Source: a virus
Direction: 5' to 3' (one strand)
Virus record (IMG/VR): IMGVR_UViG_3300015241_000015
Span: 1-64,000 of that record
DNA: 64,000 nucleotides
How positions within the stretch are numbered: the stretch's first letter is position 1; each line of letters starts with the position of its first letter. The notes under the pieces are model-generated. The model was not told the DNA's origin. It was given only the letters and a program-made list of their open reading frames with translations, and made no database searches. The position numbers were made by a program, and so were the translations under genes. Shown here piece after piece: positions 1-64,000 of this stretch.

Positions 1-6
1 GCTGCG

Positions 7-1872
7 ATGGCTAAGGCTGGCGGCCAAACGATTGCGGCAAGGAATGCCTATATTGCCGCCGCCCGTAAATACTCATTTCCAGAAGCAGGCAAAGACAAGG
101 ATGGCAAGTCCGTAAAGCCCAAAACCACTGGCCAAAAGGTGAAGGGCGCCACCATGAAGTTCTTCGGCATGGATATCGATCCGCACATGTTCGCGAGCAA
201 CGCGCTGGATCTGGCGGCGAAGGCCGATCCTGGGGCTCTTAACAGGCCACAGTCTCCGGAAAGCAAGAAGGCTCTAGTGGACTTAGAGCAGAGCAAGAAG
301 AATCTTCAGCTCACAGACCAAGCGATCCAATCCGGTCAATTTACGCTCAATTCTCAAGCCAACCAGGACGAATTAGCCAAGTTGACCTCGCGTGATCCAT
401 CCACTTTGACTACGGATGAAATGCGTAAAAAGAAACGCCTGTATGCCATGCTTCACCCCGAGACGCCCAAGCAGATAGCGGAAAACAAAATATATGAAGA
501 CATGGTGAATCATGTCAAGCCGTCTCCAGAGCAATTGCAGTTCTACTACGAGACCGGCATGTTGAATCGAGAGCACAATGTCATAAAAGATATGGTTCGA
601 CCGGACGGAGAGACGATAGAGCGAGTTTTAAGACCAGACGGCTCGGTTGTTACCGAAAGAAGCATAGGCTATACATACCTGCCGCCCGAGCAAAGGCAAG
701 CAGCCGTAGATCAGTTCGAGAAGATGAAGGAGCACTACATCCAGGCGCACGCGCATGATGGTCTTACCCCGCAACAATTGGAAGACGCAGCGTCTCTGGC
801 GGCCTCGAATTATGAAATGGGGGTAAAGGCGCCAGCGTCGGGACTTAAAGACGATCCACGGGAAGAAGAGATCATACAATCCAGGGCGCTTCAACAGGTA
901 TCAAGGTCGCTAGGCCCAAAGGAGCAGAAGCAGTTAAAGTACCTCGCTACTACATCCCAAGACGACGATGGAAATACGTACCCTCTTCTCCAAAGGCCAC
1001 CGTCAGACGGTACAAGCGGGTGGTTCGGGTCTGGAGAACCAACTTGGGGTGGTCACACCTTAAAGGAAATGACGGAGTTCGAGGGCCGGGTACGGGAATC
1101 TCGGCGCTATGCACTGAAGAGAGGCAATCGGAAACTCAGTGAAGACGATCTCAACACGTTACTTGGACCACGGATCTTCGGGCCGGGCGCGGACAAGCCT
1201 GGAGCCTCCGCCTCGGCCAATGCCCGTCAAGCCACCGCTCCGCCGAGCGCCAAGTACAAGGTGACATTTTCAGATGGCTCAACGGATGTAGTGGATGAGG
1301 CAAGCAAGAAGGTATTAGAAAGCGACAAAAGTTTAGGCCCCGTTAAATTTGAACCCGTTTCGGGCGGTTCCAGTAATGGCGCCGCTAGTGGTGGAAAACC
1401 TGCGAATGGCACGGCCAGTCCCGCTAAGACCCCAGAGTTGAGCGCAGTACCTCCTACGGCCAATGGTAAGGCTCCAAAAGCGGCGGCTGAGCGCACTATG
1501 TCCGACGTACCAAAAGCCCCTACCACCAGCCCAAAGATCGAGCAGCGGGTACAGGCGAAACTTAACTCAGGGCTGGATGCAATTCCCAAAGCTGCCAATA
1601 GCGTCGTGGCGGCTGGGGATAAAGTCATGGGCGGACTCAAGAGTGGAATTGAGTATTTTACTGGACCACAAGGCGACGGTACGCCTGAAAAGCCGAGCGG
1701 CGCGGGCGACAAATGGCAGACTCACCCCGAAGAAACATGGAGCGTTGTGGCTCCAGATGGGACCGTCGTCCATGCCATGCCGCTAACGAAGGACAAAATG
1801 GCGGAAGCCAGGAAAGATCCAAGGTTTGCTGGTTACAAGTTCAAGTCCAACCTAACAGGCAAGGTGGAATAG
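7..1872 (+). CDS. Hypothetical phage protein, possibly 5'-truncated by the window edge
   Basis: I do not recognise a family. The frame is open to the window edge and no ribosome binding site can be seen, so the true start may lie upstream. The first ~300 residues are charged and helical. Residues ~395-530 are rich in Ala, Pro, Ser, Gly and Thr, like a flexible linker. The C-terminus is a short compact segment with a W-S-V-V-A-P-D-G pattern. It ends five bases before the giant polyvalent gene on the same strand, so both are probably co-transcribed. A virion or injection-related role is only suggested by position. Confidence 0.7.
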   Translation: MAKAGGQTIAARNAYIAAARKYSFPEAGKDKDGKSVKPKTTGQKVKGATMKFFGMDIDPHMFASNALDLAAKADPGALNRPQSPESKKALVDLEQSKKNLQLTDQAIQSGQFTLNSQANQDELAKLTSRDPSTLTTDEMRKKKRLYAMLHPETPKQIAENKIYEDMVNHVKPSPEQLQFYYETGMLNREHNVIKDMVRPDGETIERVLRPDGSVVTERSIGYTYLPPEQRQAAVDQFEKMKEHYIQAHAHDGLTPQQLEDAASLAASNYEMGVKAPASGLKDDPREEEIIQSRALQQVSRSLGPKEQKQLKYLATTSQDDDGNTYPLLQRPPSDGTSGWFGSGEPTWGGHTLKEMTEFEGRVRESRRYALKRGNRKLSEDDLNTLLGPRIFGPGADKPGASASANARQATAPPSAKYKVTFSDGSTDVVDEASKKVLESDKSLGPVKFEPVSGGSSNGAASGGKPANGTASPAKTPELSAVPPTANGKAPKAAAERTMSDVPKAPTTSPKIEQRVQAKLNSGLDAIPKAANSVVAAGDKVMGGLKSGIEYFTGPQGDGTPEKPSGAGDKWQTHPEETWSVVAPDGTVVHAMPLTKDKMAEARKDPRFAGYKFKSNLTGKVE

Positions 1873-1876
1873 TCCT

Positions 1877-4800
1877 ATGCCAGAGGTAGCATCGTATACG
1901 CCGGAGGAAGCGCAAGCGAAACTGCTGGCGTTGACCCGTCCAGACGCAGGCATTGCCGCACCACGCGCCCCTACAGCGCCTACTCAGAAGAATACGGTCA
2001 CGCCGCCTCCAGTCACCACCGCAGCGCTACGGCCCCCTGCGCCTCCAGAACCGCCCAAGGCTCCGCCACCTGATCTACCGTCGCCTACCGTTTCCGGCTT
2101 GACCAACGCCAAAGCCAGAGTGGCGGAGATCAACAAGATCGGGGCTGATGCGTATGCGAAGAAATACTCGCTTCCTGGTTCTGTTCAGGAACCGCAATCG
2201 TCGTCGAGCGATCCCCAGGATGTGCGAAGCCGCATTACGGCGGAGGCCCAGCGCCAAGGGCTTGACCCAAACATTGCTCTGGCCATTGCCAAGCAAGAGA
2301 CCGGGTTCAAGCACAAGGTGAACGGGAGAGTGGTTCTTGGTCCTCTCACCCGCAACGGCTACCATGCCCATGGATTGTTTCAGTTGATGCCCTACCGGTT
2401 CCCTAACATCAACATCGACGACGAGGGCGCCAACACGACTGCCGGGATAGGCTTACTTAAGGAACTGAGCAATAAGTACAATGGCAATCTAAACTTGATT
2501 GCCGGGGAGTACTTCGGCGGTCCTGGAGCTATTGGCAAACATGGGGAAATACTGGACTCTTCCCCTCTGACCCAGCAGTACGCTAGGGACGTGCAGGGTA
2601 AGTTTGCCAGCATTCACCAGGACGCTTCAGGCCCACAGCAGCCACAATCCGATCTGGCCAAGGCGAAGGCAAGAGTGATGGAGATCAATCAGATTGGAGC
2701 TTCCGCCTACGCCAAAAAATACTCACTTTCCGAACCAGCAGCGGAACAGTCTGAATCTCAGGAACCGAGTGAACAAGGAGTACCCAATCCGCTTACCTCG
2801 CCACTTCAGTTTTTTGGTTGGCTGGATGAGAAGTGGATGCAGGGAGCGCGCTGGACCAGCAACAAACTATTCCAGAACGACCTGACGGATCGAGCGGCCA
2901 TTGAAGAGCAAAGCAAGAACCCTAACTTGTCGCCAGCGGACCGGGAGTTTTTCGTCTATCAGTTGCATGTTTTCGATGTCAACATGCGAGCCGAAGACGA
3001 TGAAATGAATATGCACTGGGGGTCGAAGACCGAAAGCGAGCGTGAAGCATACAAGTTCAGGCGAGGATGGGATACCAGGAGTTTGGCGGGCAAAGCAGTG
3101 TGGGAGGCTACGGCGGAAGTCTTCAATCCCAGCAATATGGCAATCATGGCGGCTACTGCGGGAGGTAGTGTGATTGCTGAAGCGGTGGGCGCTGTAAGGC
3201 CAGTATTGGGCAGGGCTTTAAAGGTTGGCTTACTGGGGGCCAACACCGCTTTTGCCTTGAAGCTCTCCGCTGGGCAGATCCAGGGCGCGTATGAAGCCTA
3301 CCAGAAGAATGATCTACCGGGCGTAATCGAAAATGCTGGCATGGTGGCCGGCACGCTCTTGGCCGTGGGCGCGGGGGCCTACGAAGGGAAACAGAAGAAT
3401 CGGGCGGCCCGCGAGCAAGCTACCCGCGATAAGACTTTGTTCGTTGCTGAAGTTCTAAAGGCCGTACAGGATCATCCTGGATTGCAGGAAGAACTGAACA
3501 AGCAGGGCGTGCCCATCCCGCAGCTTACCAAGGAGCAGTTACAGGCGGCCATCGACCATATCCACAAAGTCAATGCTGATATCAAAAAGCGGGAGGGGGA
3601 GCGCAACACCAAGCTTAAAAAGATGGCGGATCAGGGAGTCTCGCCCGCTCCCGCCGCTCCATCGGACGAAGACCTTGCGGACCCGCGCAAACGTCTGGCG
3701 GGCACGCCGCCCCCTGAACTGCAACCCGGCCACGTCAAGTCGTTGCTAACGGCTGCCCCAGGTATGACTGAGGAGCAAGTTCGCGAGCAGATTGCTACCC
3801 CTACTCGCCAACGCCAACTCCAGCCCACACCCGAGATTCCGATTGAGTCGCTGAACGACCGTGATAGTCGCCTACTCGATTCGAGCGCCTACGGGCAGTG
3901 GCTGGACCACCACATTGCCAAGGCGGCGGGCGACATGGCGCGCATGTTGAAGTTGGTCGAAATCACAACGCAGCGGCACGAGTATGAACTGGCTTACCAC
4001 TTGACTGAAGAAATCCAGTCCAAGATCAAGACTGACGCGGAGCCAACGGTGGCCAGCAAGGAACAAGCGCTGAAGTTGGAGCGGTATCAGCGTCTTCTGA
4101 AGTGGCACATGTCGGAGCCGTCGGTAGCGCCTATTGAGACCAACTTCGTCAGCATGACTGCGGAAGAACGGGCCGTAAAGCGCCAGGAGTATGCCGAAGA
4201 AGAAGGCCGGGCGATCCTGGTCCGGGAGCGTGAGGCGCGGATTACCGCTCTTGAAGACCAGAAGAAGCGTGTCCAGGATGAGATTGCGGCCTTCCGGGAG
4301 CGAGCGACTAAAGTCCAGGATCAACGGCGGGTCGGACCGGCGCCATCTCCTGAGCAGTTGGAATTCGATGCGGTAGGGCAGGAACTGGAGCGCATTGCCC
4401 ATAGCAACATGCACGTGGACGCGGATGAGATGGAGAGCCAACTACGTCAAGGCAAATCCACGCCATTGAGCGCCGACGAAAAGCACTTCACGGAACTGCA
4501 AAAGAAGCGCAAACAGTTACTGGATCTGCTCGATCCCCAAAAACCACAGAAGCCCCTGTTTGAGCATGTGGCGCTAGAAGCGGAACTGACGGAGCGGGAG
4601 CAGGCATTGCGCGAGATTGAGGCCCGGCTGGCCTATGAGGCCACCCATGCCACGACGCCTGAGGAAGCCATAGAAAAGGGCCAGCGCGCCGAAGAAGCCA
4701 GAAAACTGGCGGCCCAGTTGAAGGCCGACAGGGATAAGACTGAGGCGGAACGCTTAGCTAGCCGGGCAAAACAACAGGAGTTCCCCCGCGGCGAGCCCAT

Positions 4801-7800
4801 CGCAGTCCATGTGGGAATGCCTGTAACCCTGACGTTGGCGTCTGGTCAGGAAGTCTCTGGGCACTGGGCTGTGGTTCGAGGCGGTGAGGTAATCGCATCG
4901 CACGATCCATTCACGTTCCATAGGAACGATAGATTCATCCATCAAGACCTGAATCCAATCAACTACGAGGATGAGAACTTCCACGAGGCTAGGGAAATCG
5001 TGAAATCCAGAGGGAAGAATCCCGATCTGGATGAAATCCATAACACTCGCGAGACGAACGCGGCTCCGGTGCTATCCCCGGATGGGCAAGTGCTGGGCAA
5101 TACCGCCACATTCCTGGAAGCCATGCGGATTCACAGTCAAAAAGGCCAGAGTGAGGCTATTGCGGCCGACCTGCTCAGGAAGGCTTACCAGTTTGGCTTG
5201 GATCCCGACGCCATCCCCCACGCGACCGACAAGCCGGTCTTGGTTTTCATGCTCGATGAGCGGCCTACCGACTTGGGGGGCCTGATGGAATTAACTTCCG
5301 GTCTTTTGCGCCCGGAAGACATCACCATGACCGAGGCGGAGCAAGGGGTGCAGTCGGGATACCGCGTCTCAGGCGACACGTTGAATTGGGTGTCTGAAGC
5401 GTTTAAAGGGATGGGCGATCAAGCTTTTGTCCGCAATCTGCCCCCGGTCCAAGCCGCTGAACTGGTCGACCGCATGATCAAGGACGGGGTGATTGGGCAG
5501 GCGGAGCGCGGCGCTTACATCAACGAAGACGGCGAGCTTACCCCCAAGGCTATCCAGGTAGTAGAAAACGCGCTGATGGGCAAAGTGATTCCAGATGCCA
5601 ATGCGCTGGCGGGAATGCCGCGAGGCGTCTTCATTCGCCTGTCCCAAGCCATGGCGCCACTACTGAAAATGCGGTTGGAAGCCCCCATTTGGAATATTGG
5701 CGACTATCTGCACCAGGCCATCCGCAACTGGACGCGCATCGAGAAGATGGGAGACACGCTTGATGGTTACGGCCAGTCTGGCGATTCCAAATCGACCCTC
5801 TGGTACAACTACCAAAACAGCAAACTGATTCCAGGAGAGGCCGATCATCCCATTGTTGAAGCCTTGACCAAGTTACTGGAAGAATCGCCCAAGACCATTG
5901 AAAAAGCGCTGTCCGGCTACATCGGCGAAGTCGATGGCAAGCAGACTGGATGGCAGTTTGAACCGGGAATGGAGCCAGCGGAGTCTTTCAATTGGCATAT
6001 CGCCAACGACATGGGCGTAGAAGTCAAAGCCAGTGAGTGGGGCACGTTAGAACCCGCTTACGAAGAGCCGAAGCCTGAAGCGAAATCCAAAGCCCGCGGC
6101 AAGATCAAAGCGGCCAAGGGCAAGAAAGCGGAAGCCCCCAAAGCGGCAGAGCCAGAGAAACCTTCACCCACCGGTCCCACCATGGCCGACGTGGACACCA
6201 AACTGCGCGGCATGTCTGAGGAGGATCTGGACCGGGAATACGAGCATGGCGCTGCGGCGGATGGCACAGACGATCCCTACGTAGTCGCAGTGGGCAAAGA
6301 ACTACGCCGTCGGCAAACGGAGCCAGTGGTTCAGCCGGAAAAGCCCCCGGTTAGCCCCATGGAGCCAACGCCAGAAGAGAAGGCCAAAGAAGATTTCACC
6401 AAGGAAGTCCAGGAAGTCATCCGGGTCAACGGGCCGATCACGAGAGACCAGTTCGTCGACATCCTGACCCGCCATCCCAACTTTTCGATGGGCAAAGCCA
6501 CCGACCTTGTGACTTTTGTCGAGAAGGGGGTGCGGCGAGTCTGGAATATGTCCTTGGACGAGTATCTGGCGCAGGCTTTTGGCGCAGTTGAATTGATGGG
6601 CGAAGGGCCTAAATCGCCCGTAGAAGAAGAGGTTAGTGTTCTAGGGCAGCTAGGCAAGAAGAAGGGCATGGCGCCCACGCCAAAGGCCAGCGTTGATGGC
6701 CCTAAGGGCGCGGTAGAGTTCCTGGCGGATGGCCGGGCTATTTTGCACTTGATGGAACACGGCGATGTCTCAACCTTCCTCCATGAATGGGCTCATGTGG
6801 CCCACAGAAACCTTATGGGAGAGGATCGGGTCGCGGTTGACAAGTGGGGGGCGCAACTTCGCAAAGAGTGGAATCCCAAGAAAGATCCCGCGTACACACG
6901 CTGGCTGGAGGGGGCTGAGGATAGCCACGAAAAGCGCGTGTCCTATCTGGCGGTCTACGTTCAAGAGAAGTTTGCCCGGGCCTTTGAGCGGTTTGTGCAT
7001 GACGGCATAGCGCCGAACGAGGAAATCAGGCCGGTATTTGAGCGGCTGAGGGACTGGATGCGCGAGGTTTATGAGAACGTATCAATGCAAGGCTCGTCGC
7101 TGGATGTAAAGATCCCGGCAGATATTCGTAGGCTGTTTGAGCGGATGGCGGGGGGCACGCCCGAGGATCTGGAAGTTCCGGGCGAGAAGGCTGGTGCTGG
7201 AACTGCCTTAATGTCCCAGACGCCAAGTGCAATCCAAACCTTGACCAAAGAGCAACAAAGGGTTTTGGATAAGTATCTGTCTGTTGTGAAGTGGGACAGC
7301 AAAGGGGAGAAAATCGATACGTGGAAGAAGAAATTAACAAGCAAAGAGCGTGACATTCTTTACACGATTCCTTACGATGCTCAGCCCCTTGAGGCATTTG
7401 GTCCACGCGTTAGAGACATTATCCAATGGGAACGCGATCATCCAGAACATGAAAAAGCCATGCAAGGGAAAAGTGGTGTTGATGCTGCTGTCAAAGCGTT
7501 CGAGGAGCATCCAGTCCATTTCAAGAACAATCCCAACGTCAACCATTTCACGGAGTCGCAAATCAATGAACTAATTTCAAAGTTAAGCCCAGCAGCAGTG
7601 AAGAGATGGGCTGATAGTGAAAAAGTAACGCCGGAGGGACTGACTCGTCGCGTGAAGGAGATGAGGCGGAATGTTGCCTCATTGGGGGTGGCGCTACGCA
7701 GTGAAGGGGACTGGGCTGACGTTCCACTCGAAGCCCTCAGAGCGCGATCGATGGTGGATGAAATGTTCCCGCTTGGCAAGCGGGAGTCATTAGATGATGG

Positions 7801-10800
7801 CATGACCATAGAAGCGGATCTGGAAGAGTCACGGCCAGACCGCACCATCCTTTCCCGCTCCATCAAAGACGACGAACGGCGCACACAGGAACGCAAGGAA
7901 GAAGAGGGCGAGACCCTTACGCCAGAACAGCGAATGGATGCGACCGAGATTTTCAATCATGGAGAATCCTTTAGCGATAGCTTGGATACCGCAAGATTTC
8001 GAGTATTTTCTGACGCCGAAAAGGCCGTGATATGGGCGCGGGAGAATGCCAGCAAGACCACGGGCCTGAAGATTTACAACCTGGAGGACCGTTCCGGCAA
8101 GGCTTTCGTTCATTATGCCCCACGCGATCCAAGCGTTCTGTTTCAAGAGACGGAACCGGGCGAAGTCGAGCGGCGCCTGCGTGCGATTGAAGAGCGTCTG
8201 CGCAATGTGGGCCTGGGAGAGCAAGAGGCCAAGCGGCTAGCCAAGATGCGCGATGACTTGAAGGCCCAGCAACGCCGCGCTGGAACCTCTCCCGACCCCA
8301 AGCCGGGGCGTATAGTTAAGCTATTCGGACCCCACGGGGAAGAATTGAAATTAGGAGGGCGCGATGAGGAAGCCAAACCGGGACGAACAGTATCTGATGT
8401 CCCTGCTCCACTACAAGACCCTCGAAGCCCTCGAAGAGCGGATGAACAGCCCCGCGACCCCCGAGGAACTGAGAAGGATCGAGCCGCCGTGGGACCAGTA
8501 CGAGGAACAGGAGAGGGTGGAAGAGCAGGACATGAGGATGAACGACCTGGAGAGACTCTACGCACTGTCCAGCCCGCCCGAGTAGACACGCCCACCAAGC
8601 CACGGGGCACGGAAGTCTACGATCCCGCGCAATGGTCTGAGACCATCGAAACCTTGGGGATGCCAGCCAATACCCCACCGCCTACTGTGAGAATTCCCAT
8701 GTGGCTGCGGCGTATGCTGAAATTCCCCGCGCAGCCGGAAATGGTCGAGGCGGGGCTTTCCGGCATAAAGCAGCATGACGCCGTGGTGTTGGCGGCCCCC
8801 ACCGGAGGCGGCAAGACCTACATGATGGCGGCCATGGCCAACCAGTTGGTCAAGCCCGACATGAAAGTCCTGGTAATGACCATCAATAAGTCCCTGATTC
8901 GCAAGCGCGGCGATGGTCTAATTTCGGTTTTCCGCGATTTCGCTGTGCCACTGGAAGAATTGAAGTCCGGGGTATCCGATCCCGGGAAACCGGGTGTCTA
9001 TGCCGTTACCTACTCGACCAGCGTTAGCCGCAAGGAAATCAGGAAGGCGAAGTGGGATCTGATTATCTGCGATGAGATCGGCGTGGCCCGCAACCCTTAT
9101 TCAGAGACCGGCATAATGATGAAGGAACTGGCCGGCAACAGCAAGAAAGCCATCTATATCAGCGCCACGCCCTTTCATAACGCGCTCGAACTCTACCACA
9201 TGGACAAACTGGGGTTGTGGCGAGAGACCGGCTTCGATGCCTGGGGTAAGCAGTTTGGAATCTTCAAAGATACCGATGGCAAGTATGGTGGAAGCGCCAG
9301 CGATTCGCTCAAATTAATCAAATTGCGAAGTCAATTGATCGAGCGCGGGCAGTTTGTCAGCGTGTTGAAGAACATGGAAGGCTTCAATATCTCGTTGGCC
9401 CAAGTGCCGTTGACTCCTGACCAGGAAGTGATTCTAGCCAACATCAAAAAGGGCTTCGATGCTGCGGCTGACCACTACACCAAACTGGGGCCATCGGGAA
9501 CGGCGTTGCTGGCCGCCACCCGTAAGAACGCAGCCACGTTCACCAAGAAATGGCTGGAGCGGATACGCTTGCCTCAGGCGATCGAGATGGCCAAGGAGAT
9601 GCAAAAGCAAGGCTGGAAGGTGGCCTTCTTCAGCGAGACCAAAGCCTCGCGGGAGGACATCTTTAGCTTCCTCCAGCCGGCGAACTTTGCTTTAGATGGC
9701 AAAATTAGAGCCTTGCTCCCCGATTTGCCGGATGTGCCAGAAGGGTTATTCGCAGCCTTTGGCGAGGATCTGGCGAACTATAGCGGACCCGACAGTTCCC
9801 ATCGCACCGCCGAACTGGACGCCTTCAACAGCAATGAGAAAAAGCACATCTACTTGTCCTTTGCCGCTGGTGGAATGGGCTTGAACGCTCAAGACAAGAT
9901 GGGAACTCAGCCGCGGGCGGTGATCTTCCTGGGGCCACCCTATTCCGGCATGATGCTTGAACAGGGCTTGGGCCGCTTCTGGCGTTTCGGAACCAAGAGC
10001 AACGTCCACGCCATCTTCATGACCTCGAATGCCGAGGCTGAACTGAATATGCTGGTGTCGAAGATCGCTCCGCGCATGTCCTCGTTGCGGGCCTTGGTGA
10101 ACGGGATCAATAACGAAGACAAATTCGTCAACACCCTGCACGCCATGCGGACCACGGAACAGGAGCAAGCCGCTTACGAGTTGGGTAACAGCATCAAATT
10201 CAGCCCCAGCGAGTTCCGTCCCATCCAGACCCAGGCGGTACAGTCATGGAAGGATGTCAAAATCGGGCCGGCCAAGGAGGCGATGAATAAGGGCCTGAAG
10301 ATGCCGGATACGGGCGGGCCTCCCAAGGTTGGAAAGCTGTTTCAGGAATCGGAGCCGCCCAAGCCCCCAGAAGACCTCTCCATACCAAAGAACACGGAAG
10401 CCCGCGCTGAGCACGACAGACAGAAGAAGGACATCGTAGACGGCAAGCCTATGCCTGGAGTACCAGCAGGCATAGAAAATGCCCCACAGGCCATCCGGGA
10501 GCGTATTGCGGAGGTGGCAGGGGTCGAAGCCAAAGCGGCAGAGGATGGAGCCGAGGACAGTGAAGAGAAAGTTGCGGCAGTCCAGAGCGCCTACAAAGCC
10601 GTGCGTAGCCGTTTTGCCAGCCTGAGTCACGCCTTAGGAGAGTCGGACGCGTCAGTAGCCTACAAGGCTTTTCTTGCCAACCTGTTCATCAGCGGCCACC
10701 GCAATATACTCAACGTCACCAGGGAGGCTGGGATTCCACAAATTGGAGAAAAGATCGTGCGCTGGGCTCGTCAATACGAAGCCAGAAAAGGCCAAGTGGA

Positions 10801-12736
10801 GGGACAGTTCCTCCCGCGCCTCCAGAAGATCCACATGGAAAACGGTATCAGTCCACAGCGCACCATCGAGATCGCGGATAAGACCACCCGCAAGATGAAA
10901 AAGGTGAGCGAGTATGAGGCCATGGTGATGGCGATTGAAGGGAAAGCGCCCCCGGCCAACGCCCGCATTGCCAAGGCCGCTACCCAGATTGCCGAACTGC
11001 TTAAGGACATGCACAAACTGGCCGCCGATACCGGAGTCGTGGTTGAACGATATGTGAACGGCGCCTTGAAGCATGTAAAATTCTCAGAATTCCCGTCCGA
11101 TCCAACCTACTTCCCGCACATATTCGACCCTGACTATGTGATTCGCGACTACGTGGATCCCACCACCGGCAAGAAAAGCGATATCACCCTGCGGGAACTG
11201 CTGAAGGGGAAACCGGGCGAGGCGCGCTGGAATGCCATGATTGATCGCATAGCCAAAGAAAAAGGCGTAAAGCGGTCGGAAGTCGAGGATTACTTCAAGC
11301 AACATACCCGGGATCATCCATTAGCCGGAAACGTGGAAAGATCCAGGGAACAAGACCTTGGATTCTATCTCACCACCCCGGAGGCTATGCTCAAGTACAT
11401 TGAGGAGTACTCCGAAACCATAGCGCGCACCGAGCTTTTCGGGCAGCAGCGGCAGAAACTGAACCGGATCGTATCCGATATCCCCAATCAAGGGGCGCGG
11501 GAAGTAACCACGGAGATCATGGACGCTCTACTGAGCCAGCGCATCATGAGCCACGAGGAACGGGCCATCATGAAAGTCGCGGCCAACGAGGCTGTGATTA
11601 CCACCATGACCACCTCGTCGATCAAAGCCATGACCCACTCAGTCTGGGCCGCGCTGCACACCAATACCCGCGCATTTTTGACGAGCCTCGGGAGAGCGGC
11701 GCTGTGGGACCGAAAATTGGCCCGCAGTCTATTCCAGGGTTCAGGTGCGGGCGCCGAGCATTACCGGAATGGAGTGCTTGATAGCTATGGCGCCAGCAAA
11801 GGAACTCTCGCGTCTGGATTTCTTAAATTTACCGGCTTCCATAAAGCTTTCAATTTTGCCCGGCTGGTGGTGGATGGATCCGCACGCCACTTCATGGAAG
11901 TAACTGCCTTACCAAAACTGATGAAGGGCGGGAAAGGCGCTGAATACTATCGCCGGGCATTGAAAGAAACCTTCCTGTTTGAAGACGGGCAGATCGACAA
12001 GGCCATCGCGGCTGGATCGTGGAGTGCAGACGAACTAAATTGGGGCGCCAAAGCCCTGGTGGACCGGACTACTTACTCCCACAGTCCACTTGAATTGCCC
12101 CCAGCATGGAGATCAACTGCTGGTACTCCAGCGGCTGGCGTTGGTCTCGCGGTGCTCCGCCAATCCACGTTGCTTAAGGGCTACACCTACAAAACCTGCA
12201 CCATGTTGACCGACCGGCTCTACCGTGAGGCCAGGAAAGGCAACTGGAGGCCGTGGATCCCCTTTCTAACGTTGGTTCCAGCCCTGGGGTCGGCCATTGT
12301 CGGAGCCAATCAACTGCTGCGAACAGCGCTGGGCGCTCCAGCGCCAGAAAACGACGAAGAGTCTGGCCCCTGGAGTGAGATCAAGCATTACGCCGAAAAC
12401 ATTGGGCACATGATGGGAATCGCCATCGTGTTCAACATCCTGGACCGCAAAGAAAAGGACGAGAACTACCAGCCCCTTGGGGATATCTCCGAGTACATTG
12501 CCGGAAAGCCAGCCATGGATACGTATCGAACACTCGTAGGGATGCCCTTAGGCATTGCTTACGCCAAAGACGCCAAGACCTCAAGGGGCAGGACCGCAGA
12601 GGAGAAGCGGTGGAAAATTGCTGGAGACTATGTTGGAGACGTATACCCACTTGTCAGACCGTTCGTGAAAACATTGGAGCCGGAGCCGAGACGGAAATCG
12701 CACCGTTACCAGATGACCCCAACTCCAAGGGAATAG
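1877..12736 (+). CDS. Giant polyvalent phage protein: transglycosylase, ParB/DdrB-like, zincin, SF2 helicase
   Basis: This 3619-residue protein belongs to the large polyvalent proteins thought to be injected with phage DNA. Residues ~115-250 form a lytic transglycosylase domain with probable catalytic E141 in Q-E-T-G-F. A ~27-residue motif (A-K-A-R-V-x-E-I-N-x-I-G) flanks it on both sides. Residues ~410-470 are hydrophobic and ~500-960 are coiled coil. Residues ~970-1130 resemble the DdrB-like ParB domain (S-H-D-P, then G-N-T-A). A zincin motif HEWAH is at 1636-1640. An SF2 helicase has Walker A (A-P-T-G-G-G-K-T) near 2308, DEIG near 2399, S-A-T-P, and an arginine-finger motif near 2700. The C-terminal ~850 residues are helical and end in hydrophobic segments. 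Likely roles are cell-wall entry, DNA protection and remodelling of host DNA. Confidence 0.85.
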   Translation: MPEVASYTPEEAQAKLLALTRPDAGIAAPRAPTAPTQKNTVTPPPVTTAALRPPAPPEPPKAPPPDLPSPTVSGLTNAKARVAEINKIGADAYAKKYSLPGSVQEPQSSSSDPQDVRSRITAEAQRQGLDPNIALAIAKQETGFKHKVNGRVVLGPLTRNGYHAHGLFQLMPYRFPNINIDDEGANTTAGIGLLKELSNKYNGNLNLIAGEYFGGPGAIGKHGEILDSSPLTQQYARDVQGKFASIHQDASGPQQPQSDLAKAKARVMEINQIGASAYAKKYSLSEPAAEQSESQEPSEQGVPNPLTSPLQFFGWLDEKWMQGARWTSNKLFQNDLTDRAAIEEQSKNPNLSPADREFFVYQLHVFDVNMRAEDDEMNMHWGSKTESEREAYKFRRGWDTRSLAGKAVWEATAEVFNPSNMAIMAATAGGSVIAEAVGAVRPVLGRALKVGLLGANTAFALKLSAGQIQGAYEAYQKNDLPGVIENAGMVAGTLLAVGAGAYEGKQKNRAAREQATRDKTLFVAEVLKAVQDHPGLQEELNKQGVPIPQLTKEQLQAAIDHIHKVNADIKKREGERNTKLKKMADQGVSPAPAAPSDEDLADPRKRLAGTPPPELQPGHVKSLLTAAPGMTEEQVREQIATPTRQRQLQPTPEIPIESLNDRDSRLLDSSAYGQWLDHHIAKAAGDMARMLKLVEITTQRHEYELAYHLTEEIQSKIKTDAEPTVASKEQALKLERYQRLLKWHMSEPSVAPIETNFVSMTAEERAVKRQEYAEEEGRAILVREREARITALEDQKKRVQDEIAAFRERATKVQDQRRVGPAPSPEQLEFDAVGQELERIAHSNMHVDADEMESQLRQGKSTPLSADEKHFTELQKKRKQLLDLLDPQKPQKPLFEHVALEAELTEREQALREIEARLAYEATHATTPEEAIEKGQRAEEARKLAAQLKADRDKTEAERLASRAKQQEFPRGEPIAVHVGMPVTLTLASGQEVSGHWAVVRGGEVIASHDPFTFHRNDRFIHQDLNPINYEDENFHEAREIVKSRGKNPDLDEIHNTRETNAAPVLSPDGQVLGNTATFLEAMRIHSQKGQSEAIAADLLRKAYQFGLDPDAIPHATDKPVLVFMLDERPTDLGGLMELTSGLLRPEDITMTEAEQGVQSGYRVSGDTLNWVSEAFKGMGDQAFVRNLPPVQAAELVDRMIKDGVIGQAERGAYINEDGELTPKAIQVVENALMGKVIPDANALAGMPRGVFIRLSQAMAPLLKMRLEAPIWNIGDYLHQAIRNWTRIEKMGDTLDGYGQSGDSKSTLWYNYQNSKLIPGEADHPIVEALTKLLEESPKTIEKALSGYIGEVDGKQTGWQFEPGMEPAESFNWHIANDMGVEVKASEWGTLEPAYEEPKPEAKSKARGKIKAAKGKKAEAPKAAEPEKPSPTGPTMADVDTKLRGMSEEDLDREYEHGAAADGTDDPYVVAVGKELRRRQTEPVVQPEKPPVSPMEPTPEEKAKEDFTKEVQEVIRVNGPITRDQFVDILTRHPNFSMGKATDLVTFVEKGVRRVWNMSLDEYLAQAFGAVELMGEGPKSPVEEEVSVLGQLGKKKGMAPTPKASVDGPKGAVEFLADGRAILHLMEHGDVSTFLHEWAHVAHRNLMGEDRVAVDKWGAQLRKEWNPKKDPAYTRWLEGAEDSHEKRVSYLAVYVQEKFARAFERFVHDGIAPNEEIRPVFERLRDWMREVYENVSMQGSSLDVKIPADIRRLFERMAGGTPEDLEVPGEKAGAGTALMSQTPSAIQTLTKEQQRVLDKYLSVVKWDSKGEKIDTWKKKLTSKERDILYTIPYDAQPLEAFGPRVRDIIQWERDHPEHEKAMQGKSGVDAAVKAFEEHPVHFKNNPNVNHFTESQINELISKLSPAAVKRWADSEKVTPEGLTRRVKEMRRNVASLGVALRSEGDWADVPLEALRARSMVDEMFPLGKRESLDDGMTIEADLEESRPDRTILSRSIKDDERRTQERKEEEGETLTPEQRMDATEIFNHGESFSDSLDTARFRVFSDAEKAVIWARENASKTTGLKIYNLEDRSGKAFVHYAPRDPSVLFQETEPGEVERRLRAIEERLRNVGLGEQEAKRLAKMRDDLKAQQRRAGTSPDPKPGRIVKLFGPHGEELKLGGRDEEAKPGRTVSDVPAPLQDPRSPRRADEQPRDPRGTEKDRAAVGPVRGTGEGGRAGHEDERPGETLRTVQPARVDTPTKPRGTEVYDPAQWSETIETLGMPANTPPPTVRIPMWLRRMLKFPAQPEMVEAGLSGIKQHDAVVLAAPTGGGKTYMMAAMANQLVKPDMKVLVMTINKSLIRKRGDGLISVFRDFAVPLEELKSGVSDPGKPGVYAVTYSTSVSRKEIRKAKWDLIICDEIGVARNPYSETGIMMKELAGNSKKAIYISATPFHNALELYHMDKLGLWRETGFDAWGKQFGIFKDTDGKYGGSASDSLKLIKLRSQLIERGQFVSVLKNMEGFNISLAQVPLTPDQEVILANIKKGFDAAADHYTKLGPSGTALLAATRKNAATFTKKWLERIRLPQAIEMAKEMQKQGWKVAFFSETKASREDIFSFLQPANFALDGKIRALLPDLPDVPEGLFAAFGEDLANYSGPDSSHRTAELDAFNSNEKKHIYLSFAAGGMGLNAQDKMGTQPRAVIFLGPPYSGMMLEQGLGRFWRFGTKSNVHAIFMTSNAEAELNMLVSKIAPRMSSLRALVNGINNEDKFVNTLHAMRTTEQEQAAYELGNSIKFSPSEFRPIQTQAVQSWKDVKIGPAKEAMNKGLKMPDTGGPPKVGKLFQESEPPKPPEDLSIPKNTEARAEHDRQKKDIVDGKPMPGVPAGIENAPQAIRERIAEVAGVEAKAAEDGAEDSEEKVAAVQSAYKAVRSRFASLSHALGESDASVAYKAFLANLFISGHRNILNVTREAGIPQIGEKIVRWARQYEARKGQVEGQFLPRLQKIHMENGISPQRTIEIADKTTRKMKKVSEYEAMVMAIEGKAPPANARIAKAATQIAELLKDMHKLAADTGVVVERYVNGALKHVKFSEFPSDPTYFPHIFDPDYVIRDYVDPTTGKKSDITLRELLKGKPGEARWNAMIDRIAKEKGVKRSEVEDYFKQHTRDHPLAGNVERSREQDLGFYLTTPEAMLKYIEEYSETIARTELFGQQRQKLNRIVSDIPNQGAREVTTEIMDALLSQRIMSHEERAIMKVAANEAVITTMTTSSIKAMTHSVWAALHTNTRAFLTSLGRAALWDRKLARSLFQGSGAGAEHYRNGVLDSYGASKGTLASGFLKFTGFHKAFNFARLVVDGSARHFMEVTALPKLMKGGKGAEYYRRALKETFLFEDGQIDKAIAAGSWSADELNWGAKALVDRTTYSHSPLELPPAWRSTAGTPAAGVGLAVLRQSTLLKGYTYKTCTMLTDRLYREARKGNWRPWIPFLTLVPALGSAIVGANQLLRTALGAPAPENDEESGPWSEIKHYAENIGHMMGIAIVFNILDRKEKDENYQPLGDISEYIAGKPAMDTYRTLVGMPLGIAYAKDAKTSRGRTAEEKRWKIAGDYVGDVYPLVRPFVKTLEPEPRRKSHRYQMTPTPRE

Positions 12737-12738
12737 CT

Positions 12739-13422
12739 TTAGGCTGTAGGTCCAGGACTTGGATCTTGCTGTTTCTCTTTCACTAAGCCCGCTATGTACT
12801 CGACTTTGTCTAGTTTTTCCCACAAATCTACTAGGCTAAGACGGCGATGCGGTTCTGGTAGTTTCAACATCTGGTCAATCTCCCGATTGAGTTCATCGCG
12901 GGCCTGGACCTTCTGGGCGTCTCCATGTAGGCTTTCGTTGATGGTGATCTTGGCGAATTCGATAAGCCGTTGGATCTCTACTCTATGGGTGTGGTACTTA
13001 CGTTTCTGCTGTTTCAACAGGAAGCGCCTGATTTCATCGATGGTAAAGAGTTTGGTGGCGGAACGTTCCGTAGAGCCTTTAACGGCCTTGGATCCACGGC
13101 GGGCCGGGATGAGTCTCTTGGTGTTAACCAAGCCCTGGACGCAGCCCTTGCTGGTTCCAATAACTACGGCAGCCTCGGCGGTCGATAGCAGTGGGACATG
13201 CTCCAGGTGATGATCGAGTTGCTCTAAGTACTCAATGAATTTGTCGCCGGGATCGACAATGCGCCAAGCGGCCCTGATCCCGCGGCGGCTGGCTGAGCGC
13301 CCCGTTCTGATTGCTTGTAGCTTGCCGATTTTGATTAGGGCGAAAACCCGGTCAATGGTGATGCGCAGTTTCAAAGCGCATTCTTTGCTGGTAATGAATC
13401 GTACTTCCTGGTCCTCAGCCAT
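12739..13422 (-). CDS. Probable DNA-binding protein with two excisionase-type helix-turn-helix domains
   Basis: This 227-residue protein has two segments resembling the winged helix of AlpA/excisionase proteins. The first (residues ~8-55) starts I-T-S-K-E-C-A and ends with a basic wing. The second (~78-130) starts L-S-T-A-E-A-A. A charged helical tail follows. Its start overlaps the end of the upstream gene by 8 nt, so it is the last gene of a translationally coupled operon that begins near 14.5 kb. It converges on the giant polyvalent gene. A regulatory role is inferred from the fold; no target is visible. Confidence 0.65.
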   Translation of the reverse strand: MAEDQEVRFITSKECALKLRITIDRVFALIKIGKLQAIRTGRSASRRGIRAAWRIVDPGDKFIEYLEQLDHHLEHVPLLSTAEAAVVIGTSKGCVQGLVNTKRLIPARRGSKAVKGSTERSATKLFTIDEIRRFLLKQQKRKYHTHRVEIQRLIEFAKITINESLHGDAQKVQARDELNREIDQMLKLPEPHRRLSLVDLWEKLDKVEYIAGLVKEKQQDPSPGPTA

Positions 13423-14035
13423 GGTTCATAGCCTCAATATCTTGCCTTACTCTCACCATGATCTCACTGGCGAGCCAGGATAAGCCCGCGTCGTTCCAAG
13501 CTTCTGTCTTCCGCCATGCCGTGTCGTTGGTTGTGATGTAGTGGACTGTGAGTTCCAGGCCGTTGCCTGATACGCAGCCGTATTCAACGTGGAAGGAGTC
13601 TGTGGCGTCATCGGTTAGAGGGAAAATTGGAATTGGTTCATGGTTCAGATCAAGCCCAATTATCGGGCCTAGAGCCTCAGGAGCCGCTATTTGATTGAAC
13701 CCTGGATCAATAAGCCAATTGCGGGCTACCCGCGCTATGAGATGACCATTCCAGCCACGTCCAAAAGCTCGCCTACTGTCCTTGGCGGTCGCCAGTTCTT
13801 CCTCGCTCAAGCCCGAGGTGTAGGCCAGCTTCATAGCTGGGACTTCCACGACAAACTTGGTAGAAACAGGCTCAACCGGAATATCGAATGCCTGGAAAAA
13901 TTCGCAGGCAACCCGCGTCGCTGAAATGCAGGCGTTCACAGTCATAAATCGTAGCATCATTGGCATAGCCAGGGCGCAATAGCGATGGATGAGCATCTCC
14001 ACTTGGGCTTCCGATAGCTGGGCTTTAGTTGTCAT
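13415..14035 (-). CDS. Phage protein with possible Cys-His-Asp (transglutaminase-like) triad
   Basis: This 206-residue protein resembles a widespread uncharacterised phage family. A conserved-looking N-A-C-I-S-A-T-R helix (residues ~35-42) is followed by G-H-L-I-A-R-V and N-W-L-I-D-P. This order of Cys, His and Asp is that of papain-like or transglutaminase folds, so it may be a peptidase or amide-forming enzyme; that is inference. It overlaps both neighbours by about 8-11 nt and so belongs to the coupled four-gene operon. Confidence 0.6.
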   Translation of the reverse strand: MTTKAQLSEAQVEMLIHRYCALAMPMMLRFMTVNACISATRVACEFFQAFDIPVEPVSTKFVVEVPAMKLAYTSGLSEEELATAKDSRRAFGRGWNGHLIARVARNWLIDPGFNQIAAPEALGPIIGLDLNHEPIPIFPLTDDATDSFHVEYGCVSGNGLELTVHYITTNDTAWRKTEAWNDAGLSWLASEIMVRVRQDIEAMNHG

Positions 14036-14342
14036 GGAATTTTCTCTTGGCCTCGTTGACCTTTACCTCAATATCCAGTGCTATCTCCTGTGCATCCTCT
14101 TCGATCCTGTCGGCCAGATCGCGGAGAATACCAGGCAGGGCCAAGATCATGGGTGGCGAGATGCTACTGACGGAGAACCCGCTGCCGTGCTTGCCTTCAA
14201 GGATCATCACGATGGCGGCCCTGGCCTCCGCCGACTCCATAGCCGCTTCCGCTAGGTGATCGTATTGGCCTTTTCCGAGTGGCATAGGTCGTGGACCTCT
14301 TTCTTTGAACGTTTTAATTTTAGCTAGGGTGTTTAGTTCCAT
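14025..14342 (-). CDS. Hypothetical protein in RHH operon
   Basis: I do not recognise this 105-residue protein. The ATG was chosen because it lies inside the 3' end of the upstream ribbon-helix-helix gene, giving a 23-nt overlap in another frame; a longer frame without a binding site extends upstream. The C-terminal half is a predicted amphipathic helix rich in Asp, Glu and Lys. The overlap with an antitoxin-like gene suggests a toxin or partner role, but it does not look like ParE or RelE. Confidence 0.55.
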   Translation of the reverse strand: MELNTLAKIKTFKERGPRPMPLGKGQYDHLAEAAMESAEARAAIVMILEGKHGSGFSVSSISPPMILALPGILRDLADRIEEDAQEIALDIEVKVNEAKRKFHDN

Positions 14343-14493
14343 TGGGCTGGTCGGGGATAGTCCGTTTCTCCTCTTGCTTCCGCAACCAGCCACGGAGGGC
14401 ATCGCGGATGACTTCGGAGACTGAGCTATATTCCCCATTTTTGATGACTTTATTGATGGCGTCTTCCAGTTGTGGGGTGAGGGTGATGTTCAA
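14320..14493 (-). CDS. ParD/CopG-like ribbon-helix-helix protein
   Basis: This 57-residue protein starts at TTG behind a strong GGAGGA site. It begins with the short strand N-I-T-L-T-P and continues with the helix pattern S-V-S-E-V-I-R-D-A-L-R, typical of ParD-type ribbon-helix-helix antitoxins and repressors. It is the first gene of a minus-strand operon and lies directly downstream of a sigma70-like promoter, so autoregulation is plausible. No ParE-like toxin follows, so a plain repressor role is equally possible. Confidence 0.7.
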   Translation of the reverse strand: MNITLTPQLEDAINKVIKNGEYSSVSEVIRDALRGWLRKQEEKRTIPDQPNGTKHPS

Positions 14494-14516
14494 GAGCGTC
14501 CTCCGCGAATCGAGTT

Positions 14517-14545
14517 ATTAAACGAAATAATGGCCTAATTGTCAA
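14517..14545 (-). promoter_or_regulatory. Sigma70-like promoter for the RHH operon
   Basis: On the minus strand TTGACA is followed after 17 nt by TTTAAT, 24 nt upstream of the TTG start of the RHH gene. Confidence 0.6.
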
Positions 14546-14552
14546 CTTCAAG

Positions 14553-14582
14553 TTGCACAATGCTAGATTATTAGCGTATTGT
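14553..14582 (+). promoter_or_regulatory. Sigma70-like promoter for the winged-helix gene
   Basis: TTGCAC is followed after 18 nt by TATTGT, about 57 nt upstream of the next plus-strand gene. It stands back to back with the RHH promoter, so one regulator could control both directions. Confidence 0.5.
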
Positions 14583-14639
14583 GAACGTTTTCAGTGCATG
14601 GAAAGGACATTCTGACGTGAAAGAAGAGAAGACCAACCA

Positions 14640-15623
14640 ATGGCCAACCAAAAAGAAGTCGACAAACTCGCAATCTACGCTCTCGGTCGTATCGACGCAT
14701 GGATTGAAAACTTTGCAAGAAGCGCGGGAGTCCCTGAAGCAGAACTTGCCCATGGGATTTATGCGTTACTTTCAGGTGCGCGGGAGGGGGCTGACCATCG
14801 CATGTCCTTTCTGTCACCGCCGCCCCCCAGTGGAGCTAATCTACGGCTACCTACGGTGGAGGTGGCTGAGCGTCCACCAAGTCAATTGCAGTCAGACTCA
14901 GAGGGTGACGAAGCCGACAGCTATGCCAGTGCGCCGAACTTCCTAAAGTCGCGTCTGCTGTTAGCAATGGTGAAGAAGATGGCCGTCAATGGGCCGGTAA
15001 CTGCGGCTGAAGCCCACGCACGCCACCCTTTCAACACCCTTGGCGCGTGGAACCGTGCCTTGCAGCGCTTGGCTAAAGAGGGCAAGTTGCGGCGAATCGG
15101 GTATGGGGAATACGTTCCAAGCCAGGACAAGCCGCGAAGCAAAACGAAGACGGTCACGCCGAAACTTGGGACAAAGAGCGAATGGAAGGCTGAGTTTCAG
15201 GCGAAGATACTGAAAGCCATGGAAGGCCGCGAGCGGATGAACCTAGCGGAGATCGCGGAAGCCGCCAAAACCAAGCAACACAATCTGTATGCTCACTTAC
15301 GGGAGATGATCGAAGAGGGGAAGATTGAGAAACTTGAACGTGGCGAGTACGGGCCGGTCAAGGATCCAGACAAAGCAAAACGGAGGGGAAGACCGCCGAT
15401 TGGGTCAACGAAGATCAAGATACAGATTCTCGAAGCCATGCAAGGCCGGCAGAAAATGACCCTGGACGAACTGGTTGCAACCTCTGACGCCAAGCATAAA
15501 CACTCGCTCTATGAGCCGTTACGGCAATTGATTGCCGAGGGGCAACTTGAAAAAATAGGCGAGGGGCTTACTGGAGTCTATGGCCCTGGAAAGAAGTTCA
15601 ACGTCCCGGGGGCGGTGGCTTAG
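14640..15623 (+). CDS. Multi-winged-helix DNA-binding protein with AT-hook
   Basis: This 327-residue protein has three similar modules (residues ~100-155, ~180-235 and ~258-320). Each has helices followed by a small hairpin with the pattern L-x-R-I/L-x-x-G-x-Y/G-x-Y, like winged helices. Between modules two and three lies a basic R-R-G-R-P-P-I-G segment that matches an AT-hook. It probably binds DNA as a regulator or nucleoid-like protein. It is transcribed divergently from the RHH operon and ends in an intrinsic terminator. Confidence 0.65.
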   Translation: MANQKEVDKLAIYALGRIDAWIENFARSAGVPEAELAHGIYALLSGAREGADHRMSFLSPPPPSGANLRLPTVEVAERPPSQLQSDSEGDEADSYASAPNFLKSRLLLAMVKKMAVNGPVTAAEAHARHPFNTLGAWNRALQRLAKEGKLRRIGYGEYVPSQDKPRSKTKTVTPKLGTKSEWKAEFQAKILKAMEGRERMNLAEIAEAAKTKQHNLYAHLREMIEEGKIEKLERGEYGPVKDPDKAKRRGRPPIGSTKIKIQILEAMQGRQKMTLDELVATSDAKHKHSLYEPLRQLIAEGQLEKIGEGLTGVYGPGKKFNVPGAVA

Positions 15624-15634
15624 CCCCCTTTTTT
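15608..15634 (+). terminator. Intrinsic terminator
   Basis: GGGGGC and GCCCCC form a 6-bp stem followed by six T residues. The stop codon of the winged-helix gene lies in the hairpin. Confidence 0.8.
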
Positions 15635-16125
15635 CAGTCGTCGAGTTCCGCCCACATTTCCGCGAGCTTCACTTTAATTGAAAGCACTTGTATATCGATG
15701 GTCAATTCGCCCACAACGTGCTCGAAGTTAGGCTCTCCTCGCGCTAGGTAGGCCATCCATGCCTTACGGGTATCGGGTAGTATGATCCAGCAAACCCCCA
15801 CCCCAGCGGCCAGCAGACGTTCACACTTGTCGATTAGACTGGAACTGGAAAAGGTCTGCGAGGGGGAATAGATCTCGATGGCCAGGATGGCTGGTTCTGC
15901 CAGATCCCCGTTATCGTACACGGCCTTTCGGCTAACCACGGTGACATCCGGGACCAACCGGTCGGCGCCGCAAAGGACATTCAGTTCAGGAAGCGCTTGG
16001 TACTCGCGTGGGAGAGTGGCTGCGAAATGAACAATCAGATATTGCTGGATTCTGGCGTGATTCTTTTTGGTCAATGGTTTTGGAATCTCCTGTCCATCAA
16101 TCAACTCCATGTGGGCGGTTAGCAT
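15634..16125 (-). CDS. Uma2 family (DUF820) PD-(D/E)xK endonuclease-like protein
   Basis: This 163-residue protein has the Uma2 pattern: an N-terminal helical part, then V-P-D-V-T-V-V, then L-A-I-E-I-Y-S-P-S and a downstream K-C-E-R-L. These supply the D, E and K residues of a restriction-endonuclease-like core. The family is abundant in Acidobacteriota, Cyanobacteria and Planctomycetota but its function is unknown. Its start overlaps the stop of the upstream gene. Confidence 0.85.
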   Translation of the reverse strand: MLTAHMELIDGQEIPKPLTKKNHARIQQYLIVHFAATLPREYQALPELNVLCGADRLVPDVTVVSRKAVYDNGDLAEPAILAIEIYSPSQTFSSSSLIDKCERLLAAGVGVCWIILPDTRKAWMAYLARGEPNFEHVVGELTIDIQVLSIKVKLAEMWAELDD

Positions 16126-16394
16126 TATTTACTCCGTTCCGTGTAGCCGTGCGCTTCCAGCCATTCGATGGCCATTACGTCTTTCTCCCAGTACTCCCAG
16201 TGCTCGGGATTGGCGTGGCGCTGGTTTATTCTTTTGAGTTTTTTGACGGGTAAATCCACAGTCCCAGCAGTTTTCGCATCGTCGCACATGAATTCTCCAT
16301 GCCAGCAGCAGGCGTGAAAACACTTGTCGCAAACCGTGATGCAAAAGTCGTCAGGCAGGACAGTGCCAGTGCGTTTCCGTGGTTCTGGACTCAT
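16125..16394 (-). CDS. Small Cys/His-rich protein
   Basis: This 89-residue protein has C-I-T-V-C-D-K-C-F-H-A-C-C-W-H followed by another Cys, which suggests a zinc-binding site. The C-terminus is helical with many Trp residues. It overlaps the Uma2 gene by one base and the upstream gene by four (ATGA). I do not recognise a family. Confidence 0.6.
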   Translation of the reverse strand: MSPEPRKRTGTVLPDDFCITVCDKCFHACCWHGEFMCDDAKTAGTVDLPVKKLKRINQRHANPEHWEYWEKDVMAIEWLEAHGYTERSK

Positions 16395-16591
16395 ACCGGG
16401 GCTTTCTCCGCTGCGGGCGCTGGTCTCACCTTGCGGGGTCGGCCGCCGTTGTAACTCTTACGGGGATGGGACAACTTGGCGATGTTAGAAAAATAACTCT
16501 TGGGCTTCTGTTTCTTGGTCGCCTCGCCCCCACTTCGACCGAGATCGGTCATGTAGGCGCTATCGCGTGTGATTGCCTGTTTCTTTGCCAT
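16391..16591 (-). CDS. Small basic hypothetical protein
   Basis: This 66-residue protein is rich in Lys, Arg, Ser and Pro. The start was chosen at ATG behind AGAGG and downstream of a promoter-like sequence; the longer open frame upstream contains that promoter and is unlikely to be coding. It is the first gene of a three-gene coupled unit ending with Uma2. Function unknown. Confidence 0.55.
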   Translation of the reverse strand: MAKKQAITRDSAYMTDLGRSGGEATKKQKPKSYFSNIAKLSHPRKSYNGGRPRKVRPAPAAEKAPV

Positions 16592-16611
16592 GCCTCTAAT
16601 GATACGAGCAT

Positions 16612-16643
16612 TAGAATCTGTAAAGCAATACAAATTGCAAGCG
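16612..16643 (-). promoter_or_regulatory. Promoter with CGCTTGCAATT motif
   Basis: On the minus strand CGCTTGCAATT provides a -35-like TTGCAA, and TTCTAA follows after 18 nt. The same CGCTTGCA sequence recurs at six other places in the window. Confidence 0.5.
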
Positions 16644-16674
16644 TTCATGGCCATGACCTTTTGGGGTAAATGTC

Positions 16675-17133
16675 CTACTCCATGAACGAGATGCACTTGG
16701 GTGTAGAGCATTGGGCGTGCATATGGCCGTTCAGACTCGATACCGTGTAACGAAGGCTTCCAGTCTCGCAGGCAGGGCATAAAATCTGGCCAAAACCCCC
16801 GTTACCCTTCCCAAAGCCCACTGAATTCGCGTGATCCTTGGCGCCGAATATGGCCTTGGCCGCTTTATTCGATTCCTCCAGCGACTTGTCGGCCAATTGT
16901 CCGGCTTCTTCGCGGCTCATGATGTTGAACTTATCGCAGGCAATCACAAGACGATCGTGGATCAGTCCAGGGACGCACGGCATACAGACTTTGCCGTTCT
17001 GCTCTTGATACTTGACACCGGCCCCGCACAGTTCGTCGACAATAAACCCCGTAAAGTGCCGGCAACGGGATTGTAATTTCTCGATGCGGAATTCGCGCAG
17101 ATCAAGCGGTTCTTTTTTGGCGGTCTTGTTCAT
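16675..17133 (-). CDS. Hypothetical protein with C-terminal zinc ribbon
   Basis: This 152-residue protein has a C-terminal zinc ribbon, C-P-A-C-E-T-G then C-x4-C. The start was set at the ATG behind AAAGGA. The 5' end overlaps the truncated methyltransferase remnant in another frame. The middle is helical. I do not recognise a family; a nucleic-acid-binding role would fit the zinc ribbon. Confidence 0.6.
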   Translation of the reverse strand: MNKTAKKEPLDLREFRIEKLQSRCRHFTGFIVDELCGAGVKYQEQNGKVCMPCVPGLIHDRLVIACDKFNIMSREEAGQLADKSLEESNKAAKAIFGAKDHANSVGFGKGNGGFGQILCPACETGSLRYTVSSLNGHMHAQCSTPKCISFME

Positions 17134-17284
17134 AGTGTAAGATCCTTTCTCCAATCCATTTACAAACTGAAACCGTACAGGCGTTGCCGAGATCTTTCTC
17201 TACCGCCCAAACACTGGTGAATCCGGCTTGGCGGAAGCCTTCACCAAAGCCCATGATTCCGGCGAATAGTGAGCCCTCAGTCAC
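17102..17284 (-). pseudogene. Remnant of a C5 cytosine DNA methyltransferase (N-terminal motifs only)
   Basis: This 60-residue frame starts at GTG overlapping the HNH stop codon. It begins S-L-F-A-G-I-M-G-F-G-E-G-F-R-Q-A-G-F, which matches motif I of Dcm-type methyltransferases (F-A-G-x-G-G-F), followed by V-W-A-V-E-K-D, which matches motif II. There is no P-C catalytic motif IV or any later motif, and the frame stops inside the next gene. The second Gly of motif I is Met. It looks like a decayed fragment left beside an HNH gene. Confidence 0.65.
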
Positions 17285-17715
17285 TTCGCTCCACAATGTA
17301 GGCAAGCCCCGCCCACTAAGACGACATCGTGTCCGCAGGCCAGGCAAGCGGTATCGGGCTCCACGCGCCGGGAACCCCGTAGTTGATTGCAAGTCAAATG
17401 CGCTGGCCAAATGGAATACACAGAATCGTCCCGGCTTCCCGCGCCCATACCCCGTGGAGCAATATGGTCAACCGAACACTCCTCCCACTTCAGTTTTCTT
17501 CCACACAGGCGGCAATGCCGGTCATAGACCAACCACACAAAGCGGCGGCGCCGTTCATACTCGTCCCGGCCCAGTTGCGTGGGCGTCATCACCTCGCGCC
17601 CGCTCTTTGTCACCAGAAACGAATCCCGCAAGGGCACATAGAGTCCCAGTCTTGCATTGGCGGTCAGGCCACGAAAACTTTCAAGCCAGTCCTGTTGCTC
17701 TTCGTTCAGAGCCAT
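17281..17715 (-). CDS. HNH endonuclease with C-terminal zinc ribbon
   Basis: This ~144-residue protein has C-R-L-C-G-R-K-L, then C-S-V-D-H-I-A-P-R-G and a downstream H-L-T-C-N-Q-L, the HNH/zinc core. A second zinc ribbon follows, C-L-A-C-G with C-L-H-C-G. The start is uncertain; the open frame extends upstream but its first 49 residues do not look like protein. It sits beside a methyltransferase remnant, so it may be a homing-type nuclease or half of a lost restriction system. Confidence 0.75.
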   Translation of the reverse strand: MALNEEQQDWLESFRGLTANARLGLYVPLRDSFLVTKSGREVMTPTQLGRDEYERRRRFVWLVYDRHCRLCGRKLKWEECSVDHIAPRGMGAGSRDDSVYSIWPAHLTCNQLRGSRRVEPDTACLACGHDVVLVGGACLHCGAK

Positions 17716-17867
17716 CTCTTTTTTCAGATCCACACTGCTACCCCCCGAACCGTTTGAGAAGCGCGCCCCATTCCAAAAGACGCGCTTCCCAGTGCTGCAT
17801 CGATCTCTCCCCATCTGCGAGGTACCCCCACGGTAAACACAGACAAAGCGAGTTCCCAGCAACCTCT

Positions 17868-18626
17868 CTACGTGGATGGCCCCGCGGCCTCAGCCATCCC
17901 ACGAATCACTTGGCCTACCACCTGATCGGCCTTGGCCATAACTTCATCGGCGCTCAGATCCCCGGAATTCCCGGTCAACAACTCATGCGCTTCCCGTAAT
18001 TGCTGGGTAGCCCGCATAGCCCGGGTCACTACCGGATTGCGGAAGCGGATTTCCGCGCAAATTAGCTCCAGAGTCCGTGATTCATCTTCGATATCCAGAT
18101 CGTGGTCTTCAGCAAACCACTTGATGGTTTCTTTGATCACTGACCTGCGGCTCTCAGGCATCCGGTACTTCAACAGCACGATGACATCAGCCTCGTCGAT
18201 CTGGTCTTCTTCAGCCCGGAATTGCCGTGTGACTTTCTCGAAGTCTTCTTCCTTCATTTCCTGGGCATTTTTAATCAACACCGTGTTGTAGCGCTGTTCC
18301 TCTGGAAGATCGATCAGGTAATCGGCGTTCTCGGCCCGTAGTTTCAAGAAGTCTTCCTTGGGAAGCTTCTTCAAGCTCTCGGCCAAGCGCACATAGCGGA
18401 ACCAAGTGGACCGGCCTACGCCCAGATGCTGGCGAAATTCGCTTTCCCCATCAAAGCCCATGGCCTGGAACAAGCGCTCACGTTTAACCTCGGCGCCGAT
18501 CCAGCCCACCAGCAGAGAGGAACGGCAGGACGATTGGGCGGCGGCCGTAGCCTCTTTCAGCAGCGCCGTGGCCCGACGCTTCAGCGTAGCGGGGCTATTA
18601 TCTTCAACTATTTCTAATGTTCCCAT
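17868..18626 (-). CDS. Phage DNA-binding protein near primase
   Basis: This 252-residue protein starts behind GGAGAG. Residues ~75-105 contain a helix-turn-helix-like segment (H-L-G-V-G-R-S-T-W-F-R-Y-V). The rest is helical and acidic, with a long C-terminal helix. It follows the primase-helicase gene at 13 nt, so it may help replication initiation or partition. No family is assigned. Confidence 0.55.
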   Translation of the reverse strand: MGTLEIVEDNSPATLKRRATALLKEATAAAQSSCRSSLLVGWIGAEVKRERLFQAMGFDGESEFRQHLGVGRSTWFRYVRLAESLKKLPKEDFLKLRAENADYLIDLPEEQRYNTVLIKNAQEMKEEDFEKVTRQFRAEEDQIDEADVIVLLKYRMPESRRSVIKETIKWFAEDHDLDIEDESRTLELICAEIRFRNPVVTRAMRATQQLREAHELLTGNSGDLSADEVMAKADQVVGQVIRGMAEAAGPST

Positions 18627-18639
18627 GGTGACTCTCCTT

Positions 18640-20367
18640 CTAAAACGGAGCCTCCTCCGCATTTGAATACTCAGATTGCAGCCCGTCTGATTTCTTGTTC
18701 CCGCGCCGCGGTGGCTCCCAGCGCACCCGCTCCACCGTGATCCCCTCTTGTGGGGGATTCTGGTCGATGTACTTGATATAGAAATTGTCCGGGCTCAGCG
18801 CCGCCTTGATCTCAATCTCCACCAGCCGTACCCACTCATGCTTGGCCTCATGCCGATTGACAACCCGCAAGCCCAACACCCACTCGGCATACCCGGCAAT
18901 AGCCGAAGCCCCGCGGATCCGTTCGGTCAACGTAGCTTCTTCGCTGCCCTTGGTCTCGTGGTGGATCAGTGTGACTTGGCAACCAGTCTTCTCTTGGATC
19001 AGCGCCACATTGTCAATGACTCGCTGCATTGCAGTATTGTCGTTCTCTTCGGCCGTGTGCAGGCGGCGAAATACATCCAAGACTAGGAATTCAGTCTTAT
19101 GTTTCTCTAATGCCCGTATGAGTTCATTGCGGTCGTCTTCGTCATCGATCATCAGGCGCTGCTTCTCTTGGCGGCTATTCACATATAGATTGGCTTTGAT
19201 GTCTTCCAGTACCACTTCCCGGCCCCGCGCCAGCTTCTTCAGTCTCCACTGCGTTAGTTGCGGAGCGTCTTCCCTGGTCACATAGGCTACCCGGGCGGGC
19301 CGTTCCACATAGAACCCCGCTCCCCCATTTCCCGGTAGCCACGGTAACCCCGCCGCCAGGCAGATACACAGATCGGCGATTAGTAAACTCTTACCAGCCT
19401 TAGGCCGTGCAATGATCATTCCGTTGGCGCCAGACTGGATCAACCCCTCGACCATCCAGTTCAGCGATGGCGGGGTATGCCGGGTAAATTCGACTACATC
19501 GACCAGGATCCCGCTACTTACTTCAGAGGGCCTCCACGCTGGCGTCTGGTTGGCTTCCTTGACCAGTTCGCCAAACTGATGGCCTTGGGCATACCAATCG
19601 ACTACGTCGCCCTTCAGGGGCAATCCTGGTAGCTTTACGACCTTCACTCCCGCGGCATAGCGATAGATGGAATTGGCGACCTGGAGCGCGTGCTTTTCAC
19701 CCTTCTCGTCGTTGTCCGGGAAAATGATTACTTTCTTCCCGGTCAAGAATGGAGAATACTCATCTAGCCACTTCTCCGCTCCCCCGGAATTGCACGTGGC
19801 AGCCACCTCGACCACCATCTCCAGATCGCGGCGTACCAGATCGACTTTCTTCTCGCCTTCAAAAACCAGAACCTCCCGGGCGGTGATGATATCGGGCAAG
19901 CGATAGAGAGCCCGTCGGCACTTATCCAGACTCCACACCCAGCCCCCTTGCTCGTCGGGATGGCGGAAACTGATTTTCTTTTTCCCGTAATTGTCCTTGG
20001 GATACCGGATCACCTGATAGAGCAAATGGCCGTATTCGTCGGTGTAGTCGTAGGCGGCCTCCCAGCGTTGCCCGGAAATAAACCCCTGGCGCAAGCCCAT
20101 GATCTCGGCGATATTCGCCATTGCCACTTCTTTATCGCAGCGGGCGAACTTCATCTCGAAGTCGATTACACCGCCCCCTCCACAACCGGCGCCAGACCAA
20201 CATTTCCAGACGCCTTTCTCGAAATTCACACTGAGCGATGGGGTGCGATCGTCATGGAAGGGGCACTTGGCCGCGTAACTGGAACCCGAGCGCCGCAGAC
20301 TCTGGCCTTGCAGTCGGGCTTCGAAGTATTTCTTGAATTCGGCGGTTCCTAACTCGTTCACTTTCAC
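18640..20367 (-). CDS. Primase-helicase: CHC2-like zinc domain, Toprim and RepA/DnaB-like ATPase
   Basis: This 575-residue protein starts with a primase zinc domain (C35, H38, C56, C62), then a Toprim domain with V-F-E-G-E around E170 and D-N-D at 218-220. A RecA-like ATPase of the RepA/DnaB type has Walker A A-R-P-K-A-G-K-S with K326, and a Walker B L-V-L-D near 432. It should lay primers and unwind DNA during phage replication. It is preceded by a chain of small coupled genes and followed by a DNA-binding gene. Confidence 0.9.
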   Translation of the reverse strand: MKVNELGTAEFKKYFEARLQGQSLRRSGSSYAAKCPFHDDRTPSLSVNFEKGVWKCWSGAGCGGGGVIDFEMKFARCDKEVAMANIAEIMGLRQGFISGQRWEAAYDYTDEYGHLLYQVIRYPKDNYGKKKISFRHPDEQGGWVWSLDKCRRALYRLPDIITAREVLVFEGEKKVDLVRRDLEMVVEVAATCNSGGAEKWLDEYSPFLTGKKVIIFPDNDEKGEKHALQVANSIYRYAAGVKVVKLPGLPLKGDVVDWYAQGHQFGELVKEANQTPAWRPSEVSSGILVDVVEFTRHTPPSLNWMVEGLIQSGANGMIIARPKAGKSLLIADLCICLAAGLPWLPGNGGAGFYVERPARVAYVTREDAPQLTQWRLKKLARGREVVLEDIKANLYVNSRQEKQRLMIDDEDDRNELIRALEKHKTEFLVLDVFRRLHTAEENDNTAMQRVIDNVALIQEKTGCQVTLIHHETKGSEEATLTERIRGASAIAGYAEWVLGLRVVNRHEAKHEWVRLVEIEIKAALSPDNFYIKYIDQNPPQEGITVERVRWEPPRRGNKKSDGLQSEYSNAEEAPF

Positions 20368-20377
20368 TTACACGTAC

Positions 20378-20575
20378 CTATCTGGTCTCTAAAACTAACC
20401 GCACAATATCTTTCCCGCACTCCGCACATTCCATGACAATCCCACCTTCATCGTTGATCCGCGCCCAGGTGGGTGAATCAGGATGACAGGCCGAATGCAG
20501 CACCAGCCACTCTTCCTTTTTTTCAGGGACGGCAATTATCCCGATCTTCTTCGATCTCAAGTCTTGAACAGACAT
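20378..20575 (-). CDS. Small hypothetical protein with C-x2-C motif
   Basis: This 65-residue protein starts behind GAGAAGGAG and ends 11 nt before the primase gene. It has M-E-C-A-E-C-G-K and an upstream Cys-His pair, suggesting one zinc site. Function unknown. Confidence 0.6.
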   Translation of the reverse strand: MSVQDLRSKKIGIIAVPEKKEEWLVLHSACHPDSPTWARINDEGGIVMECAECGKDIVRLVLETR

Positions 20576-20720
20576 CCGTCGGCTCCTTCTCCAGCCATCT
20601 CTCAATGGCAATTTTGTGATTGTGTCCCGTCATCAACCCCTCACACTTAGGCCGCTGCCGGAACCAGCGCCACCATTTGAACGCATAGATCAATACATCC
20701 CACCAGTGAAGCTTTTGCAT
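20523..20720 (-). CDS. Small Trp-rich hypothetical protein
   Basis: This ~65-residue protein has an aromatic N-terminal half (W-W-D-V-L-I-Y-A-F-K-W-W-R-W-F) that could lie on a membrane surface, and a charged C-terminus. The start is ATG behind GAGGA; another ATG nine bases upstream is possible. It overlaps both neighbours in other frames. Confidence 0.5.
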   Translation of the reverse strand: MQKLHWWDVLIYAFKWWRWFRQRPKCEGLMTGHNHKIAIERWLEKEPTDVCSRLEIEEDRDNCRP

Positions 20721-20890
20721 ACCTTGCATTCCTCTATCACTCCACTCCCACCACAGGCCGGGCATATTGCAGTATCGACTTGCACATCGCACGGCAGCTC
20801 AACAGCCGGGACTGCCACCGCGCCCGTTCCCTCACAGTTCAAGCAGAACACGCATACGCAGTCCTCGTAGCCCTTCAGTTCCGCCCACAT
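20690..20890 (-). CDS. DnaJ-like zinc-finger small protein
   Basis: This 66-residue protein contains C-L-N-C-E-G-T-G, a single Cys, then C-P-A-C-G-G-S-G and C-K-V-C. This matches the C-x2-C-x-G-x-G repeats of the DnaJ cysteine-rich domain. Its ATG overlaps the stop of the upstream gene (TAATG). Phage copies of this finger are common but their role is unknown. Confidence 0.65.
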   Translation of the reverse strand: MWAELKGYEDCVCVFCLNCEGTGAVAVPAVELPCDVQVDTAICPACGGSGVIEECKVCKSFTGGMY

Positions 20891-21255
20891 TACCCTATCT
20901 CCTCTTCCTCCGACTCACTCAAGGCCCGCGTCTTATACACCTGCTTGATCTGGTTGTGGAAGAATCGCCCCACAGAATCGGCTGTCCGCATCTTTTCGTA
21001 AATGATGTCGGGAACCCCGTCATAGTGGTAAACCTTGCTTACCGACCCATCCCGGTTGCGGAATTGAACGTAAGTAGACCCGTCTGTAGTCCTGCGAATG
21101 GCATGGACGTTGCTCGAATCTACACGCTCCCAGGGCGGTTCTTGAGGTTTAGGCCGTACCGGCATCAAAGATTCGTCTGAGGGCATCGTAGACGGCGTAG
21201 GAGTCATCTCCCGGCTCTCTGTAGACTGTTGTTCCGGCTCTTCAGGCGTTTCCAT
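20890..21255 (-). CDS. KTSC domain protein
   Basis: This ~121-residue protein has a Pro/Ser-rich N-terminal half and a C-terminal KTSC-type domain. Visible features are Y-V-Q-F-R-N-R-D-G-S-V, then Y-H-Y-D-G-V-P, then S-V-G-R-F-F-H-N-Q-I-K. The family is named from lysyl-tRNA synthetase contexts and is frequent in phages, but its function is unknown. The start overlaps the upstream gene. Confidence 0.75.
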   Translation of the reverse strand: METPEEPEQQSTESREMTPTPSTMPSDESLMPVRPKPQEPPWERVDSSNVHAIRRTTDGSTYVQFRNRDGSVSKVYHYDGVPDIIYEKMRTADSVGRFFHNQIKQVYKTRALSESEEEEIG

Positions 21256-21553
21256 GGCTACCCCCTTCCATTTCTCCATCGTTACTCGCGATGCTCCACA
21301 GGCTCACTATGTCGTCGGACAATTGCTGATTACCTCCGGTATAAATTCGGTTCATCATGCGGATCAGCACCGCTATCCCATGGTCTAAGTCTGCTCGCGC
21401 CACACTCCCATCAGCGCCGATCTTGATTCCCATCAGGCAGCGATTCACGGTGTCCAGAGCCCGGTAAGCCCGGCTAAACATGGCCTGCACCTCTTGGATA
21501 TCCTCGGGATTGGCGCAGGTAAAGCTGACTCGAATCTTTTGCAGTTCAGGCAT
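21242..21553 (-). CDS. Hypothetical protein, helical
   Basis: This 103-residue protein starts at an ATG that overlaps the end of the upstream gene. Its C-terminal segment (D-I-V-S-L-W-S-I) resembles that of the protein encoded at 21706-22041 (D-I-V-S-L-R-N-L), so the two may be distant paralogs. Function unknown. Confidence 0.6.
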   Translation of the reverse strand: MPELQKIRVSFTCANPEDIQEVQAMFSRAYRALDTVNRCLMGIKIGADGSVARADLDHGIAVLIRMMNRIYTGGNQQLSDDIVSLWSIASNDGEMEGGSHGNA

Positions 21554-21713
21554 CAATACTCTCCCTCTCGCGGAACTCCTTTTCCCATCGCTCCAGTAGG
21601 CCAGAATCCCTGAGGCTCTTTCTAAAGTAAAACCTCTCCAACTCCGCCTCGTGATCGCAAATAGCCGAGAATTGATCTGTGTTGGCTTTCAGTTTCTCCT
21701 GATCGTCAGGCAT
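21546..21713 (-). CDS. Small acidic hypothetical protein
   Basis: This 55-residue, charged, helical protein starts behind a GGAGGAGAG site. It overlaps both neighbours by 8 nt. Function unknown. Confidence 0.6.
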   Translation of the reverse strand: MPDDQEKLKANTDQFSAICDHEAELERFYFRKSLRDSGLLERWEKEFRERESIDA

Positions 21714-22041
21714 GATGTCTCTCCTCCTCCGCCGCCACGTCAGCAAAAGTCTTGTTGCTGATTCTTAGATTCCTCAGGCTGACAATATCGGCGTCCATCT
21801 GGCTGATGTTGACCGGATAGGTCAGCAACACCGAGTCAATCACCTTGTGCATGGCCTCCAAGATATCCCGCTCGATGGGCTGCTCTTCATCCTGACACGC
21901 TATGGTCTCTATGAATTCCCGCAAAGCCTCCATGGCCTTCGCGATCCGTTCATTCATCAGGCCAAAACTGGCCATCACATCTTCCGTGCGGCAGACCACC
22001 ACAACCTTGGCCGGCCCTGGCAAATAGTCTTTTTCAAACAT
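21706..22041 (-). CDS. Hypothetical protein, helical
   Basis: This 111-residue protein starts with M-F-E-K-D-Y-L-P-G-P, close to the L-F-Q-S-D-Y-L-P-E-P stretch near the N-terminus of the next upstream gene product. The shared stretch may be a common partner-binding peptide. The start is ATG behind GAGGG. Confidence 0.6.
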   Translation of the reverse strand: MFEKDYLPGPAKVVVVCRTEDVMASFGLMNERIAKAMEALREFIETIACQDEEQPIERDILEAMHKVIDSVLLTYPVNISQMDADIVSLRNLRISNKTFADVAAEEERHHA

Positions 22042-22049
22042 ATACACCC

Positions 22050-22466
22050 TCATTTCGCTAATAGCCGTTTTTCAAAGCACTCCCAACTTTTGCAAAGATG
22101 GTCATGCCAATCCCGGTATTCCCGATGCCGATCGTTCTTGCCTGACAGAAACTCGTCTTCAGCCAGATTGTCGATCGCCAGCTTGAAAGCCTTCAACGCA
22201 TTGCCGCGATCCCCATTAGCCCAGCGCACCAACTCCCGTAAGCGGCTCAGGCCCTTCTTTATGCGCAATTCCGACGGCGTATACCCGTGGGCTCTCTCGG
22301 TTCGTTCACAGTAGTATTTCCAGATGCGCGGCAACTTCTCTTGCTCCCATGGATCTTCGGTCAGTTTATTCACCATCTCTTCGGCAGTACTAAAACGATG
22401 GTGGTGGTTGATTGGTGTTGGTTCAGGTAAATAGTCTGATTGAAATAGATGCGGCTGAACTTGCAT
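22050..22466 (-). CDS. Hypothetical phage protein
   Basis: This 138-residue protein starts at ATG behind GGAGGA. It is helical and rich in charged and aromatic residues (W-K-Y-Y-C-E-R, R-D-W-H-D-H-L). It is the first gene after a good promoter and heads the short operon leading to the primase. Function unknown. Confidence 0.6.
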   Translation of the reverse strand: MQVQPHLFQSDYLPEPTPINHHHRFSTAEEMVNKLTEDPWEQEKLPRIWKYYCERTERAHGYTPSELRIKKGLSRLRELVRWANGDRGNALKAFKLAIDNLAEDEFLSGKNDRHREYRDWHDHLCKSWECFEKRLLAK

Positions 22467-22500
22467 GTTGGAAAGATCCTCCAGGGAAGGTGTGCCGGAA

Positions 22501-22528
22501 ACAATAGCACACTTCACCTATCGGTCAA
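22501..22528 (-). promoter_or_regulatory. Sigma70-like promoter with GTGTGC inverted repeat
   Basis: TTGACC and TATTGT are spaced by 16 nt. A GTGTGC...GCACAC inverted repeat spans the -10 region and may be an operator. The -10 context (TGTGCTAT) is shared with the promoter near 31.6 kb. Confidence 0.6.
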
Positions 22529-22752
22529 TCGCTATTTTTATCTAGTTTGCGTTCCTTCAGCCACTCTAATGCTTCCCACCATGACTGTGGATAGGTATCT
22601 TGGTTTCTTCTATATAATTTGATTTGCACTGCCGGCGGAATAAGCTTAAAGCAACGATAACAGAACGATCTATCTACCGCTTTCTCTTGCTGACAACTAG
22701 GGCACACTGTACTTTCGAGGCTATCGCTTGATAGCTGGTACAAGGTCTTCAT
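22525..22752 (-). CDS. Small zinc-ribbon protein
   Basis: This 75-residue protein has C-P-S-C and C-Y-R-C pairs 14 residues apart, a simple zinc ribbon, and a Trp-rich C-terminus. The start is behind AAGG. Its end overlaps the -35 box of the downstream promoter. Function unknown. Confidence 0.6.
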   Translation of the reverse strand: MKTLYQLSSDSLESTVCPSCQQEKAVDRSFCYRCFKLIPPAVQIKLYRRNQDTYPQSWWEALEWLKERKLDKNSD

Positions 22753-22778
22753 GTACTACCTTCTATCTGTTGCGGTCT

Positions 22779-22997
22779 TTAGTGGGTTGAATCTATATCT
22801 TGGGCGTTAACGTGTTTCGGTGAACTCCTTTCTTCTTTGGTAGCGGCGTGCCGTGCAGCGTATTCGTGCTCATGGCACCAACAAGAACACCAAGCCTTCG
22901 GTTCAACGACCGGAGCCCCCGGTGTGCTCACATTGGAACAATGCCAGGAACAGCGGCATACGGTTCCTTGGCGAAGCGGGCGGCCGTCAGGGGTCAT
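22779..22997 (-). CDS. Small Cys/His-rich protein
   Basis: This 72-residue protein has C-R-C-S-W-H-C and C-S-C-W-C-H-E-H, giving several possible zinc ligands. Its ATG overlaps the stop of the Dam gene (ATGA). Function unknown. Confidence 0.55.
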   Translation of the reverse strand: MTPDGRPLRQGTVCRCSWHCSNVSTPGAPVVEPKAWCSCWCHEHEYAARHAATKEERSSPKHVNAQDIDSTH

Positions 22998-23395
22998 GCG
23001 CTTTCCTTCTTGAAAATCACAACCATACTGGGGAACGGGGCTGGCTGAATCGATCCATTGAATTTCAATCGGCCGCGAATGAAGCGAACCTCACGGGCTT
23101 GCGGTAGCACCAAATCGTGAAACCAAGGTGATGACGTTCTTGCCGGTATCAGATACACCGCCAGATCGGCTTCCCGGCCACGCTCCAGCCATTCCCTAAT
23201 CCCTGGGCCGTAAGGTGGATTGCAAAACACCCGCCGGCCCGTCCAGGAAACAAACAGCGGCGCCAACCCGTCCTCGATTCCACCCAGCGGGCAAGGATCG
23301 AAATCGAAGTGGAATTCCTCGTTGAGCGACCTATAAAGCCACTCAGGCGTCCTCCACTCCGCCGTGGTCGAACTGAAAATTACCCGGGATGGCAT
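22994..23395 (-). CDS. dam: Phage N6-adenine DNA methyltransferase (Dam family)
   Basis: This 133-residue protein matches the small phage Dam family. Visible features are W-R-T-P-E-W-L-Y, D-F-D-P-C-P, the catalytic motif N-P-P-Y-G, and the downstream F-I-R-G-R-L-K-F. It methylates adenine, probably to protect phage DNA from restriction or to mark it. There is no partner nuclease next to it, so it is likely an orphan methylase. Confidence 0.88.
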   Translation of the reverse strand: MPSRVIFSSTTAEWRTPEWLYRSLNEEFHFDFDPCPLGGIEDGLAPLFVSWTGRRVFCNPPYGPGIREWLERGREADLAVYLIPARTSSPWFHDLVLPQAREVRFIRGRLKFNGSIQPAPFPSMVVIFKKESA

Positions 23396-23403
23396 GGCTG
23401 ATT

Positions 23404-23982
23404 TCAAGTCGTTTTAACTTCTACGAATCGCGTGACTCGAAAGGTTCCAAACGGGCCACGTTTCTCAGGGCGAAAATCTCCAATGCCCGTACTCACTCCG
23501 CCCTCGGCCAGAAGCTGATGGGCTGTCTCAATCGGAAGCTGATTGTCGTCAATTTGCAGATTGAACTTCGCTGACCACTGGTCGAACCGCGGGCGGTGTC
23601 TCATCACGCGCCCCTTTGTCGCCGGGATCGTGACAGGCCGCGAATCAACCTCGAATCTCTTGGCTGGGCCACCATCTCCGTTCAGAATCGTGACGGTATC
23701 GCTGCATATTCGAACGGCCGCCGGCACGACAAATTTCAGCGTTTTCCGGGATGAGCGCATCTTGTGATTCGCCCCAGCCGCTCCCATCACGTTCGGAATC
23801 GCAAACGCCGAAAAGTAGAAGTGGCCTGCATCATCAATGTATGCAACCCGCCTCGCGGCTTCGAGTGGATCTTCATGTTGCGCCAATTGCGTTCTCGTGG
23901 GCTTTGCCAATTGTGCGCGTTCATCGAACCGTTGAATAAGCAAAGGCGTCAGTCCAGCAATTTCACATTCGATCAGTTTCAT
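23404..23982 (-). CDS. Phage protein with glycine-rich loop, possibly RAMP/Cas7-like
   Basis: This 192-residue protein has a beta-rich look and ends with G-G-V-S-T-G-I-G-D-F-R-P-E-K-R-G-P-F-G. Similar glycine-rich endings occur in a common phage family of unknown function and resemble the loop of RAMP-fold RNA-binding proteins. I do not claim CRISPR function; single-strand nucleic-acid binding would fit its place beside Dam and the recombination region. Confidence 0.5.
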   Translation of the reverse strand: MKLIECEIAGLTPLLIQRFDERAQLAKPTRTQLAQHEDPLEAARRVAYIDDAGHFYFSAFAIPNVMGAAGANHKMRSSRKTLKFVVPAAVRICSDTVTILNGDGGPAKRFEVDSRPVTIPATKGRVMRHRPRFDQWSAKFNLQIDDNQLPIETAHQLLAEGGVSTGIGDFRPEKRGPFGTFRVTRFVEVKTT

Positions 23983-24070
23983 TGGGTGGATCTCCTTTCA
24001 GGTTACGTAAATTTATTTCAGTTCCATGGCTTGCCAATTCCTTCCCCTGTTTTGTAAAGTTGTTGACCTT

Positions 24071-24180
24071 GGCGCTGCGAGGCGCGGCACTGCATGGCAA
24101 GGCAGGGCACGGCCTGGCACGGCGTGGCCTGGCAAGGTCGGGCATGGCTTGGCTCTGCACGGCAAGGCAAGGACAGGCGG
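24071..24180. repeat. 22-unit GGCNN pentanucleotide array
   Basis: Twenty-two consecutive 5-nt units follow the rule GGCNN, with only five units deviating at one of the three fixed bases. The last two positions vary freely. The array lies between the integrase end and the start of the gene at 23982, and it runs directly into a terminator hairpin. Period five cannot be a codon pattern, so it is probably a DNA or RNA element. Confidence 0.85.
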
Positions 24181-24199
24181 GGTGTGTTAAGCCCCGCCT
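24175..24199. terminator. Hairpin, probable terminator
   Basis: AGGCGGGG and CCCCGCCT form an 8-bp perfect stem with a 9-nt loop, followed on the plus strand by ATTTATTT. It separates the integrase from the pentamer array. Confidence 0.6.
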
Positions 24200-24219
24200 A
24201 TTTATTTGCGTGCAATGGC

Positions 24220-25653
24220 TCACTTCTCCTCCTTGCTTGGAGGGGTCTTGTCGGATGATTTTTGGTGATGCGGATTTGATGCGGATTCTGCTTTATTTTG
24301 GTCTATTTTGCTGATGGATGTCGTTGAAGCTATTGATTCTATTGAGGTTGATTCCAACTCTGGATCAGCATATCGGGGTTCGAATCCCTGGGGGGCAGCC
24401 AAATCTTTTGAACAACTTACAGACTTTTCATTCGTTTTTGATTCGCCCTCGTCTCCTCCATAGTGCGGTTTTGATGCGGATTGACTCTTCTTCTTTCCCT
24501 CTTCTTTGGTCTCTTTTGGGGCCTCGTCGTCCAGGACTTGCACCCACTCCGCATTTGCGCCGGGGATCAGGTGGCCGTAAATGTCGATCGTGACCGAAAT
24601 ACTCTTATGCCCCATCTGCTTTTGCACATAGGCCGGAGAGACTCCCGCCTGGATCAGCAGGCTGCCGTAAGTGTGGCGAAGGTCATGAAACCGGAAGCGA
24701 CGAATACCGGCTTGCTCTAGCGCTGGATCGAGGTATCGCTTGGCGATATTGTCCGGGAATATCGGTCCACCGGTCTCCGATGGGAACACCAGATCGTCGG
24801 AAATACTGGTCTTGCCATCCATGAAGGCAGGCAGAAGGCGTTCATCTCTCGCCACCACCAGCGCCGTCCGTAATTGTTCTGTCATATCAACGCGACGGGA
24901 CTCGCCGCTCTTGGGAGAACCAAAGGTTTTGGATTTCACGTCATAAGTTCTCTCGACCAGGATGAAGCACTCCGGCCCAACACATTCCCCGAACTGAATA
25001 TGCCCCCACTGCAAGGCGATCAATTCACCCTTGCGAAGCCCAGCCCGTAAAGCGGCCAGGAAAAAAACGGAGTATCCTGGGCATATCTCGCCAACTGCCG
25101 TCAGGAAACGTTGCGCCTCGCTGCGTGTCATCGAATCCCCTTTAGCTTTGCCCTTTTGCTTCTTGTTGAATTTTCCGATCCGTGAAGCGGGATTGGAAGC
25201 AATAATGCCATCTTCGACGGCGGCATTCAGACAGGCGCGCAATGCCCCGTATGTTAGGCGTACCGTGTTGCGCGCAAGCTTGCCATTCGATAAATCGCCA
25301 ACAAAAGACTTCACTTCCTCGCGGGTTATTTTGGTTAAAGCCTGTGCGCCAAACCTGGGGACCACGCGAAGCCTGAGTTGCTCCTCGTAACTGCCCCAGC
25401 TTCTGTGTTTGATTTCCCCTTTGCGCCCACGAAGCCAGGCGGCGGAATACTGCGAAAATGTTTGCTCTTTGCACGCTTCTTCTTTCGTTTCGAGAAAGCC
25501 TAACTGGCCCAAAGCGGCCATACCTTCGGCTCGCTTCCGAATCTGCTCTGCCAGTTTCGCGTCACCAGTCTTCAGCGATTTCGAGGAGCGTTTTCCTTTG
25601 TGGTTAACAAATAACCACCACACGCCTTTCACTTTTTTCAGTTTGACTCCCAC
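24220..25653 (-). CDS. int: Tyrosine recombinase (phage integrase)
   Basis: This 477-residue protein has an N-terminal arm-binding region, a SAM-like core-binding domain (~65-155) and a catalytic domain. The visible catalytic residues are R207 in G-L-R-K-G-E, H323 and R326 in H-D-L-R-H, H349 in M-G-H, and Y359 in D-I-Y-G-H. The start is GTG behind GGAGGA. The C-terminal ~80 residues read through a tRNA-like att core (A-A-P-Q-G-F-E-P-R-Y), as is common for integrases whose attP lies in the gene end. It should integrate and excise the phage at a host tRNA gene. Confidence 0.93.
   Translation of the reverse strand: MGVKLKKVKGVWWLFVNHKGKRSSKSLKTGDAKLAEQIRKRAEGMAALGQLGFLETKEEACKEQTFSQYSAAWLRGRKGEIKHRSWGSYEEQLRLRVVPRFGAQALTKITREEVKSFVGDLSNGKLARNTVRLTYGALRACLNAAVEDGIIASNPASRIGKFNKKQKGKAKGDSMTRSEAQRFLTAVGEICPGYSVFFLAALRAGLRKGELIALQWGHIQFGECVGPECFILVERTYDVKSKTFGSPKSGESRRVDMTEQLRTALVVARDERLLPAFMDGKTSISDDLVFPSETGGPIFPDNIAKRYLDPALEQAGIRRFRFHDLRHTYGSLLIQAGVSPAYVQKQMGHKSISVTIDIYGHLIPGANAEWVQVLDDEAPKETKEEGKKKSQSASKPHYGGDEGESKTNEKSVSCSKDLAAPQGFEPRYADPELESTSIESIASTTSISKIDQNKAESASNPHHQKSSDKTPPSKEEK
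24371..24402 (+). other. attP: Probable att core matching a tRNA 3' end
   Basis: The plus strand has a 5-bp T-arm with the loop TTCGAAT, then a G-rich acceptor arm ending in GCCA. The upstream half of a tRNA is not recognisable, so this is only a tRNA 3' end, as expected for an attachment core. It lies inside the integrase gene in antisense. Confidence 0.7.
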
Positions 25654-25656
25654 GAT

Positions 25657-25902
25657 TTATCCTCCCGAAAACATCTTTTTCAACATCGCATCAACTTGCT
25701 CTGTTTCAATAGCCACGCTATGAGCGCGCATCCAGCGATCAAACTCTGACCGTTCAACTCGAAACTTTTTGCCCACACGCGAAGCGGGGAGCGGATCGGA
25801 GATCCTGTGTATCCAGCCGAGCAAGGTCCGCTCCGAGACGCTCGCATAGGTACACAGCGATTTCAGATCCAACCACTCGGACTTAACTTCTTGCTTTCTC
25901 AT
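25657..25902 (-). CDS. Excisionase/AlpA-like DNA-binding protein
   Basis: This 81-residue protein has a MerR/excisionase-type winged helix: W-L-D-L-K-S-L-C-T-Y-A-S-V-S-E-R-T, then S-R-V-G-K-K-F-R-V-E-R-S-E-F-D-R-W-M. It ends three bases before the integrase start. It probably sets the direction of recombination. The start is the ATG just after the DUF5131 stop. Confidence 0.75.
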   Translation of the reverse strand: MRKQEVKSEWLDLKSLCTYASVSERTLLGWIHRISDPLPASRVGKKFRVERSEFDRWMRAHSVAIETEQVDAMLKKMFSGG

Positions 25903-25906
25903 AATT

Positions 25907-26803
25907 CTACGCAGCTTTCTGTATGCCCCCCGGCAATTCGTCCCAGACCCGGCCATCCAAAAGACGACAGGTTTTTGGCTTTCCGACACGGACCCCAGCC
26001 AAGCCGTCCCGCCAGTTGTGCGCGGCGATGACCGACATGCGGGCGTAGCCCTCGATCTGGACGTAGGCGCCGCCGGGATAGCGTGGATCCATGACCAGAG
26101 GGGCCGTCAGGTACTCGCCCCACGTTTTGAAATAAAACGGGACGCCGGCGGCCGAGCATTGATCGCGGATCGAGCGAACCCAGTCGGGGTGTAGCGGCCT
26201 GGCGTAAGGGCCAATTTCACCGCCCACCATGACCAAATCAAGCTTATAGGGCTGTTCCTTGGCTTCGAGGGCCCAGGAGATGTCCACAGGGCCAAGCATT
26301 GGTTCTACGGCCACCCAGCGCGTGGCGGCAGGGGTTTCTAGGAGCGGGATGATGCGCCATTTTTCCGCTTCCGATTCGACCGAGACGCCCAGCCAGAGAT
26401 TGGGCAGTGGTTGGGGGTAAAGCCGTTCCATGATGCTTTTCATTCTGGCGGCCCGCTTGGTCAATACCTGGAACGTGTGACGGGGGTTGTCGTCGACCAC
26501 TCGCAGGATCTGTTCTATCCAGCCGTCGTGGGCTTCCTCGTGGAAGAGGTCGCTCATGGTGTTGATCATGATGCGGCGGGGCTTGATCAGATGGTAGGGG
26601 CGGTCAAGGGTTTTTCGGGAAAAGCGGAGTTCCCCGGTCCAGGCAGGCTGGGATTCAAGCACCTCGACCAAGCCGGAGTAGGCTCTAAGTTCGCCATTCA
26701 CGCGTAGCGCACTACGCGCCGACGAGCAGTTGCGGCAGCCCTCGCTTACACGCGAACATCCCCGCACGCAATTCCAGGCGACATCGAATATTTCATTCAC
26801 CAT
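25907..26803 (-). CDS. DUF5131 (phage Gp37/Gp68) family protein
   Basis: This 298-residue protein has the family's Cys-rich N-terminus (W-N-C-V-R-G-C-S-R-V-S-E-G-C-R-N-C), then M-S-D-L-F-H-E, V-L-T-K-R-A, W-L-G-V-S-V-E, and E-P-M-L-G-P-V. The family is widespread in phages; its function is unproven, and the clustered Cys residues could hold an iron-sulfur cluster. The start overlaps the end of the upstream small gene. Confidence 0.88.
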   Translation of the reverse strand: MVNEIFDVAWNCVRGCSRVSEGCRNCSSARSALRVNGELRAYSGLVEVLESQPAWTGELRFSRKTLDRPYHLIKPRRIMINTMSDLFHEEAHDGWIEQILRVVDDNPRHTFQVLTKRAARMKSIMERLYPQPLPNLWLGVSVESEAEKWRIIPLLETPAATRWVAVEPMLGPVDISWALEAKEQPYKLDLVMVGGEIGPYARPLHPDWVRSIRDQCSAAGVPFYFKTWGEYLTAPLVMDPRYPGGAYVQIEGYARMSVIAAHNWRDGLAGVRVGKPKTCRLLDGRVWDELPGGIQKAA

Positions 26804-26972
26804 CTTCGTTCTCTTTCTCGTACTCGTCGAAACTCTTATTGATGCAGGGTCCGCACACGTGCCAGTCGGCAATAAGATCGTGGTCGGTACAGGGCGCGCC
26901 GCAATGGATGCAGACGCCATCCTTGGGGCAATCGCACTCGCCGTCCTTCCAGTGATCTTGGGGGTAGGTCAT
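26793..26972 (-). CDS. Small Cys-rich zinc-binding protein
   Basis: This 59-residue protein has C-D-C, C-I-H-C-G-A-P-C, and H-V-C-G-P-C motifs, enough for two zinc sites. It overlaps the upstream gene by ATGA and the downstream DUF5131 start by 11 nt. Function unknown. Confidence 0.65.
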   Translation of the reverse strand: MTYPQDHWKDGECDCPKDGVCIHCGAPCTDHDLIADWHVCGPCINKSFDEYEKENEDGE

Positions 26973-27211
26973 TTACCCCTGGCTTTCAGGATCAACGCTC
27001 GCGCTCTGGCTTTGTTGCCAGATCCAATATGGATAGATGTGTCTTCTACGATCTCTTCAAGGAATCGAACTGCCTCCTCCGCCGCCCCATGCAGTGAGCA
27101 AAACTTGAGATGATCTTCGGGGGTCAGGAACTCCCCATAGCCGAATAGCAACTTGCATCCACAGCCCAGTATGTGAACCTCGTAGCGCTTCGGATGTAAC
27201 TCCTCGCTCAC
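26969..27211 (-). CDS. Small protein with Cys motif, paralog of next gene
   Basis: This 80-residue protein shares the pattern C-x-L-H-x-A-A-E-E-x-x-R-x-L-E-E with the gene directly upstream, so the pair arose by tandem duplication. It has a G-C-G-C-K-L motif. It overlaps its neighbours by ATGA on both sides. Function unknown. Confidence 0.6.
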   Translation of the reverse strand: MSEELHPKRYEVHILGCGCKLLFGYGEFLTPEDHLKFCSLHGAAEEAVRFLEEIVEDTSIHIGSGNKARARALILKARGK

Positions 27212-27456
27212 TCCGCCCTTGCCTTCTCGATGACAGCTTTTACAGCCACGCAGCGCTTACAATGGCAGTCATTAGTAACGCTGTCCGATTCTTCCAGCAG
27301 TCTCAGCATCTCCTCTGCCGCAGCGTGGAGGGGGCACAATTCTACGTGTCTACTTACGAATATCCCGTCATCCCTAGTAAACACCTCAGTCGGCGTGCAT
27401 TCGTGGCACCTATTCGTACTTTCTTCCCCCTCGTTTACGCACTTCACTTCACTCAT
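27208..27456 (-). CDS. Small Cys-rich protein, paralog of previous gene
   Basis: This 82-residue protein has C-H-E-C, C-P-L-H-A-A-A-E-E and C-H-C-K-R-C motifs. It resembles the product of the downstream gene over ~60 residues. It is joined to both neighbours by ATGA overlaps. Confidence 0.6.
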   Translation of the reverse strand: MSEVKCVNEGEESTNRCHECTPTEVFTRDDGIFVSRHVELCPLHAAAEEMLRLLEESDSVTNDCHCKRCVAVKAVIEKARAE

Positions 27457-27659
27457 TCCGCCCTCGCGTTCCTAACCGCCACTTCGAAGGCATCGAGCCA
27501 AGCTTTGACTACACTATCGCGTTGGTCTTTGGTGGCGTCGACTGGAAAACTAAGGCTAGCTTCAAAGCTGCCGTCGGATACCATGACCGACAGTTTGATA
27601 GACAGACCGGCGGCGCTAGGCCCGGCAATAGCGACAGCGGCTTTTTCTTTAGGAATCAT
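27453..27659 (-). CDS. Small hypothetical protein
   Basis: This 68-residue protein looks like an alternating beta-alpha fold without a known motif. It overlaps both neighbours. Function unknown. Confidence 0.55.
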   Translation of the reverse strand: MIPKEKAAVAIAGPSAAGLSIKLSVMVSDGSFEASLSFPVDATKDQRDSVVKAWLDAFEVAVRNARAE

Positions 27660-27819
27660 GCTTTCTCTCATTCTTTTCGAGCAACCGCATCAGTTCGGCG
27701 ACCATTTCCGTTTCCATCTTGGCGATTCGTTTCCGGGTGAAGATCACAAATGTGATCCAGCCCACTACCAGCAGGCTGAACCACATACAATCGGCGATAA
27801 ACAATTCACGTTCATTCAT
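27649..27819 (-). CDS. Small single-span membrane protein
   Basis: This 56-residue protein has one hydrophobic helix (W-F-S-L-L-V-V-G-W-I-T-F-V-I-F) followed by basic residues, then a charged helix. It overlaps the upstream mini-membrane gene by 8 nt. An inhibitor or holin-like role is possible but not shown. Confidence 0.6.
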   Translation of the reverse strand: MNERELFIADCMWFSLLVVGWITFVIFTRKRIAKMETEMVAELMRLLEKNERKHDS

Positions 27820-27958
27820 TTCGGTAAAAATCCGTATCCTCAATTGACTCTTTGGGTCCCAAGCGCTTCAGTATCCGCGATACCACCCACATGCCGGCCA
27901 GAACCGCAATTGCCAGCCCACCTAAAACCATCCAGATTGTTGGGGTCATTACTTGCAT
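27812..27958 (-). CDS. Mini membrane protein
   Basis: This 48-residue protein has an N-terminal hydrophobic helix (V-L-G-G-L-A-I-A-V-L-A-G-M-W-V-V) and a short charged tail. Its stop overlaps the next start (ATGAATGA), so the two membrane proteins are translationally coupled, as for holin-type gene pairs. Confidence 0.55.
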   Translation of the reverse strand: MQVMTPTIWMVLGGLAIAVLAGMWVVSRILKRLGPKESIEDTDFYRNE

Positions 27959-28002
27959 TGGTCGTCCTCCATTAAGGACGATCATTGTATCCCCAAATTA
28001 AA

Positions 28003-28088
28003 GGTGCCGGGATTCGGGTCGTCACTGCCCCGGCTTACAGTCAGGAAGGAAGTCTATGTGCTTCCGACGACCGAATCTGGCGGGCGCC
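28003..28088. ncRNA. Three-way-junction RNA candidate
   Basis: An outer stem GGTGCC/GGCGCC encloses a 12-bp stem (GATTCGGGTCGTC with GACGACCGAATC, one bulge). Inside are two hairpins, ACTG/CAGT and GGAAG/CTTCC. It lies in the 256-nt gap between two minus-strand genes. Strand is unknown. It could be a leader, a processing site or a small RNA. Confidence 0.5.
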
Positions 28089-28214
28089 GGGTCCAAGACT
28101 TGGGCTAGATACTGATCGCGATCCCAGACAACGCCTACACGTAAGCGCCGCTGTTGATGGACCGGATACTGATCGCCCTTTTGCTTGGAACACCGGCTTG
28201 CCCATAAAAACCCC

Positions 28215-29027
28215 CTACTTCTTGCTAACCATCTTCGAGGGAACCTGAATGACCTCGACCCCCGGCCAAGCCATCAAGTCTTTCAAGGTGCGGGCCAAAG
28301 TGTTGGCATAGGCCCCATTCATCTCGACTGCCAGAACTGGAACCTCGCCCCGCCCGATCGCCGCGCATAGGATCTTGAGACTGGCATTGCGCTGGGGGTC
28401 GGTTGTTCCAATCAGCCGGGCCTTGTAAGTCATCTTGGCCGTCACACCCTCCACTTGAGGGATGTTGGCTTGAACAATGGGGGCCGGTTCAAATTCCGGC
28501 TCCGGCATCGCGATGGGAGCGGCCAGAACGGCGGCGGCCTCTTCCGGCTTGTTCTGGAGTGTGAGAATCTCGGCCTCGGCCTCCCGGAACTTCCGTTCAT
28601 CTTCGATTTTCTGCTGCTGGATCTGCTGTTGCTCTTCGCGCTGGATGCGGTCGAGTTCATCCTGCTTAGCCTTGGCAACACGGCGGGCCTCGGCTTCAAA
28701 TTCGTTCATGCGCTCCATGGTGTAGTCCTTGGTGGCTTTCAAGGAATCGAGAATGGCTTTACGCTCAGCGCACAGGTTGTCCCAGGGCTTACGGGCGTCG
28801 GCAACCTTGGGATCATAGAATTCGCCAACTTTCTGGGTGGCATTGGCTCCGACTTTCAGGAGTTGCGCGGCCATCTCGTATTGTTCCCTGGTTTCGATCT
28901 TGATGATGGACTTAGCCCGCTCGAACAGAGCTAGAGCGGCCGACTTGAATGGATTGGCGCCAGCGACTTTCTTCGGTTCGAGATGGCCTACGTGCTCCGG
29001 TATGGATAATTGCGTTGTGGTGCTCAT
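28215..29027 (-). CDS. Coiled-coil protein of the recombination cassette
   Basis: This 270-residue protein has a long charged coiled coil (residues ~95-175) rich in Gln, Glu and Arg, then a Pro-rich linker and a small C-terminal alpha-beta domain. Similar proteins lie beside RecT and exonuclease genes in many phages, but their role is not established. The gene is directly downstream of the exonuclease gene. Confidence 0.65.
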   Translation of the reverse strand: MSTTTQLSIPEHVGHLEPKKVAGANPFKSAALALFERAKSIIKIETREQYEMAAQLLKVGANATQKVGEFYDPKVADARKPWDNLCAERKAILDSLKATKDYTMERMNEFEAEARRVAKAKQDELDRIQREEQQQIQQQKIEDERKFREAEAEILTLQNKPEEAAAVLAAPIAMPEPEFEPAPIVQANIPQVEGVTAKMTYKARLIGTTDPQRNASLKILCAAIGRGEVPVLAVEMNGAYANTLARTLKDLMAWPGVEVIQVPSKMVSKK

Positions 29028-29056
29028 AGTTTGTTTCCCCTTGGGTTTGAATTTCT

Positions 29057-29797
29057 TTAAGCTAACACTGGCATTTCTATTTCGGCCTCATCCACGATCT
29101 CGGGAATTTCTGGTAGCCGGTGTTTCTCCCGCAACAACAGATGAACCATGGTCAAGGCGCATCTGAACCAGTTGATCTCTTTCGGATCATCGTGCTTGTC
29201 GATCAGAAACGAACCATCGGGCCGCAAGGAGATGGCGATGCGATACCACTCCTTGACGCCTTTCGGTTTTGGAACCGTGAGCGATTGCGCGGCCGTCTGG
29301 AGATGCCAAGCAAAGCTGGGGGCGTAAGCGGTCTTGATTTCCCAGATGATCGGCATCCGTGGGATTCCGTTCTTCCCAAACGTTCCTACCCGGTCCAGGC
29401 GGCATCCGAATTTCATGCCATTGACCTCAGTGATCGAGGCGTGCTCAACTTTCTGAGACTGGAGCCCCAATTCCGCGACCGCATTTTCGTAAGCCTGGAT
29501 GTAGCCGAATATTTCAGGTTGAACTGAATCCCAATCCAGGTCGCCATGGTCTGGGCTATCCAGGTATTCAGTGGCAGCGTGGACGGCGGTCCCAACTTTC
29601 TGTTTGTAGATCACGCGATCAGGCGGCGCCGCTGACAAATCTGTGAAGCGCAACATCGAGAGTATCTGAGTGAGAGAGGGCACGATCATCCCACTCTCAT
29701 CTCGATAGCAATGCCGCAGGCGCCCAAGAGATGAGTCGAAGGACTCGTCAAAGTAGCCGCCCGGGATCTTCGTGCCGTATTTGCCGTTGGTTGCCAT
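29057..29797 (-). CDS. RecB/Cas4-like PD-(D/E)xK exonuclease
   Basis: This 246-residue protein has the nuclease motifs G-T-A-V-H-A-A (helix with His), G-C-R-L-D-R-V-G (Asp), W-E-I-K-T-A (E-x-K) and H-L-Q-T-A-A-Q-S. It should resect double-stranded DNA ends to give 3' tails for the adjacent RecT annealase. It starts immediately after the RecT stop codon. Confidence 0.82.
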   Translation of the reverse strand: MATNGKYGTKIPGGYFDESFDSSLGRLRHCYRDESGMIVPSLTQILSMLRFTDLSAAPPDRVIYKQKVGTAVHAATEYLDSPDHGDLDWDSVQPEIFGYIQAYENAVAELGLQSQKVEHASITEVNGMKFGCRLDRVGTFGKNGIPRMPIIWEIKTAYAPSFAWHLQTAAQSLTVPKPKGVKEWYRIAISLRPDGSFLIDKHDDPKEINWFRCALTMVHLLLREKHRLPEIPEIVDEAEIEMPVLA

Positions 29798-30976
29798 TTA
29801 GGTGAACTTCAGCACGTTGCCGCCGGCGTGAGTGATGACCTTATTGAATTCGACCAGCGGAATGTCCTTGGTGCTCTCAAGACCCCACTCCTCCCAGATA
29901 AAGCGCCGGACCACCGTTTCCGCCTCGGCAAACCCCGCCGCCTTAGCCGCCCTGATCGTGGCAAAGAGTTTCTTGCGTTGGGTTTCCCCGATCTTCACAT
30001 ACTCGGGTTCCAGGGCTTTCGCTGGCTTGGCCCAATCCGCCGGGATGGTTCTTTGCTCCTTGCCCGGTTCAGCCTTGGCGCCACCTGCGGGCAGGCCCCC
30101 AGCAACAGGTAGATCGGTCAAGTCGAACCCCTTGGCCAGTTCCTCCATCTCGGCTAGCGATTGCAGGGGCTTCTTAGCGGCCGGTTTCTGAGCGCTCACC
30201 ATTTCCGGGGCGTTGTCGAAGGCTTGCATCAAGGCGTCAATCTCGTTGTCAGCCCCAACCTTGGACGGGAGAACATGGATCGTCTCGCGCTCCACCGGTT
30301 TCGCCTCAGACACCCCTGATTTAACCTCGCGCCGTGGCATCAGGATGGCTTCAGAGGCACTTTCTCCCTCGGATTGGTCCGTTTCCCCCTTCACGATGTC
30401 AGCAGCTTCGTCCGGGTCGTAAATGCCCGACAAGCCGTAGGCCACACGAGCGCACTGGATGTAGGCTTTGTGCCGCAACATTCTCACCGGCATGTTGGTC
30501 CACTGGTCGGTCTGGCGATCGCACTCCACAAAGTATTCTGTGACTTCGATCCATTCCGCCATGCCCCGGCGCTTCATCTTGCAGGTCATTTCTGTGATGT
30601 ATTTAATCTCGCGGCCTTTCGCATCCTTCCCAATCTCGAAAACCGGAACCCACCTCAGTCCGTCCAGGTCGCCTACCCGGTTGACTAACTCGACCCAGCC
30701 ATCGATAGGAACGATTGGAACGACGCCGCCGCCCTTTGACGCCATAAAGTAGATCTGGCGGGTGAAGGGATTGAGTTTGTACTGCTCGGCCACGGAGATG
30801 CACATGACGAACATTTCCGGGGTGGCGATAATTTTCCCATCCTTGCGCGGGAAAACCGTGTTGACCATGGTTTCGTACAGCGAATGACGATCGATCTTGT
30901 AGTGGTTAGCGAAGGACGCTACCAGTTCGGTAGCCAATGCCCGTTCTAGCGCCGGTACTTGTTGAATTGTTGCCAT
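29798..30976 (-). CDS. recT: RecT/Bet family single-strand annealing protein
   Basis: This 392-residue protein matches RecT/Bet: L-N-P-F-T-R-Q-I-Y-F near residue 80, V-P-I-V-P-I-D-G-W, then W-x-x-M-P-V-R-M-L-R-H-K-A and Q-C-A-R-V-A-Y-G. The C-terminal third is Pro/Ala-rich and ends in a helical segment. It anneals single strands during phage recombination. The start is ATG behind GAGGGGG. Confidence 0.92.
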   Translation of the reverse strand: MATIQQVPALERALATELVASFANHYKIDRHSLYETMVNTVFPRKDGKIIATPEMFVMCISVAEQYKLNPFTRQIYFMASKGGGVVPIVPIDGWVELVNRVGDLDGLRWVPVFEIGKDAKGREIKYITEMTCKMKRRGMAEWIEVTEYFVECDRQTDQWTNMPVRMLRHKAYIQCARVAYGLSGIYDPDEAADIVKGETDQSEGESASEAILMPRREVKSGVSEAKPVERETIHVLPSKVGADNEIDALMQAFDNAPEMVSAQKPAAKKPLQSLAEMEELAKGFDLTDLPVAGGLPAGGAKAEPGKEQRTIPADWAKPAKALEPEYVKIGETQRKKLFATIRAAKAAGFAEAETVVRRFIWEEWGLESTKDIPLVEFNKVITHAGGNVLKFT

Positions 30977-30980
30977 AAAA

Positions 30981-31190
30981 TCATTTCCCCCTCTTGGTCT
31001 TCGAAAAATCTTCACGCCGGCATTCGAGCACTTCGCACAGACGTTTCATCCGCCAGCCACGGGGAGCCCGTAATCCAGACTCCCAGCGGCTCATGGTTGA
31101 TTTATCCACGCCACACAACTCGGCCAGGCGCGTGGTAGACATTCCCTTGGTTTCGCGGAGAAGCCGGAGCTTCCCGCCACTGAACTGCAT
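30981..31190 (-). CDS. XRE-type helix-turn-helix repressor
   Basis: This 69-residue protein is almost entirely one HTH-XRE domain: L-R-L-L-R-E-T-K-G-M-S-T-T-R-L-A-E-L-C-G-V-D-K-S-T-M-S-R-W-E-S-G. The start is ATG behind AAGGGGG. It lies at the head of the recombination operon and may control the promoter at 31.6 kb. Confidence 0.85.
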   Translation of the reverse strand: MQFSGGKLRLLRETKGMSTTRLAELCGVDKSTMSRWESGLRAPRGWRMKRLCEVLECRREDFSKTKRGK

Positions 31191-31209
31191 ATGGGCCCCC
31201 TTGGTTTGT

Positions 31210-31434
31210 TCATTGGTCTTTCCTTTCAGTTTTGGTCGAAGTAATAGGTTCAAACTTTCTAGAATCATCATGACAAGCGCCCCCCGTGGCCGCCGTCAAC
31301 TTCCGGTCCAGGTCTTGGCGCCGCTGTTCTAATTGCACAATCTCGGACTGCCGCTCTCGGATGGCGTTGGTCAAATGCGCATGTTGCGCCATGAGCCACC
31401 GCCCTGGATAGGAATTACTTTCGCTGTCGGCCAT
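31210..31434 (-). CDS. Small coiled-coil protein
   Basis: This 74-residue protein has a heptad-like helix (I-R-E-R-Q-S-E-I-V-Q-L-E-Q-R-R-Q-D-L). It is the first gene downstream of the leftward promoter. The start is ATG behind GGCGGAG. Function unknown. Confidence 0.55.
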   Translation of the reverse strand: MADSESNSYPGRWLMAQHAHLTNAIRERQSEIVQLEQRRQDLDRKLTAATGGACHDDSRKFEPITSTKTERKDQ

Positions 31435-31594
31435 AAACAACTCCGCCGCGAACTTCTGGTTCAATAGATTAGAAAATCAATCAGGGAAGGAAACATCGTT
31501 GGTTCAAAACACGAACTTGGATGGAAGAAATCCCACTCTTTTGGCGGCTAGCCCCGATCCGAAAGGCCGAACGCGCCCATTTCTCTTGTGTGTG

Positions 31595-31622
31595 AACATA
31601 GCACAATAGTCAACAAAGGCAA
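31595..31622 (-). promoter_or_regulatory. Leftward promoter of the recombination operon
   Basis: TTGCCT and TATGTT are 16 nt apart on the minus strand. The -10 context TGTGCTATGTT resembles the TGTGCTATTGT of the promoter at 22.5 kb. A CGCTTGCA motif lies about 20 nt upstream (31641-31648). Confidence 0.6.
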
Positions 31623-31790
31623 CAATTATTTTTGATAATATGCAAGCGGACGGTACACGCATGGTCATTGGCCTGTTTCGTTAGAAACCTGTTTTGTGCG
31701 GTGTCAATTTGTAGCATTTATTGGGCAGTTGGACATATCATGATTTCGGTTTTCTTAGAAACACCGAGATCGGCCTGGAGAGAAACGAAG

Positions 31791-32060
31791 ATGCTGGTGA
31801 TCTACAAATACCCCCTGCCACTACCTAACATTGGTGAATTCAATCTTGAAATCCCGAAGTGGTTTGCATTTATTTCGGCTCAACTGCAAGATGGGATCCC
31901 ATATCTATGGGTCCGAGTGGATAAAGACGAAGAAGTAGCGAGCATCGCGTTGCACTGGGTGGCGACTGGCGCCCGTGTGGACAAGGATTGGGTTTACATC
32001 GCCACCATTCAATTCGGCAACGAGTTCTACCATCTGCACTGCGACGTGTGGGCGATCTGA
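31791..32060 (+). CDS. DUF7352-type small phage protein
   Basis: This 89-residue protein starts behind GGAGAG. It has I-Y-K-Y-P-L, a Q-L-Q-D-G-I-P-Y-L-W-V-R-V-D segment, V-A-T-G, and Y-I-A-T-I-Q-F-x9-H-L-H. This order matches a widespread phage and host family of unknown function. It faces away from the leftward operon. Confidence 0.75.
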   Translation: MLVIYKYPLPLPNIGEFNLEIPKWFAFISAQLQDGIPYLWVRVDKDEEVASIALHWVATGARVDKDWVYIATIQFGNEFYHLHCDVWAI

Positions 32061-32097
32061 CAGTGAGAGATGGCTAATGTTATAATTGTATGTACAA
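32057..32097 (+). promoter_or_regulatory. brnTA promoter and operator
   Basis: CTGACA and TATAAT are 18 nt apart. A TTGTA-TG-TACAA palindrome overlaps the end of the -10 box and touches the brnT start, a suitable site for autorepression by BrnA. Confidence 0.6.
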
Positions 32098-32379
32098 ATG
32101 CGATTCACTTGGGACGTGTAAAAAAGCCGCCGGAATCAGGCCAAGCACAAGGTCAGTTTTGAAACGGCCACTTTGGTTTTTAAAGATCCCAACGCCATCA
32201 GCATTCAGGATCGCGTGGTTGGCGGCGAAAAGCGCTGGCAGACCTTGGGGCTGGTGAACGGAATACTGGTTCTTCTGGTGGCCCACACGTTTCACGAAGC
32301 AGACGGCGAAGAAACCATACGGATCATATCGGCGCGCAAAGCCACGCCACGCGAACGAGCAATCTATGAGAATCACTAA
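32098..32379 (+). pseudogene. brnT: BrnT-like toxin gene with in-frame TAA at codon 8
   Basis: Read from the ATG, the product starts M-R-F-T-W-D-V, meets TAA, then continues K-S-R-R-N-Q-A-K-H-K-V-S-F-E-T-A and ends with R-I-I-S-A-R-K-A-T. These are the hallmarks of BrnT ribonuclease toxins. The position of the stop normally carries Glu or a similar residue, so GAA to TAA would explain it. The rest of the frame is intact over 85 codons, so the lesion is recent or restart/readthrough occurs (a TTG lies at codon 26). Confidence 0.8.
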
Positions 32380-32653
32380 AAAAATGCACAATGAAATAGC
32401 GGTCCTCGCGGCCATGAAGGACCATGAGATCGATAAATCCGACATCCCGGAGCGGAAGCCCGGCGGTTGGAATGGCGCTATCTGCGGGAAATTCTATCGA
32501 CCGCCCAAGAGAGCCGTCACCATCCGGCTGGACGCCGATATTCTTGCTTGGCTCAAAGGTCAAGGCAAGGGCTATCAAACCCGGCTCAACGCGATCTTGC
32601 GCGGCAACATGGCAGTCCTAAGCCCAAAAAGCCAAAAGGCCCCACTGAGATAG
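32366..32653 (+). CDS. brnA: BrnA antitoxin (ribbon-helix-helix)
   Basis: This 95-residue protein has the BrnA signature V-T-I-R-L-D-A-D-I-L-A-W-L-K-G-Q-G-K-G-Y-Q-T-R-L-N. It neutralises BrnT and represses the operon in known systems. It overlaps the brnT end by 14 nt and is followed by a strong terminator. Confidence 0.9.
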   Translation: MRITKKMHNEIAVLAAMKDHEIDKSDIPERKPGGWNGAICGKFYRPPKRAVTIRLDADILAWLKGQGKGYQTRLNAILRGNMAVLSPKSQKAPLR

Positions 32654-32664
32654 GGGCCTTTTGG
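32632..32664 (+). terminator. Bidirectional-type hairpin terminator
   Basis: A perfect 12-bp stem (CCAAAAGGCCCC with GGGGCCTTTTGG) has a 9-nt loop. A weaker related hairpin with AAAAGGC/GCCTTTT arms follows at ~32738-32768. Confidence 0.8.
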
Positions 32665-32991
32665 AGCAACAAGCGACACACGATAGTTTGGTTAGCCTAC
32701 GCATCTTGCCCCATCCCCGATTCGCCTGTCAAATCAAAAGGCCCTCATCGCAAGAATGAGAGCCTTTTCTCATGGAGACCCAACCAGACGCTTGAAAGCC
32801 ATTAGAAGCGTCTACCCGCATCTTCCCCCTTTTTCTCTGAGTAGTCAACGATTACAACTGTTTCATCTGTAGATTAGAAAACAGAAATGACTTGACATGG
32901 GTTTCTGCTTGCGGGAATATTTCATCGCCTTTTTGGTTCGACCAGCCCACAAGGCTCATCCACCACCAAGGTGTCGGTTAGAAAAAGCCCA

Positions 32992-33213
32992 ATGCAAATC
33001 AAACGCTTATGGCGACCGATGGCTATTAGAGTCGAACCGGTCCCAAGAACACAGCCACCTAAGACGTGGGGCGCTCCTCGTTGGACGTGCAAACTTTGTG
33101 GATGCACAGACCAACAGCCGTGCATTCGGATTCCAGCGTATTTAAACGACGGTATTCCGATGGTATGCACCTGGATCGACAAGGAACGAACGATTTGCAG
33201 TAAGCATCTCTAA
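32992..33213 (+). CDS. Small zinc-finger protein
   Basis: This ~73-residue protein has W-T-C-K-L-C-G-C-T-D-Q-Q-P-C, then C-T-W-I-D and a final C-S-K-H. This pattern occurs in many small phage zinc proteins of unknown function. The start is uncertain; a GTG 21 nt upstream is possible. Confidence 0.55.
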   Translation: MQIKRLWRPMAIRVEPVPRTQPPKTWGAPRWTCKLCGCTDQQPCIRIPAYLNDGIPMVCTWIDKERTICSKHL

Positions 33214-33660
33214 ACGGGCACAGCTAAAGACTGAAGGTAGCCAAGCGGGTATTCCCCGTTTGGCCGGTTGGTTCCCGGCACTCCTTATCCGAAAAAACAA
33301 CGGGCCGATTGCCACACACGGCAGTTTAACGGGTACTTGAATAAATGGCGCAAGATGTGAGTGAAACGCTGAAAATCCGGGCAACGGGCTGGTACTTGAT
33401 CCAGCAATCGCGGCTAACGTCCCGGTCGACATGGGAGCGGGTGTTTTACCCGAGGGCATACTAAGGCCAGTTCACTCATAAGATCCTTAAGACTTGGGAG
33501 CGACTGTCAGGATTTTCCGTTTCCCCCGTTTTTATTTTGGGATTAGGAAATAGAAGAATTCTTCTTGATAAGACTCTAGTGGTAGACCTTCTACTCTAAG
33601 TGAGTACCAAAGAACACCCTGAGGGCTAACTCCCAAAGGGATAGCCGCGGTGTACACAGA
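33214..33660. other. Non-coding stretch with several hairpins
   Basis: I see no convincing gene on either strand. Short perfect hairpins include CGGG-TATTC-CCCG and GCCGG-TTGGTTC-CCGGC near 33.25 kb and GCCG/CGGC near 33.31 kb. It may hold a structured RNA or a 5' leader for the next gene. Confidence 0.35.
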
Positions 33661-33717
33661 ATGGTTGTTACAACAAGTAATTCTTCTAATAGCAAGAACT
33701 GGTTGAAAGTTGAAAAA

Positions 33718-34104
33718 ATGAAGGTCGGTCCAGATAACCAACACACCGTTGTGATCGAACTGAAAGTTCTGTGCGTGTACGTTCTCGACCAGGATTTGAA
33801 GGTTGAAGAGGAAATCAATTCTTTGCTGAATGGTCCGGACCACTGCATTAGCAATGACATTGGGATGCTGGCGGTGATCGACGAGCAATGGGACAAAGAG
33901 TGCGCTGGCGGGCACATCTACGCGATAGATACTGGGGAACCTTTCACCGAAGGAAACTGTTTTTGCGGAAACACCGAGGCGAAGTATATCCGCGAGGCGA
34001 CGGAGCAGGATCACGACAACTTTGGCTACAATGCTTGGTTGCGGAGCAGGGATGAGTGTGAAGTGCTCGACGAGGCCGGCAGTCTGCCTGAGGGAAAGAA
34101 ATGA
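33718..34104 (+). CDS. Hypothetical protein, tandem paralog A
   Basis: This 128-residue protein resembles the next gene product along its length: T-V-V-I-E-L, I-N-S-L-L-N, C-F-C and A-K-Y-I-R-E-A-T-E-Q-D. The start was chosen to match the paralog; an upstream ATG also exists. A ligand or metal site at C-F-C is possible. Function unknown. Confidence 0.6.
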   Translation: MKVGPDNQHTVVIELKVLCVYVLDQDLKVEEEINSLLNGPDHCISNDIGMLAVIDEQWDKECAGGHIYAIDTGEPFTEGNCFCGNTEAKYIREATEQDHDNFGYNAWLRSRDECEVLDEAGSLPEGKK

Positions 34105-34505
34105 ACGATCAGAGCAAGGACACGGTGGTGGTGGAATTGACGATCTTGTGTGTGGTCGAGACCATGCACGAAAAGACTGAGGCGCGGGCCAATTCGATCA
34201 ACTTCTGGCTGAATGAATCGAGTCATTGCCTGGACAACGAGATTCGGATGTTGGGCGAGATCCAGGGGCAATGGGACCGGGAGTCTGGTCAGACTAGGAT
34301 CTACCACCGGGCCGAAGAGAAAACTGCAAGCAAGCAGAAATGCTTTTGCGTCCAGGCTCAGGCTCGGTACATTCGAGAGGCGACTGCGGAGGACCGGCTG
34401 CGGTTGGGGTATGACGCTTGGATCGCCAGCCATGCGCCCAGAGTACAAACGGCGACGAAGAGGCCGGGTTGGTTCATGCAGTTATTGCAGTGGTGGTTTT
34501 CTTGA
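34101..34505 (+). CDS. Hypothetical protein, tandem paralog B
   Basis: This 134-residue protein overlaps the previous gene by ATGA and shares T-V-V-V-E-L, C-F-C, and A-R-Y-I-R-E-A-T-A-E-D. It has an extra aromatic C-terminal tail (M-Q-L-L-Q-W-W-F). Function unknown. Confidence 0.6.
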   Translation: MNDQSKDTVVVELTILCVVETMHEKTEARANSINFWLNESSHCLDNEIRMLGEIQGQWDRESGQTRIYHRAEEKTASKQKCFCVQAQARYIREATAEDRLRLGYDAWIASHAPRVQTATKRPGWFMQLLQWWFS

Positions 34506-34562
34506 AGTTTTCACAATTTTACCGTTGATTGAGAATCTAGAATCGGTCATGATGCACGTATC

Positions 34563-35120
34563 ATGCCTGCGGTAGCAGTTTCGAAACCATCGAAGAGATT
34601 CAACGAGCGCGCCGCGGTGCTGTTTCATTCGCAGGAAAACCGGGCTAAAACCAAATACGACAAGAACAACCGGATCACGCGCAAGGGCTACATTCTGCCC
34701 TTTGGGCGTCTAGAATTCATGGCTTGGTTTCTGGCGCAGTTTGGTGGGCAGGAAGGCAGTGTTCAATATTGCACATATTGCCGACGCCCTATCGACGCTT
34801 ATTCGTGCGTGGTCGATCACAAGAATCCGCTGGGCCGGTGGGGATCTCCTGATCTTGGGAATCTCGAAGTAATTTGTGCGACCTGCAACGACATCAAGGG
34901 CCAGTTGACGGCTCAGGAGTTCACCTACTTTCTGACGCTGATGCTGGACATGAGCATTAAATTCGGGGGACAGGCGGTGACTAACATCACCAGCCGTCTG
35001 GAATCGCATACCCGTTTGGCTACCAGCCTGAGACACCAGATGGGGAAGCGGCGCCGCAATGTGGCGGGGGCAATGGGCATCGGAGCGGCTCCCGCTGCAT
35101 TGGAAGAAGCCCCTTTTTAG
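34563..35120 (+). CDS. HNH endonuclease-like protein
   Basis: This 185-residue protein has C-T-Y-C-R-R-P-I, then C-V-V-D-H-K-N-P-L-G and N-L-E-V-I-C-A-T-C-N-D-I-K-G, the HNH core with its zinc-binding Cys pairs. The N-terminus is basic. It could be a homing or packaging-type nuclease. It stands alone between unrelated small genes. Confidence 0.78.
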   Translation: MPAVAVSKPSKRFNERAAVLFHSQENRAKTKYDKNNRITRKGYILPFGRLEFMAWFLAQFGGQEGSVQYCTYCRRPIDAYSCVVDHKNPLGRWGSPDLGNLEVICATCNDIKGQLTAQEFTYFLTLMLDMSIKFGGQAVTNITSRLESHTRLATSLRHQMGKRRRNVAGAMGIGAAPAALEEAPF

Positions 35121-35187
35121 ATAGTTAAGGTTCACACATAACAAGAATCCCCTTGCGTTTACCCCCGTTAATTGCAACTATCCAAGC

Positions 35188-35490
35188 ATGTTCAATCTGA
35201 ATTTGTTCTTAAAAGCGCTGCGCGACGATTTGCAACCGGTGGCGATCGCGGCGGCGGCGATAGAGAGTCTGAATGCCGGGGCTTCCGGTCCGGAGAAGCA
35301 GCAGGCGGCGCTGAATCTGTTGGGGGCGGGGCTAATTTTTACCAATTCGATCAATCCGGGAGCGGCTAACAATGCGGCTTTGATCGCTACGGCGGCGATT
35401 CCGTTGATCCAGGAGACGGTTGGTTTGTTCAACGCTTTGCACCTGTTCCACCATGCCGCAGTTCCACCGGTCCATACACCGGGCGCCTAA
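35188..35490 (+). CDS. Ala-rich hypothetical phage protein
   Basis: This 100-residue protein is mostly small hydrophobic residues (Ala, Leu, Ile, Asn). Two helices (residues ~18-30 and ~60-75) could pack in a membrane or a helical bundle. Function unknown. Confidence 0.55.
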   Translation: MFNLNLFLKALRDDLQPVAIAAAAIESLNAGASGPEKQQAALNLLGAGLIFTNSINPGAANNAALIATAAIPLIQETVGLFNALHLFHHAAVPPVHTPGA

Positions 35491-35503
35491 AGGGAAGGAG
35501 ATT

Positions 35504-35710
35504 ATGGCAACCACCACAAAAACCAAAATCAACTTTGAATTCGCCTACAATGAGAATTGCCCAACCTGCACATTAGAAGGCAGCAATACTCCATTGGGGT
35601 TTTCGCTCGATGAAGGCGGGATAGTCTGTGAGTCGGGGCACCGCTTTGACAGTATGCCAGGGAAGGCATCGGAGCCTGTCCAAGAATCGTTTATAGTTCG
35701 ACAACCATGA
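35504..35710 (+). CDS. Small protein with zinc-ribbon-like motif
   Basis: This 68-residue protein starts behind a strong GGGAAGGAG site. It has C-P-T-C in the first half and C-E-S-G-H later. Function unknown. Confidence 0.6.
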   Translation: MATTTKTKINFEFAYNENCPTCTLEGSNTPLGFSLDEGGIVCESGHRFDSMPGKASEPVQESFIVRQP

Positions 35711-35762
35711 AGCCAAGACTATTGCCCCGGCGCTGCGAGGTGGGAAGGTTGAAGTCTCAGAC

Positions 35763-35921
35763 TTGGAATTGACTCCGGGCGGGGATGCCGGCTTCCGGTT
35801 GATCCTGCGGGAGCGGCATCTGAGCGCGATCAAGGCCGAGGCGGAAATTCAGCGCCAGAGCCCCGAACTCTATTTGCAAGAGTGGCTGGAGTTGGCGCTC
35901 GATAACGCCTGGGGGCGATGA
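35763..35921 (+). CDS. Possible small protein before the receiver-fusion gene
   Basis: An open frame of 52 codons from TTG encodes a plausible globular peptide (F-R-L-I-L-R-E-R-H-L, then Y-L-Q-E-W-L-E-L-A-L). It ends one base before the TTG start of the next gene. No ATG is present, so the start is a guess. Confidence 0.35.
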   Translation: MELTPGGDAGFRLILRERHLSAIKAEAEIQRQSPELYLQEWLELALDNAWGR

Positions 35922-35922
35922 A

Positions 35923-36804
35923 TTGAGCGAACCGCTGACCAGTAACACCATCACCACCATTGCCACTTTCCTGGGCACGGCGGGAGCAGCTTGGTGGGTG
36001 GCGTGGATGAAGTCCAAAAAAGATCGCCATGAGAAACACTTAACCGAGAAAGCGCGAACGGAGCGGGAGCAGGCGGTCGATACCAAACTCGATCACATCA
36101 AGCAGACCACCAACGAAACCCGCCAATTGACCAATGGCAGTATGGGGGCGCAACTGAAGGCCACCGCCCGGGCCTTGCGGGCTAATTGCGACACCTTGCA
36201 GCAACTCTACGAGCTTACCGGGTCGAATGAACATCGTGTGGCGCTAGAGACCGCGCAGAGTTTGATGAGTGAAGCCGAGAGCCGCATGGTTGAGCATGAG
36301 GTTACGGAACAGAAAATCGAACCGTCGGAACCCCCGCCGGAGATCACCGCCAGGATGGTTCCTCCGGGTTCGGTCAATGTAGTCATGGTTGAGGACAACG
36401 ACGGCGATGCGCGGTTGATGCTTGAAATCCTCAAAAACGGGCGTTTCCCGCAGCGGGTCAGAGTCTTCAGCCGGGGCGACGATGCCTTGGACTTCCTATT
36501 CCGGCGCGGCGACTATTTAGCCTATCCGGTTCTCGGCAATGTGCAGCTGATTGTTCTGGACTTCGCGGTGCCACGGGTTTCGGGTGTGGATATCCTGAAG
36601 CAGATCAAAGGAGATCCGAACTTGAGGATCATTCCGGTGGTGGTGTTTACCGGGTCGTTATTGCCGACGGATATTGAGGCCAGTTACAGACTAGGGGCTA
36701 ACGGGTGCATCCAGAAGCCTACTAGCGGGGCGGATTTCAATCGGGTGGTGGGTTCCATGTTCAACTTTTTCCTGAGCGTGAACCAACTGCACCCGTTGCG
36801 ATGA
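35923..36804 (+). CDS. Phage membrane protein fused to response-regulator receiver domain
   Basis: This 293-residue protein has a transmembrane helix (~10-28) and a charged helical stretch with T-N-E-T-R-Q-L-T-N-G-S-M-G, which resembles phage holin-like DUF2746 proteins. Residues ~150-285 are a receiver domain of the Rcp1 type, with acidic pair E157-D158, phospho-acceptor D213, T243 and K265 in Q-K-P. It could sense host phosphorelay state at the membrane. The start is TTG. Confidence 0.75.
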   Translation: MSEPLTSNTITTIATFLGTAGAAWWVAWMKSKKDRHEKHLTEKARTEREQAVDTKLDHIKQTTNETRQLTNGSMGAQLKATARALRANCDTLQQLYELTGSNEHRVALETAQSLMSEAESRMVEHEVTEQKIEPSEPPPEITARMVPPGSVNVVMVEDNDGDARLMLEILKNGRFPQRVRVFSRGDDALDFLFRRGDYLAYPVLGNVQLIVLDFAVPRVSGVDILKQIKGDPNLRIIPVVVFTGSLLPTDIEASYRLGANGCIQKPTSGADFNRVVGSMFNFFLSVNQLHPLR

Positions 36805-36875
36805 GGACATGACGAAATCATTAAAAGAATTACTTGAAGCGTCGTGGCGCCGGGACTTGGTGCTATGCTGGCGGC

Positions 36876-37190
36876 ATGGGTATACATGTTAATTCAGGTG
36901 GCATAGACAAGAAGCTAGACAAAATTCTAGCCATGCTGACCCAAGTATTGCAGAAAGAGGAACAAATGAGCGCAGCTTTAGATGCTTTAACCGCCCAGGT
37001 CGCGGCTACTACTACGGTCGAGCAGTCGGCCATCACCTTGATTCAAGGAATCGCGGCCCAACTGGCTGCATTGGTCGCCGCTGGAACCGTTACCCCGGCC
37101 CAACTTACGGCTCTATCCGATCAACTGAACGCTTCCGCCACCGCCTTGAGCGCGGCTGTGGTCGCCAACACTCCCGTTCCCCCGGCATAA
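36876..37190 (+). CDS. Small coiled-coil Ala-rich phage protein
   Basis: This 104-residue protein has K-K-L-D-K-I-L-A-M-L, then M-S-A-A-L-D-A-L-T-A-Q-V-A-A and L-I-Q-G-I-A-A-Q-L. Such low-complexity helical proteins sit near phage tail and lysis genes. The start follows the promoter-like TTGAAG and TATGCT sequences. Confidence 0.6.
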   Translation: MGIHVNSGGIDKKLDKILAMLTQVLQKEEQMSAALDALTAQVAATTTVEQSAITLIQGIAAQLAALVAAGTVTPAQLTALSDQLNASATALSAAVVANTPVPPA

Positions 37191-37382
37191 CACCCCTTGG
37201 CAGGGGGCGCGCATCTGCTTTCAACGCGCATGTAACTTCGGTCACCTACGGAAAATCCCCTCCAGCGCCGAAGAGTTCATTGTGGGAGTTGGAATATCTT
37301 GAAAATACGCGACGAAGGAATGGCTCCTTTTCAACTCCCTGCAATTTATTTATCCCTTTTTATAGATTTGCCGATTGAATAA

Positions 37383-37461
37383 GCGCCAGCAGTTATTTTC
37401 AAGGGAACTGTAGAACTCATAATTCCTCCGGTTTTCTTGATCATACGGGGGCTGCTGGCGC
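37383..37461 (+). promoter_or_regulatory. Leader hairpin upstream of lectin-like gene
   Basis: GCGCCAGCAG and CTGCTGGCGC form a 10-bp stem with a 59-nt loop, ending 24 nt before the next ATG. The gap 37191-37485 otherwise holds no gene. It could control expression of the downstream gene, which has no clear Shine-Dalgarno. Confidence 0.45.
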
Positions 37462-37485
37462 CTTTCTTTCCCCTTCGGTAGCGAT

Positions 37486-38163
37486 ATGACAAAATCCCGG
37501 CGCTTAACGCCCGACAATTCGCTGTGGGTCATGGCTGGCAATGCCGGAGACACGGGCGGCCCTTCCCCGGTCAATCCGGTGGGCACGATTCAAATGTTGC
37601 CCTCCGGTGACAGTCTGGTAGTCAACTACCATCCCGGCGGCCCATTCAATAATGCCTATGTCTACCAGAAGCTTCTCGATGGGCCTGCGGTCCAGGGGTT
37701 AACGAATTTCACCCAGACAATCACCTGGAAGATCCCGGGAACGGTGAACCTGTTACGGGTTCAGGCTCTCGAATTTGAAATGCAGTTGGTCCTGAATGGC
37801 GGGATCTATAACATGGCTCACCAGTGGCTACTGGCGCCGGAAGGGGCGACACTGACCAACACCTGGCGGGTGTTCGATTACCCGTCCAAGACTTGGCATG
37901 AGGTTCTGTCCATGCCGATTAGCCTGTTGCCGAACGTGCTGCATACCTTCGTTGCCGATCACAGCGTGGACCCGGTCGCGCAAACGGTGCATCACAATTC
38001 GATCACGATTGACGGGGTTCCGTATCCAATCTCGTTTACCCAGCCGGTGACCCCCAACGTGTATCCGGGCGTCTCCGGTCTGAACATCGCGTTTCAACTC
38101 GACTCGAACAGCCTGGGCCAGCAGATCTATGCCATCGTGCAAACCGGGGCTCAGGTGAGTTAG
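37486..38163 (+). CDS. Beta-rich hypothetical protein, possibly jelly-roll structural protein
   Basis: This 225-residue protein alternates short strands and Asn/Gly turns, with W-R-V-F-D-Y-P-S-K-T-W-H and a late I-D-G-V-P-Y. It resembles concanavalin-like jelly rolls but has no diagnostic motif. It may be a virion decoration or adhesion protein. A bidirectional terminator follows. Confidence 0.5.
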   Translation: MTKSRRLTPDNSLWVMAGNAGDTGGPSPVNPVGTIQMLPSGDSLVVNYHPGGPFNNAYVYQKLLDGPAVQGLTNFTQTITWKIPGTVNLLRVQALEFEMQLVLNGGIYNMAHQWLLAPEGATLTNTWRVFDYPSKTWHEVLSMPISLLPNVLHTFVADHSVDPVAQTVHHNSITIDGVPYPISFTQPVTPNVYPGVSGLNIAFQLDSNSLGQQIYAIVQTGAQVS

Positions 38164-38174
38164 GGCAATAAAAA

Positions 38175-38197
38175 AGGCCGCTCATAGTAGGCGGCCT
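38175..38197. terminator. Terminator between convergent genes
   Basis: AGGCCGC and GCGGCCT form a 7-bp stem; an A-rich run precedes it on the plus strand, giving a U-tract for the minus-strand transcript. It separates convergent gene sets. Confidence 0.6.
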
Positions 38198-38219
38198 CGG
38201 TGGATCTTTCGGAAAGCGT

Positions 38220-38399
38220 TCACTTATCGAAGTAGAGGCCCAATTCCCCGCCCATTGGCCGGCTAGTCCACAGGAAGAACAGGAATTGCCCAAAGCCCCA
38301 GGCGGCGGGCTGCCAGCGGCCCTGGCTCATGGCCAGAGCGAAATAGGGAGAGGCTAAGAGACCAGAGAAAGCGATTCGTTTGGGAACGGATAGGCTCAT
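38220..38399 (-). CDS. Small hydrophobic protein
   Basis: This 59-residue protein has two moderately hydrophobic segments (F-S-G-L-L-A-S-P-Y-F-A-L-A and F-G-Q-F-L-F-F-L-W). Its start overlaps the stop of the next gene (ATGA). It could be a small membrane protein. Confidence 0.5.
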   Translation of the reverse strand: MSLSVPKRIAFSGLLASPYFALAMSQGRWQPAAWGFGQFLFFLWTSRPMGGELGLYFDK

Positions 38400-38578
38400 G
38401 GCTTCACCGTCTCGTCTTCGTTGTCTATGGCATCTTCGTCATGTATGGTTAGTGTCCATCCATTCTTGGTCCACTCCGGCCCCTCCAGAGTTACGGCGGA
38501 GTCATTCACGTATTCGGCGCCTTCACGGAAGGCAGCGGCTTCAAGTTTGCTTTCAAAGTATTTCTTTGTGGCGGTCAT
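38396..38578 (-). CDS. Small hypothetical protein, paralog pair A
   Basis: This 60-residue protein shares A-F-R-x-G, V-T-L-E-G-P-E and G-W-T-L-T-I-H with the upstream gene, indicating tandem duplication. It is ATGA-coupled at both ends. Function unknown. Confidence 0.6.
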   Translation of the reverse strand: MTATKKYFESKLEAAAFREGAEYVNDSAVTLEGPEWTKNGWTLTIHDEDAIDNEDETVKP

Positions 38579-38826
38579 GGCTTGTCCGTCCCGTCTTGTT
38601 TGTGAATGGTCAGGGTCCAACCATCCGCCGTGAGTTCCGGCCCTTCCACGGTGATGCTGGAGTTGCGAAGGTTTTCAAGCCCGCACTGGACGCGCAGGTA
38701 GTCTATCCCGCCCCGGAATGCGTCGGCCTCGTCCTTGTTTTGAAAGTGGATTTGCTCAGCCCCTGAAAAGGCCAAGTCTAGTCGGGCTTCCATTTCATTT
38801 TCGGTCAATTTTCTGGTGGTGGTCAT
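38575..38826 (-). CDS. Small hypothetical protein, paralog pair B
   Basis: This 83-residue protein has the same A-F-R-G-G, I-T-V-E-G-P-E and G-W-T-L-T-I-H elements as its neighbour. Function unknown. Confidence 0.6.
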   Translation of the reverse strand: MTTTRKLTENEMEARLDLAFSGAEQIHFQNKDEADAFRGGIDYLRVQCGLENLRNSSITVEGPELTADGWTLTIHKQDGTDKP

Positions 38827-38883
38827 GGTCTGATTACTACTCCTCGGGTCTGATTTATTCCTGTTCCTTGGTTGCTCCCTGGC

Positions 38884-39189
38884 TCATGGTTTCTCTTCGG
38901 CGGCCTTCCGCCCTTGTTCGGCTTCAAACTCTGCTTGGTCCCGGCATTCGATCGAACAAAAACAAATCCTGGGCATTCGGTCTGAGTCGGTGCGGCAGTA
39001 CATGCAGAAGCTCTTGCCGCAATCGCAGGCATACCCCGCTGGGCGGCCGCAAGAGCAAAGGCCCAAAGCCGCGTATTGCTCCCGGATGAATGTTTCGGTG
39101 GCGCCCAGGCCGTTGACGGCGATCCGGCCCGCGAATGCCTGTTGATCGAGCCAGGATGCCCCCTGGACGCCTTTCTTCTTGTTGCTCAT
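38884..39189 (-). CDS. Cys-rich zinc-binding protein
   Basis: This 101-residue protein has C-S-C-G, C-D-C-G, C-M-Y-C and C-F-C-S-I-E-C motifs, enough for two zinc sites, followed by an acidic helix. It resembles MYND or HIT-type fingers in spacing. Function unknown. Confidence 0.6.
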   Translation of the reverse strand: MSNKKKGVQGASWLDQQAFAGRIAVNGLGATETFIREQYAALGLCSCGRPAGYACDCGKSFCMYCRTDSDRMPRICFCSIECRDQAEFEAEQGRKAAEEKP

Positions 39190-39199
39190 ACTGATACCT

Positions 39200-39418
39200 C
39201 TAAATCTTTATTGCGCTCATTCTGATTTCGTCGGCTTCGGGTCCAAATTCCGGGTAGAATTCTTCGTGCGCGGTCCCGTAAGTTGTTCCAGGTCTCACCC
39301 ATAGATCGACAATGATTTTTGATGCCTCGGTCACCTGCATAAGCCCCTCGGGTGTGGTTTTGTAGATCAATAGATCTGGTAGCGCGAGCAAGGCCCGGGC
39401 GAGTTCGTGAGAGGTCAT
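39200..39418 (-). CDS. Small hypothetical protein
   Basis: This 72-residue acidic protein has no motif I recognise. Its ATG overlaps the stop of the upstream gene (ATGA). Confidence 0.55.
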   Translation of the reverse strand: MTSHELARALLALPDLLIYKTTPEGLMQVTEASKIIVDLWVRPGTTYGTAHEEFYPEFGPEADEIRMSAIKI

Positions 39419-39813
39419 ATTGCCTCGCAGACAAAATGCGTTGGATCGCCAGTCGCCCAGGCGCTCAAATCCTCGACAAGTTGGTTCGAGCGCGAGAACC
39501 CGCACCCGTTGACGTAAAACGAGCCGCCTACGCGATTGTCCTCGTCCACAGACCCGCAGGCATGGCTACCAGATTTTTTGTTGAATTCGGTTTGCTCAAC
39601 ACCGTGTAAGCGAATCCAGAGCGGGCGCATCACGGCCAAATCCCACGCCTTGCAATGTTGCGTTACGTTGGCGTTCATGTTCAAGGCGCCGTTCGATTGA
39701 TACTCCAGGTAAAACACGTCAAACACTTGACGCATACCGGAACGGGTGACCTTGCGTGAGACAAGGAATAACTTGGTGGCTCTGGGAAGTGCTGCAATCT
39801 CTAGCTTGTTCAT
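39415..39813 (-). CDS. Hypothetical protein
   Basis: This 132-residue protein starts behind GAGGAG. It looks like a mixed alpha-beta domain with A-T-K-L-F-L-V-S-R near the N-terminus and G-G-S-F-Y-V-N-G-C-G-F later. Function unknown. Confidence 0.55.
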   Translation of the reverse strand: MNKLEIAALPRATKLFLVSRKVTRSGMRQVFDVFYLEYQSNGALNMNANVTQHCKAWDLAVMRPLWIRLHGVEQTEFNKKSGSHACGSVDEDNRVGGSFYVNGCGFSRSNQLVEDLSAWATGDPTHFVCEAI

Positions 39814-39872
39814 ATGGTCTCCTCGCCGTGTGGCGGACTCATGGTTTGTTTGCGCTGAATTGCGCCGTGCGT

Positions 39873-40028
39873 TTAGGCTCGCCAAGAATCTGCGCGGCTG
39901 TCGTTTACATATAGATCAATTGGATAGTGGACCGTCCTTCGCGTGCCACACCACAAATAACTAAAAGGCCCGTCGGCAATTTCCCTTGCGAACCATCTTA
40001 GCTTGTAAAACTCTGTGAAGTTCTTCAT
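39873..40028 (-). CDS. Small hypothetical protein
   Basis: This 51-residue protein starts behind AGGGGGC and is aromatic and charged. It lies in the gap between two longer genes. Function unknown. Confidence 0.5.
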   Translation of the reverse strand: MKNFTEFYKLRWFAREIADGPFSYLWCGTRRTVHYPIDLYVNDSRADSWRA

Positions 40029-40054
40029 TGTGCCCCCTGGCCCGGACTGGTTGT

Positions 40055-40348
40055 TTACTCGGTTGAATCGCTTTCGAGCCGCTTCAATAGCATTCCCATA
40101 TGTTCGTGTTGTAGTTCAGCGGCGCGCAAGAGTCGAGCCGTACCTAATGCGATGTCATTGGTAAACACGCCCAGATCGGCTATTTGTTTGCTTACATCGG
40201 CGATCTGTTTGCTCACCGTCGCAATCTGACGGTTATTCTGTGAGATGTGCTCATCCTGTTTGACAGCCTCTTGTTCGCGCTTAAGGGCTAACTCTAGCAA
40301 GTGCTGGATCGAATTTTCGATTGCTTTCATGCGGTCTTCAAAATCCAT
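40055..40348 (-). CDS. Coiled-coil protein with heptad repeats
   Basis: This 97-residue protein has I-A-T-V-S-K-Q-I-A-D-V-S-K-Q-I-A-D-L-G, a repeated 7-residue pattern, so it probably forms a trimeric or dimeric coiled coil. The start is behind AAAGGGG and downstream of a CGCTTGCAATT promoter. Similar small coiled-coil genes occur at 49.1-49.5 kb. Confidence 0.6.
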   Translation of the reverse strand: MDFEDRMKAIENSIQHLLELALKREQEAVKQDEHISQNNRQIATVSKQIADVSKQIADLGVFTNDIALGTARLLRAAELQHEHMGMLLKRLESDSTE

Positions 40349-40380
40349 GCCTGCCCCTTTGGTTGCGGTTGATTGTGTCG

Positions 40381-40413
40381 ATCCTACTTGAATCACAAAT
40401 TAAATTGCAAGCG
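40381..40413 (-). promoter_or_regulatory. Promoter with CGCTTGCAATT motif
   Basis: TTGCAA within CGCTTGCAATT is followed after 18 nt by TAGGAT, about 33 nt upstream of the coiled-coil gene. Confidence 0.5.
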
Positions 40414-40424
40414 TCTAGAAGTTA

Positions 40425-41156
40425 CTAAAGCCGAACCTCGATGTCTAAACAAAACGGCCCGTGCTTGATTTTCAGCGTGGCCAAGTACATCTTCGGCGCC
40501 ACGGTCGCCGGCCCAGGCTCATGCAGTAAACACGGTTCCACCATCAAGAATTCTACGGTGTACTTGAGATCACTTAACCGCGTCTGCAATCGCTTCCAGC
40601 GGGCGTATACCTCCGGTGGTAGCACGGGCACGGCGGTCTTGCTACAAGTGTGCTCACGGTCCTTGCAGAGCCTATAGACGGGCTTTTCTAAGCCGTGTGC
40701 CTTGTAGACTTCGGCGGCTATCTCGCTCACTACGGCCCAGCGCGGGAGCAACCCTTCGGCGGCCTGTTGTTTCATTTCCGGCGAGCCGTGTTGTTTCACC
40801 CAAGCGTCAATAGCCTGATTTTTTTCTACTTCGGCCGCGGCCCGTGATTGATCGCGGGCTTGCACCTTGGCAAGCTGGCCGATGATGTCTTCTTGAATGT
40901 CTGGAGCTTCCATTTCTCCTTCGGCATTCTGGTTCCAGCCAATCTTGAACAGTTCGCGCCGGTATTTCTTGCAAAGATCGATGAACAAATTCCCTTCGGC
41001 GTCAACTTGGCAAAGATCGACCTGGCCGACGGTGATTTCCTGTACCAGCGTCTGCTTGCGAGCTACGGGCGTTAGGCGATTGGCCATGGCGGCCCGCTGG
41101 GCGGCGGGACTCAACAGGTACGTAATCGAGACTGTGAGCGTTGCGGTCTGCGTCAT
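40425..41156 (-). CDS. Hypothetical phage protein
   Basis: This 243-residue protein has a charged helical middle (Q-A-R-D-Q-S-R-A-A-A-E-V-E-K) and C-K-D-R-E-H-T-C-S-K that could bind metal. The leader carries the CCGAAGGG form of Shine-Dalgarno found before several genes here. Function unknown. Confidence 0.6.
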   Translation of the reverse strand: MTQTATLTVSITYLLSPAAQRAAMANRLTPVARKQTLVQEITVGQVDLCQVDAEGNLFIDLCKKYRRELFKIGWNQNAEGEMEAPDIQEDIIGQLAKVQARDQSRAAAEVEKNQAIDAWVKQHGSPEMKQQAAEGLLPRWAVVSEIAAEVYKAHGLEKPVYRLCKDREHTCSKTAVPVLPPEVYARWKRLQTRLSDLKYTVEFLMVEPCLLHEPGPATVAPKMYLATLKIKHGPFCLDIEVRL

Positions 41157-41176
41157 TTCGTTTCCCTTCGGCGTTT

Positions 41177-41226
41177 CTTAGTCTGCGGAAACCCTGTGGG
41201 AGAGTCCAGGGCTTGGACAGGCTAAG
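41177..41226 (-). terminator. Nested hairpin over a gene end (1 of 4)
   Basis: An outer CTTAG/CTAAG stem encloses AAACCCTG/CAGGGCTT. The outer arm includes the stop codon of the gene at 41222. No U-tract follows, so it may be an RNA-processing or stability element rather than a classical terminator. Confidence 0.5.
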
Positions 41227-41701
41227 CAACGTCCTTTACTTCGCGGCAATATTCGACACTGGTATACCCTTGTGAGCACCCCGGCCCAGTTGCCCAGGTG
41301 TCGGTTATCTGTTTGAGGCCGCATCGGGTGCAGACTTCGGTTACGATTACCCCGCCGCCGTTACCCCTTGCTCCGCCGATCTGCTTATAATCGTGTTCAT
41401 CTTCGGTCGCTGTATCGCCATCCAGTTCATACTGGCACATTGGTTCCTCTGGGACCAGGGTCACGGAAACGCTCACAGCTTCGCCGATATAGTCTGATTC
41501 GTCGATTTGTTCGGCGCCGTGTCCCTTGGCGGCCGCGTAAGCCGCTTCGCTCACCTCCCGATAGCTCGCGTCTATCCATTGCGTTTTTGTTCGCTGGCCG
41601 TAGTCTCCTTCGTTGACCCATGACTCTAACGCGATCTTCGGTTGATCGGTGGCCATAAGGTCGCAGCCGCCGCATTCTTCTCGGAATTGGTAATAGTTCA
41701 T
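41222..41701 (-). CDS. Hypothet. protein with Cys pairs
   Basis: This 159-residue acidic protein has E-C-G-G-C-D near the N-terminus and C-T-R-C-G near the C-terminus, a possible split zinc site. The start ATG is behind CCGAAGGAG. Function unknown. Confidence 0.6.
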   Translation of the reverse strand: MNYYQFREECGGCDLMATDQPKIALESWVNEGDYGQRTKTQWIDASYREVSEAAYAAAKGHGAEQIDESDYIGEAVSVSVTLVPEEPMCQYELDGDTATEDEHDYKQIGGARGNGGGVIVTEVCTRCGLKQITDTWATGPGCSQGYTSVEYCREVKDVA

Positions 41702-41768
41702 TGGTTGATTCTCCTTCGGTAATTCTCCCGCTCCAGCGCATCGGGGGTCATGCGCTCTGACTGGAAAA

Positions 41769-42005
41769 TTAGCTAATGTTGCAATGCAGGTTGTAGTTAG
41801 CGGCCGTTGCACGAAACCCGGCGACTAAATCGCGCCATGCTCCCTCTATGACTCTCACGCATCCCTCATGATCGGTAAATTGCCATCCGTGCATCTTGCG
41901 CGGGCGTTTGCCTAATGTCACGTTGTAACCTTCGGTCTTCTCTACGCTCCAGTGGTAGACCTTCCCATTGTCTGTGCTTGTCATTCTGATTTTCATTGCT
42001 TTCAT
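41769..42005 (-). CDS. Small beta-rich hypothetical protein
   Basis: This 78-residue protein has K-I-R-M-T-S-T-D-N-G-K-V-Y-H-W-S and W-Q-F-T-D-H-E-G-C-V-R-V, like a small beta sheet. The start is behind CCGAAGGGGGAG. Function unknown. Confidence 0.55.
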   Translation of the reverse strand: MKAMKIRMTSTDNGKVYHWSVEKTEGYNVTLGKRPRKMHGWQFTDHEGCVRVIEGAWRDLVAGFRATAANYNLHCNIS

Positions 42006-42045
42006 TTCTCCCCCTTCGGTTTCGGATTCGGCGGCGGGCGCCGGT

Positions 42046-42231
42046 TTAGATATCCTGAAATTCAAACTTCCAACCGTTCAGTTTGATGAACCCCTGCCGC
42101 TCTGTATCCCAAGCCCTGAAGCGCGAGGTTAAATCCGTGTCCGGTTTGATTAGCAGGAATAACTGCAAGTCCATATACTCTGCGATCATTTCCCGCGTGT
42201 ACCCTTCGAGTACTGCTATGTTGTCGCTCAC
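42046..42231 (-). CDS. Small hypothetical protein
   Basis: This 61-residue protein overlaps the upstream gene by ATGA. It is helical then beta-like. Function unknown. Confidence 0.5.
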   Translation of the reverse strand: MSDNIAVLEGYTREMIAEYMDLQLFLLIKPDTDLTSRFRAWDTERQGFIKLNGWKFEFQDI

Positions 42232-42809
42232 GGTTGCACCTCCGGTTCTTCGGTTTCCGTAGGATCGCCGGTCAAGATCAATACGATATCCAATTCTTTG
42301 AGAAGCTCAGGCGTCAAACGGTCTAATGAGTCTCCGTTTAAATCCTTGGAATAGATGCCATGGTTCAAAACGTCCCTGCTATTAGGACCGTTGTTTCGAA
42401 AGCCGAACCCCTCTTGAAACAATTCGTTATCCATCCATGCTTCGGGGTCTGGAGTGTCTATCGTCTCCCAGCGAACGAACGTGTGCTTTAGTATGCCCTC
42501 CGGGTAATCCTCCGGATACTTCGCCGGTCGCTCGCCAAAGCCATCTTGCACAATCTTGATATGCTCCCGTTTGAATCCGTAAGTCTTGATAATCTCTTCG
42601 ATCGTTTCATCGGCCTCTGGGAAAAACTCGTCCTCACAAATGGAATAAGCGTCCTCCCAAGTGCGAGCGCGAACGATACCGTTTATCCCAATGCTGTTAC
42701 GGGAAATCCAAAGGGGCCCAAAGCCATCGTCATACGTTTGGATCTTGTACCCGGAGCTATAGGTCGCTCCAGTGAATTCTTGTTCGTCTGTGATTAGTAC
42801 TGTGGTCAT
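42228..42809 (-). CDS. Acidic hypothetical protein
   Basis: This 193-residue protein is strongly acidic (many D and E) with aromatic residues and ends in a Pro/Glu-rich tail, so it could mimic DNA or bind a basic partner. Its leader has the CCGAAGGG motif. Function unknown. Confidence 0.55.
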   Translation of the reverse strand: MTTVLITDEQEFTGATYSSGYKIQTYDDGFGPLWISRNSIGINGIVRARTWEDAYSICEDEFFPEADETIEEIIKTYGFKREHIKIVQDGFGERPAKYPEDYPEGILKHTFVRWETIDTPDPEAWMDNELFQEGFGFRNNGPNSRDVLNHGIYSKDLNGDSLDRLTPELLKELDIVLILTGDPTETEEPEVQP

Positions 42810-42851
42810 GTTCTTTGTCCCTTCGGTTTGGATTCAATGGGGGAGGTGGTT

Positions 42852-43058
42852 TCAAAAGTCTGCGCATTGATCGCAGAGCCACCCTATTTCCCTGTTTTCC
42901 CGTGTGGCCGACCTCTCACACCATTCACACTTGCGTATGTCGGTTCCGTCTTTGTATCGCTCCTCTTGATCTTTGGCGTTTAGGCGCCGCGTTTGTTCCG
43001 TAAGGGCATTGTCTTGTTTGATTATGCGATTACGCCAATATGTTCTATCGAGTGCCAC
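42852..43058 (-). CDS. Small zinc-ribbon protein
   Basis: This 68-residue protein is best started at the GTG 8 nt after CCGAAGGG; the longer frame lacks a binding site. It has C-E-W-C-E-R and a terminal C-D-Q-C, a clear zinc pair. The N-terminal half is a basic helix. Confidence 0.55.
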   Translation of the reverse strand: MALDRTYWRNRIIKQDNALTEQTRRLNAKDQEERYKDGTDIRKCEWCERSATRENREIGWLCDQCADF

Positions 43059-43102
43059 GTCTATTCCCTTCGGTTCGGATTCGTTGGTGAAGGTGGTTTG
43101 TT

Positions 43103-43492
43103 TTACTCTGGGCGCCCAAAGCGAGTCTCTACAGCACACCAGAGGCTTTCACTATGCGCAGACGCGAATTCAAGTTGAGCTTCGGTGTATTTGTCGAAAT
43201 ACTCTTTGTCCGTGTCTCCAGGGCGCAAGGTCAAGAATCCCATGAGAGCTTTTACCGTGGCATCCTCGTCAACGCCATGTAGCGGACTACAGGCGAAGTC
43301 TGAACCTTCAAACACGACTTGCGACTTGCGACCGCCGGGTTCGCGCTGGGTTAAGCAATAGCCCAGTTCGTTCTTTCCCATATGATCGGTCGAATTAAGA
43401 TCATAGACAACGAGTTTGAATGTGGGGCCCTTGCCTTTCAGGTACGGCCTGAAGTGTACGGTTCGGATTAGTTCTTTGGCATAGACTGGCAT
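43103..43492 (-). CDS. Hypothetical protein
   Basis: This 129-residue protein has V-H-F-R-P-Y-L-K-G-K-G-P and F-K-L-V-V-Y-D-L-N elements and an acidic C-terminal half. The leader carries a CCGAAGG Shine-Dalgarno. Function unknown. Confidence 0.55.
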   Translation of the reverse strand: MPVYAKELIRTVHFRPYLKGKGPTFKLVVYDLNSTDHMGKNELGYCLTQREPGGRKSQVVFEGSDFACSPLHGVDEDATVKALMGFLTLRPGDTDKEYFDKYTEAQLEFASAHSESLWCAVETRFGRPE

Positions 43493-43516
43493 AATTGGTT
43501 TCCTTCGGTCTTTGGT

Positions 43517-43566
43517 TGAATCCTTCCAGCAACAGGAATGAGGGTTCCTGTTCCAAGCTGGATTCA
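43517..43566 (-). terminator. Nested hairpin over a gene end (2 of 4)
   Basis: TGAATCC/GGATTCA encloses CCAGC/GCTGG and AACAGGAA/TTCCTGTT. The outer right arm includes the stop codon of the gene that ends at 43564. Confidence 0.5.
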
Positions 43567-43989
43567 CCCTGCGATTACGGTTCTATTACGTTCTTTCGTG
43601 GCAATTGCTCGTTCTGCTTCGGTCATGGCCTCGCTGGCCAGTTCGGCCTCTACGACTCGCCTGTAATTGCTATCCGGTTTGCAGATACAGCTCAAAGAGG
43701 CCAAGTGTTCACCTTCGGTATCACGTAGGCAAGCCCAGAAGGTTTCATGATCGGCGCCGGTCGAACAATCACACTCTGGATTGTCGCAATCGCAACCAAT
43801 GCAACCTTCTGAGTCATGCTCCCATATCACGGTTAGATCGTTATCCTTTGCCCAAACTTCGGCGGCCGCATATTCCCTAGCACAGCGTTCTTTGCCCTGT
43901 CGTTTGGTTTCGGTCTTTGGATCATAAGAGAATCCAGCGTTCTCTCGAAAGAATGCTACTGCTTCGGTATTGGCTTTGGTGCGTTTCAT
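43564..43989 (-). CDS. Cys-rich hypothetical protein
   Basis: This 141-residue protein has C-I-G-C-D-C-D-N-P-E-C-D-C in its middle and later C-I-C-K, resembling a metal cluster. Flanks are charged helices. Its ATG overlaps the stop of the upstream mini membrane gene. Function unknown. Confidence 0.6.
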   Translation of the reverse strand: MKRTKANTEAVAFFRENAGFSYDPKTETKRQGKERCAREYAAAEVWAKDNDLTVIWEHDSEGCIGCDCDNPECDCSTGADHETFWACLRDTEGEHLASLSCICKPDSNYRRVVEAELASEAMTEAERAIATKERNRTVIAG

Positions 43990-44120
43990 GGTTTCACCCT
44001 CTGGTTCCGTTTGTTCTTGAATTCACTCCACAATATAATTGTGGCGATAAAGGCAAACTTGACAATTGCACCAGCTATGTACCACATAACGAGTAGCAAA
44101 ATTGCGCCTATAAAGTTCAT
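43986..44120 (-). CDS. Mini membrane protein
   Basis: This 44-residue protein is nearly all one hydrophobic helix (I-L-L-L-V-M-W-Y-I-A-G-A-I-V, then F-I-A-T-I-I-L-W) with a basic tail. It starts after an AAAGGGGGGG site and its stop overlaps the next ATG. Confidence 0.55.
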   Translation of the reverse strand: MNFIGAILLLVMWYIAGAIVKFAFIATIILWSEFKNKRNQRVKP

Positions 44121-44140
44121 GGTTTCCCCCCCTTTGGTTG

Positions 44141-44192
44141 CTTAGTCTACAGAAACCCTGCTGGGAGAGAACCAGGGTTTGAATCGACTAAG
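44141..44192 (-). terminator. Nested hairpin over a gene end (3 of 4)
   Basis: CTTAGTC/GACTAAG (7 bp) encloses AAACCCTG/CAGGGTTT (8 bp). It is a near copy of the element at 41177-41226 and overlaps the stop codon of the gene ending at 44188. Confidence 0.55.
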
Positions 44193-44481
44193 CGGTTGGC
44201 CAGTCCATTGGTGAATCTGACTCGCACTTATAGGCGTAATCGGCGGACTCCTCCAGGTCATCATCGTAGTAGCAAACCACTTCCAGGTAGCTACCAAAGT
44301 CATGCGGATTTGACTTGATGCCAAGTCTTGCTCCTTCAGGTTCTGGGCCCAGTGTGGCGCGAATCGCAGTAATGAATCGCTGACACTCGGCACGTGCTAA
44401 CTGTGGATCGTAGTCCATGGCGCCAATTTGCTGGCATGATTCGTTTGCGGGTACAGGTCCGATGTTGATAAAGTCTCGCAT
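44188..44481 (-). CDS. Small acidic hypothetical protein
   Basis: This 97-residue protein has an alpha-beta look with C-Q-R-F-I-T-A-I-R and C-Y-Y-D-D-D-L-E-E. The start is behind AAAGGGAG. Function unknown. Confidence 0.55.
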   Translation of the reverse strand: MRDFINIGPVPANESCQQIGAMDYDPQLARAECQRFITAIRATLGPEPEGARLGIKSNPHDFGSYLEVVCYYDDDLEESADYAYKCESDSPMDWPTA

Positions 44482-44506
44482 GGCGTATTACTCCCTTTAA
44501 GGTCGA

Positions 44507-44560
44507 ATTGAATTCTTCTCACGGCGGATTGGAGGATATCCGCCCGAAGCTGAATTCAAT
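44507..44560 (-). terminator. Nested hairpin over a gene end (4 of 4)
   Basis: ATTGAATTC/GAATTCAAT (9 bp) encloses GGCGGAT/ATCCGCC (7 bp). The right arm covers the stop codon of the gene ending at 44556. Confidence 0.5.
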
Positions 44561-44900
44561 CGATTACGCTTGGGTCGATGTTGCCCTCTGGGCCCAGCTG
44601 AGCGAACCGATAACGTTTTCCGACGAAGTTGCTCTTGCAGCATCGGCAGGTGATATGGGAGAACTCTAGCTCTCCAGATTCATCCATGCTATGATCTTTG
44701 GAGCATTCACCCTCATTACAGGCGGGACAAGTTGATTCGCCGAAGTTAGACAACAGGTAAGGGAGTTGCTCCATGCCAGCTTCGATTTTCTCTATCCAAT
44801 GCTCGTTTGGAGTGCCGATAAGATCTTCGGGTAAGTCGCCATTCACGGCGTAAATCATGCAGTCTTCACAGAGCCAGATATCGCGGTCGATGATCTTCAC
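44556..44900 (-). CDS. Multi-zinc-motif hypothetical protein
   Basis: This 114-residue protein has C-E-D-C, C-P-A-C and C-R-C-C motifs, so it probably binds two zinc ions. The start was set at the GTG that overlaps the stop of the upstream small gene (GTGA); a longer frame upstream overlaps that gene. Function unknown. Confidence 0.55.
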   Translation of the reverse strand: MKIIDRDIWLCEDCMIYAVNGDLPEDLIGTPNEHWIEKIEAGMEQLPYLLSNFGESTCPACNEGECSKDHSMDESGELEFSHITCRCCKSNFVGKRYRFAQLGPEGNIDPSVID

Positions 44901-45067
44901 AGCGTCACCTCGATACTTGATGGGAGTTGAACGTGAGTCACTGTCCACTTGGGACCAGAACCCCATTTGATCTTTGCGCCTACTGGATATTGCACGTCAT
45001 GCGGCAATTGGCGAATCAGAACCTTTTGAGTCTTGTTGTCGCGCTGGATTGTTAGAATGTTTAACAC
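44897..45067 (-). CDS. Small basic hypothetical protein
   Basis: This 56-residue protein starts at GTG behind AGAGG. It reads like a small beta barrel (I-L-T-I-Q-R-D, Y-P-V-G-A-K-I-K-W, W-T-V-T-H-V-Q-L). It is the first gene of the leftward cluster after the 1.4-kb non-coding region. Confidence 0.5.
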   Translation of the reverse strand: MLNILTIQRDNKTQKVLIRQLPHDVQYPVGAKIKWGSGPKWTVTHVQLPSSIEVTL

Positions 45068-45309
45068 TTGGGTACCTCTGCTTTTCGCTTTAGACCCGCA
45101 CTATCGTTTGGGTATGAACCGACACTACGCTGGAACGGAAACCATGTCAAGAGAAATATGCAAGCAAGGTAAATGTAACTCGCAAGATGCCGAGAATCCG
45201 AGACTTGGACGGAATTAGGCGATTCGCAGGTGATCGGCGGAATAGCTCTCTACAGCTACCAAGGACTCATTTTCGACCGTGCTAGTACCTCAGGCCGGTT
45301 GAGAAAGAC

Positions 45310-46135
45310 TCTCATAAGCGATTCTAGCGCGGGTGAATCGAGGGGATTCTGGGCCCAACTGCCGATCGAGCTACGCAAGCCCAAAACTGAAAAATTGGAG
45401 CGAACGCCCGTGGATGGATCTTTGCACCAGCGGCCGCCAAACCTTCTATAGGATGGGTTCTGAAAGTCGCTGAGCAAGGTCGAAATTCGCCTATACCCTA
45501 GCCTACCCGATGTCGAGAACGTGGCCTATAAACGATTCTAGACGCGGTAAACACCCGCTATTCGCGCCGGTTTGACGGAATTGGAAAATTTAGGGCAGAT
45601 GCCGTGACTGGTATCTCTCCCTAAGCGAGCCTAAGAGTTCAAGGAGCAAAGACTCTCCTCCTCCTCCGCTTGGTCCCCCCAAGCTTCGCTGGGCCCCAAA
45701 GTCTCAACTCCCAGCATCGACCGACAACCCCCAAGTCGCTCACGCGCTACCGTATCGATACCCGTATACGATATACCGTATTGTTAACCATAGTTAACTG
45801 CTACATGTTAATCGTGATTCACTCGTTCTGTTAACCAGCGTAACATTAAGATCACATTAATCTTCACGCTCCCCTGCCCCACACGCCCTTTCCTGCCCTG
45901 TTCCGCTGTTGCGCGCATAGTCGCCATGCGGGTTCCGTGCGCTGTTCTGTGCCCAGCTTGCCAGCATCGAGAGCTAGTATCCGTGCAGGCTAGCCTACCC
46001 CCCAGTGCGTGAAAGTGCCCTATAAACGATCCTGGAGCGGGTAGCACGGGCCAGAGTGTGTGATTACGCGCCAATCGGCGAACGGCCGCGCAAGCCTACC
46101 TGGAAATCGCCATGCTCTAGAGCGGGTGAATGAGA
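45310..46135. repeat. Dispersed TATAAACGATTCTAG-type repeats
   Basis: Two long copies (45499-45555 and 45991-46046) share TAGCCTACCC, then GTG and CCTATAAACGAT, then a GCGG-rich end. Two partial copies lie near 45310 and 46092-46125. All have the same orientation. The 45068-46489 gap holds no convincing gene, so these could be origin or promoter elements. Confidence 0.55.
45750..45860. other. AT-rich palindromic segment, possible origin
   Basis: Inside the non-coding region several palindromes cluster: CGTATCGATACG-like and CCGTATACG-like words, GTTAAC-CATA-GTTAAC, and repeated GTTAA/TTAAC boxes. Local base composition is much more AT-rich than the flanks. This suits a replication origin or a regulator-binding site, but no initiator protein points to it. 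Confidence 0.35.
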
Positions 46136-46211
46136 CCCTGTGCTTGGCCTACTTCTAGGGGGGTGGGAGGGGGAACCGCGCGGGTGGGTGGGACCAAGAC
46201 GACTTGGCTCC

Positions 46212-46396
46212 GACGAAAAGTCAGTTTGGTTTGGTTTTTGGTTTTGTCAGCGACAATAATTTTTGGTGTCGGTTTGGTGTGGAGTTTTGGAGTTTGGTTT
46301 TGATTTGGTTGGTCGGTGGTTCTGGGAATTTTTTGGTTTTGGTTTGATTTGGCGGTTGGTCTGTTATTTTTTTTGATTTTGATTTTGATTTGCCCG
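46212..46396. repeat. T/G-rich strand-asymmetric tract
   Basis: About 185 nt of the plus strand are almost free of C and built from TTTGG, TTTTGG and GATTTTG words. The complementary frame would encode a Lys/Pro/Thr-rich low-complexity peptide that I do not accept as a gene. It may be a single-strand or R-loop-prone element. Confidence 0.5.
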
Positions 46397-46489
46397 TAGA
46401 GGGAGGGTGGAAGAACCTGGAGAGGCCCCTTTGATAACCGGCGGAGAGATAGCCATCCACGGGGTCTGGGTGAAATTTTCTGGATTAAT

Positions 46490-46798
46490 TTAAGGAAGTG
46501 CTTTCTTTTCCAAGACTTGGACGAACTCTTTGCGTTGTAATTGGAGAGGCAATTCAGCGCGGGCGGCTTCTGAAAGCAGCGCTTCCATGTGTTGGATGGT
46601 GGCCCATTTGCCGTGAGGGAAGAGTTCAGGGGTGTCGTAGCATTCTTTGAGTAGGGCTATGAGCCATGCGAGCCAGTGTGGTTCGATCCAAGAGTGGAAC
46701 CATTCTTCGTAGTCGCGGTCTTGGGCGAAACGCTGAAGGGCCTGAAAGGACAGCATTGAGCCGATGTAGACTAGGCCGCTCTGAACGTGTTCGCTCAT
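46490..46798 (-). CDS. Hypothetical protein, helical
   Basis: This 102-residue protein is Trp/Leu-rich and helical (W-F-H-S-W-I-E-P-H-W-L-A-W-L). Its C-terminal coding sequence, V-Q-V-L-E-K-K, recurs in a non-gene frame at ~46.88 kb, so a duplication of ~30 bp is visible. Function unknown. Confidence 0.55.
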   Translation of the reverse strand: MSEHVQSGLVYIGSMLSFQALQRFAQDRDYEEWFHSWIEPHWLAWLIALLKECYDTPELFPHGKWATIQHMEALLSEAARAELPLQLQRKEFVQVLEKKALP

Positions 46799-46894
46799 GG
46801 GGTATTACTCTACCATCCACCGAAGGATCCACGGCCTTTGGCTGAAATTTTATGGAAATTTTGGTGGCAAGCCCTTTCTTTTCCAGGACTTGGA

Positions 46895-46978
46895 CTATCG
46901 ATCCAGCCATGCTTTGAAGCCCAGATAGAGGAGGAGCATGGCGAAGAAAATCAGCCCAGCGATGTCGGCACTGTCCAT
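46895..46978 (-). CDS. Micro membrane protein
   Basis: This 27-residue peptide is one hydrophobic helix (I-F-F-A-M-L-L-L-Y-L-G-F). The frame fits the gap exactly after the upstream gene, but no clear Shine-Dalgarno is present. Confidence 0.4.
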   Translation of the reverse strand: MDSADIAGLIFFAMLLLYLGFKAWLDR

Positions 46979-46986
46979 GGTGGTGA

Positions 46987-47352
46987 TTATAGACCGGGAT
47001 CGGCGAATGAGAAGGCCATGCGTTTGGTTCCGTCGGGCATTTCGATGATTACGCCTGGGAACTTGAAGAGGCCGTAGACGGCGTAGTTGCAGGGCTGGCC
47101 GCGGTCTTTGGTGGAGTTGCTGAAGGCTTTGAAAGAGGGTTTTGAATAGCGGCCGATGCACTCTTGGGTGGCTGAATCGGGGTTGGCGCCGCAGTCTTTG
47201 AAGGGTGCGTAATCGGCGACAGCGGCGATGTGGTGGCAGATGGGGCAGACGAAGCGCCACTGGAGGAAGTCTTGGCCGAAGCGTTGTTTGCCATCGGCCA
47301 GCCACTGGTCGTAGGTGGTTAGTGTGGGGTTGGGCTGTTTTGTTTTTGGCAT
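46987..47352 (-). CDS. VVA0879-type phage protein
   Basis: This 121-residue protein has W-x7-F-G-Q-D, then W-R-F-V-C-P-I-C-H-H-I-A, C-I-G-R-Y-S, and P-C-N-Y-A-V-Y-G-L-F. These match a phage and bacterial family with one zinc-like site and no known function. The start follows the upstream gene closely. Confidence 0.75.
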   Translation of the reverse strand: MPKTKQPNPTLTTYDQWLADGKQRFGQDFLQWRFVCPICHHIAAVADYAPFKDCGANPDSATQECIGRYSKPSFKAFSNSTKDRGQPCNYAVYGLFKFPGVIIEMPDGTKRMAFSFADPGL

Positions 47353-47357
47353 CGGGG

Positions 47358-47738
47358 TTACTTGGGCAGTTGAGACATCCCGAGGGTGCATCCGCAGACG
47401 ATACAGAAGGCGAGGACCAAGGGGGATTCGTTGCGGAGGACGCCGAAGGATTCGATGGTGGAGCGGCATTCGGGGCAGTGGGGTTTCTTGGTTTTGGTGA
47501 TGGGGGTGCGTTCGTCGAGGGCGGTCGCGGCTTGTTTGGAGAGTTCTTTGAAGTCTTGGACGGGGGTTTCGCTGAAGAAAATGCCCAATTCGAGGCGTTT
47601 GGGGATGCCGTCGGGGAAGAGGGATTCGACTTGGAGGTGGACGGGATCGCCGGACTTCATGCGATGGATGTTGGACGGTTCGAGGACGAGGGCGAGGAAT
47701 TTGGATCCGTCGTCTTTGGTGCCAACGATCTGGTTCAT
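47358..47738 (-). CDS. Hypothetical protein with zinc ribbon
   Basis: This 126-residue protein has a C-terminal zinc ribbon, C-P-E-C-R-S and C-I-V-C-G-C. The N-terminus starts with a small beta sheet. Its ATG overlaps the stop of the upstream gene. Function unknown. Confidence 0.6.
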   Translation of the reverse strand: MNQIVGTKDDGSKFLALVLEPSNIHRMKSGDPVHLQVESLFPDGIPKRLELGIFFSETPVQDFKELSKQAATALDERTPITKTKKPHCPECRSTIESFGVLRNESPLVLAFCIVCGCTLGMSQLPK

Positions 47739-47914
47739 TTCTGGTCTCTTTCTTCGCGGTTTTCCGGGTAACAGCCACAGGGCCATTCGGGGCATGTTTC
47801 ATCGACGGGGAGGCCGTCATATTCGTGGCAGTAATGGATGAAATGGCCGGTAAGGATGCGGTCGCGCCACTTGAGGCATTCGTCGATCCAGGCCGGGTCT
47901 AGGGTCTGGTTCAC
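47735..47914 (-). CDS. Small Cys/His-rich protein
   Basis: This 59-residue protein starts at GTG overlapping the upstream stop (GTGA) and ends overlapping the next ATG. It has H-F-I-H-Y-C-H-E and C-P-E-W-P-C-G-C. Function unknown. Confidence 0.6.
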   Translation of the reverse strand: MNQTLDPAWIDECLKWRDRILTGHFIHYCHEYDGLPVDETCPEWPCGCYPENREERDQK

Positions 47915-48150
47915 TTTGTGCCGCCGTAAGGGGGACGGACCTTGGCCAATTTCACGGCTAATTTGTTAAGGCGTTCGCCGAGTTGAACCATCATTTCTTC
48001 GATATGTGGGATCTTGGAGATTTGTTGCGGGAACCCCCCTAATCGAGGGCTTTTGATTAATTTGTCTCTTGCTTTCATGTCCTTCTGCATTTTGGCGATG
48101 CGATCCAATCTTGCATCGATCCTTTTCATTCGGCGCCGCCACGTATTCAT
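47911..48150 (-). CDS. Small basic coiled-coil protein
   Basis: This 79-residue protein is Lys/Arg-rich with helical segments (M-V-Q-L-G-E-R-L-N-K-L-A-V-K-L). It is ATGA-coupled upstream and GTGA-coupled downstream. Function unknown. Confidence 0.55.
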   Translation of the reverse strand: MNTWRRRMKRIDARLDRIAKMQKDMKARDKLIKSPRLGGFPQQISKIPHIEEMMVQLGERLNKLAVKLAKVRPPYGGTK

Positions 48151-48446
48151 TCAGCCTCCTTGAGAATCAAACACTTGGCTTCTTTTCGCCATTTGGGGTA
48201 TTCAAAGACGCAGTTGCAGTGGATGTCGACGCGCTTTCCCTGGTCGAACCACAACTTGATTGCTGGCCAGAAGGGGCTGTTTTTACTTGGCATGGTGAGG
48301 ATTGGCTCGCCGTCTTTGGCGAGCATAAGGATCTTACCGTAAGCTATTTCAAAGATGAATTCTTTGCCGACGGCGGTCTTGATGCGCTGGGTGTGGGCGG
48401 ACCAATCGAACCTGCCTGGACCGAATCGGACTCTTTTGCGTGGCAT
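48147..48446 (-). CDS. Small basic hypothetical protein
   Basis: This 99-residue protein starts behind GGAGGAGG. It has K-E-F-I-F-E-I-A-Y-G-K-I-L-M-L and H-C-N-C. It heads a leftward cluster and is divergent from the gene at 48561. Function unknown. Confidence 0.55.
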   Translation of the reverse strand: MPRKRVRFGPGRFDWSAHTQRIKTAVGKEFIFEIAYGKILMLAKDGEPILTMPSKNSPFWPAIKLWFDQGKRVDIHCNCVFEYPKWRKEAKCLILKEAE

Positions 48447-48560
48447 TTGTGTGGGCCTCCTCCAGAGGTCTTTTACTCTACCATCGAGGGGGATTCCCGT
48501 GAAATTTTAAAGATTTGCACAGGGTCGGGCCGGTATGATTGGCCGCTTAAAGGAGTGAGG

Positions 48561-49058
48561 ATGGCAAACGAAACCGTGGAGACACTCGAAAGGTTCAACG
48601 CGCTACTAGATTCGGATGAAGACGAAGCAAGAAAGGCGTTTCATGGGATCTATCGCGTCCATGATTACGCTGAGGGAAAACGCCAAGTGGGCACGATTGA
48701 GTGTGGCAGTTTCGGCTTTGAGGATACGCCGAAAGCCCTTTATCGTCTGTTGTTTCTAGCGAAGCCGAAGCGTGTGGATTTCAGTGATATGTACAAGTCT
48801 GAGAGTCTTTTCGCCCTAACCTCGGTCAACGGCGCCTTCGTGGCCGATTTTCAATTCTATAAGTATGAATTGGCGGCCTATGTATCGGCGGCTAAAGAGC
48901 ACATTGAAGGACGTGAATCGGGCATTATCTGTGGGGTGCCGGGGTCTGATAACGGCATCCGTGCTAAATCGCCGGAATTGCGTTTGTGGGCCTCCACTCT
49001 TAAAAAATGCCTAGATAGGACGTGGATGGTGTACTGTGGCAATGATTTTGAGGTGTGA
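48561..49058 (+). CDS. Hypothetical protein
   Basis: This 165-residue protein starts behind AAAGGAG, downstream of TTGCAC and TATGAT. It is acidic with mixed alpha-beta character. The same frame is open upstream but overlaps the divergent gene and is not coding. Function unknown. Confidence 0.6.
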   Translation: MANETVETLERFNALLDSDEDEARKAFHGIYRVHDYAEGKRQVGTIECGSFGFEDTPKALYRLLFLAKPKRVDFSDMYKSESLFALTSVNGAFVADFQFYKYELAAYVSAAKEHIEGRESGIICGVPGSDNGIRAKSPELRLWASTLKKCLDRTWMVYCGNDFEV

Positions 49059-49119
49059 AAATTGGGCCCGACGAGAAGTTGATCAAGGCGATCAAGGCGA
49101 TCAAGGAGTTCCGCCGCCT

Positions 49120-49305
49120 CTAACTGGGCCCTTCCAGGCGGTGGATGCGGGCCTCGTGGCTCTTGACGATCTCCAGAAAGTCCTTAGATATTCGCTCAAG
49201 GCTGGCGACTGAGCCTTGCAGTTCATGAACGTCCTTGGTCAGTAATTGGAGGCTTTCGGCCAAGGCGGCGTGGCGTTCTTCGATGGTTGGCTTGGGCTTG
49301 GACAT
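49120..49305 (-). CDS. Small coiled-coil protein, paralog A
   Basis: This 61-residue protein shares K-P-T-I-x-E-R, A-E-S-L-Q-L-L-T and D-V-H-E-L-Q with the next gene, so they are tandem duplicates. Both end in R-I/L-N/H-R-I/L-x-G. They resemble the coiled-coil gene at 40.1 kb. Confidence 0.6.
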   Translation of the reverse strand: MSKPKPTIEERHAALAESLQLLTKDVHELQGSVASLERISKDFLEIVKSHEARIHRLEGPS

Positions 49306-49306
49306 C

Positions 49307-49534
49307 TTAAGTGAGTCCCTGGATGCGGTTGAGGCGGTGCTCGTGGGTCTTGACGATATCGACGACATCCGAGGTAATGCGGGTAAGGCTGGCAACGTCG
49401 GCAGTCAGGCTGGCGATATTGGCGGTGTTTTCACGGGTCAAGATTTGGAGTTCGTGAACGTCGGCGGTCAAGAGTTGCAGGCTCTCGGCAATGGCAGAAA
49501 GGCGTTCGTCGATGGTTGGCTTGGGGTCTGACAT
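49307..49534 (-). CDS. Small coiled-coil protein, paralog B
   Basis: This 75-residue protein has the same start and coiled-coil pattern as its neighbour plus an inserted heptad (A-N-I-A-S-L-T-A-D-V-A-S-L-T). Function unknown. Confidence 0.6.
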   Translation of the reverse strand: MSDPKPTIDERLSAIAESLQLLTADVHELQILTRENTANIASLTADVASLTRITSDVVDIVKTHEHRLNRIQGLT

Positions 49535-49541
49535 GAAATTA

Positions 49542-49775
49542 TTATAATCTAAACGGCTCATCCCCGCATTTCCATGGGTGATTTTCAACAATATGCCGAC
49601 GGAATCCCGATTCGTTATCGAATCCCACTAAGTGGACTTCGTCGGCTTTTAAGCCCTTGATGGCGATGCAGAAACGGCAACAGATCTTGGCGGTGGGGTT
49701 GCCGATGACGCTTACTTTGACCGGTTCCCGCCACGGGATCGCCGGGAATTGCCTCTCCAGTTGCTCCTCGGTCAT
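49542..49775 (-). CDS. C2H2-like zinc-finger small protein
   Basis: This 77-residue protein has C-C-R-F-C-I-A-I-K-G, then F-D-N-E-S-G-F-R-R-H-I-V-E-N-H. This looks like one C2H2 finger. The start follows AAGGAGAACGAC. It may bind nucleic acid. Confidence 0.6.
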   Translation of the reverse strand: MTEEQLERQFPAIPWREPVKVSVIGNPTAKICCRFCIAIKGLKADEVHLVGFDNESGFRRHIVENHPWKCGDEPFRL

Positions 49776-49785
49776 GTCGTTCTCC

Positions 49786-50181
49786 TTAAGGCTGGGGGTC
49801 TGATGATACCGATCGCGGTATGATCTTTTCGGCGACATCATTGACGTACTTGCTATTCCAGTCGATGGGCCAGTTCCCGCCCTGGGCGTTGAGCAAGATG
49901 TAGCGCAGCACATTCGTGCGCTCCTCCCCTGTAAACGTCACTTCTGGAAGCGGCTCCTGGGGCATTCGTTCTGCCGAGTTCTCCACAATCGAAACTTGGA
50001 TAAAACCACGAATATCCGAGCCTCGTGAGTAGACGAGATCGAAGATATAGGCCATGGCCAGTAGCCATGACCTGCGCTTCTCTACCGGCCAATTGGCGCC
50101 ACGTTCGGGGAGCGCCTCGATTAAGCCTCTGATTAGCGGGTGATGGGTGGGGTCGGTGTTCACAGGGTGTGGGTGGTCCAT
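49786..50181 (-). CDS. Hypothetical protein
   Basis: This 131-residue protein has a helical core (W-L-L-A-M-A-Y-I-F-D-L-V-Y) and a C-terminal W-P-I-D-W-N-S-K-Y. The start has a weak binding site, so it could begin upstream. Function unknown. Confidence 0.5.
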   Translation of the reverse strand: MDHPHPVNTDPTHHPLIRGLIEALPERGANWPVEKRRSWLLAMAYIFDLVYSRGSDIRGFIQVSIVENSAERMPQEPLPEVTFTGEERTNVLRYILLNAQGGNWPIDWNSKYVNDVAEKIIPRSVSSDPQP

Positions 50182-50269
50182 GGAATGAGATTGTAAGCCC
50201 AGAGGCCCTGAACAAGCGGCCCCTGGACCTTCTATGTATCCCACAGGGAAATCTACCACAGGCCGATCC

Positions 50270-50292
50270 TCGCTTGCAATTTTGATATGATG
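50270..50292 (+). promoter_or_regulatory. CGCTTGCAAT promoter motif with TATGAT box
   Basis: AGGCCGATC precedes CGCTTGCAAT, and TATGAT lies 6 nt downstream of TTGCAA. The same architecture recurs at 50588 and 51632. It precedes the mini membrane-protein unit. Confidence 0.5.
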
Positions 50293-50349
50293 GAAAAGCC
50301 TTCTTTATGGACGGGTGATTTCGCTTTTGGGGATGGACAGCCCAGGGCG

Positions 50350-50418
50350 AAAAGGTTTCGTCCCTAAAAAGACGAAAGGCCCGATGTTCTGGGCCAATTC
50401 ATGAAGGAGGTGGAGCCA
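50350..50418 (+). promoter_or_regulatory. Structured leader of mini membrane-protein unit, copy 1
   Basis: TTTCGTC/GACGAAA and GGCCC/GGGCC hairpins are followed by GAAGGAGGTGG before the ATG. The same leader, inverted, lies at 51807-51877. Confidence 0.55.
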
Positions 50419-50523
50419 ATGGACCTTAAAAAGTCGTCCTGGTTCCGCGTCACGGTATCAATCGAATGGAGATTGATACTCGCGATCGCGGCACTGGTCT
50501 TCGTTCTGCTGCTGCTTAAATAA
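50419..50523 (+). CDS. Mini membrane protein, copy 1 (type I toxin-like)
   Basis: This 34-residue protein starts M-D-L-K-K-S-S-W-F-R and ends with a hydrophobic helix (I-L-A-I-A-A-L-V-F-V-L-L-L-L). It has a strong Shine-Dalgarno, a structured leader and a terminator. A paralog in opposite orientation shares all parts. Size, hydrophobicity and duplication resemble type I toxins, but no antisense RNA is proven. Confidence 0.6.
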   Translation: MDLKKSSWFRVTVSIEWRLILAIAALVFVLLLLK

Positions 50524-50528
50524 CAGCA

Positions 50529-50568
50529 ACCCTTGGGCGGTTCACCCTCCGTCCAGGGGCTTTTTTAT
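50529..50568 (+). terminator. Terminator of copy 1
   Basis: CCCTTGG and CCAGGGG arms are followed by six T residues. Confidence 0.65.
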
Positions 50569-50587
50569 TCTACCAGAGGCCGTTCGT

Positions 50588-50606
50588 CGCTTGCAATTTA
50601 TGATAA
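50588..50606 (+). promoter_or_regulatory. CGCTTGCAATT promoter motif
   Basis: AGGCCGTTC precedes CGCTTGCAATT, with TATGAT starting at its end. It lies ~40 nt upstream of the GTG of the next gene. Confidence 0.5.
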
Positions 50607-50630
50607 AGTTTTCGGGGTTTGGAGGGCGCC

Positions 50631-50837
50631 GTGACTTGGTCTGAATCGACGTTTACGGAGTGCGTAAAGGCCCAATGTGGATACTGTTTCCATCCCTCAT
50701 ACCACCCAATTGAATACTCGAAGACATTCGACGGGTGGATCCACGCGCACAAGAAATACAATTTGCATCAACGATGTGGCGCCAAGCTGCTTTGGGCCTT
50801 GCGGAAATCACGAAAGGACGCCGTCAAGAATGCCTGA
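50631..50837 (+). CDS. Small Cys/His protein
   Basis: This 68-residue protein starts at GTG behind GGAGGG. It has C-G-Y-C-F-H-P-S-Y-H and later H-Q-R-C. It overlaps the next gene by 8 nt. Function unknown. Confidence 0.6.
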   Translation: MTWSESTFTECVKAQCGYCFHPSYHPIEYSKTFDGWIHAHKKYNLHQRCGAKLLWALRKSRKDAVKNA

Positions 50838-51084
50838 TTTTCAGATCCATCCCGATAACAAATGCCCCAAATGTGGACACGAATTGCCCATGGCGAGCAG
50901 TCCTACGCACCCAGGAATGCGGCCCAAAGAAGGCGATCTGTCGATCTGCATTGGCTGTGGCGCCGGGTTGGTCTACACGGCCGACGGTCGAACCCGGCTC
51001 ATGACCATCCGCGAATTGGGCGAAAGCCCCGAAGTGCGGCGGCTGCAACGTTCACTCCGCGAGTTCCGGGCGGCAGGCAACTGA
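50830..51084 (+). CDS. Small zinc-ribbon protein
   Basis: This 84-residue protein has C-P-K-C-G-H-E-L and C-I-G-C-G-A-G, a standard zinc ribbon. It ends R-R-L-Q-R-S-L-R-E-F. Its stop overlaps the ASCH start. Confidence 0.65.
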   Translation: MPDFQIHPDNKCPKCGHELPMASSPTHPGMRPKEGDLSICIGCGAGLVYTADGRTRLMTIRELGESPEVRRLQRSLREFRAAGN

Positions 51085-51518
51085 TGTCCAAAGTGCTTAG
51101 CCTGACTCAACCCTGGGCTTCCCTGGTCTGCCTGGGCGCCAAAAAGATCGAAACCCGCTCCTGGCACACCAATTATCGCGGCGGACTCCTGATCCACGCC
51201 AGCAAAGCCTATCCCAAGTGGGCCAAAGAATGCGAAGAGGAAGAGCCGTTCCTGTCCGCCCTGCGCCCCGGAGGCGTCTATTGTGAGCCAGCAGCCGTCT
51301 GCGGCCAGATCATTGGTCAATGTCGACTCGTGGATTGCATTCACACCCAGGCCGTGGCCCGCCTGAATCCACTCGAAGCCGAGTTTGGCGACTTTTCCCC
51401 GGGCCGCTATGCCTGGATACTCGAACAGGCTTCCTTCCTGTTCCACCCAATCCCCGCCAAAGGGGCTCTGGGCTTGTGGGAGCATCCATCATTGAATTGG
51501 AGCAAGATCGACACGTAA
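51084..51518 (+). CDS. ASCH domain protein
   Basis: This 144-residue protein has L-S-L-T-Q-P-W-A-S-L-V, G-A-K-K-I-E-T-R-S-W, Y-R-G-G-L-L-I-H-A, and G-Q-I-I-G-Q-C-R-L-V-D, which match ASCH domains. These bind RNA or modified nucleotides and some hydrolyse modified cytidines. It could act on phage or host RNA. It is coupled to two small genes upstream. Confidence 0.85.
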   Translation: MSKVLSLTQPWASLVCLGAKKIETRSWHTNYRGGLLIHASKAYPKWAKECEEEEPFLSALRPGGVYCEPAAVCGQIIGQCRLVDCIHTQAVARLNPLEAEFGDFSPGRYAWILEQASFLFHPIPAKGALGLWEHPSLNWSKIDT

Positions 51519-51631
51519 TCGCTCCAGGATCGTCCGTGTTCCACGCGCTGCAAAAACTGAGGCTACGGTATGTCGGCAACGCTTAAAACGCAAATTTGGA
51601 AGGGTGGCCCCAGGGCGAACAGGCCGTTTGG

Positions 51632-51655
51632 CGCTTGCAGATTTTGCGATATACT
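51632..51655 (+). promoter_or_regulatory. CGCTTGCA promoter motif facing the inverted mini gene
   Basis: AGGCCGTTT precedes CGCTTGCAG, with TATACT 9 nt after TTGCAG. It points into the 3' end of the minus-strand mini membrane gene and could make an antisense RNA. Confidence 0.45.
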
Positions 51656-51692
51656 GAAAAGGCCCCTTGCTGGATGGACACCAACAAGAGGC
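51656..51692 (-). terminator. Terminator of copy 2
   Basis: On the minus strand GGCCTCTTG and CAAGGGGCC arms are followed by TTTT. Confidence 0.6.
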
Positions 51693-51698
51693 CTGCTG

Positions 51699-51806
51699 TC
51701 ACCGCTTAAACAGCAGCAACAGCACTACGGCAACCAACTCCGCGATCACCAGAACCAGCCCTTCGGCCGATACGGTGATCCGGAGTTTGGACGTTTTCAA
51801 GTCCAT
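51699..51806 (-). CDS. Mini membrane protein, copy 2 (inverted)
   Basis: This 35-residue protein (M-D-L-K-T-S-K-L-R-I-T-V-S, then V-A-V-V-L-L-L-L-F-K-R) is a paralog of the gene at 50419. It has the same structured leader (51807-51877), the same GAAGGAGGTGG site and a similar terminator, all in opposite orientation. A 40-codon leader frame from ATG at 51932 may precede it. Confidence 0.6.
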   Translation of the reverse strand: MDLKTSKLRITVSAEGLVLVIAELVAVVLLLLFKR

Positions 51807-52247
51807 GGCTTACCCACCTCCTTCCAAACTGACCCGGTTTCTCGGGCCTCCCGTCCTCAGACGAAACCTTTGAGCGCCTTGAACCGGCGCGTCCGGCGAC
51901 GAAATAGCCAAATCAGAAGGAGGCAAGGCCATCACACCAGGGAAAGGGCGAACAAAAGGCGTAATTCTGGAGCCGTCTGTCTGGCAACCATGGATGAATA
52001 CAGCACGAAACAGCAAGTCGTTTTTAATATGGGGGCAATACCGTCACTCTCACCCCCGAAATCGCCAAAAATTAAGTCATTGAAAACAAACAGCCAAGTG
52101 CGGTCGCTCCACGGGCTGGATACAAAGAGTCATCGCAGCGGGAATGAGCCGGTTTTTGAGGCGTTTTCCACAGGGTATGACGCCGGATGTTTACGGCGAA
52201 AATTGAAGGTTTCGTATAGTACTATGCGAGTCTTTCCAGACCGAGGC

Positions 52248-52273
52248 AAATTGCACCATTTCTGGTGCAATTT
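52248..52273. terminator. Perfect 11-bp hairpin
   Basis: AAATTGCACCA and TGGTGCAATTT form a perfect stem with a 4-nt loop. A TATAGTACTAT palindrome lies ~35 nt upstream. The 51933-52430 interval holds no gene I accept; these are its only clear features. Confidence 0.5.
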
Positions 52274-52430
52274 AGTCAAATGAAGTTTTGTAGGAGACCC
52301 CACCCGAGTTAAATTTTGCATCGGGGATTCACCCGGTCGGGATTAAGAGTTTATACGGTGAAATCGCGAAATCGCCATTTGTGGTTTTAAAATGTTTTAG
52401 GGGTACGAATTTTTCCCCGAAAAGGTGGTT

Positions 52431-52652
52431 ATGACTTTACATGAACTTAAGAACGAGTTGATAGGGGCTGGCGCCGAGATTTTGGAGCTTCAGCCGGGGT
52501 CAACCGTGCTCCTGGTCATCAACCGGAGGTGGGTTAGCGGGACCGCCCAAAAGGAAATCCGGGACGGCTTTGCCGCCGCCGGCGTTAAAGTGGTCATGGC
52601 TTTGGTGGCCGATGACCCGGATCAGGCCATCCGGGCTTTGAGGATCGGATGA
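52431..52652 (+). CDS. Small hypothetical protein
   Basis: This 73-residue protein starts behind AAAAGG. Its beta-alpha pattern (S-T-V-L-L-V-I-N-R-R, then V-K-V-V-M-A-L-V) suggests a small compact domain. Overlaps the next gene by ATGA. Function unknown. Confidence 0.55.
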   Translation: MTLHELKNELIGAGAEILELQPGSTVLLVINRRWVSGTAQKEIRDGFAAAGVKVVMALVADDPDQAIRALRIG

Positions 52653-52849
52653 CTTGGACCTTCCCTCATATCAACCTCTGGTGGGAGAACGCAGCGTTGT
52701 TGTTGTTCCAAACTGTCTCGGTGGTCTTTCTGTGCAGGATGATGCTTTTGGTTTCGCGGCATGAACGTGAAATGCGGAAGCACCTGAAGGAGATCGAGGA
52801 GCTGAGAGATCAGGTCAACAAGCGCTGGCCAGATTGGAAATCACTATGA
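52649..52849 (+). CDS. Small membrane protein with coiled coil
   Basis: This 66-residue protein has one hydrophobic helix (A-A-L-L-L-F-Q-T-V-S-V-V-F-L) and a charged helix (H-L-K-E-I-E-E-L-R-D-Q-V). It overlaps the RNA ligase start by 4 nt. It resembles holin-partner or spanin-like proteins, without proof. Confidence 0.55.
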   Translation: MTWTFPHINLWWENAALLLFQTVSVVFLCRMMLLVSRHEREMRKHLKEIEELRDQVNKRWPDWKSL

Positions 52850-53421
52850 AAAAGATCATCAGCCTATTCCAGCGAAACTATGACGGTGATCGCCTCGTCC
52901 GGGATGAAGTCGTTCCTGGCGCCGAGTGGGTCATCGCGGGCGAGGGAGTGGCAACGCGAAAGTTCGATGGCGCCTGTTGCATGGTGCGCGGCGGGAAACT
53001 CTTCAAGCGGTACGACGCCAAGGCTGGCAGGATCCCGCCAGCAGGATTTGAACCCGCCCAAGACCCGGATGAAACCACCGGACACCTTCCCGGCTGGCTC
53101 CCGGTGGGCGAGGGGCCGGAGGACCGCTGGTTCCGGGCGGCGCTCAAGACTAGGATGGAACTTGAGACGGCGATAGTATCTAAACTCGAAGATGGAACCT
53201 ATGAGGCTTGCGGACCCCACTTCCAGAGCAATACGGAGCAATGGCCGGAAGACGGTCTGATCACGCATGGCGCACGCAAACTGCCGGATGCCCCACGAAC
53301 CTTCGTGGAATTGCGCGAGTATCTGGAAGATGGAAAGATAGAGGGCATCGTGTGGCATCACCCCGACGGCCGCATGGTGAAGATCAAGGGAAAAGATTTC
53401 GGCTTCAAGCGGAGGCGATGA
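52846..53421 (+). CDS. DUF5565-type RNA ligase
   Basis: This 191-residue protein has the nucleotidyltransferase signature K39-F-D-G, the lysine that would be adenylated. A motif IV-like E-G-I-V-W-H starts at 166 and a motif V-like K-I-K-G-K-D-F-G is at 179-186. It matches the DUF5565 RNA ligases. It may repair tRNA or other RNA cut during host defence. It overlaps its neighbours by 4 nt. Confidence 0.85.
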   Translation: MKKIISLFQRNYDGDRLVRDEVVPGAEWVIAGEGVATRKFDGACCMVRGGKLFKRYDAKAGRIPPAGFEPAQDPDETTGHLPGWLPVGEGPEDRWFRAALKTRMELETAIVSKLEDGTYEACGPHFQSNTEQWPEDGLITHGARKLPDAPRTFVELREYLEDGKIEGIVWHHPDGRMVKIKGKDFGFKRRR

Positions 53422-53642
53422 TGGCGAAGTGCCCCGACTGCAACAAGGACGCTTGGCTCAATGGGCGATCCGTGGCGCACCGCTTCCTCTATGGCCAAGG
53501 TAAGAACGCAGTGGAATTATGGGCGCTAGTAGCGGTCGGATATTGCTCGGCGTGCGATATTGAATTCTCGGTGGTGGGCGATGAGGAAGCCCAGGCCATT
53601 GAGGGGTATCTTAGAACTCAAGAAATGATGGGGGAGCCGTGA
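53418..53642 (+). CDS. Small zinc-ribbon protein
   Basis: This 74-residue protein has C-P-D-C-N-K-D and Y-C-S-A-C-D-I-E. Its ATG overlaps the ligase stop (ATGA). Function unknown; a partner of the ligase is possible. Confidence 0.6.
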   Translation: MMAKCPDCNKDAWLNGRSVAHRFLYGQGKNAVELWALVAVGYCSACDIEFSVVGDEEAQAIEGYLRTQEMMGEP

Positions 53643-54043
53643 AGCGTAGAAACTTCCTGGAACTTATGGGGTGGAGTGTGGCCGGATCTTTACTGGTCCC
53701 CTCGACCCGTGTGTATTCATTCCCCAAGGTAATCCGCCGCTATACTACTCCGGATATGTGGTGGATGACCCGCGCATGTACGGGCAATGGTTGGTTCACA
53801 ACCGACAACGCCCTCTCGATTGAAGGTGCTTGCGAGATGACGGAGACCCTGCTCCGCACTCCTGATGGAAAGATTGAACGCATCCTAAAGGTCGGCGATC
53901 GGATAATCGATCACCAGCGTGACTGTCCAATTACGTTCTTGAATCTATCCCAAGACTGGATTACCAGAGCGACTTCGGACGCTCGCACGGAAGACATCTT
54001 GGCTTCGGGGCGGGTAGGGTGGTGGCTTCCGGCAGAGGAGTAA
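53639..54043 (+). CDS. Tat-leader protein A
   Basis: This 134-residue protein begins K-R-R-N-F-L-E-L-M-G-W-S-V-A-G, a twin-arginine export signal. The start is GTG. The mature part has no motif I know. A paralog with the same leader follows. Export or phage-particle placement is likely. Confidence 0.65.
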   Translation: MKRRNFLELMGWSVAGSLLVPSTRVYSFPKVIRRYTTPDMWWMTRACTGNGWFTTDNALSIEGACEMTETLLRTPDGKIERILKVGDRIIDHQRDCPITFLNLSQDWITRATSDARTEDILASGRVGWWLPAEE

Positions 54044-54046
54044 AGA

Positions 54047-54373
54047 ATGAAACGTAGAAACTTCTTGCAGTGGATGACGGTAGGCGCGGCGGGGCTGGTA
54101 ATCCCGAATGCCCGGGTGTGGTCGTTCCCGAAAGAGATCAAGCGCTATGACGGTTCCAACTTCGCGTCGTATGGTGGCTTTATCCGGAACGTTGATCCCC
54201 TGCCCGATTCAATCTTTGTCAACGATCCTGCTTGGCTTATTCCAGAGAAATATCTAGGGCAAACCCCCATTGATTCTTTTTTCAAGACACGCCCCCTGAT
54301 GTTTCGTTTACGAGCGACTGAATTCAAAGGAGGAACTCCGATTGAAATTTGGGATCAAGAGCCCCTGCCGTGA
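54047..54373 (+). CDS. Tat-leader protein B
   Basis: This 108-residue protein starts K-R-R-N-F-L-Q-W-M-T-V-G-A-A-G, nearly the same leader as its neighbour, and shares R-V-W/Y-S-F-P-K after it. The rest is Pro- and Phe-rich. Function unknown. Confidence 0.65.
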   Translation: MKRRNFLQWMTVGAAGLVIPNARVWSFPKEIKRYDGSNFASYGGFIRNVDPLPDSIFVNDPAWLIPEKYLGQTPIDSFFKTRPLMFRLRATEFKGGTPIEIWDQEPLP

Positions 54374-54728
54374 TTGCCCGTTTCGCAGCGACGTTCGTCC
54401 GTACATTTGCAGTGCGCGTAGAATCGCCAAGGCTCTCGCCGATGACAACAACTGGTTCGCCTGTCACGAAACTACCGGCGTAAGCGCGGGCAAACGGATA
54501 AAAGTTGAGAACCATTCTCACTGCATGGGCGCCATGCGGGTCTTGTGGAGGTCCGGCCTCATCAATGTAGCCATGCGGTTGGCCCTGTATTTCGATCTAC
54601 TGAAACGCGAAGACCTGGACACCCCAGAGCCACCCGTCTTCGGTAGCCTCGAAGAGTTTCGCTGTCATCACGATGGCGATATCTTGCCAAGCAATAAAAA
54701 AAGGGCTACGCCGAAACAGTTAGCGTAG
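54342..54728 (+). CDS. DUF6283 family protein
   Basis: This 128-residue protein starts at TTG behind AAAGGAGG. It has C-R-D-C-P-F-R, Y-I-C-S-A-R-R-I-A, W-F-A-C-H-E-T and H-C-M-G-A, which match DUF6283. The Cys and His residues probably hold metal. Function unknown. Confidence 0.75.
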   Translation: MKFGIKSPCRDCPFRSDVRPYICSARRIAKALADDNNWFACHETTGVSAGKRIKVENHSHCMGAMRVLWRSGLINVAMRLALYFDLLKREDLDTPEPPVFGSLEEFRCHHDGDILPSNKKRATPKQLA

Positions 54729-54731
54729 CCC
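54703..54731. terminator. Terminator between convergent genes
   Basis: GGGCTACGC and GCGTAGCCC form a 9-bp stem that includes the stop codon of the DUF6283 gene; an A-run lies on its left for the minus-strand transcript. Confidence 0.65.
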
Positions 54732-54755
54732 CCGTCCCAGACCGGGACCGTTCCT

Positions 54756-56021
54756 TTAGTTGGTCACAAAAAATACGTCATAGGCAGTGCGTCCGACTTC
54801 CGACGCTTCGTCTCGCCGATCACGTTTTATGCCTTGATTGACCCGGGCCTTATAGCGGAACTGGTTTCCGAATTCGTCAGTCCGGCGTGATTCGCCATAT
54901 GCCAGACTGAGCGAGTAAACGCCCAGTTCCGGCAGGGTATGCAACTCTTCCGGTTGGGATATCCCGTCGTGGTTTGAGTCGATCCATAGGCGTAACCGCG
55001 AGAATACCGCGTCATTCTCGTCGATGATTCCATCTCCGTTGCCGCCCTGGTCCAGTTCGTCCCACTCGGCCAAAGCCAGAAATCCATTAGCGTGCCTAGT
55101 CTTATCCTGTGCCGCGAAATTGCTGAACAGGTCTTTGCCGCTATGCACCATGCCATCGCCTTCTGGTAAGGCAAGGAAGGCGTTATGGAAGCCAGCGGAT
55201 GTCCATGAAAGTTGGATTGGACGCCCATCGCCACGAATGTCAAAGGTTACTCCGTCGGCGAAAGAAGTCATATGAAAACCTTCGCCTTCGGTGTCGATGA
55301 GGATCGGATCACAGCCATCTCCAGTGCTCAGTAATGGGTCAATATTACCTTCATTTCCGCACTTTCCCCCCCCACCGCCGCCTCCGCCGCCTCCACCTGA
55401 AGGCGGTGGGTATTGGCTGGCTACTTGCAGATCGTCGCAAAGGCTACCGTGATTGGGGGCTTCAGTTCCAATACTATCTGGGATATTACGGCCTTGGTCG
55501 TTGGGTCCAGAGATTTGGTTCATAACAGTCTGGCCGGAGGATTGAGCGCCACCTGTTACATCCTTGAGGCCCATGCTATGGCCAATCTCGTGCATGGCAA
55601 CCTTCTTGAAAATGGTGCTATATCCAACTAAGGATGTGGGGTTATAGATTGGTTTCCCATCTGCTCCGTTATTGTTGATACCAATCGTTGTACTAGCAGA
55701 GTCAACACTGCTGGATGAATTTATCGTCGTTCTGGCGCCAGCAGTCGAGCCATCAGGAGTTGTTCCGTTATTCCAGGTCCAGTCTGGAGTCTGGGAACCG
55801 GTCGCTTCAGTGAATGTGACGTTGGAACCGTTGTGGGCATTTGCGGTGTTCCATTCGTCAAACCCTTGCCGAACTTGTGTTTTCTCTGTGTCTGATAAGT
55901 TTCCAAGTGAATAGGTGTGTGTGCTTCCTTGCGCCCAATTGACTCCTGTCGTGGCGGGACAATCGGCGAAAGCGAGCACGGGAGACACACTTAGGCATAG
56001 TACTGCTATGATATTTTTCAT
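54756..56021 (-). CDS. Secreted metzincin-type metalloprotease with calcium-binding repeats
   Basis: This 421-residue protein has a Sec signal peptide (residues 1-20). A metzincin site H-E-I-G-H-S-M-G-L-K-D spans 144-154, with D154 as the third ligand, and a Met-turn lies near M167. A Gly-rich linker (~209-222) leads to a domain with D-x-D-G loops (D-Q-G-G-N-G-D-G, D-S-N-H-D-G) that probably bind calcium. Expressed by the lysogen it could act on extracellular proteins. It is probably cargo acquired from a host. Confidence 0.85.
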   Translation of the reverse strand: MKNIIAVLCLSVSPVLAFADCPATTGVNWAQGSTHTYSLGNLSDTEKTQVRQGFDEWNTANAHNGSNVTFTEATGSQTPDWTWNNGTTPDGSTAGARTTINSSSSVDSASTTIGINNNGADGKPIYNPTSLVGYSTIFKKVAMHEIGHSMGLKDVTGGAQSSGQTVMNQISGPNDQGRNIPDSIGTEAPNHGSLCDDLQVASQYPPPSGGGGGGGGGGGKCGNEGNIDPLLSTGDGCDPILIDTEGEGFHMTSFADGVTFDIRGDGRPIQLSWTSAGFHNAFLALPEGDGMVHSGKDLFSNFAAQDKTRHANGFLALAEWDELDQGGNGDGIIDENDAVFSRLRLWIDSNHDGISQPEELHTLPELGVYSLSLAYGESRRTDEFGNQFRYKARVNQGIKRDRRDEASEVGRTAYDVFFVTN

Positions 56022-56036
56022 AGATTTGTCCTCGTC

Positions 56037-56765
56037 TTATTTCGAGCAGGGGGCTGTGACGGCGGCCCGCAATTCAGTCAAGAAATTGCTCTCGTGGGTA
56101 AAGCTAGCGATGGCCGGTTGCTCGGTATCGGTTGCCCTAACCGAGTCCTGCGACCCTTTTCCCAGAGAGAATGCGCCGCCCCGGAACGCTAAATAAGTTT
56201 TGGTTTCCGGGAGATAACGCAAGAGCAAGGCGTAGCGGGTATTCAATGAGAATAAAGGAAATTCGCCCACGGTTGATGTAACAGAATGGCCGTTAACGGT
56301 AGCCCTGCCACCAGGGCGAGTGACAATGATATTGTCACCGGGATTGATCTGTCCTTTGACTACCGACTCAACATGAAAACTGCTGTCGGTGAAGAGAAAA
56401 TCTCCAGCCTCAACAATGGAACTCTCGGAGGCCGTGAATGACCCAACCACAACGGTATCGCTGTTATAGCAAGCGAAGCTAACTAGGTTGTGATCGGGAT
56501 AGGATGGAGGAGGTGGGCTGTTTTTGTCCCTTTCCCCAATGAGAATAAACGTTTGGACTCTGGTGTTTACGTCTCTGCCGGCGCTTATTTCTTCGAGAAT
56601 CTTCTTAGGCCCGTGGAACTCGTTATGAATCTTGGCATGGGCGGTCTTGATGACAATGGATGAAACCGGAGTGACCGGCTTTGGTGTAATCGTCTGGATC
56701 GTGGTCTGCTGTCCAAGTGCGCACATGGAGAGCAGTAGGACCGCGACGAGTGGGCAATATTTCAT
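56037..56765 (-). CDS. Secreted hypothetical protein
   Basis: This 242-residue protein has a signal peptide (L-V-A-V-L-L-L-S-M-C-A-L-G) and a beta-rich body with V-V-V-G-S-F-T, G-D-N-I-I-V-T-R-P-G-G and Y-A-L-L-L-R-Y-L-P. It lies 15 nt upstream of the metzincin gene and is likely co-transcribed. It may be its inhibitor or partner. No family assigned. Confidence 0.65.
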   Translation of the reverse strand: MKYCPLVAVLLLSMCALGQQTTIQTITPKPVTPVSSIVIKTAHAKIHNEFHGPKKILEEISAGRDVNTRVQTFILIGERDKNSPPPPSYPDHNLVSFACYNSDTVVVGSFTASESSIVEAGDFLFTDSSFHVESVVKGQINPGDNIIVTRPGGRATVNGHSVTSTVGEFPLFSLNTRYALLLRYLPETKTYLAFRGGAFSLGKGSQDSVRATDTEQPAIASFTHESNFLTELRAAVTAPCSK

Positions 56766-56830
56766 CGGGACTTCCTTCCTTTGGTTCCGAGTAAGTCTTG
56801 CAGCGTTCTAATTTAAACACAAAAATCTCT

Positions 56831-56862
56831 CGCTTGCAATTATCCAAGACTTGGAGTTCAAT
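56831..56862 (+). promoter_or_regulatory. Promoter with CGCTTGCAAT motif for the vWA/TnpB-like operon
   Basis: CGCTTGCAAT is followed by TATCC and a CCAAGACTTGG palindrome (56843-56853). It is the only clear promoter upstream of the string of coupled genes ending with the TnpB-like gene. Confidence 0.5.
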
Positions 56863-56896
56863 AGCACTGGTGTTTCGGTAACGGAAAGGCGCAAGA

Positions 56897-57202
56897 ATGC
56901 CGAAATTTTGGGTCAATGGGGTGGTAGCGGCGCGGGACGGTAAGCCGTATATTCAACTCTCCAATGAAAATGGCATGATCGCGCAATTGACGATGGTCGA
57001 TGCCCGGGCGGTGGCCATGGATATCTTGGTGATGTGCTCGCGCTCCGAGGCCGACGCCATGCTACTGAAGTTCTTTCGCAAAAACGATTTCCCGGAAAAC
57101 GCTGCCGGAGCCATGCTGGTGGACTTTCGTGACTTCCGCCACGACTTGGATATGGAGACAAGCAAAAGATTCGAGGGCGACCCCGAGGACGGGCAAATAT
57201 GA
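56897..57202 (+). CDS. Hypothetical protein
   Basis: This 101-residue protein has a beta-hairpin start (F-W-V-N-G-V-V-A-A-R-D-G-K-P-Y-I-Q-L) and an alpha-helical middle. It is the first gene of the plus-strand operon and overlaps the next gene by ATGA. Function unknown. Confidence 0.6.
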   Translation: MPKFWVNGVVAARDGKPYIQLSNENGMIAQLTMVDARAVAMDILVMCSRSEADAMLLKFFRKNDFPENAAGAMLVDFRDFRHDLDMETSKRFEGDPEDGQI

Positions 57203-57708
57203 ACGCCCAGCAAGCACAGGTGGACCAGAATTTGCAGGAGATCGCCGAGATTCTATTGGCGAAAGTCAAGGAAGGCATGGTGAATGACGCTGTGGTTCCG
57301 CCGACTATCTTCCTTGGCACTGCGGACGGCAAGATCCACACCTGCTTCCTGGATTTTGGAGACGATGAAACGAAACGCACGAGCTGCCTTCAAGCCACGC
57401 AGTTGGCGCGCGAGATTCATGCCGTCACCGGTTTCTTCGTTACGGATATGTGGATGAAATGCGGGACATGTTTACCTGAAGAAACGCCGCGCCAAGCCAT
57501 GGAGCGCGATGCCAGAGAGAGAGCCGGAGTCCGCATAAGCGAACTGCCCGACAAGCGCGAGGCGATCGTGGTTGTGGCTATGGGGCCAGGAGTGAAGAGT
57601 TTCACTTTGAGTTTAGAGCACTGGAAGGAAGGCTCTGTTGTGCGCTTTGGTGAGCCCATACTGTTTGACGGCGTGATCTGCGACCTGTTTCCGCCATGGT
57701 GGGATTGA
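57199..57708 (+). CDS. Hypothetical protein
   Basis: This 169-residue protein is alpha-beta mixed, with C-G-T-C near the middle. It follows the previous gene with a 4-nt overlap and ends one base before the next. Function unknown. Confidence 0.6.
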   Translation: MNAQQAQVDQNLQEIAEILLAKVKEGMVNDAVVPPTIFLGTADGKIHTCFLDFGDDETKRTSCLQATQLAREIHAVTGFFVTDMWMKCGTCLPEETPRQAMERDARERAGVRISELPDKREAIVVVAMGPGVKSFTLSLEHWKEGSVVRFGEPILFDGVICDLFPPWWD

Positions 57709-57709
57709 A

Positions 57710-57985
57710 ATGAATGAGTTGGAAAAGCTTTGTATCTACTGCGAAGAGATGACAACCGATGACGACCGGGTTCTATTGCGCGATGGAGCCGCATACCATC
57801 GAGCCTGCTTCCTGCGCCAGTTCCTGGGGGGAGTCGCGCACATTGAGAGGCGTTGCTCGTGCTTCGTGGAAGGCGCCGAAGAGATCGATCCTCCTGGAGT
57901 CACCTTGCGCCAAGGGGCTATGCTGGCGCTCGAAGCCCATCAGCGGCAATTACAGGCCAGAGAACAGCGGCATAAGGACAACTGA
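57710..57985 (+). CDS. Small Cys-rich protein, possibly LIM-like
   Basis: This 91-residue protein has L-C-I-Y-C-E-E-M, Y-H-R-A-C and C-S-C, resembling one LIM-type zinc module. It follows the upstream gene by one base. Function unknown. Confidence 0.55.
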   Translation: MNELEKLCIYCEEMTTDDDRVLLRDGAAYHRACFLRQFLGGVAHIERRCSCFVEGAEEIDPPGVTLRQGAMLALEAHQRQLQAREQRHKDN

Positions 57986-57986
57986 C

Positions 57987-58415
57987 ATGGGAATCGGCAG
58001 TTACATCTTGGACGATCAAGGCAATCCGGTCATTGAGGCGAATCTCGACAAGTGGGCACGGTGGTTTGAACGCCTGGAGAATAGGGTATTGCGATCCGAC
58101 CATGTCGGCGAGGTTCACGTATCCACAGTATTCCTAGGGGTAGATCACTCTTTTTCATCTGCCCCTAAGCCGATCCTATGGGAGACCATGATCTTTGGCG
58201 GTCACTACGACCAGCGCCAATGGCGTTACGATAGCCGCGAGGCCGCTGAAAAAGGCCACCGGAAAGCGCTGAAGCTAGTAACGGATCGGGCCAAGAAAAT
58301 ATCAGAAGCAGTTAGAGTCATTGAAACGGCGGCCAAGCGTGTGGGGATAGAGGATCCCCACGTAGTCGTTGTAGATCCGAGAGAGAAGAAAGATAGAAAG
58401 GTAAGACCAAAATGA
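57987..58415 (+). CDS. Hypothetical protein of the vWA operon
   Basis: This 142-residue protein starts just after the previous gene and overlaps the vWA gene by ATGA. It has an N-terminal beta-rich part (S-Y-I-L-D-D-Q-G-N-P-V-I-E-A-N) and a long basic C-terminal helix. Function unknown. Confidence 0.6.
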   Translation: MGIGSYILDDQGNPVIEANLDKWARWFERLENRVLRSDHVGEVHVSTVFLGVDHSFSSAPKPILWETMIFGGHYDQRQWRYDSREAAEKGHRKALKLVTDRAKKISEAVRVIETAAKRVGIEDPHVVVVDPREKKDRKVRPK

Positions 58416-59080
58416 AAACAGGACTCACGCAATTCACGCTCGTACTCGATCGTAGCGGTTCGATGGAATCAATCAAGGATGCCACCATCGCCGGGGTCAA
58501 CGAGTTCATCCTGGCGCAAAAGCATGTGCCAAGCGAAGCCAATATTTACGCCGTCAAATTCGACACTGAATACGAAATAATTTACGAAGGCTCTCTTGGG
58601 GCGATGCCACTGCTCGACGGCAACAGTTATCAGCCACGCGCCAACACCGCTCTCCATGACGCCATAGGCCGAGCCATCACCCACACGGGGCAGACGCTGG
58701 CGAGCCAACCGGAGCAGGAGCGGGCGGAGAAAGTGATTTTTGCCATCATGACCGACGGACTGGAAAACGCCTCACGCGAGTATGACCGCGAGAAGATCGC
58801 ACAGATGGTTAAGCTCCAGCGGGAAATCTACAAATGGGAATTCCTCTATCTGGGCGCGAACCAGGATGCGGTGCTGGTGGGAGAGCAGTTGAATATTCCG
58901 AGATCGCACTCTGTAACCTACGCTGCGGCGCCAGCAAATGTCATGTCTGTTATACGCGGCATGTCGGCCAATGCCCAGATGTATCGCCAGGGGGTAGGTG
59001 GAGCAAGGGCGATGGCGTTCACCAATGAACAGCGCAACGAGGCTGTCATCGCAGACGATGTGCGAGAAGCCGCGAAGTAA
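58412..59080 (+). CDS. von Willebrand factor A domain protein
   Basis: This 222-residue protein is a vWA domain with the MIDAS motif D13-R-S-G-S and a later M-T-D-G. It binds a metal and probably a protein ligand. It lies 18 nt upstream of the TnpB-like gene in the same operon. A phage-encoded adaptor or anti-host protein is possible; no other MoxR/vWA pair partner is seen. Confidence 0.85.
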   Translation: MKTGLTQFTLVLDRSGSMESIKDATIAGVNEFILAQKHVPSEANIYAVKFDTEYEIIYEGSLGAMPLLDGNSYQPRANTALHDAIGRAITHTGQTLASQPEQERAEKVIFAIMTDGLENASREYDREKIAQMVKLQREIYKWEFLYLGANQDAVLVGEQLNIPRSHSVTYAAAPANVMSVIRGMSANAQMYRQGVGGARAMAFTNEQRNEAVIADDVREAAK

Positions 59081-59098
59081 GAGGAGAGATAAATCAAG

Positions 59099-60286
59099 AT
59101 GGCGTGGACTTGTAACGATTGCGGACTAGTACGAGAGAAACCCGAGAAGCGCATCCCCACAGGCTGGAAGAAAATCCCGGCGCATGAAACTCGACTGGAG
59201 GCGCTCTACTGCCACGCCTGCCTCTTGAAGCGCTACTCCCTGCGCGCCATTACCATTCCCGTGGCTTCACCACTGGACTGCGACTGGAAAGAACTGGACG
59301 CCAAGCTGGCATCGATGTGGCAAATGACCACCCAGATGTCCAACTGGATCATGACGCAACTCTACTCCCGCGATACCATGCGCGTGAACTCGACAGACAA
59401 GCTTGCGCCCATGCCGCGCATTTATCTCTACCCAGAACTGCGAGTCAAGTGGCCGCAGATGCCCAGCCAATGCACGGCCAGCCTGGAGCAAAGCGTAAGC
59501 AAAAAATATCGGGCGCTCCGTCGCTTCGTGATTGGAAGCTACAGTAAGAGCCTGCCGTCAATGCGCTACCCGACTCCCTTCCCGATCCCAGCCCAGGGCT
59601 GGTCGGTGTTCATCGACAACCAATGTCCGGTGGTCAGTGTGCGGATTGGGGATAGCCGAATGAAACTGCGATTGCGGGGTGGATTCCGCTATCGCCGGCA
59701 ACTCGGAGCCGTGAAGGAAATGATCTCGGGCGCGGCCATGACCGGGGAGTTGGCCATCTTCCGCAATCGCGATGAGATTCTGGTCAAACTGGTGGCGTGG
59801 TTGCCGCGGCTGGCGCAGAAGAAACGCGATGGCGACCTGATAGTCCGCACCACCAAAGAGTCTCTCCTATGCGCGCTCAACGCCAAAGATGAGGTGTTAT
59901 GGAATTACAACGCCGATCATATCCTCAAATGGCAGAGCGAACACCGCCGCCGACTGCAACGTTGGGCAGAAGACCAAAAATATGAGCAGCGCCCGGTTCC
60001 AACCTTCGCCGCATGGCGCGAGATTATGGTGGAGAGGCAACGCGACCGGATGGACAGCGCTTGTCATCAAATCGCGGCGCAACTGATCGGCTACGCGGCC
60101 CGCCGCAATTTCGCGCAAGTGATCTACGACGATTCAGATACTTCGTTCGCGGCCGAGTTCACATATTTCAAATTGCGGCAATTGATTGAGGAGAAAGCAA
60201 ATTATGAGGGGATAATTTTTATTCACGCAAATCAGGCCACATCTGTTGTAAAATCTGAAACGTTGCCGGACAAGGCAACTGAATAA
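59099..60286 (+). CDS. TnpB/Cas12-like protein, probably nuclease-dead, with N-terminal zinc finger
   Basis: This 395-residue protein follows GAGGAGA. A zinc finger (C5, C8, C38, C41) precedes a helical REC-like part (~55-95) and a WED-like beta region (~150-240). A RuvC-like fold starts near L247-I-V-R-T-T, where TnpB has G-I-D-x-G, so the first catalytic Asp is absent. An arginine-rich bridge-helix-like segment is at ~272-295. Q340-V-I-Y-D-D-S aligns with the V-I-x-V-E-D-L of TnpB, with Asp in place of Glu. The end, ~366-395, matches the TnpB stretch before its Cys pairs (A-T-S near 380) but stops before the Cys4 finger and third Asp. RNA-guided binding without cutting is likely, as in TldR, Cas12m or Cas12c. 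Confidence 0.75.
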   Translation: MAWTCNDCGLVREKPEKRIPTGWKKIPAHETRLEALYCHACLLKRYSLRAITIPVASPLDCDWKELDAKLASMWQMTTQMSNWIMTQLYSRDTMRVNSTDKLAPMPRIYLYPELRVKWPQMPSQCTASLEQSVSKKYRALRRFVIGSYSKSLPSMRYPTPFPIPAQGWSVFIDNQCPVVSVRIGDSRMKLRLRGGFRYRRQLGAVKEMISGAAMTGELAIFRNRDEILVKLVAWLPRLAQKKRDGDLIVRTTKESLLCALNAKDEVLWNYNADHILKWQSEHRRRLQRWAEDQKYEQRPVPTFAAWREIMVERQRDRMDSACHQIAAQLIGYAARRNFAQVIYDDSDTSFAAEFTYFKLRQLIEEKANYEGIIFIHANQATSVVKSETLPDKATE

Positions 60287-60299
60287 AAGAAGAATTTTC

Positions 60300-60417
60300 A
60301 TGCTACCGACAAGCTGAGCTGCGGAACCGTCTGATACGTTTACCGATCAGCCGCGAGCAGAGAAGCCGCTAAGCGCTACGGATATCGTCCCTTGTGGATG
60401 CGGCCCGTAGGGTGACC
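60300..60417 (+). ncRNA. Scaffold (tracr/omega-like) RNA, copy A
   Basis: This ~118-nt element begins 14 nt after the TnpB-like stop codon. It aligns almost end to end with copy B at 62395. It has a stem CTGAT/ATCAG (60331-60335 and 60346-60350), a stem CGTCC/GGATG (60386-60390 and 60396-60400), and a GCCG/CGGC closing pair. It ends with an anti-repeat, CCCGTAGGGTGACC, complementary to the array repeat. Compensatory changes between copies support both stems. It lies where omega-RNAs or tracrRNAs lie. Confidence 0.75.
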
Positions 60418-60453
60418 TTTTGACAACTCAATATGGGCGCTCCGGGGTCCCTA

Positions 60454-61254
60454 GGTCACTGCGGGGGAACTCTTGGGGTGATAATCGTGGTCGCCTCGGT
60501 TCGACTCTGTGCAGTCACTTCGGGGACGACTGGTGCGGTCACTTCGGGGATAACCGCCATCGTCACCTCTGGCATTGCTCTTAAATGAAAATCGCTCACC
60601 TCGGGTGACGCGCTCTAGGGATCGTGGTCACTGCGGGTAAAAACGGATGATGGTCGCCTCGGGCTTGACGATTTCGATCACTTCGGGTTGCTGTTGGGAT
60701 GGTCGCTTCGGGGACGACTGGCGCGGGTCACCTCGGGTCGACTGGCAAGGCGTCACTTCGGGTCTATCAGATTTGGTCGCCTCGGGGCCGTATCTTCGCT
60801 GCTATATTCAAGCGGTTACCTCGGGTATGTGTCTGTGTTCTTGACTGCGCCTACTGGTCCACTTCGGGACGATGCGACCATGGTCATCTCGGGAAATGTG
60901 CCGAGGTCACTTCGGGTTGAGCCTGATGGCCCAAAAGTCACCTCGGGATAATCTGTGTGGCTGTCCTTCAATCCAATGGTCACCTCGGTATGGCGCCTGA
61001 GCAGTTCACCTCGGGCCAGAGTACCACTGCCAACAGTTCTGGTCACCTCGGGCCGGATGCTTTCAATCGATGGTCACCTCGGGACAGGCAAGGTCACTTC
61101 GGGTACACCCTGAACCGTCTTTACCACTGGCAAAAATCTGGTCACCTCGGGACGCGGTCAAGCCATAAGCGGTCACTTCGGGAGGTCACTTCGGGAAAAG
61201 CGACCAATGCAGTCACCTCGGGATATCCTCGGATCTAGCAACGGTCACTTCGGG
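60454..61254 (+). repeat. Interspersed 12-nt repeat array, first block (about 28 copies)
   Basis: About 28 copies of GGTCACYTCGGG, all in the same direction, are separated by unique spacers of 1-36 nt, many 12-14 nt. Variants change position 4 or 6 or 7 between C and T and position 5 between A and G, all of which keep pairing with the anti-repeat GUGACC. Several copies have an altered first or second base. No reading frame explains the repeat on either strand. The block is downstream of the scaffold element and the TnpB-like gene. Confidence 0.9.
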
Positions 61255-61289
61255 ATGGAGGGAAGTCATTGGCTCATTTGGCCAAAGCA

Positions 61290-61327
61290 CCCGTGAGGTG
61301 ACCTAAATACAAAATGGTTACCTCGGG
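61290..61327 (+). repeat. Hairpin unit 1: anti-repeat, 12-nt loop, repeat
   Basis: CCCGTGAGGTGACC is joined by a 12-nt TAAATACAAAAT loop to GGTTACCTCGGG. The arms pair with a 2-nt bulge. It resembles the end of scaffold copy B without the scaffold. Confidence 0.8.
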
Positions 61328-61363
61328 AGTAGGGATATGGTCTTCTCTCTCAAAGTAGCGGCA

Positions 61364-61399
61364 CCTGAGGTGACCTAAAGACAATTCGGTCACTTCGGG
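61364..61399 (+). repeat. Hairpin unit 2: anti-repeat, 12-nt loop, repeat
   Basis: CCTGAGGTGACC and GGTCACTTCGGG pair over 12 bp, with the loop TAAAGACAATTC. The same loop sequence recurs in hairpin unit 4. Confidence 0.8.
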
Positions 61400-61414
61400 G
61401 CAATGATACATCAA

Positions 61415-61655
61415 GGTCACTTCGGGAAGAAAATGGCCAGGAAACGCTAGCGCCATTGGGTCACTTCGGGGAGGCGCTCCTTTCAAAAGAAACAAAACTG
61501 GTCACTTCGGGAAGGATTCGTACAAGGCCCGGTCACTTCGGGAACGTTGGCACATGGGTCACTTCGGGAGTATTGCAATTTGGTCACTTCGGGTTATGCC
61601 CATGTCGATATGGGTTGGTCACTTCGGGCTAAGCGCGATTGAAGGTCACTTCGGG
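61415..61655 (+). repeat. Interspersed 12-nt repeat array, second block (8 copies)
   Basis: Eight perfect GGTCACTTCGGG copies are spaced by 13-32 nt. They are more uniform than those of the first block, so they may be younger. The block ends 40 nt before the next gene. Confidence 0.88.
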
Positions 61656-61695
61656 ATGAGACTATACCTCTTGACGGCCATGACACAATCAAGTC

Positions 61696-62298
61696 ATGGC
61701 CAAGCCACTCATCAACGATACCCACGGCAATACTTGGCGAGTGTCCGCTGACATTGCCGGAACTCTTCTGGCAACCTTCGTCGCCAGCCAATCCACCATC
61801 CCGCTCTACATGTCCGAACGAAGCGCGCCGGAGACGGTGTACGAAGTAAAGATCCTGCCCAACGGCTTCATTGGAACTTTCTTGGTTCCTAACGCCAAGA
61901 CCCATGGAGCGAGCGAAGTATGGCTGGACACCCCTGATCCGACCATCTTCTACTTCTTGCAAATCAAAGGCGGGATACTGCAAGTGCAAATCAATCAGCC
62001 CTTCGGAACCCCGCTGGTGGCCGGCCAACTCTACCAGAACGATGGAACTACACCGATCGCACTCCAGCCTGGCGGGATTGGAACGCCGGTGACTATGCCG
62101 GTCCAGACTCAAGGCGAAAACCTGGGGCTATGGGTGGCGGGTTGTGGGCACTGGTTCACCAACTGGGATATTTTCTCAGCACAGATCTCGGGGCAGACCT
62201 CGGCTCTGATATGCTGCCCAGTGTGCTATTACATTCAGCGGGTGATTACGCCGTACTCGTTGATCCACACCGACGCCAACATGATTATTTTTGCGTGA
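61696..62298 (+). CDS. Hypothetical protein inside the repeat locus
   Basis: This 200-residue protein is beta-rich with a C-terminal hydrophobic part and Cys-Cys-Pro-Val-Cys (residues ~173-177). The N-terminal part has I-P-L-Y-M-S-E-R. It might be a tail or cell-surface protein. It is flanked by repeats on both sides, and a repeat copy starts at the base after its stop codon, so it may be co-transcribed with the array. Confidence 0.6.
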   Translation: MAKPLINDTHGNTWRVSADIAGTLLATFVASQSTIPLYMSERSAPETVYEVKILPNGFIGTFLVPNAKTHGASEVWLDTPDPTIFYFLQIKGGILQVQINQPFGTPLVAGQLYQNDGTTPIALQPGGIGTPVTMPVQTQGENLGLWVAGCGHWFTNWDIFSAQISGQTSALICCPVCYYIQRVITPYSLIHTDANMIIFA

Positions 62299-62310
62299 AG
62301 TCACTTCGGG
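62299..62310 (+). repeat. Single repeat copy after the intervening gene
   Basis: AGTCACTTCGGG follows the stop codon directly and matches the array consensus except for its first base. Confidence 0.8.
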
Positions 62311-62394
62311 CGGTGGTCTTGGGATGCGGCAGAGCAGGCACGAAAAAGCCTGGAGCCGCTCGCGAAGATGTAAGTGAATGAAAATGAACTTTTT

Positions 62395-62513
62395 ATGCTA
62401 CCGACAAGCTGAGCCGCATCACCGTCTGGAACGTTTACCGACCAGCCGCTCGCGGAGAAGCCGACAAGCGTCACGGATATCAGCCACTTACGGCTGCGGC
62501 CCGTGAGGTGACC
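62395..62513 (+). ncRNA. Scaffold (tracr/omega-like) RNA, copy B
   Basis: This 119-nt copy matches copy A at roughly 80% by eye. Its stems are CTGG/CCAG (62426-62429, 62442-62445) and CAGCC/GGCTG (62481-62485, 62492-62496). At three stem positions both copies pair although bases differ. It ends with CCCGTGAGGTGACC and is directly followed by a loop and repeat, so it forms a natural single-guide-like unit with a ~35-nt downstream spacer. Confidence 0.8.
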
Positions 62514-62537
62514 TAAAGATCAAACGGTTACCTCGGG
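62500..62537 (+). repeat. Hairpin unit 3 fused to scaffold copy B
   Basis: The anti-repeat at the scaffold end, a 12-nt TAAAGATCAAAC loop and GGTTACCTCGGG form a hairpin. The sequence after it would be the guide. Confidence 0.8.
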
Positions 62538-62572
62538 ATCACGGTCTTGGATGTGATCCTCCATCCCGTTAT

Positions 62573-62609
62573 CCGTGAGGTGACCTAAAGACAATTCGGT
62601 CACTTCGGG
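62573..62609 (+). repeat. Hairpin unit 4
   Basis: CCGTGAGGTGACC, a 12-nt TAAAGACAATTC loop and GGTCACTTCGGG. The loop is identical to that of unit 2. Confidence 0.8.
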
Positions 62610-62647
62610 CAGGACTATCTGCCGGTCGCTTTCAAGCGTGACGGCCC

Positions 62648-62683
62648 CCTGAGGTGACCTAAAGACAAAATGGTTACCTCGGG
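62648..62683 (+). repeat. Hairpin unit 5
   Basis: CCTGAGGTGACC, a 12-nt TAAAGACAAAAT loop and GGTTACCTCGGG. It is the last unit before the endolysin gene. Confidence 0.8.
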
Positions 62684-62759
62684 TGAAGGAGATGCAAAGG
62701 AAGCCGGACTCTACCGGTAGAGGCTGAAATGCCGATAGAGGCCACAGAGGCAGAACTCC

Positions 62760-63305
62760 ATGGCGGAATTTGAACCAGCGGTGAAGATCGTTCTGAAGCA
62801 CGAAGGCGGTTTCCAGATTGATCCAAATGACGACGGGAACTGGACGGGCGGCATAAAGGGGCGCGGAGAATTAAAAGGAACTAATCACGGCATATCTGCG
62901 GCATCCTATCCAGCCGAAAATATAAAAACACTAACAGAAGATCGCGCCAAGGAAATCTATCTGCGCGACTATTGGCTCGATGGGCAGTATCAATCGCTCA
63001 AGTCTCAGGATGTCGCCAACAAGCTGCTCGATTTGTCAGTAACCATGCAGGGGAAAGGCTCGATCGGGTCAGCCATCCGGCTGTTGCAGAAGGCCATCAA
63101 TGCTTTGTATATGGACGGGCAGGCTCCTGTGATTGTCGATGGCAGTTGGGGAGCGAGCACTCAGACGGCCGCCAACGCTCTCGATGCGGCGGATCTACTG
63201 GCGGCGCTCAAGGATCAGGCGGTCGGCCACTACCGGCAGATTGCCGAGATGTATCCGCGCAAGGCGGTCTATTTAAAAGGCTGGGAGAAACGAGTTCTTG
63301 CATGA
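62760..63305 (+). CDS. GH108-family endolysin
   Basis: This 181-residue protein has the family signature K-H-E15-G-G-F near the N-terminus (E15 is the likely catalytic acid), then Y-W-L-D-G and a C-terminal helical bundle with V-D-G-S-W-G-x-x-T-Q and V-Y-L-K-G-W-E-K-R. It should cut peptidoglycan during lysis. The start has a weak site. Confidence 0.88.
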   Translation: MAEFEPAVKIVLKHEGGFQIDPNDDGNWTGGIKGRGELKGTNHGISAASYPAENIKTLTEDRAKEIYLRDYWLDGQYQSLKSQDVANKLLDLSVTMQGKGSIGSAIRLLQKAINALYMDGQAPVIVDGSWGASTQTAANALDAADLLAALKDQAVGHYRQIAEMYPRKAVYLKGWEKRVLA

Positions 63306-63354
63306 AAGTGAAAAGTATGGTTGATTTAGATGAGACTTAGCTTACACTGTGCAA

Positions 63355-63624
63355 ATGAACGACGTTGAACTTACCCCGCCAGTTGAAATTCCTCCACTAG
63401 AAATAGCCCCGATCCCGCCCACACTCAAAGACGCAGCCGTGCTGATTGAAGAGATTGCCCACCATTTACGGCATTTCGTGAAGCATGACTTGCCAGTACT
63501 CGAAAGGCAAGGGCACGATTTCGCAGTCAGCGTGAAACACAAATTTTCCAACTGGCTGGCCGAGGCTGATGCCTATCTGGCCGCCGAGTCGCCAGTAGAA
63601 GTAGCGCCAACGGTGGAGTCTTAG
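63355..63624 (+). CDS. Small Pro-rich hypothetical protein
   Basis: This 89-residue protein has a Pro-rich N-terminus (P-P-V-E-I-P-P-L-E-I-A-P-I-P) and a helical C-terminus with several His. It is near the endolysin, so a lysis role is possible but not shown. Confidence 0.55.
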   Translation: MNDVELTPPVEIPPLEIAPIPPTLKDAAVLIEEIAHHLRHFVKHDLPVLERQGHDFAVSVKHKFSNWLAEADAYLAAESPVEVAPTVES

Positions 63625-63658
63625 ACTCCTCTTAGGCAACAGAAAGAAGAACGACTTT

Positions 63659-64000
63659 ATGGCAATTCCCTCCTTGAATCCCTACCTTGCTCCCAGTCTG
63701 GTATGCCCGGCCTGTGGCGATGTAATCGCTCCTGAAGTAGCCCGGATGAACAAGCACCGCGTATCGGAAGTTGTTTATCTATGCGCCAATCCCGCAACCA
63801 ATTGCGCCTGGAAGGTGAACGTATCGTTGCAGCATGTTGCGGGCGAGATGACATCGATCGCGCCGACGGACCTCGAAGATCGGCGGAATCAGGCCATGCA
63901 GTTCGCGGAGTTCCGCACCAAGCGCGAAGCCCAAATCAGCCAACTGATCGCCATTCTGCCCAAGCTACTCAAGGTCGCGGACTTGGCCTTGGATACGGCG
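63659..64000 (+). CDS. Zinc-ribbon phage protein, 3' end outside the window
   Basis: The frame starts behind AGAAAGAAGA and is open to the window edge (114 codons seen). It has C-P-A-C-G-D-V near residue 16, a later C-A-N and C-A-W pair, and a charged helix (R-R-N-Q-A-M-Q-F-A-E-F). Function unknown. Confidence 0.6.
   Translation, partial: MAIPSLNPYLAPSLVCPACGDVIAPEVARMNKHRVSEVVYLCANPATNCAWKVNVSLQHVAGEMTSIAPTDLEDRRNQAMQFAEFRTKREAQISQLIAILPKLLKVADLALDTA

What the first reader, a model, noticed from the sequence alone, without database searches (positions are those of the whole stretch)
1877..12736. Giant polyvalent protein joining entry, protease and helicase modules
Transglycosylase, DdrB/ParB-like domain, zincin and SF2 helicase sit in one 3619-residue chain with an internal repeat on both sides of the transglycosylase. 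Polyvalent proteins are known, but this order and size make a useful case for the injected-protein idea.
Basis: partly seen in the sequence, partly recalled or inferred. Interest (0 to 1): 0.6.

Follow-up and report, generated by a model that had tools for sequence, protein, structure and literature searches.

The report
Giant multidomain phage virion protein
A probably short-tailed phage carries one very large protein that joins a cell-wall-cutting enzyme, a metal-dependent protease and a DNA motor; it is a good example of the already described 'polyvalent' proteins that phages are thought to pack in their particles and inject, not a new kind of system.

Summary
The ORF is real: 1877-12736 (+), 3619 aa, single frame, on an 81.9-kb linear phage fragment. 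Confirmed parts: lytic transglycosylase (residues 120-222) between two copies of a 27-residue repeat; HExxH zincin (1607-1760); SF2 Snf2/Strawberry-notch-type helicase (2284-2743), motifs intact. The DdrB/ParB-like block (about 992-1283) is real but degenerate: it has lost the GNxR arginine. The zincin belongs to a large family: at least 533 viral-contig stretches, 137 in bacterial genomes, and Bordetella phage BPP-1 Bbp10. Relatives are often 2-6 kaa, so 3.6 kaa is not exceptional. In BPP-1-like phages the transglycosylase is usually the separate gene just upstream; here, and in one betaproteobacterial prophage, it is fused to the zincin protein. Zincin-to-helicase order recurs in three other giant proteins. 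Iyer et al. 2017 described this class with the same partners, and a comparable 4515-aa protein is in virions of podovirus JC1. Likeliest reading: a late-made virion ejection/effector protein of the polyvalent class. Packaging, injection and self-cleavage are inferred here, not shown. The full four-module combination was not seen elsewhere in the sample. New member of a known kind; modest interest.

The parts
1877..12736 (+). Giant polyvalent protein ORF, 3619 aa
   Evidence: open frame 3626 aa, no stops inside
2093..2173 (+). Repeat copy 1, residues 73-99 (SGLTNAKARVAEINKIGADAYAKKYSL)
   Evidence: the repeat finder D1; shuffle test
2234..2542 (+). Lytic transglycosylase (SLT) domain, residues 120-222; candidate catalytic Glu 141 (QETGF), GLFQLMP and GEYFGGPGAI motifs
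   Evidence: PF01464 E=2.3e-9; the only SLT in the 81.9-kb contig
2648..2728 (+). Repeat copy 2, residues 258-284 (SDLAKAKARVMEINQIGASAYAKKYSL)
4850..5725 (+). DdrB/ParB-like block, residues about 992-1283; ASHDP motif kept, QER..H/R region and GNxR arginine lost
   Evidence: PF18763 E=0.0013 on the piece; homologues L216-L223
6695..7156 (+). Zincin metallopeptidase domain, residues 1607-1760; HEWAH at nt 6782-6796; E1697 and E1704
   Evidence: phrog_9880 5.5e-18; alignments A1 and A9; AlphaFold pLDDT 84
8726..10105 (+). SF2 helicase/translocase, residues 2284-2743 (GGGKT 2310, SAT 2429, QGLGRFWR 2696)
   Evidence: PF04851, PF00176, PF00271; motifs; aligned with L064 and L031; the only ResIII in the contig
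10484..12733 (+). C-terminal region, residues about 2870-3619, with hydrophobic stretches at 3459-3481; no assigned family
   Evidence: no Pfam hit; hydropathy; only sub-threshold similarity to BPP-1-like C-termini
1..1872 (+). Preceding ORF, at least 623 aa, cut by the contig end; its stop lies 4 nt before the giant ORF's ATG (same operon); no assigned family

Best explanation
A polyvalent virion (ejection/effector) protein of a BPP-1-like, probably short-tailed phage. It is made late with the structural genes, packed in the particle and delivered with the DNA. The N-terminal transglycosylase would open peptidoglycan during entry. The zincin would cut the giant chain, or host proteins, to free modules. 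The Snf2/Sno-type SF2 motor would act on the incoming DNA, for example as antirestriction or DNA remodelling. The degenerate ParB-like block is probably binding or structural. By descent it looks like a fusion of the Bbp11-type transglycosylase gene with the Bbp10-type zincin gene, plus an added helicase. Shown: the domains, their intact motifs (except ParB), gene position, and gene-pair versus fusion in relatives. Inferred: packaging, injection, cleavage, antirestriction.
For: Domain hits and intact catalytic motifs. It lies at the end of the + strand structural genes (terminase, portal, major head protein, tail proteins), directly after another ORF and before the '-' strand regulatory/replication genes. 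Zincin relatives in BPP-1 Bbp10 and eight other phage records examined lie in the structural block after an SLT or other 543-1552-aa gene. SLT ORF adjacent upstream in at least 19 of 132 loci, fused in L138. Zincin then helicase in L064/L176, L031/L190 and L191. Foldseek best matches of the zincin model are viral giants, some named large polyvalent protein, crystallin beta/gamma motif-containing or ART-PolyVal. Literature: Iyer 2017 describes MPTase fusions to lysozyme, SWI2/SNF2 and ParB; JC1 gp69, 4515 aa, found in purified virions with 51 unique peptides.
Against: No proteomics for this phage. The contig is a linear fragment, so the join between the tail genes at its 3' end and this ORF at its 5' end is assumed. 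PDB fold search of the zincin model found no zincin. C-terminal homology to BPP-1-like proteins is below significance. No methylase partner for the helicase (no NPPY/DPPY), so a DarB-like role is weakened. The short-tail assignment rests on distant portal and capsid matches.
Confidence: 0.8

Rival explanations
1. Polyprotein: the zincin cleaves the chain before or during assembly, so the mature virion holds separate transglycosylase, ParB/zincin and helicase proteins, and no single giant protein is injected.
For: Relatives encode the transglycosylase as a separate gene; P1 DdrB, which also has ParB and a zincin, is processed before packaging according to Iyer 2017; Pro-rich linkers and repeats bracket the SLT domain.
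Against: N4 virion RNA polymerase with its zincin is packaged uncut. No cleavage site can be predicted here.
Confidence: 0.3
2. Mainly a DNA-conduit ejection protein like T7 gp16, with the enzymatic inserts secondary or decayed.
For: N-terminal transglycosylase followed by a long chain with hydrophobic segments near the C-terminus; T7 gp16 has the same order of parts (PMC8954989); the ParB part is degenerate.
Against: Zincin and helicase motifs are intact under deep divergence, which argues for selected activity.
Confidence: 0.25
3. Tail tape-measure protein of a long-tailed phage carrying an SLT domain.
For: SLT matches in the tape-measure proteins of SPbeta-like phages.
Against: Zincin relatives sit in BPP-1-like genomes, not long-tailed ones; portal and capsid match podovirus-type families; helicase and ParB-like modules are not expected in tape measures.
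Confidence: 0.04
4. Assembly artefact joining separate genes.
For: Single metagenomic contig; no near-identical copy found.
Against: One uninterrupted frame, even composition, and the same module adjacencies in independent contigs.
Confidence: 0.02

Closest known systems
Phage polyvalent proteins (Iyer et al. 2017, PMC5512222)
   Same: Zincin MPTase fused with peptidoglycan hydrolase, ParB and SWI2/SNF2 modules in one giant chain encoded with late genes.
   Different: No Pfam LPD domain detected; helicase without the usual adenine methylase; ParB active site lost.
Bordetella phage BPP-1 Bbp11 + Bbp10 and relatives (UFJF_PfDIW6, JessA, SAC/CP2, PS25B.1, OANV1)
   Same: Homologous zincin block (24-31% identity), same place in the structural operon, transglycosylase next to it.
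   Different: There the SLT is a separate gene in BPP-1, UFJF_PfDIW6 and JessA, and the zincin protein is about 2.0-2.5 kaa without an SF2 helicase; here they are fused.
DarB-like giant proteins of Bcep22-like podoviruses (JC1 gp69, 4515 aa) and phage P1 DarB
   Same: Giant protein at the end of the virion genes; virion-associated by mass spectrometry in JC1; P1 DarB has an SF2 helicase.
   Different: DarB has an adjacent adenine methylase; none is detected here, and tblastn of residues 2181-3619 against the phage collection gives no match.
IMG/VR L191 giant ORF (3504 aa)
   Same: Zincin 1512-1636 (38% identity) and helicase about 2033-2551 in the same order and spacing.
   Different: No SLT or ParB hit by Pfam.
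T7 gp16
   Same: N-terminal lytic transglycosylase in a large ejected protein (functional analogy).
   Different: No homology shown; gp16 has no zincin or helicase.

Membership tests
Polyvalent protein | Several disparate enzymatic or binding domains in one chain of an invasive element | tested here: met
   SLT, ParB-like, zincin, SF2 helicase
Polyvalent protein | Encoded among late/virion structural genes | tested here: met
   terminase, portal, MCP and tail genes on the same strand; the link across the contig ends is assumed
Polyvalent protein | Homology of individual domains to polyvalent clades | tested here: met
   Zincin relatives carry LPD22, ART-PolyVal, ddrB-ParB, PBECR; viral fold hits to polyvalent proteins
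Polyvalent protein | Transferred with DNA into the host | not testable with these tools
   needs virion proteomics and injection assays
Zincin metallopeptidase | HExxH plus downstream Glu on a second helix | tested here: met
   H1636, E1637, H1640, E1697, E1704 invariant in 56 sequences; helices 32-45 and 85-110 of the model
Zincin metallopeptidase | Fold match to a solved zincin | tested here: not met
   no PDB match at E<0.001; only weak ATLF sequence similarity, E=0.03
DdrB-like ParB | Conserved domain sequence and active-site arginine (GNxR) | tested here: not met
   Homologous block, but GNTATF replaces GGNSRTM; fold search inconclusive on a low-confidence model
SF2 helicase, Snf2/Strawberry-notch group | Walker A, DE box, SAT and QxxGRxxR motifs in two RecA lobes | tested here: met
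   DEIG instead of DEAH/DECH; relatives hit AAA_34 and Helicase_C_4
DarB-type methylase-helicase | Adenine methylase fused N-terminal to the helicase | tested here: not met
   no NPPY/DPPY motif and no MTase Pfam hit
BPP-1 Bbp11/Bbp10 pair | SLT and zincin as separate adjacent genes | tested here: not met
   fused in one ORF here and in L138

The most novel reading that the evidence does not exclude
A self-processing delivery polyprotein: fusing the ejection transglycosylase to the zincin effector makes the protease release the entry module (bracketed by the duplicated repeat) from a DNA motor that works in the cytoplasm, an entry-triggered maturation not described for podoviruses in the papers read here.
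Probability: 0.12. Interest if true: 0.6.

Novelty: new member of a known kind. Interest (0 to 1): 0.3.

Why it matters
It adds a natural gene-fusion case suggesting that the BPP-1-type transglycosylase and zincin proteins belong to one functional unit, and it offers a single protein in which entry, protease and DNA-motor roles could be tested together. The class and its predicted role were already known.

Tried and rejected
Close relatives of residues about 61-310 and about 2842-3619 in viral contigs: none. tblastn of residues 2181-3619 against phages: none. Profile searches of all Q pieces against 8260 ORFs: only zincin and helicase have family depth. C-terminal homology by hhalign: best probability 3.8%, not accepted, although several weak alignments fall on the same diagonal. 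ParB fold model: pLDDT 65, no fold match. The 27-aa repeat is in no relative; resemblance to the upstream ORF (AAARKYSFP) is weak, p about 0.05. Tape-measure and assembly-artefact readings rejected.

Full report
Observation. The window is bases 1-64000 of an 81,925-bp IMG/VR linear record. One frame, 1877-12736 (+), runs uninterrupted for 3619 codons. Its ATG follows the stop of the preceding ORF by 4 nt; that ORF is cut by the contig start and matches no family. Pfam and PHROGs find an SLT transglycosylase at residues 120-222 and an SF2 helicase at 2284-2433, with the second lobe at about 2639-2705. PHROG 9880 marks a zincin block at 1608-1757. A 27-residue repeat lies on each side of the SLT domain, far above chance: score 114, maximum of 2000 shuffles 57. 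The DdrB/ParB-like domain is invisible in the whole chain at E<1, reaches E=0.0013 as a piece, and is secured by homologous blocks in other giant ORFs with clear ddrB-ParB hits.

Are the parts intact? The SLT has a Glu in QETGF and the GLFQLMP and GPGAI motifs. The zincin HEWAH and two downstream Glu residues are invariant in 56 diverse relatives, and an AlphaFold model (pLDDT 84) puts them on two helices, though no solved zincin was matched by Foldseek. The helicase keeps GGGKT, DE, SAT and QxxGRxxR. The ParB-like block keeps ASHDP but has lost the QER..H/R region and the GNxR arginine that its relatives keep, so it is probably not a working ParB enzyme. No adenine-methylase motif is present.

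Context. On the rest of the contig the same strand carries terminase, portal, major head protein and tail-protein genes. Capsid relatives are Myxococcus Mx8/Mx9 and Stenotrophomonas BUCT555. After the giant ORF the strand flips to regulatory and replication genes: an excisionase-like protein, a DnaG/AAA primase-helicase, an integrase and RecT. The contig is a fragment, so the structural genes at its 3' end are assumed, not shown, to join the ORF at its 5' end.

Relatives. tblastn of residues 1501-2900 finds the zincin block in 21 phage records: BPP-1 Bbp10, Pseudomonas UFJF_PfDIW6, Xanthomonas SAC and CP2, Vibrio, Caulobacter, Leptolyngbya and others. In the nine examined, the zincin protein is 1974-2748 aa and follows a 543-1552-aa gene in the structural block; Pfam finds SLT in that gene in BPP-1 and UFJF_PfDIW6. 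The 169 ORFs recovered run from fragments to 4904 aa, and one contig seen whole holds 5986 aa. An SLT ORF lies directly upstream in at least 19 of 132 loci with room to tell, and is fused to the zincin ORF in L138. The SLT model was seeded with three sequences, so these are lower bounds. The helicase lies downstream of the zincin in the same chain in L064/L176, L031/L190 and L191; L191 has nearly the same size and spacing as the window protein. ParB precedes the zincin in L220 and the helicase in L217, but follows the zincin in L023. One of 12 other helicase-bearing giants scanned also has an SLT domain. So each adjacency recurs, while the full set of four was not seen elsewhere in the sample.

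Literature. Iyer et al. 2017 (PMC5512222) define polyvalent proteins, state that zincin domains in large proteins are fused to lysozyme, ART, SWI2/SNF2 ATPase, methylase and a distinct ParB, report DdrB-ParB with lysozyme in Acinetobacter prophages, and propose injection and zincin processing; they note P1 DdrB is cut before packaging while N4 RNA polymerase is packaged whole. Proteomics of podovirus JC1 finds its 4515-aa DarB-like gp69, at the end of the virion module, in purified particles (PMC9144972). P1 DarB carries an N-terminal capsid-targeting sequence (PMC9024508). T7 gp16 is the functional analogue for an N-terminal transglycosylase in an ejected protein (PMC8954989).

Mechanism. Most likely the protein is made late, packed, and delivered with the DNA; the transglycosylase acts at the cell wall, the zincin cuts the chain or a host target, and the helicase-type motor works on the entering DNA. 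Only the domain content, motif integrity, gene position and the gene-pair-to-fusion relation are shown here. The C-terminal 750 residues and much of 290-990 have no detectable relatives; C-terminal similarity to BPP-1-like proteins is suggestive but not significant.

Verdict. The description is accurate apart from the state of the ParB part. New member of a known kind, with a mildly informative gene fusion.

Noticed in passing
L217:351-9992: A 3214-aa giant ORF with ddrB-ParB and a Strawberry-notch-type helicase has a LAGLIDADG_3 domain at residues 1503-1567, just before the helicase DE-box match: probably an intein inside the helicase.
   Followed up: no
L138:7181-13765: Betaproteobacterial prophage ORF (2195 aa) fuses an N-terminal SLT directly to the zincin protein and has short SLFP-type repeats after the SLT; L069 and L090 have paired DVDxLFP motifs near their N-termini. 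Paired short motifs near the N-terminus may be a theme, perhaps docking or packaging signals.
   Followed up: partly
1-1872: The ORF before the giant gene is cut by the contig start; near its start is AAARKYSFP, faintly like the AYAKKYSLP of the giant protein's repeat (p about 0.05).
   Followed up: partly
54756-56021 (-): A 421-aa ORF with a weak reprolysin/matrixin-type metallopeptidase match (E=0.0012), a possible second metalloprotease of this phage.
   Followed up: no
25907-26920 (-): A DUF5131 protein, E=1.4e-72, next to the integrase.
   Followed up: no
46001-48000: Sharp local GC-skew rise (0.277) with T-rich + strand; ORFs 46987-47820 (-) and 48069-49058 (+) match no Pfam family.
   Followed up: no
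L002:18860-18925: The contig 3' end lies in an open frame that reads like the N-terminus of a pectin-lyase-type tail spike (DGVTFTTIQSAITDAC...), so both contig ends cut genes.
   Followed up: no
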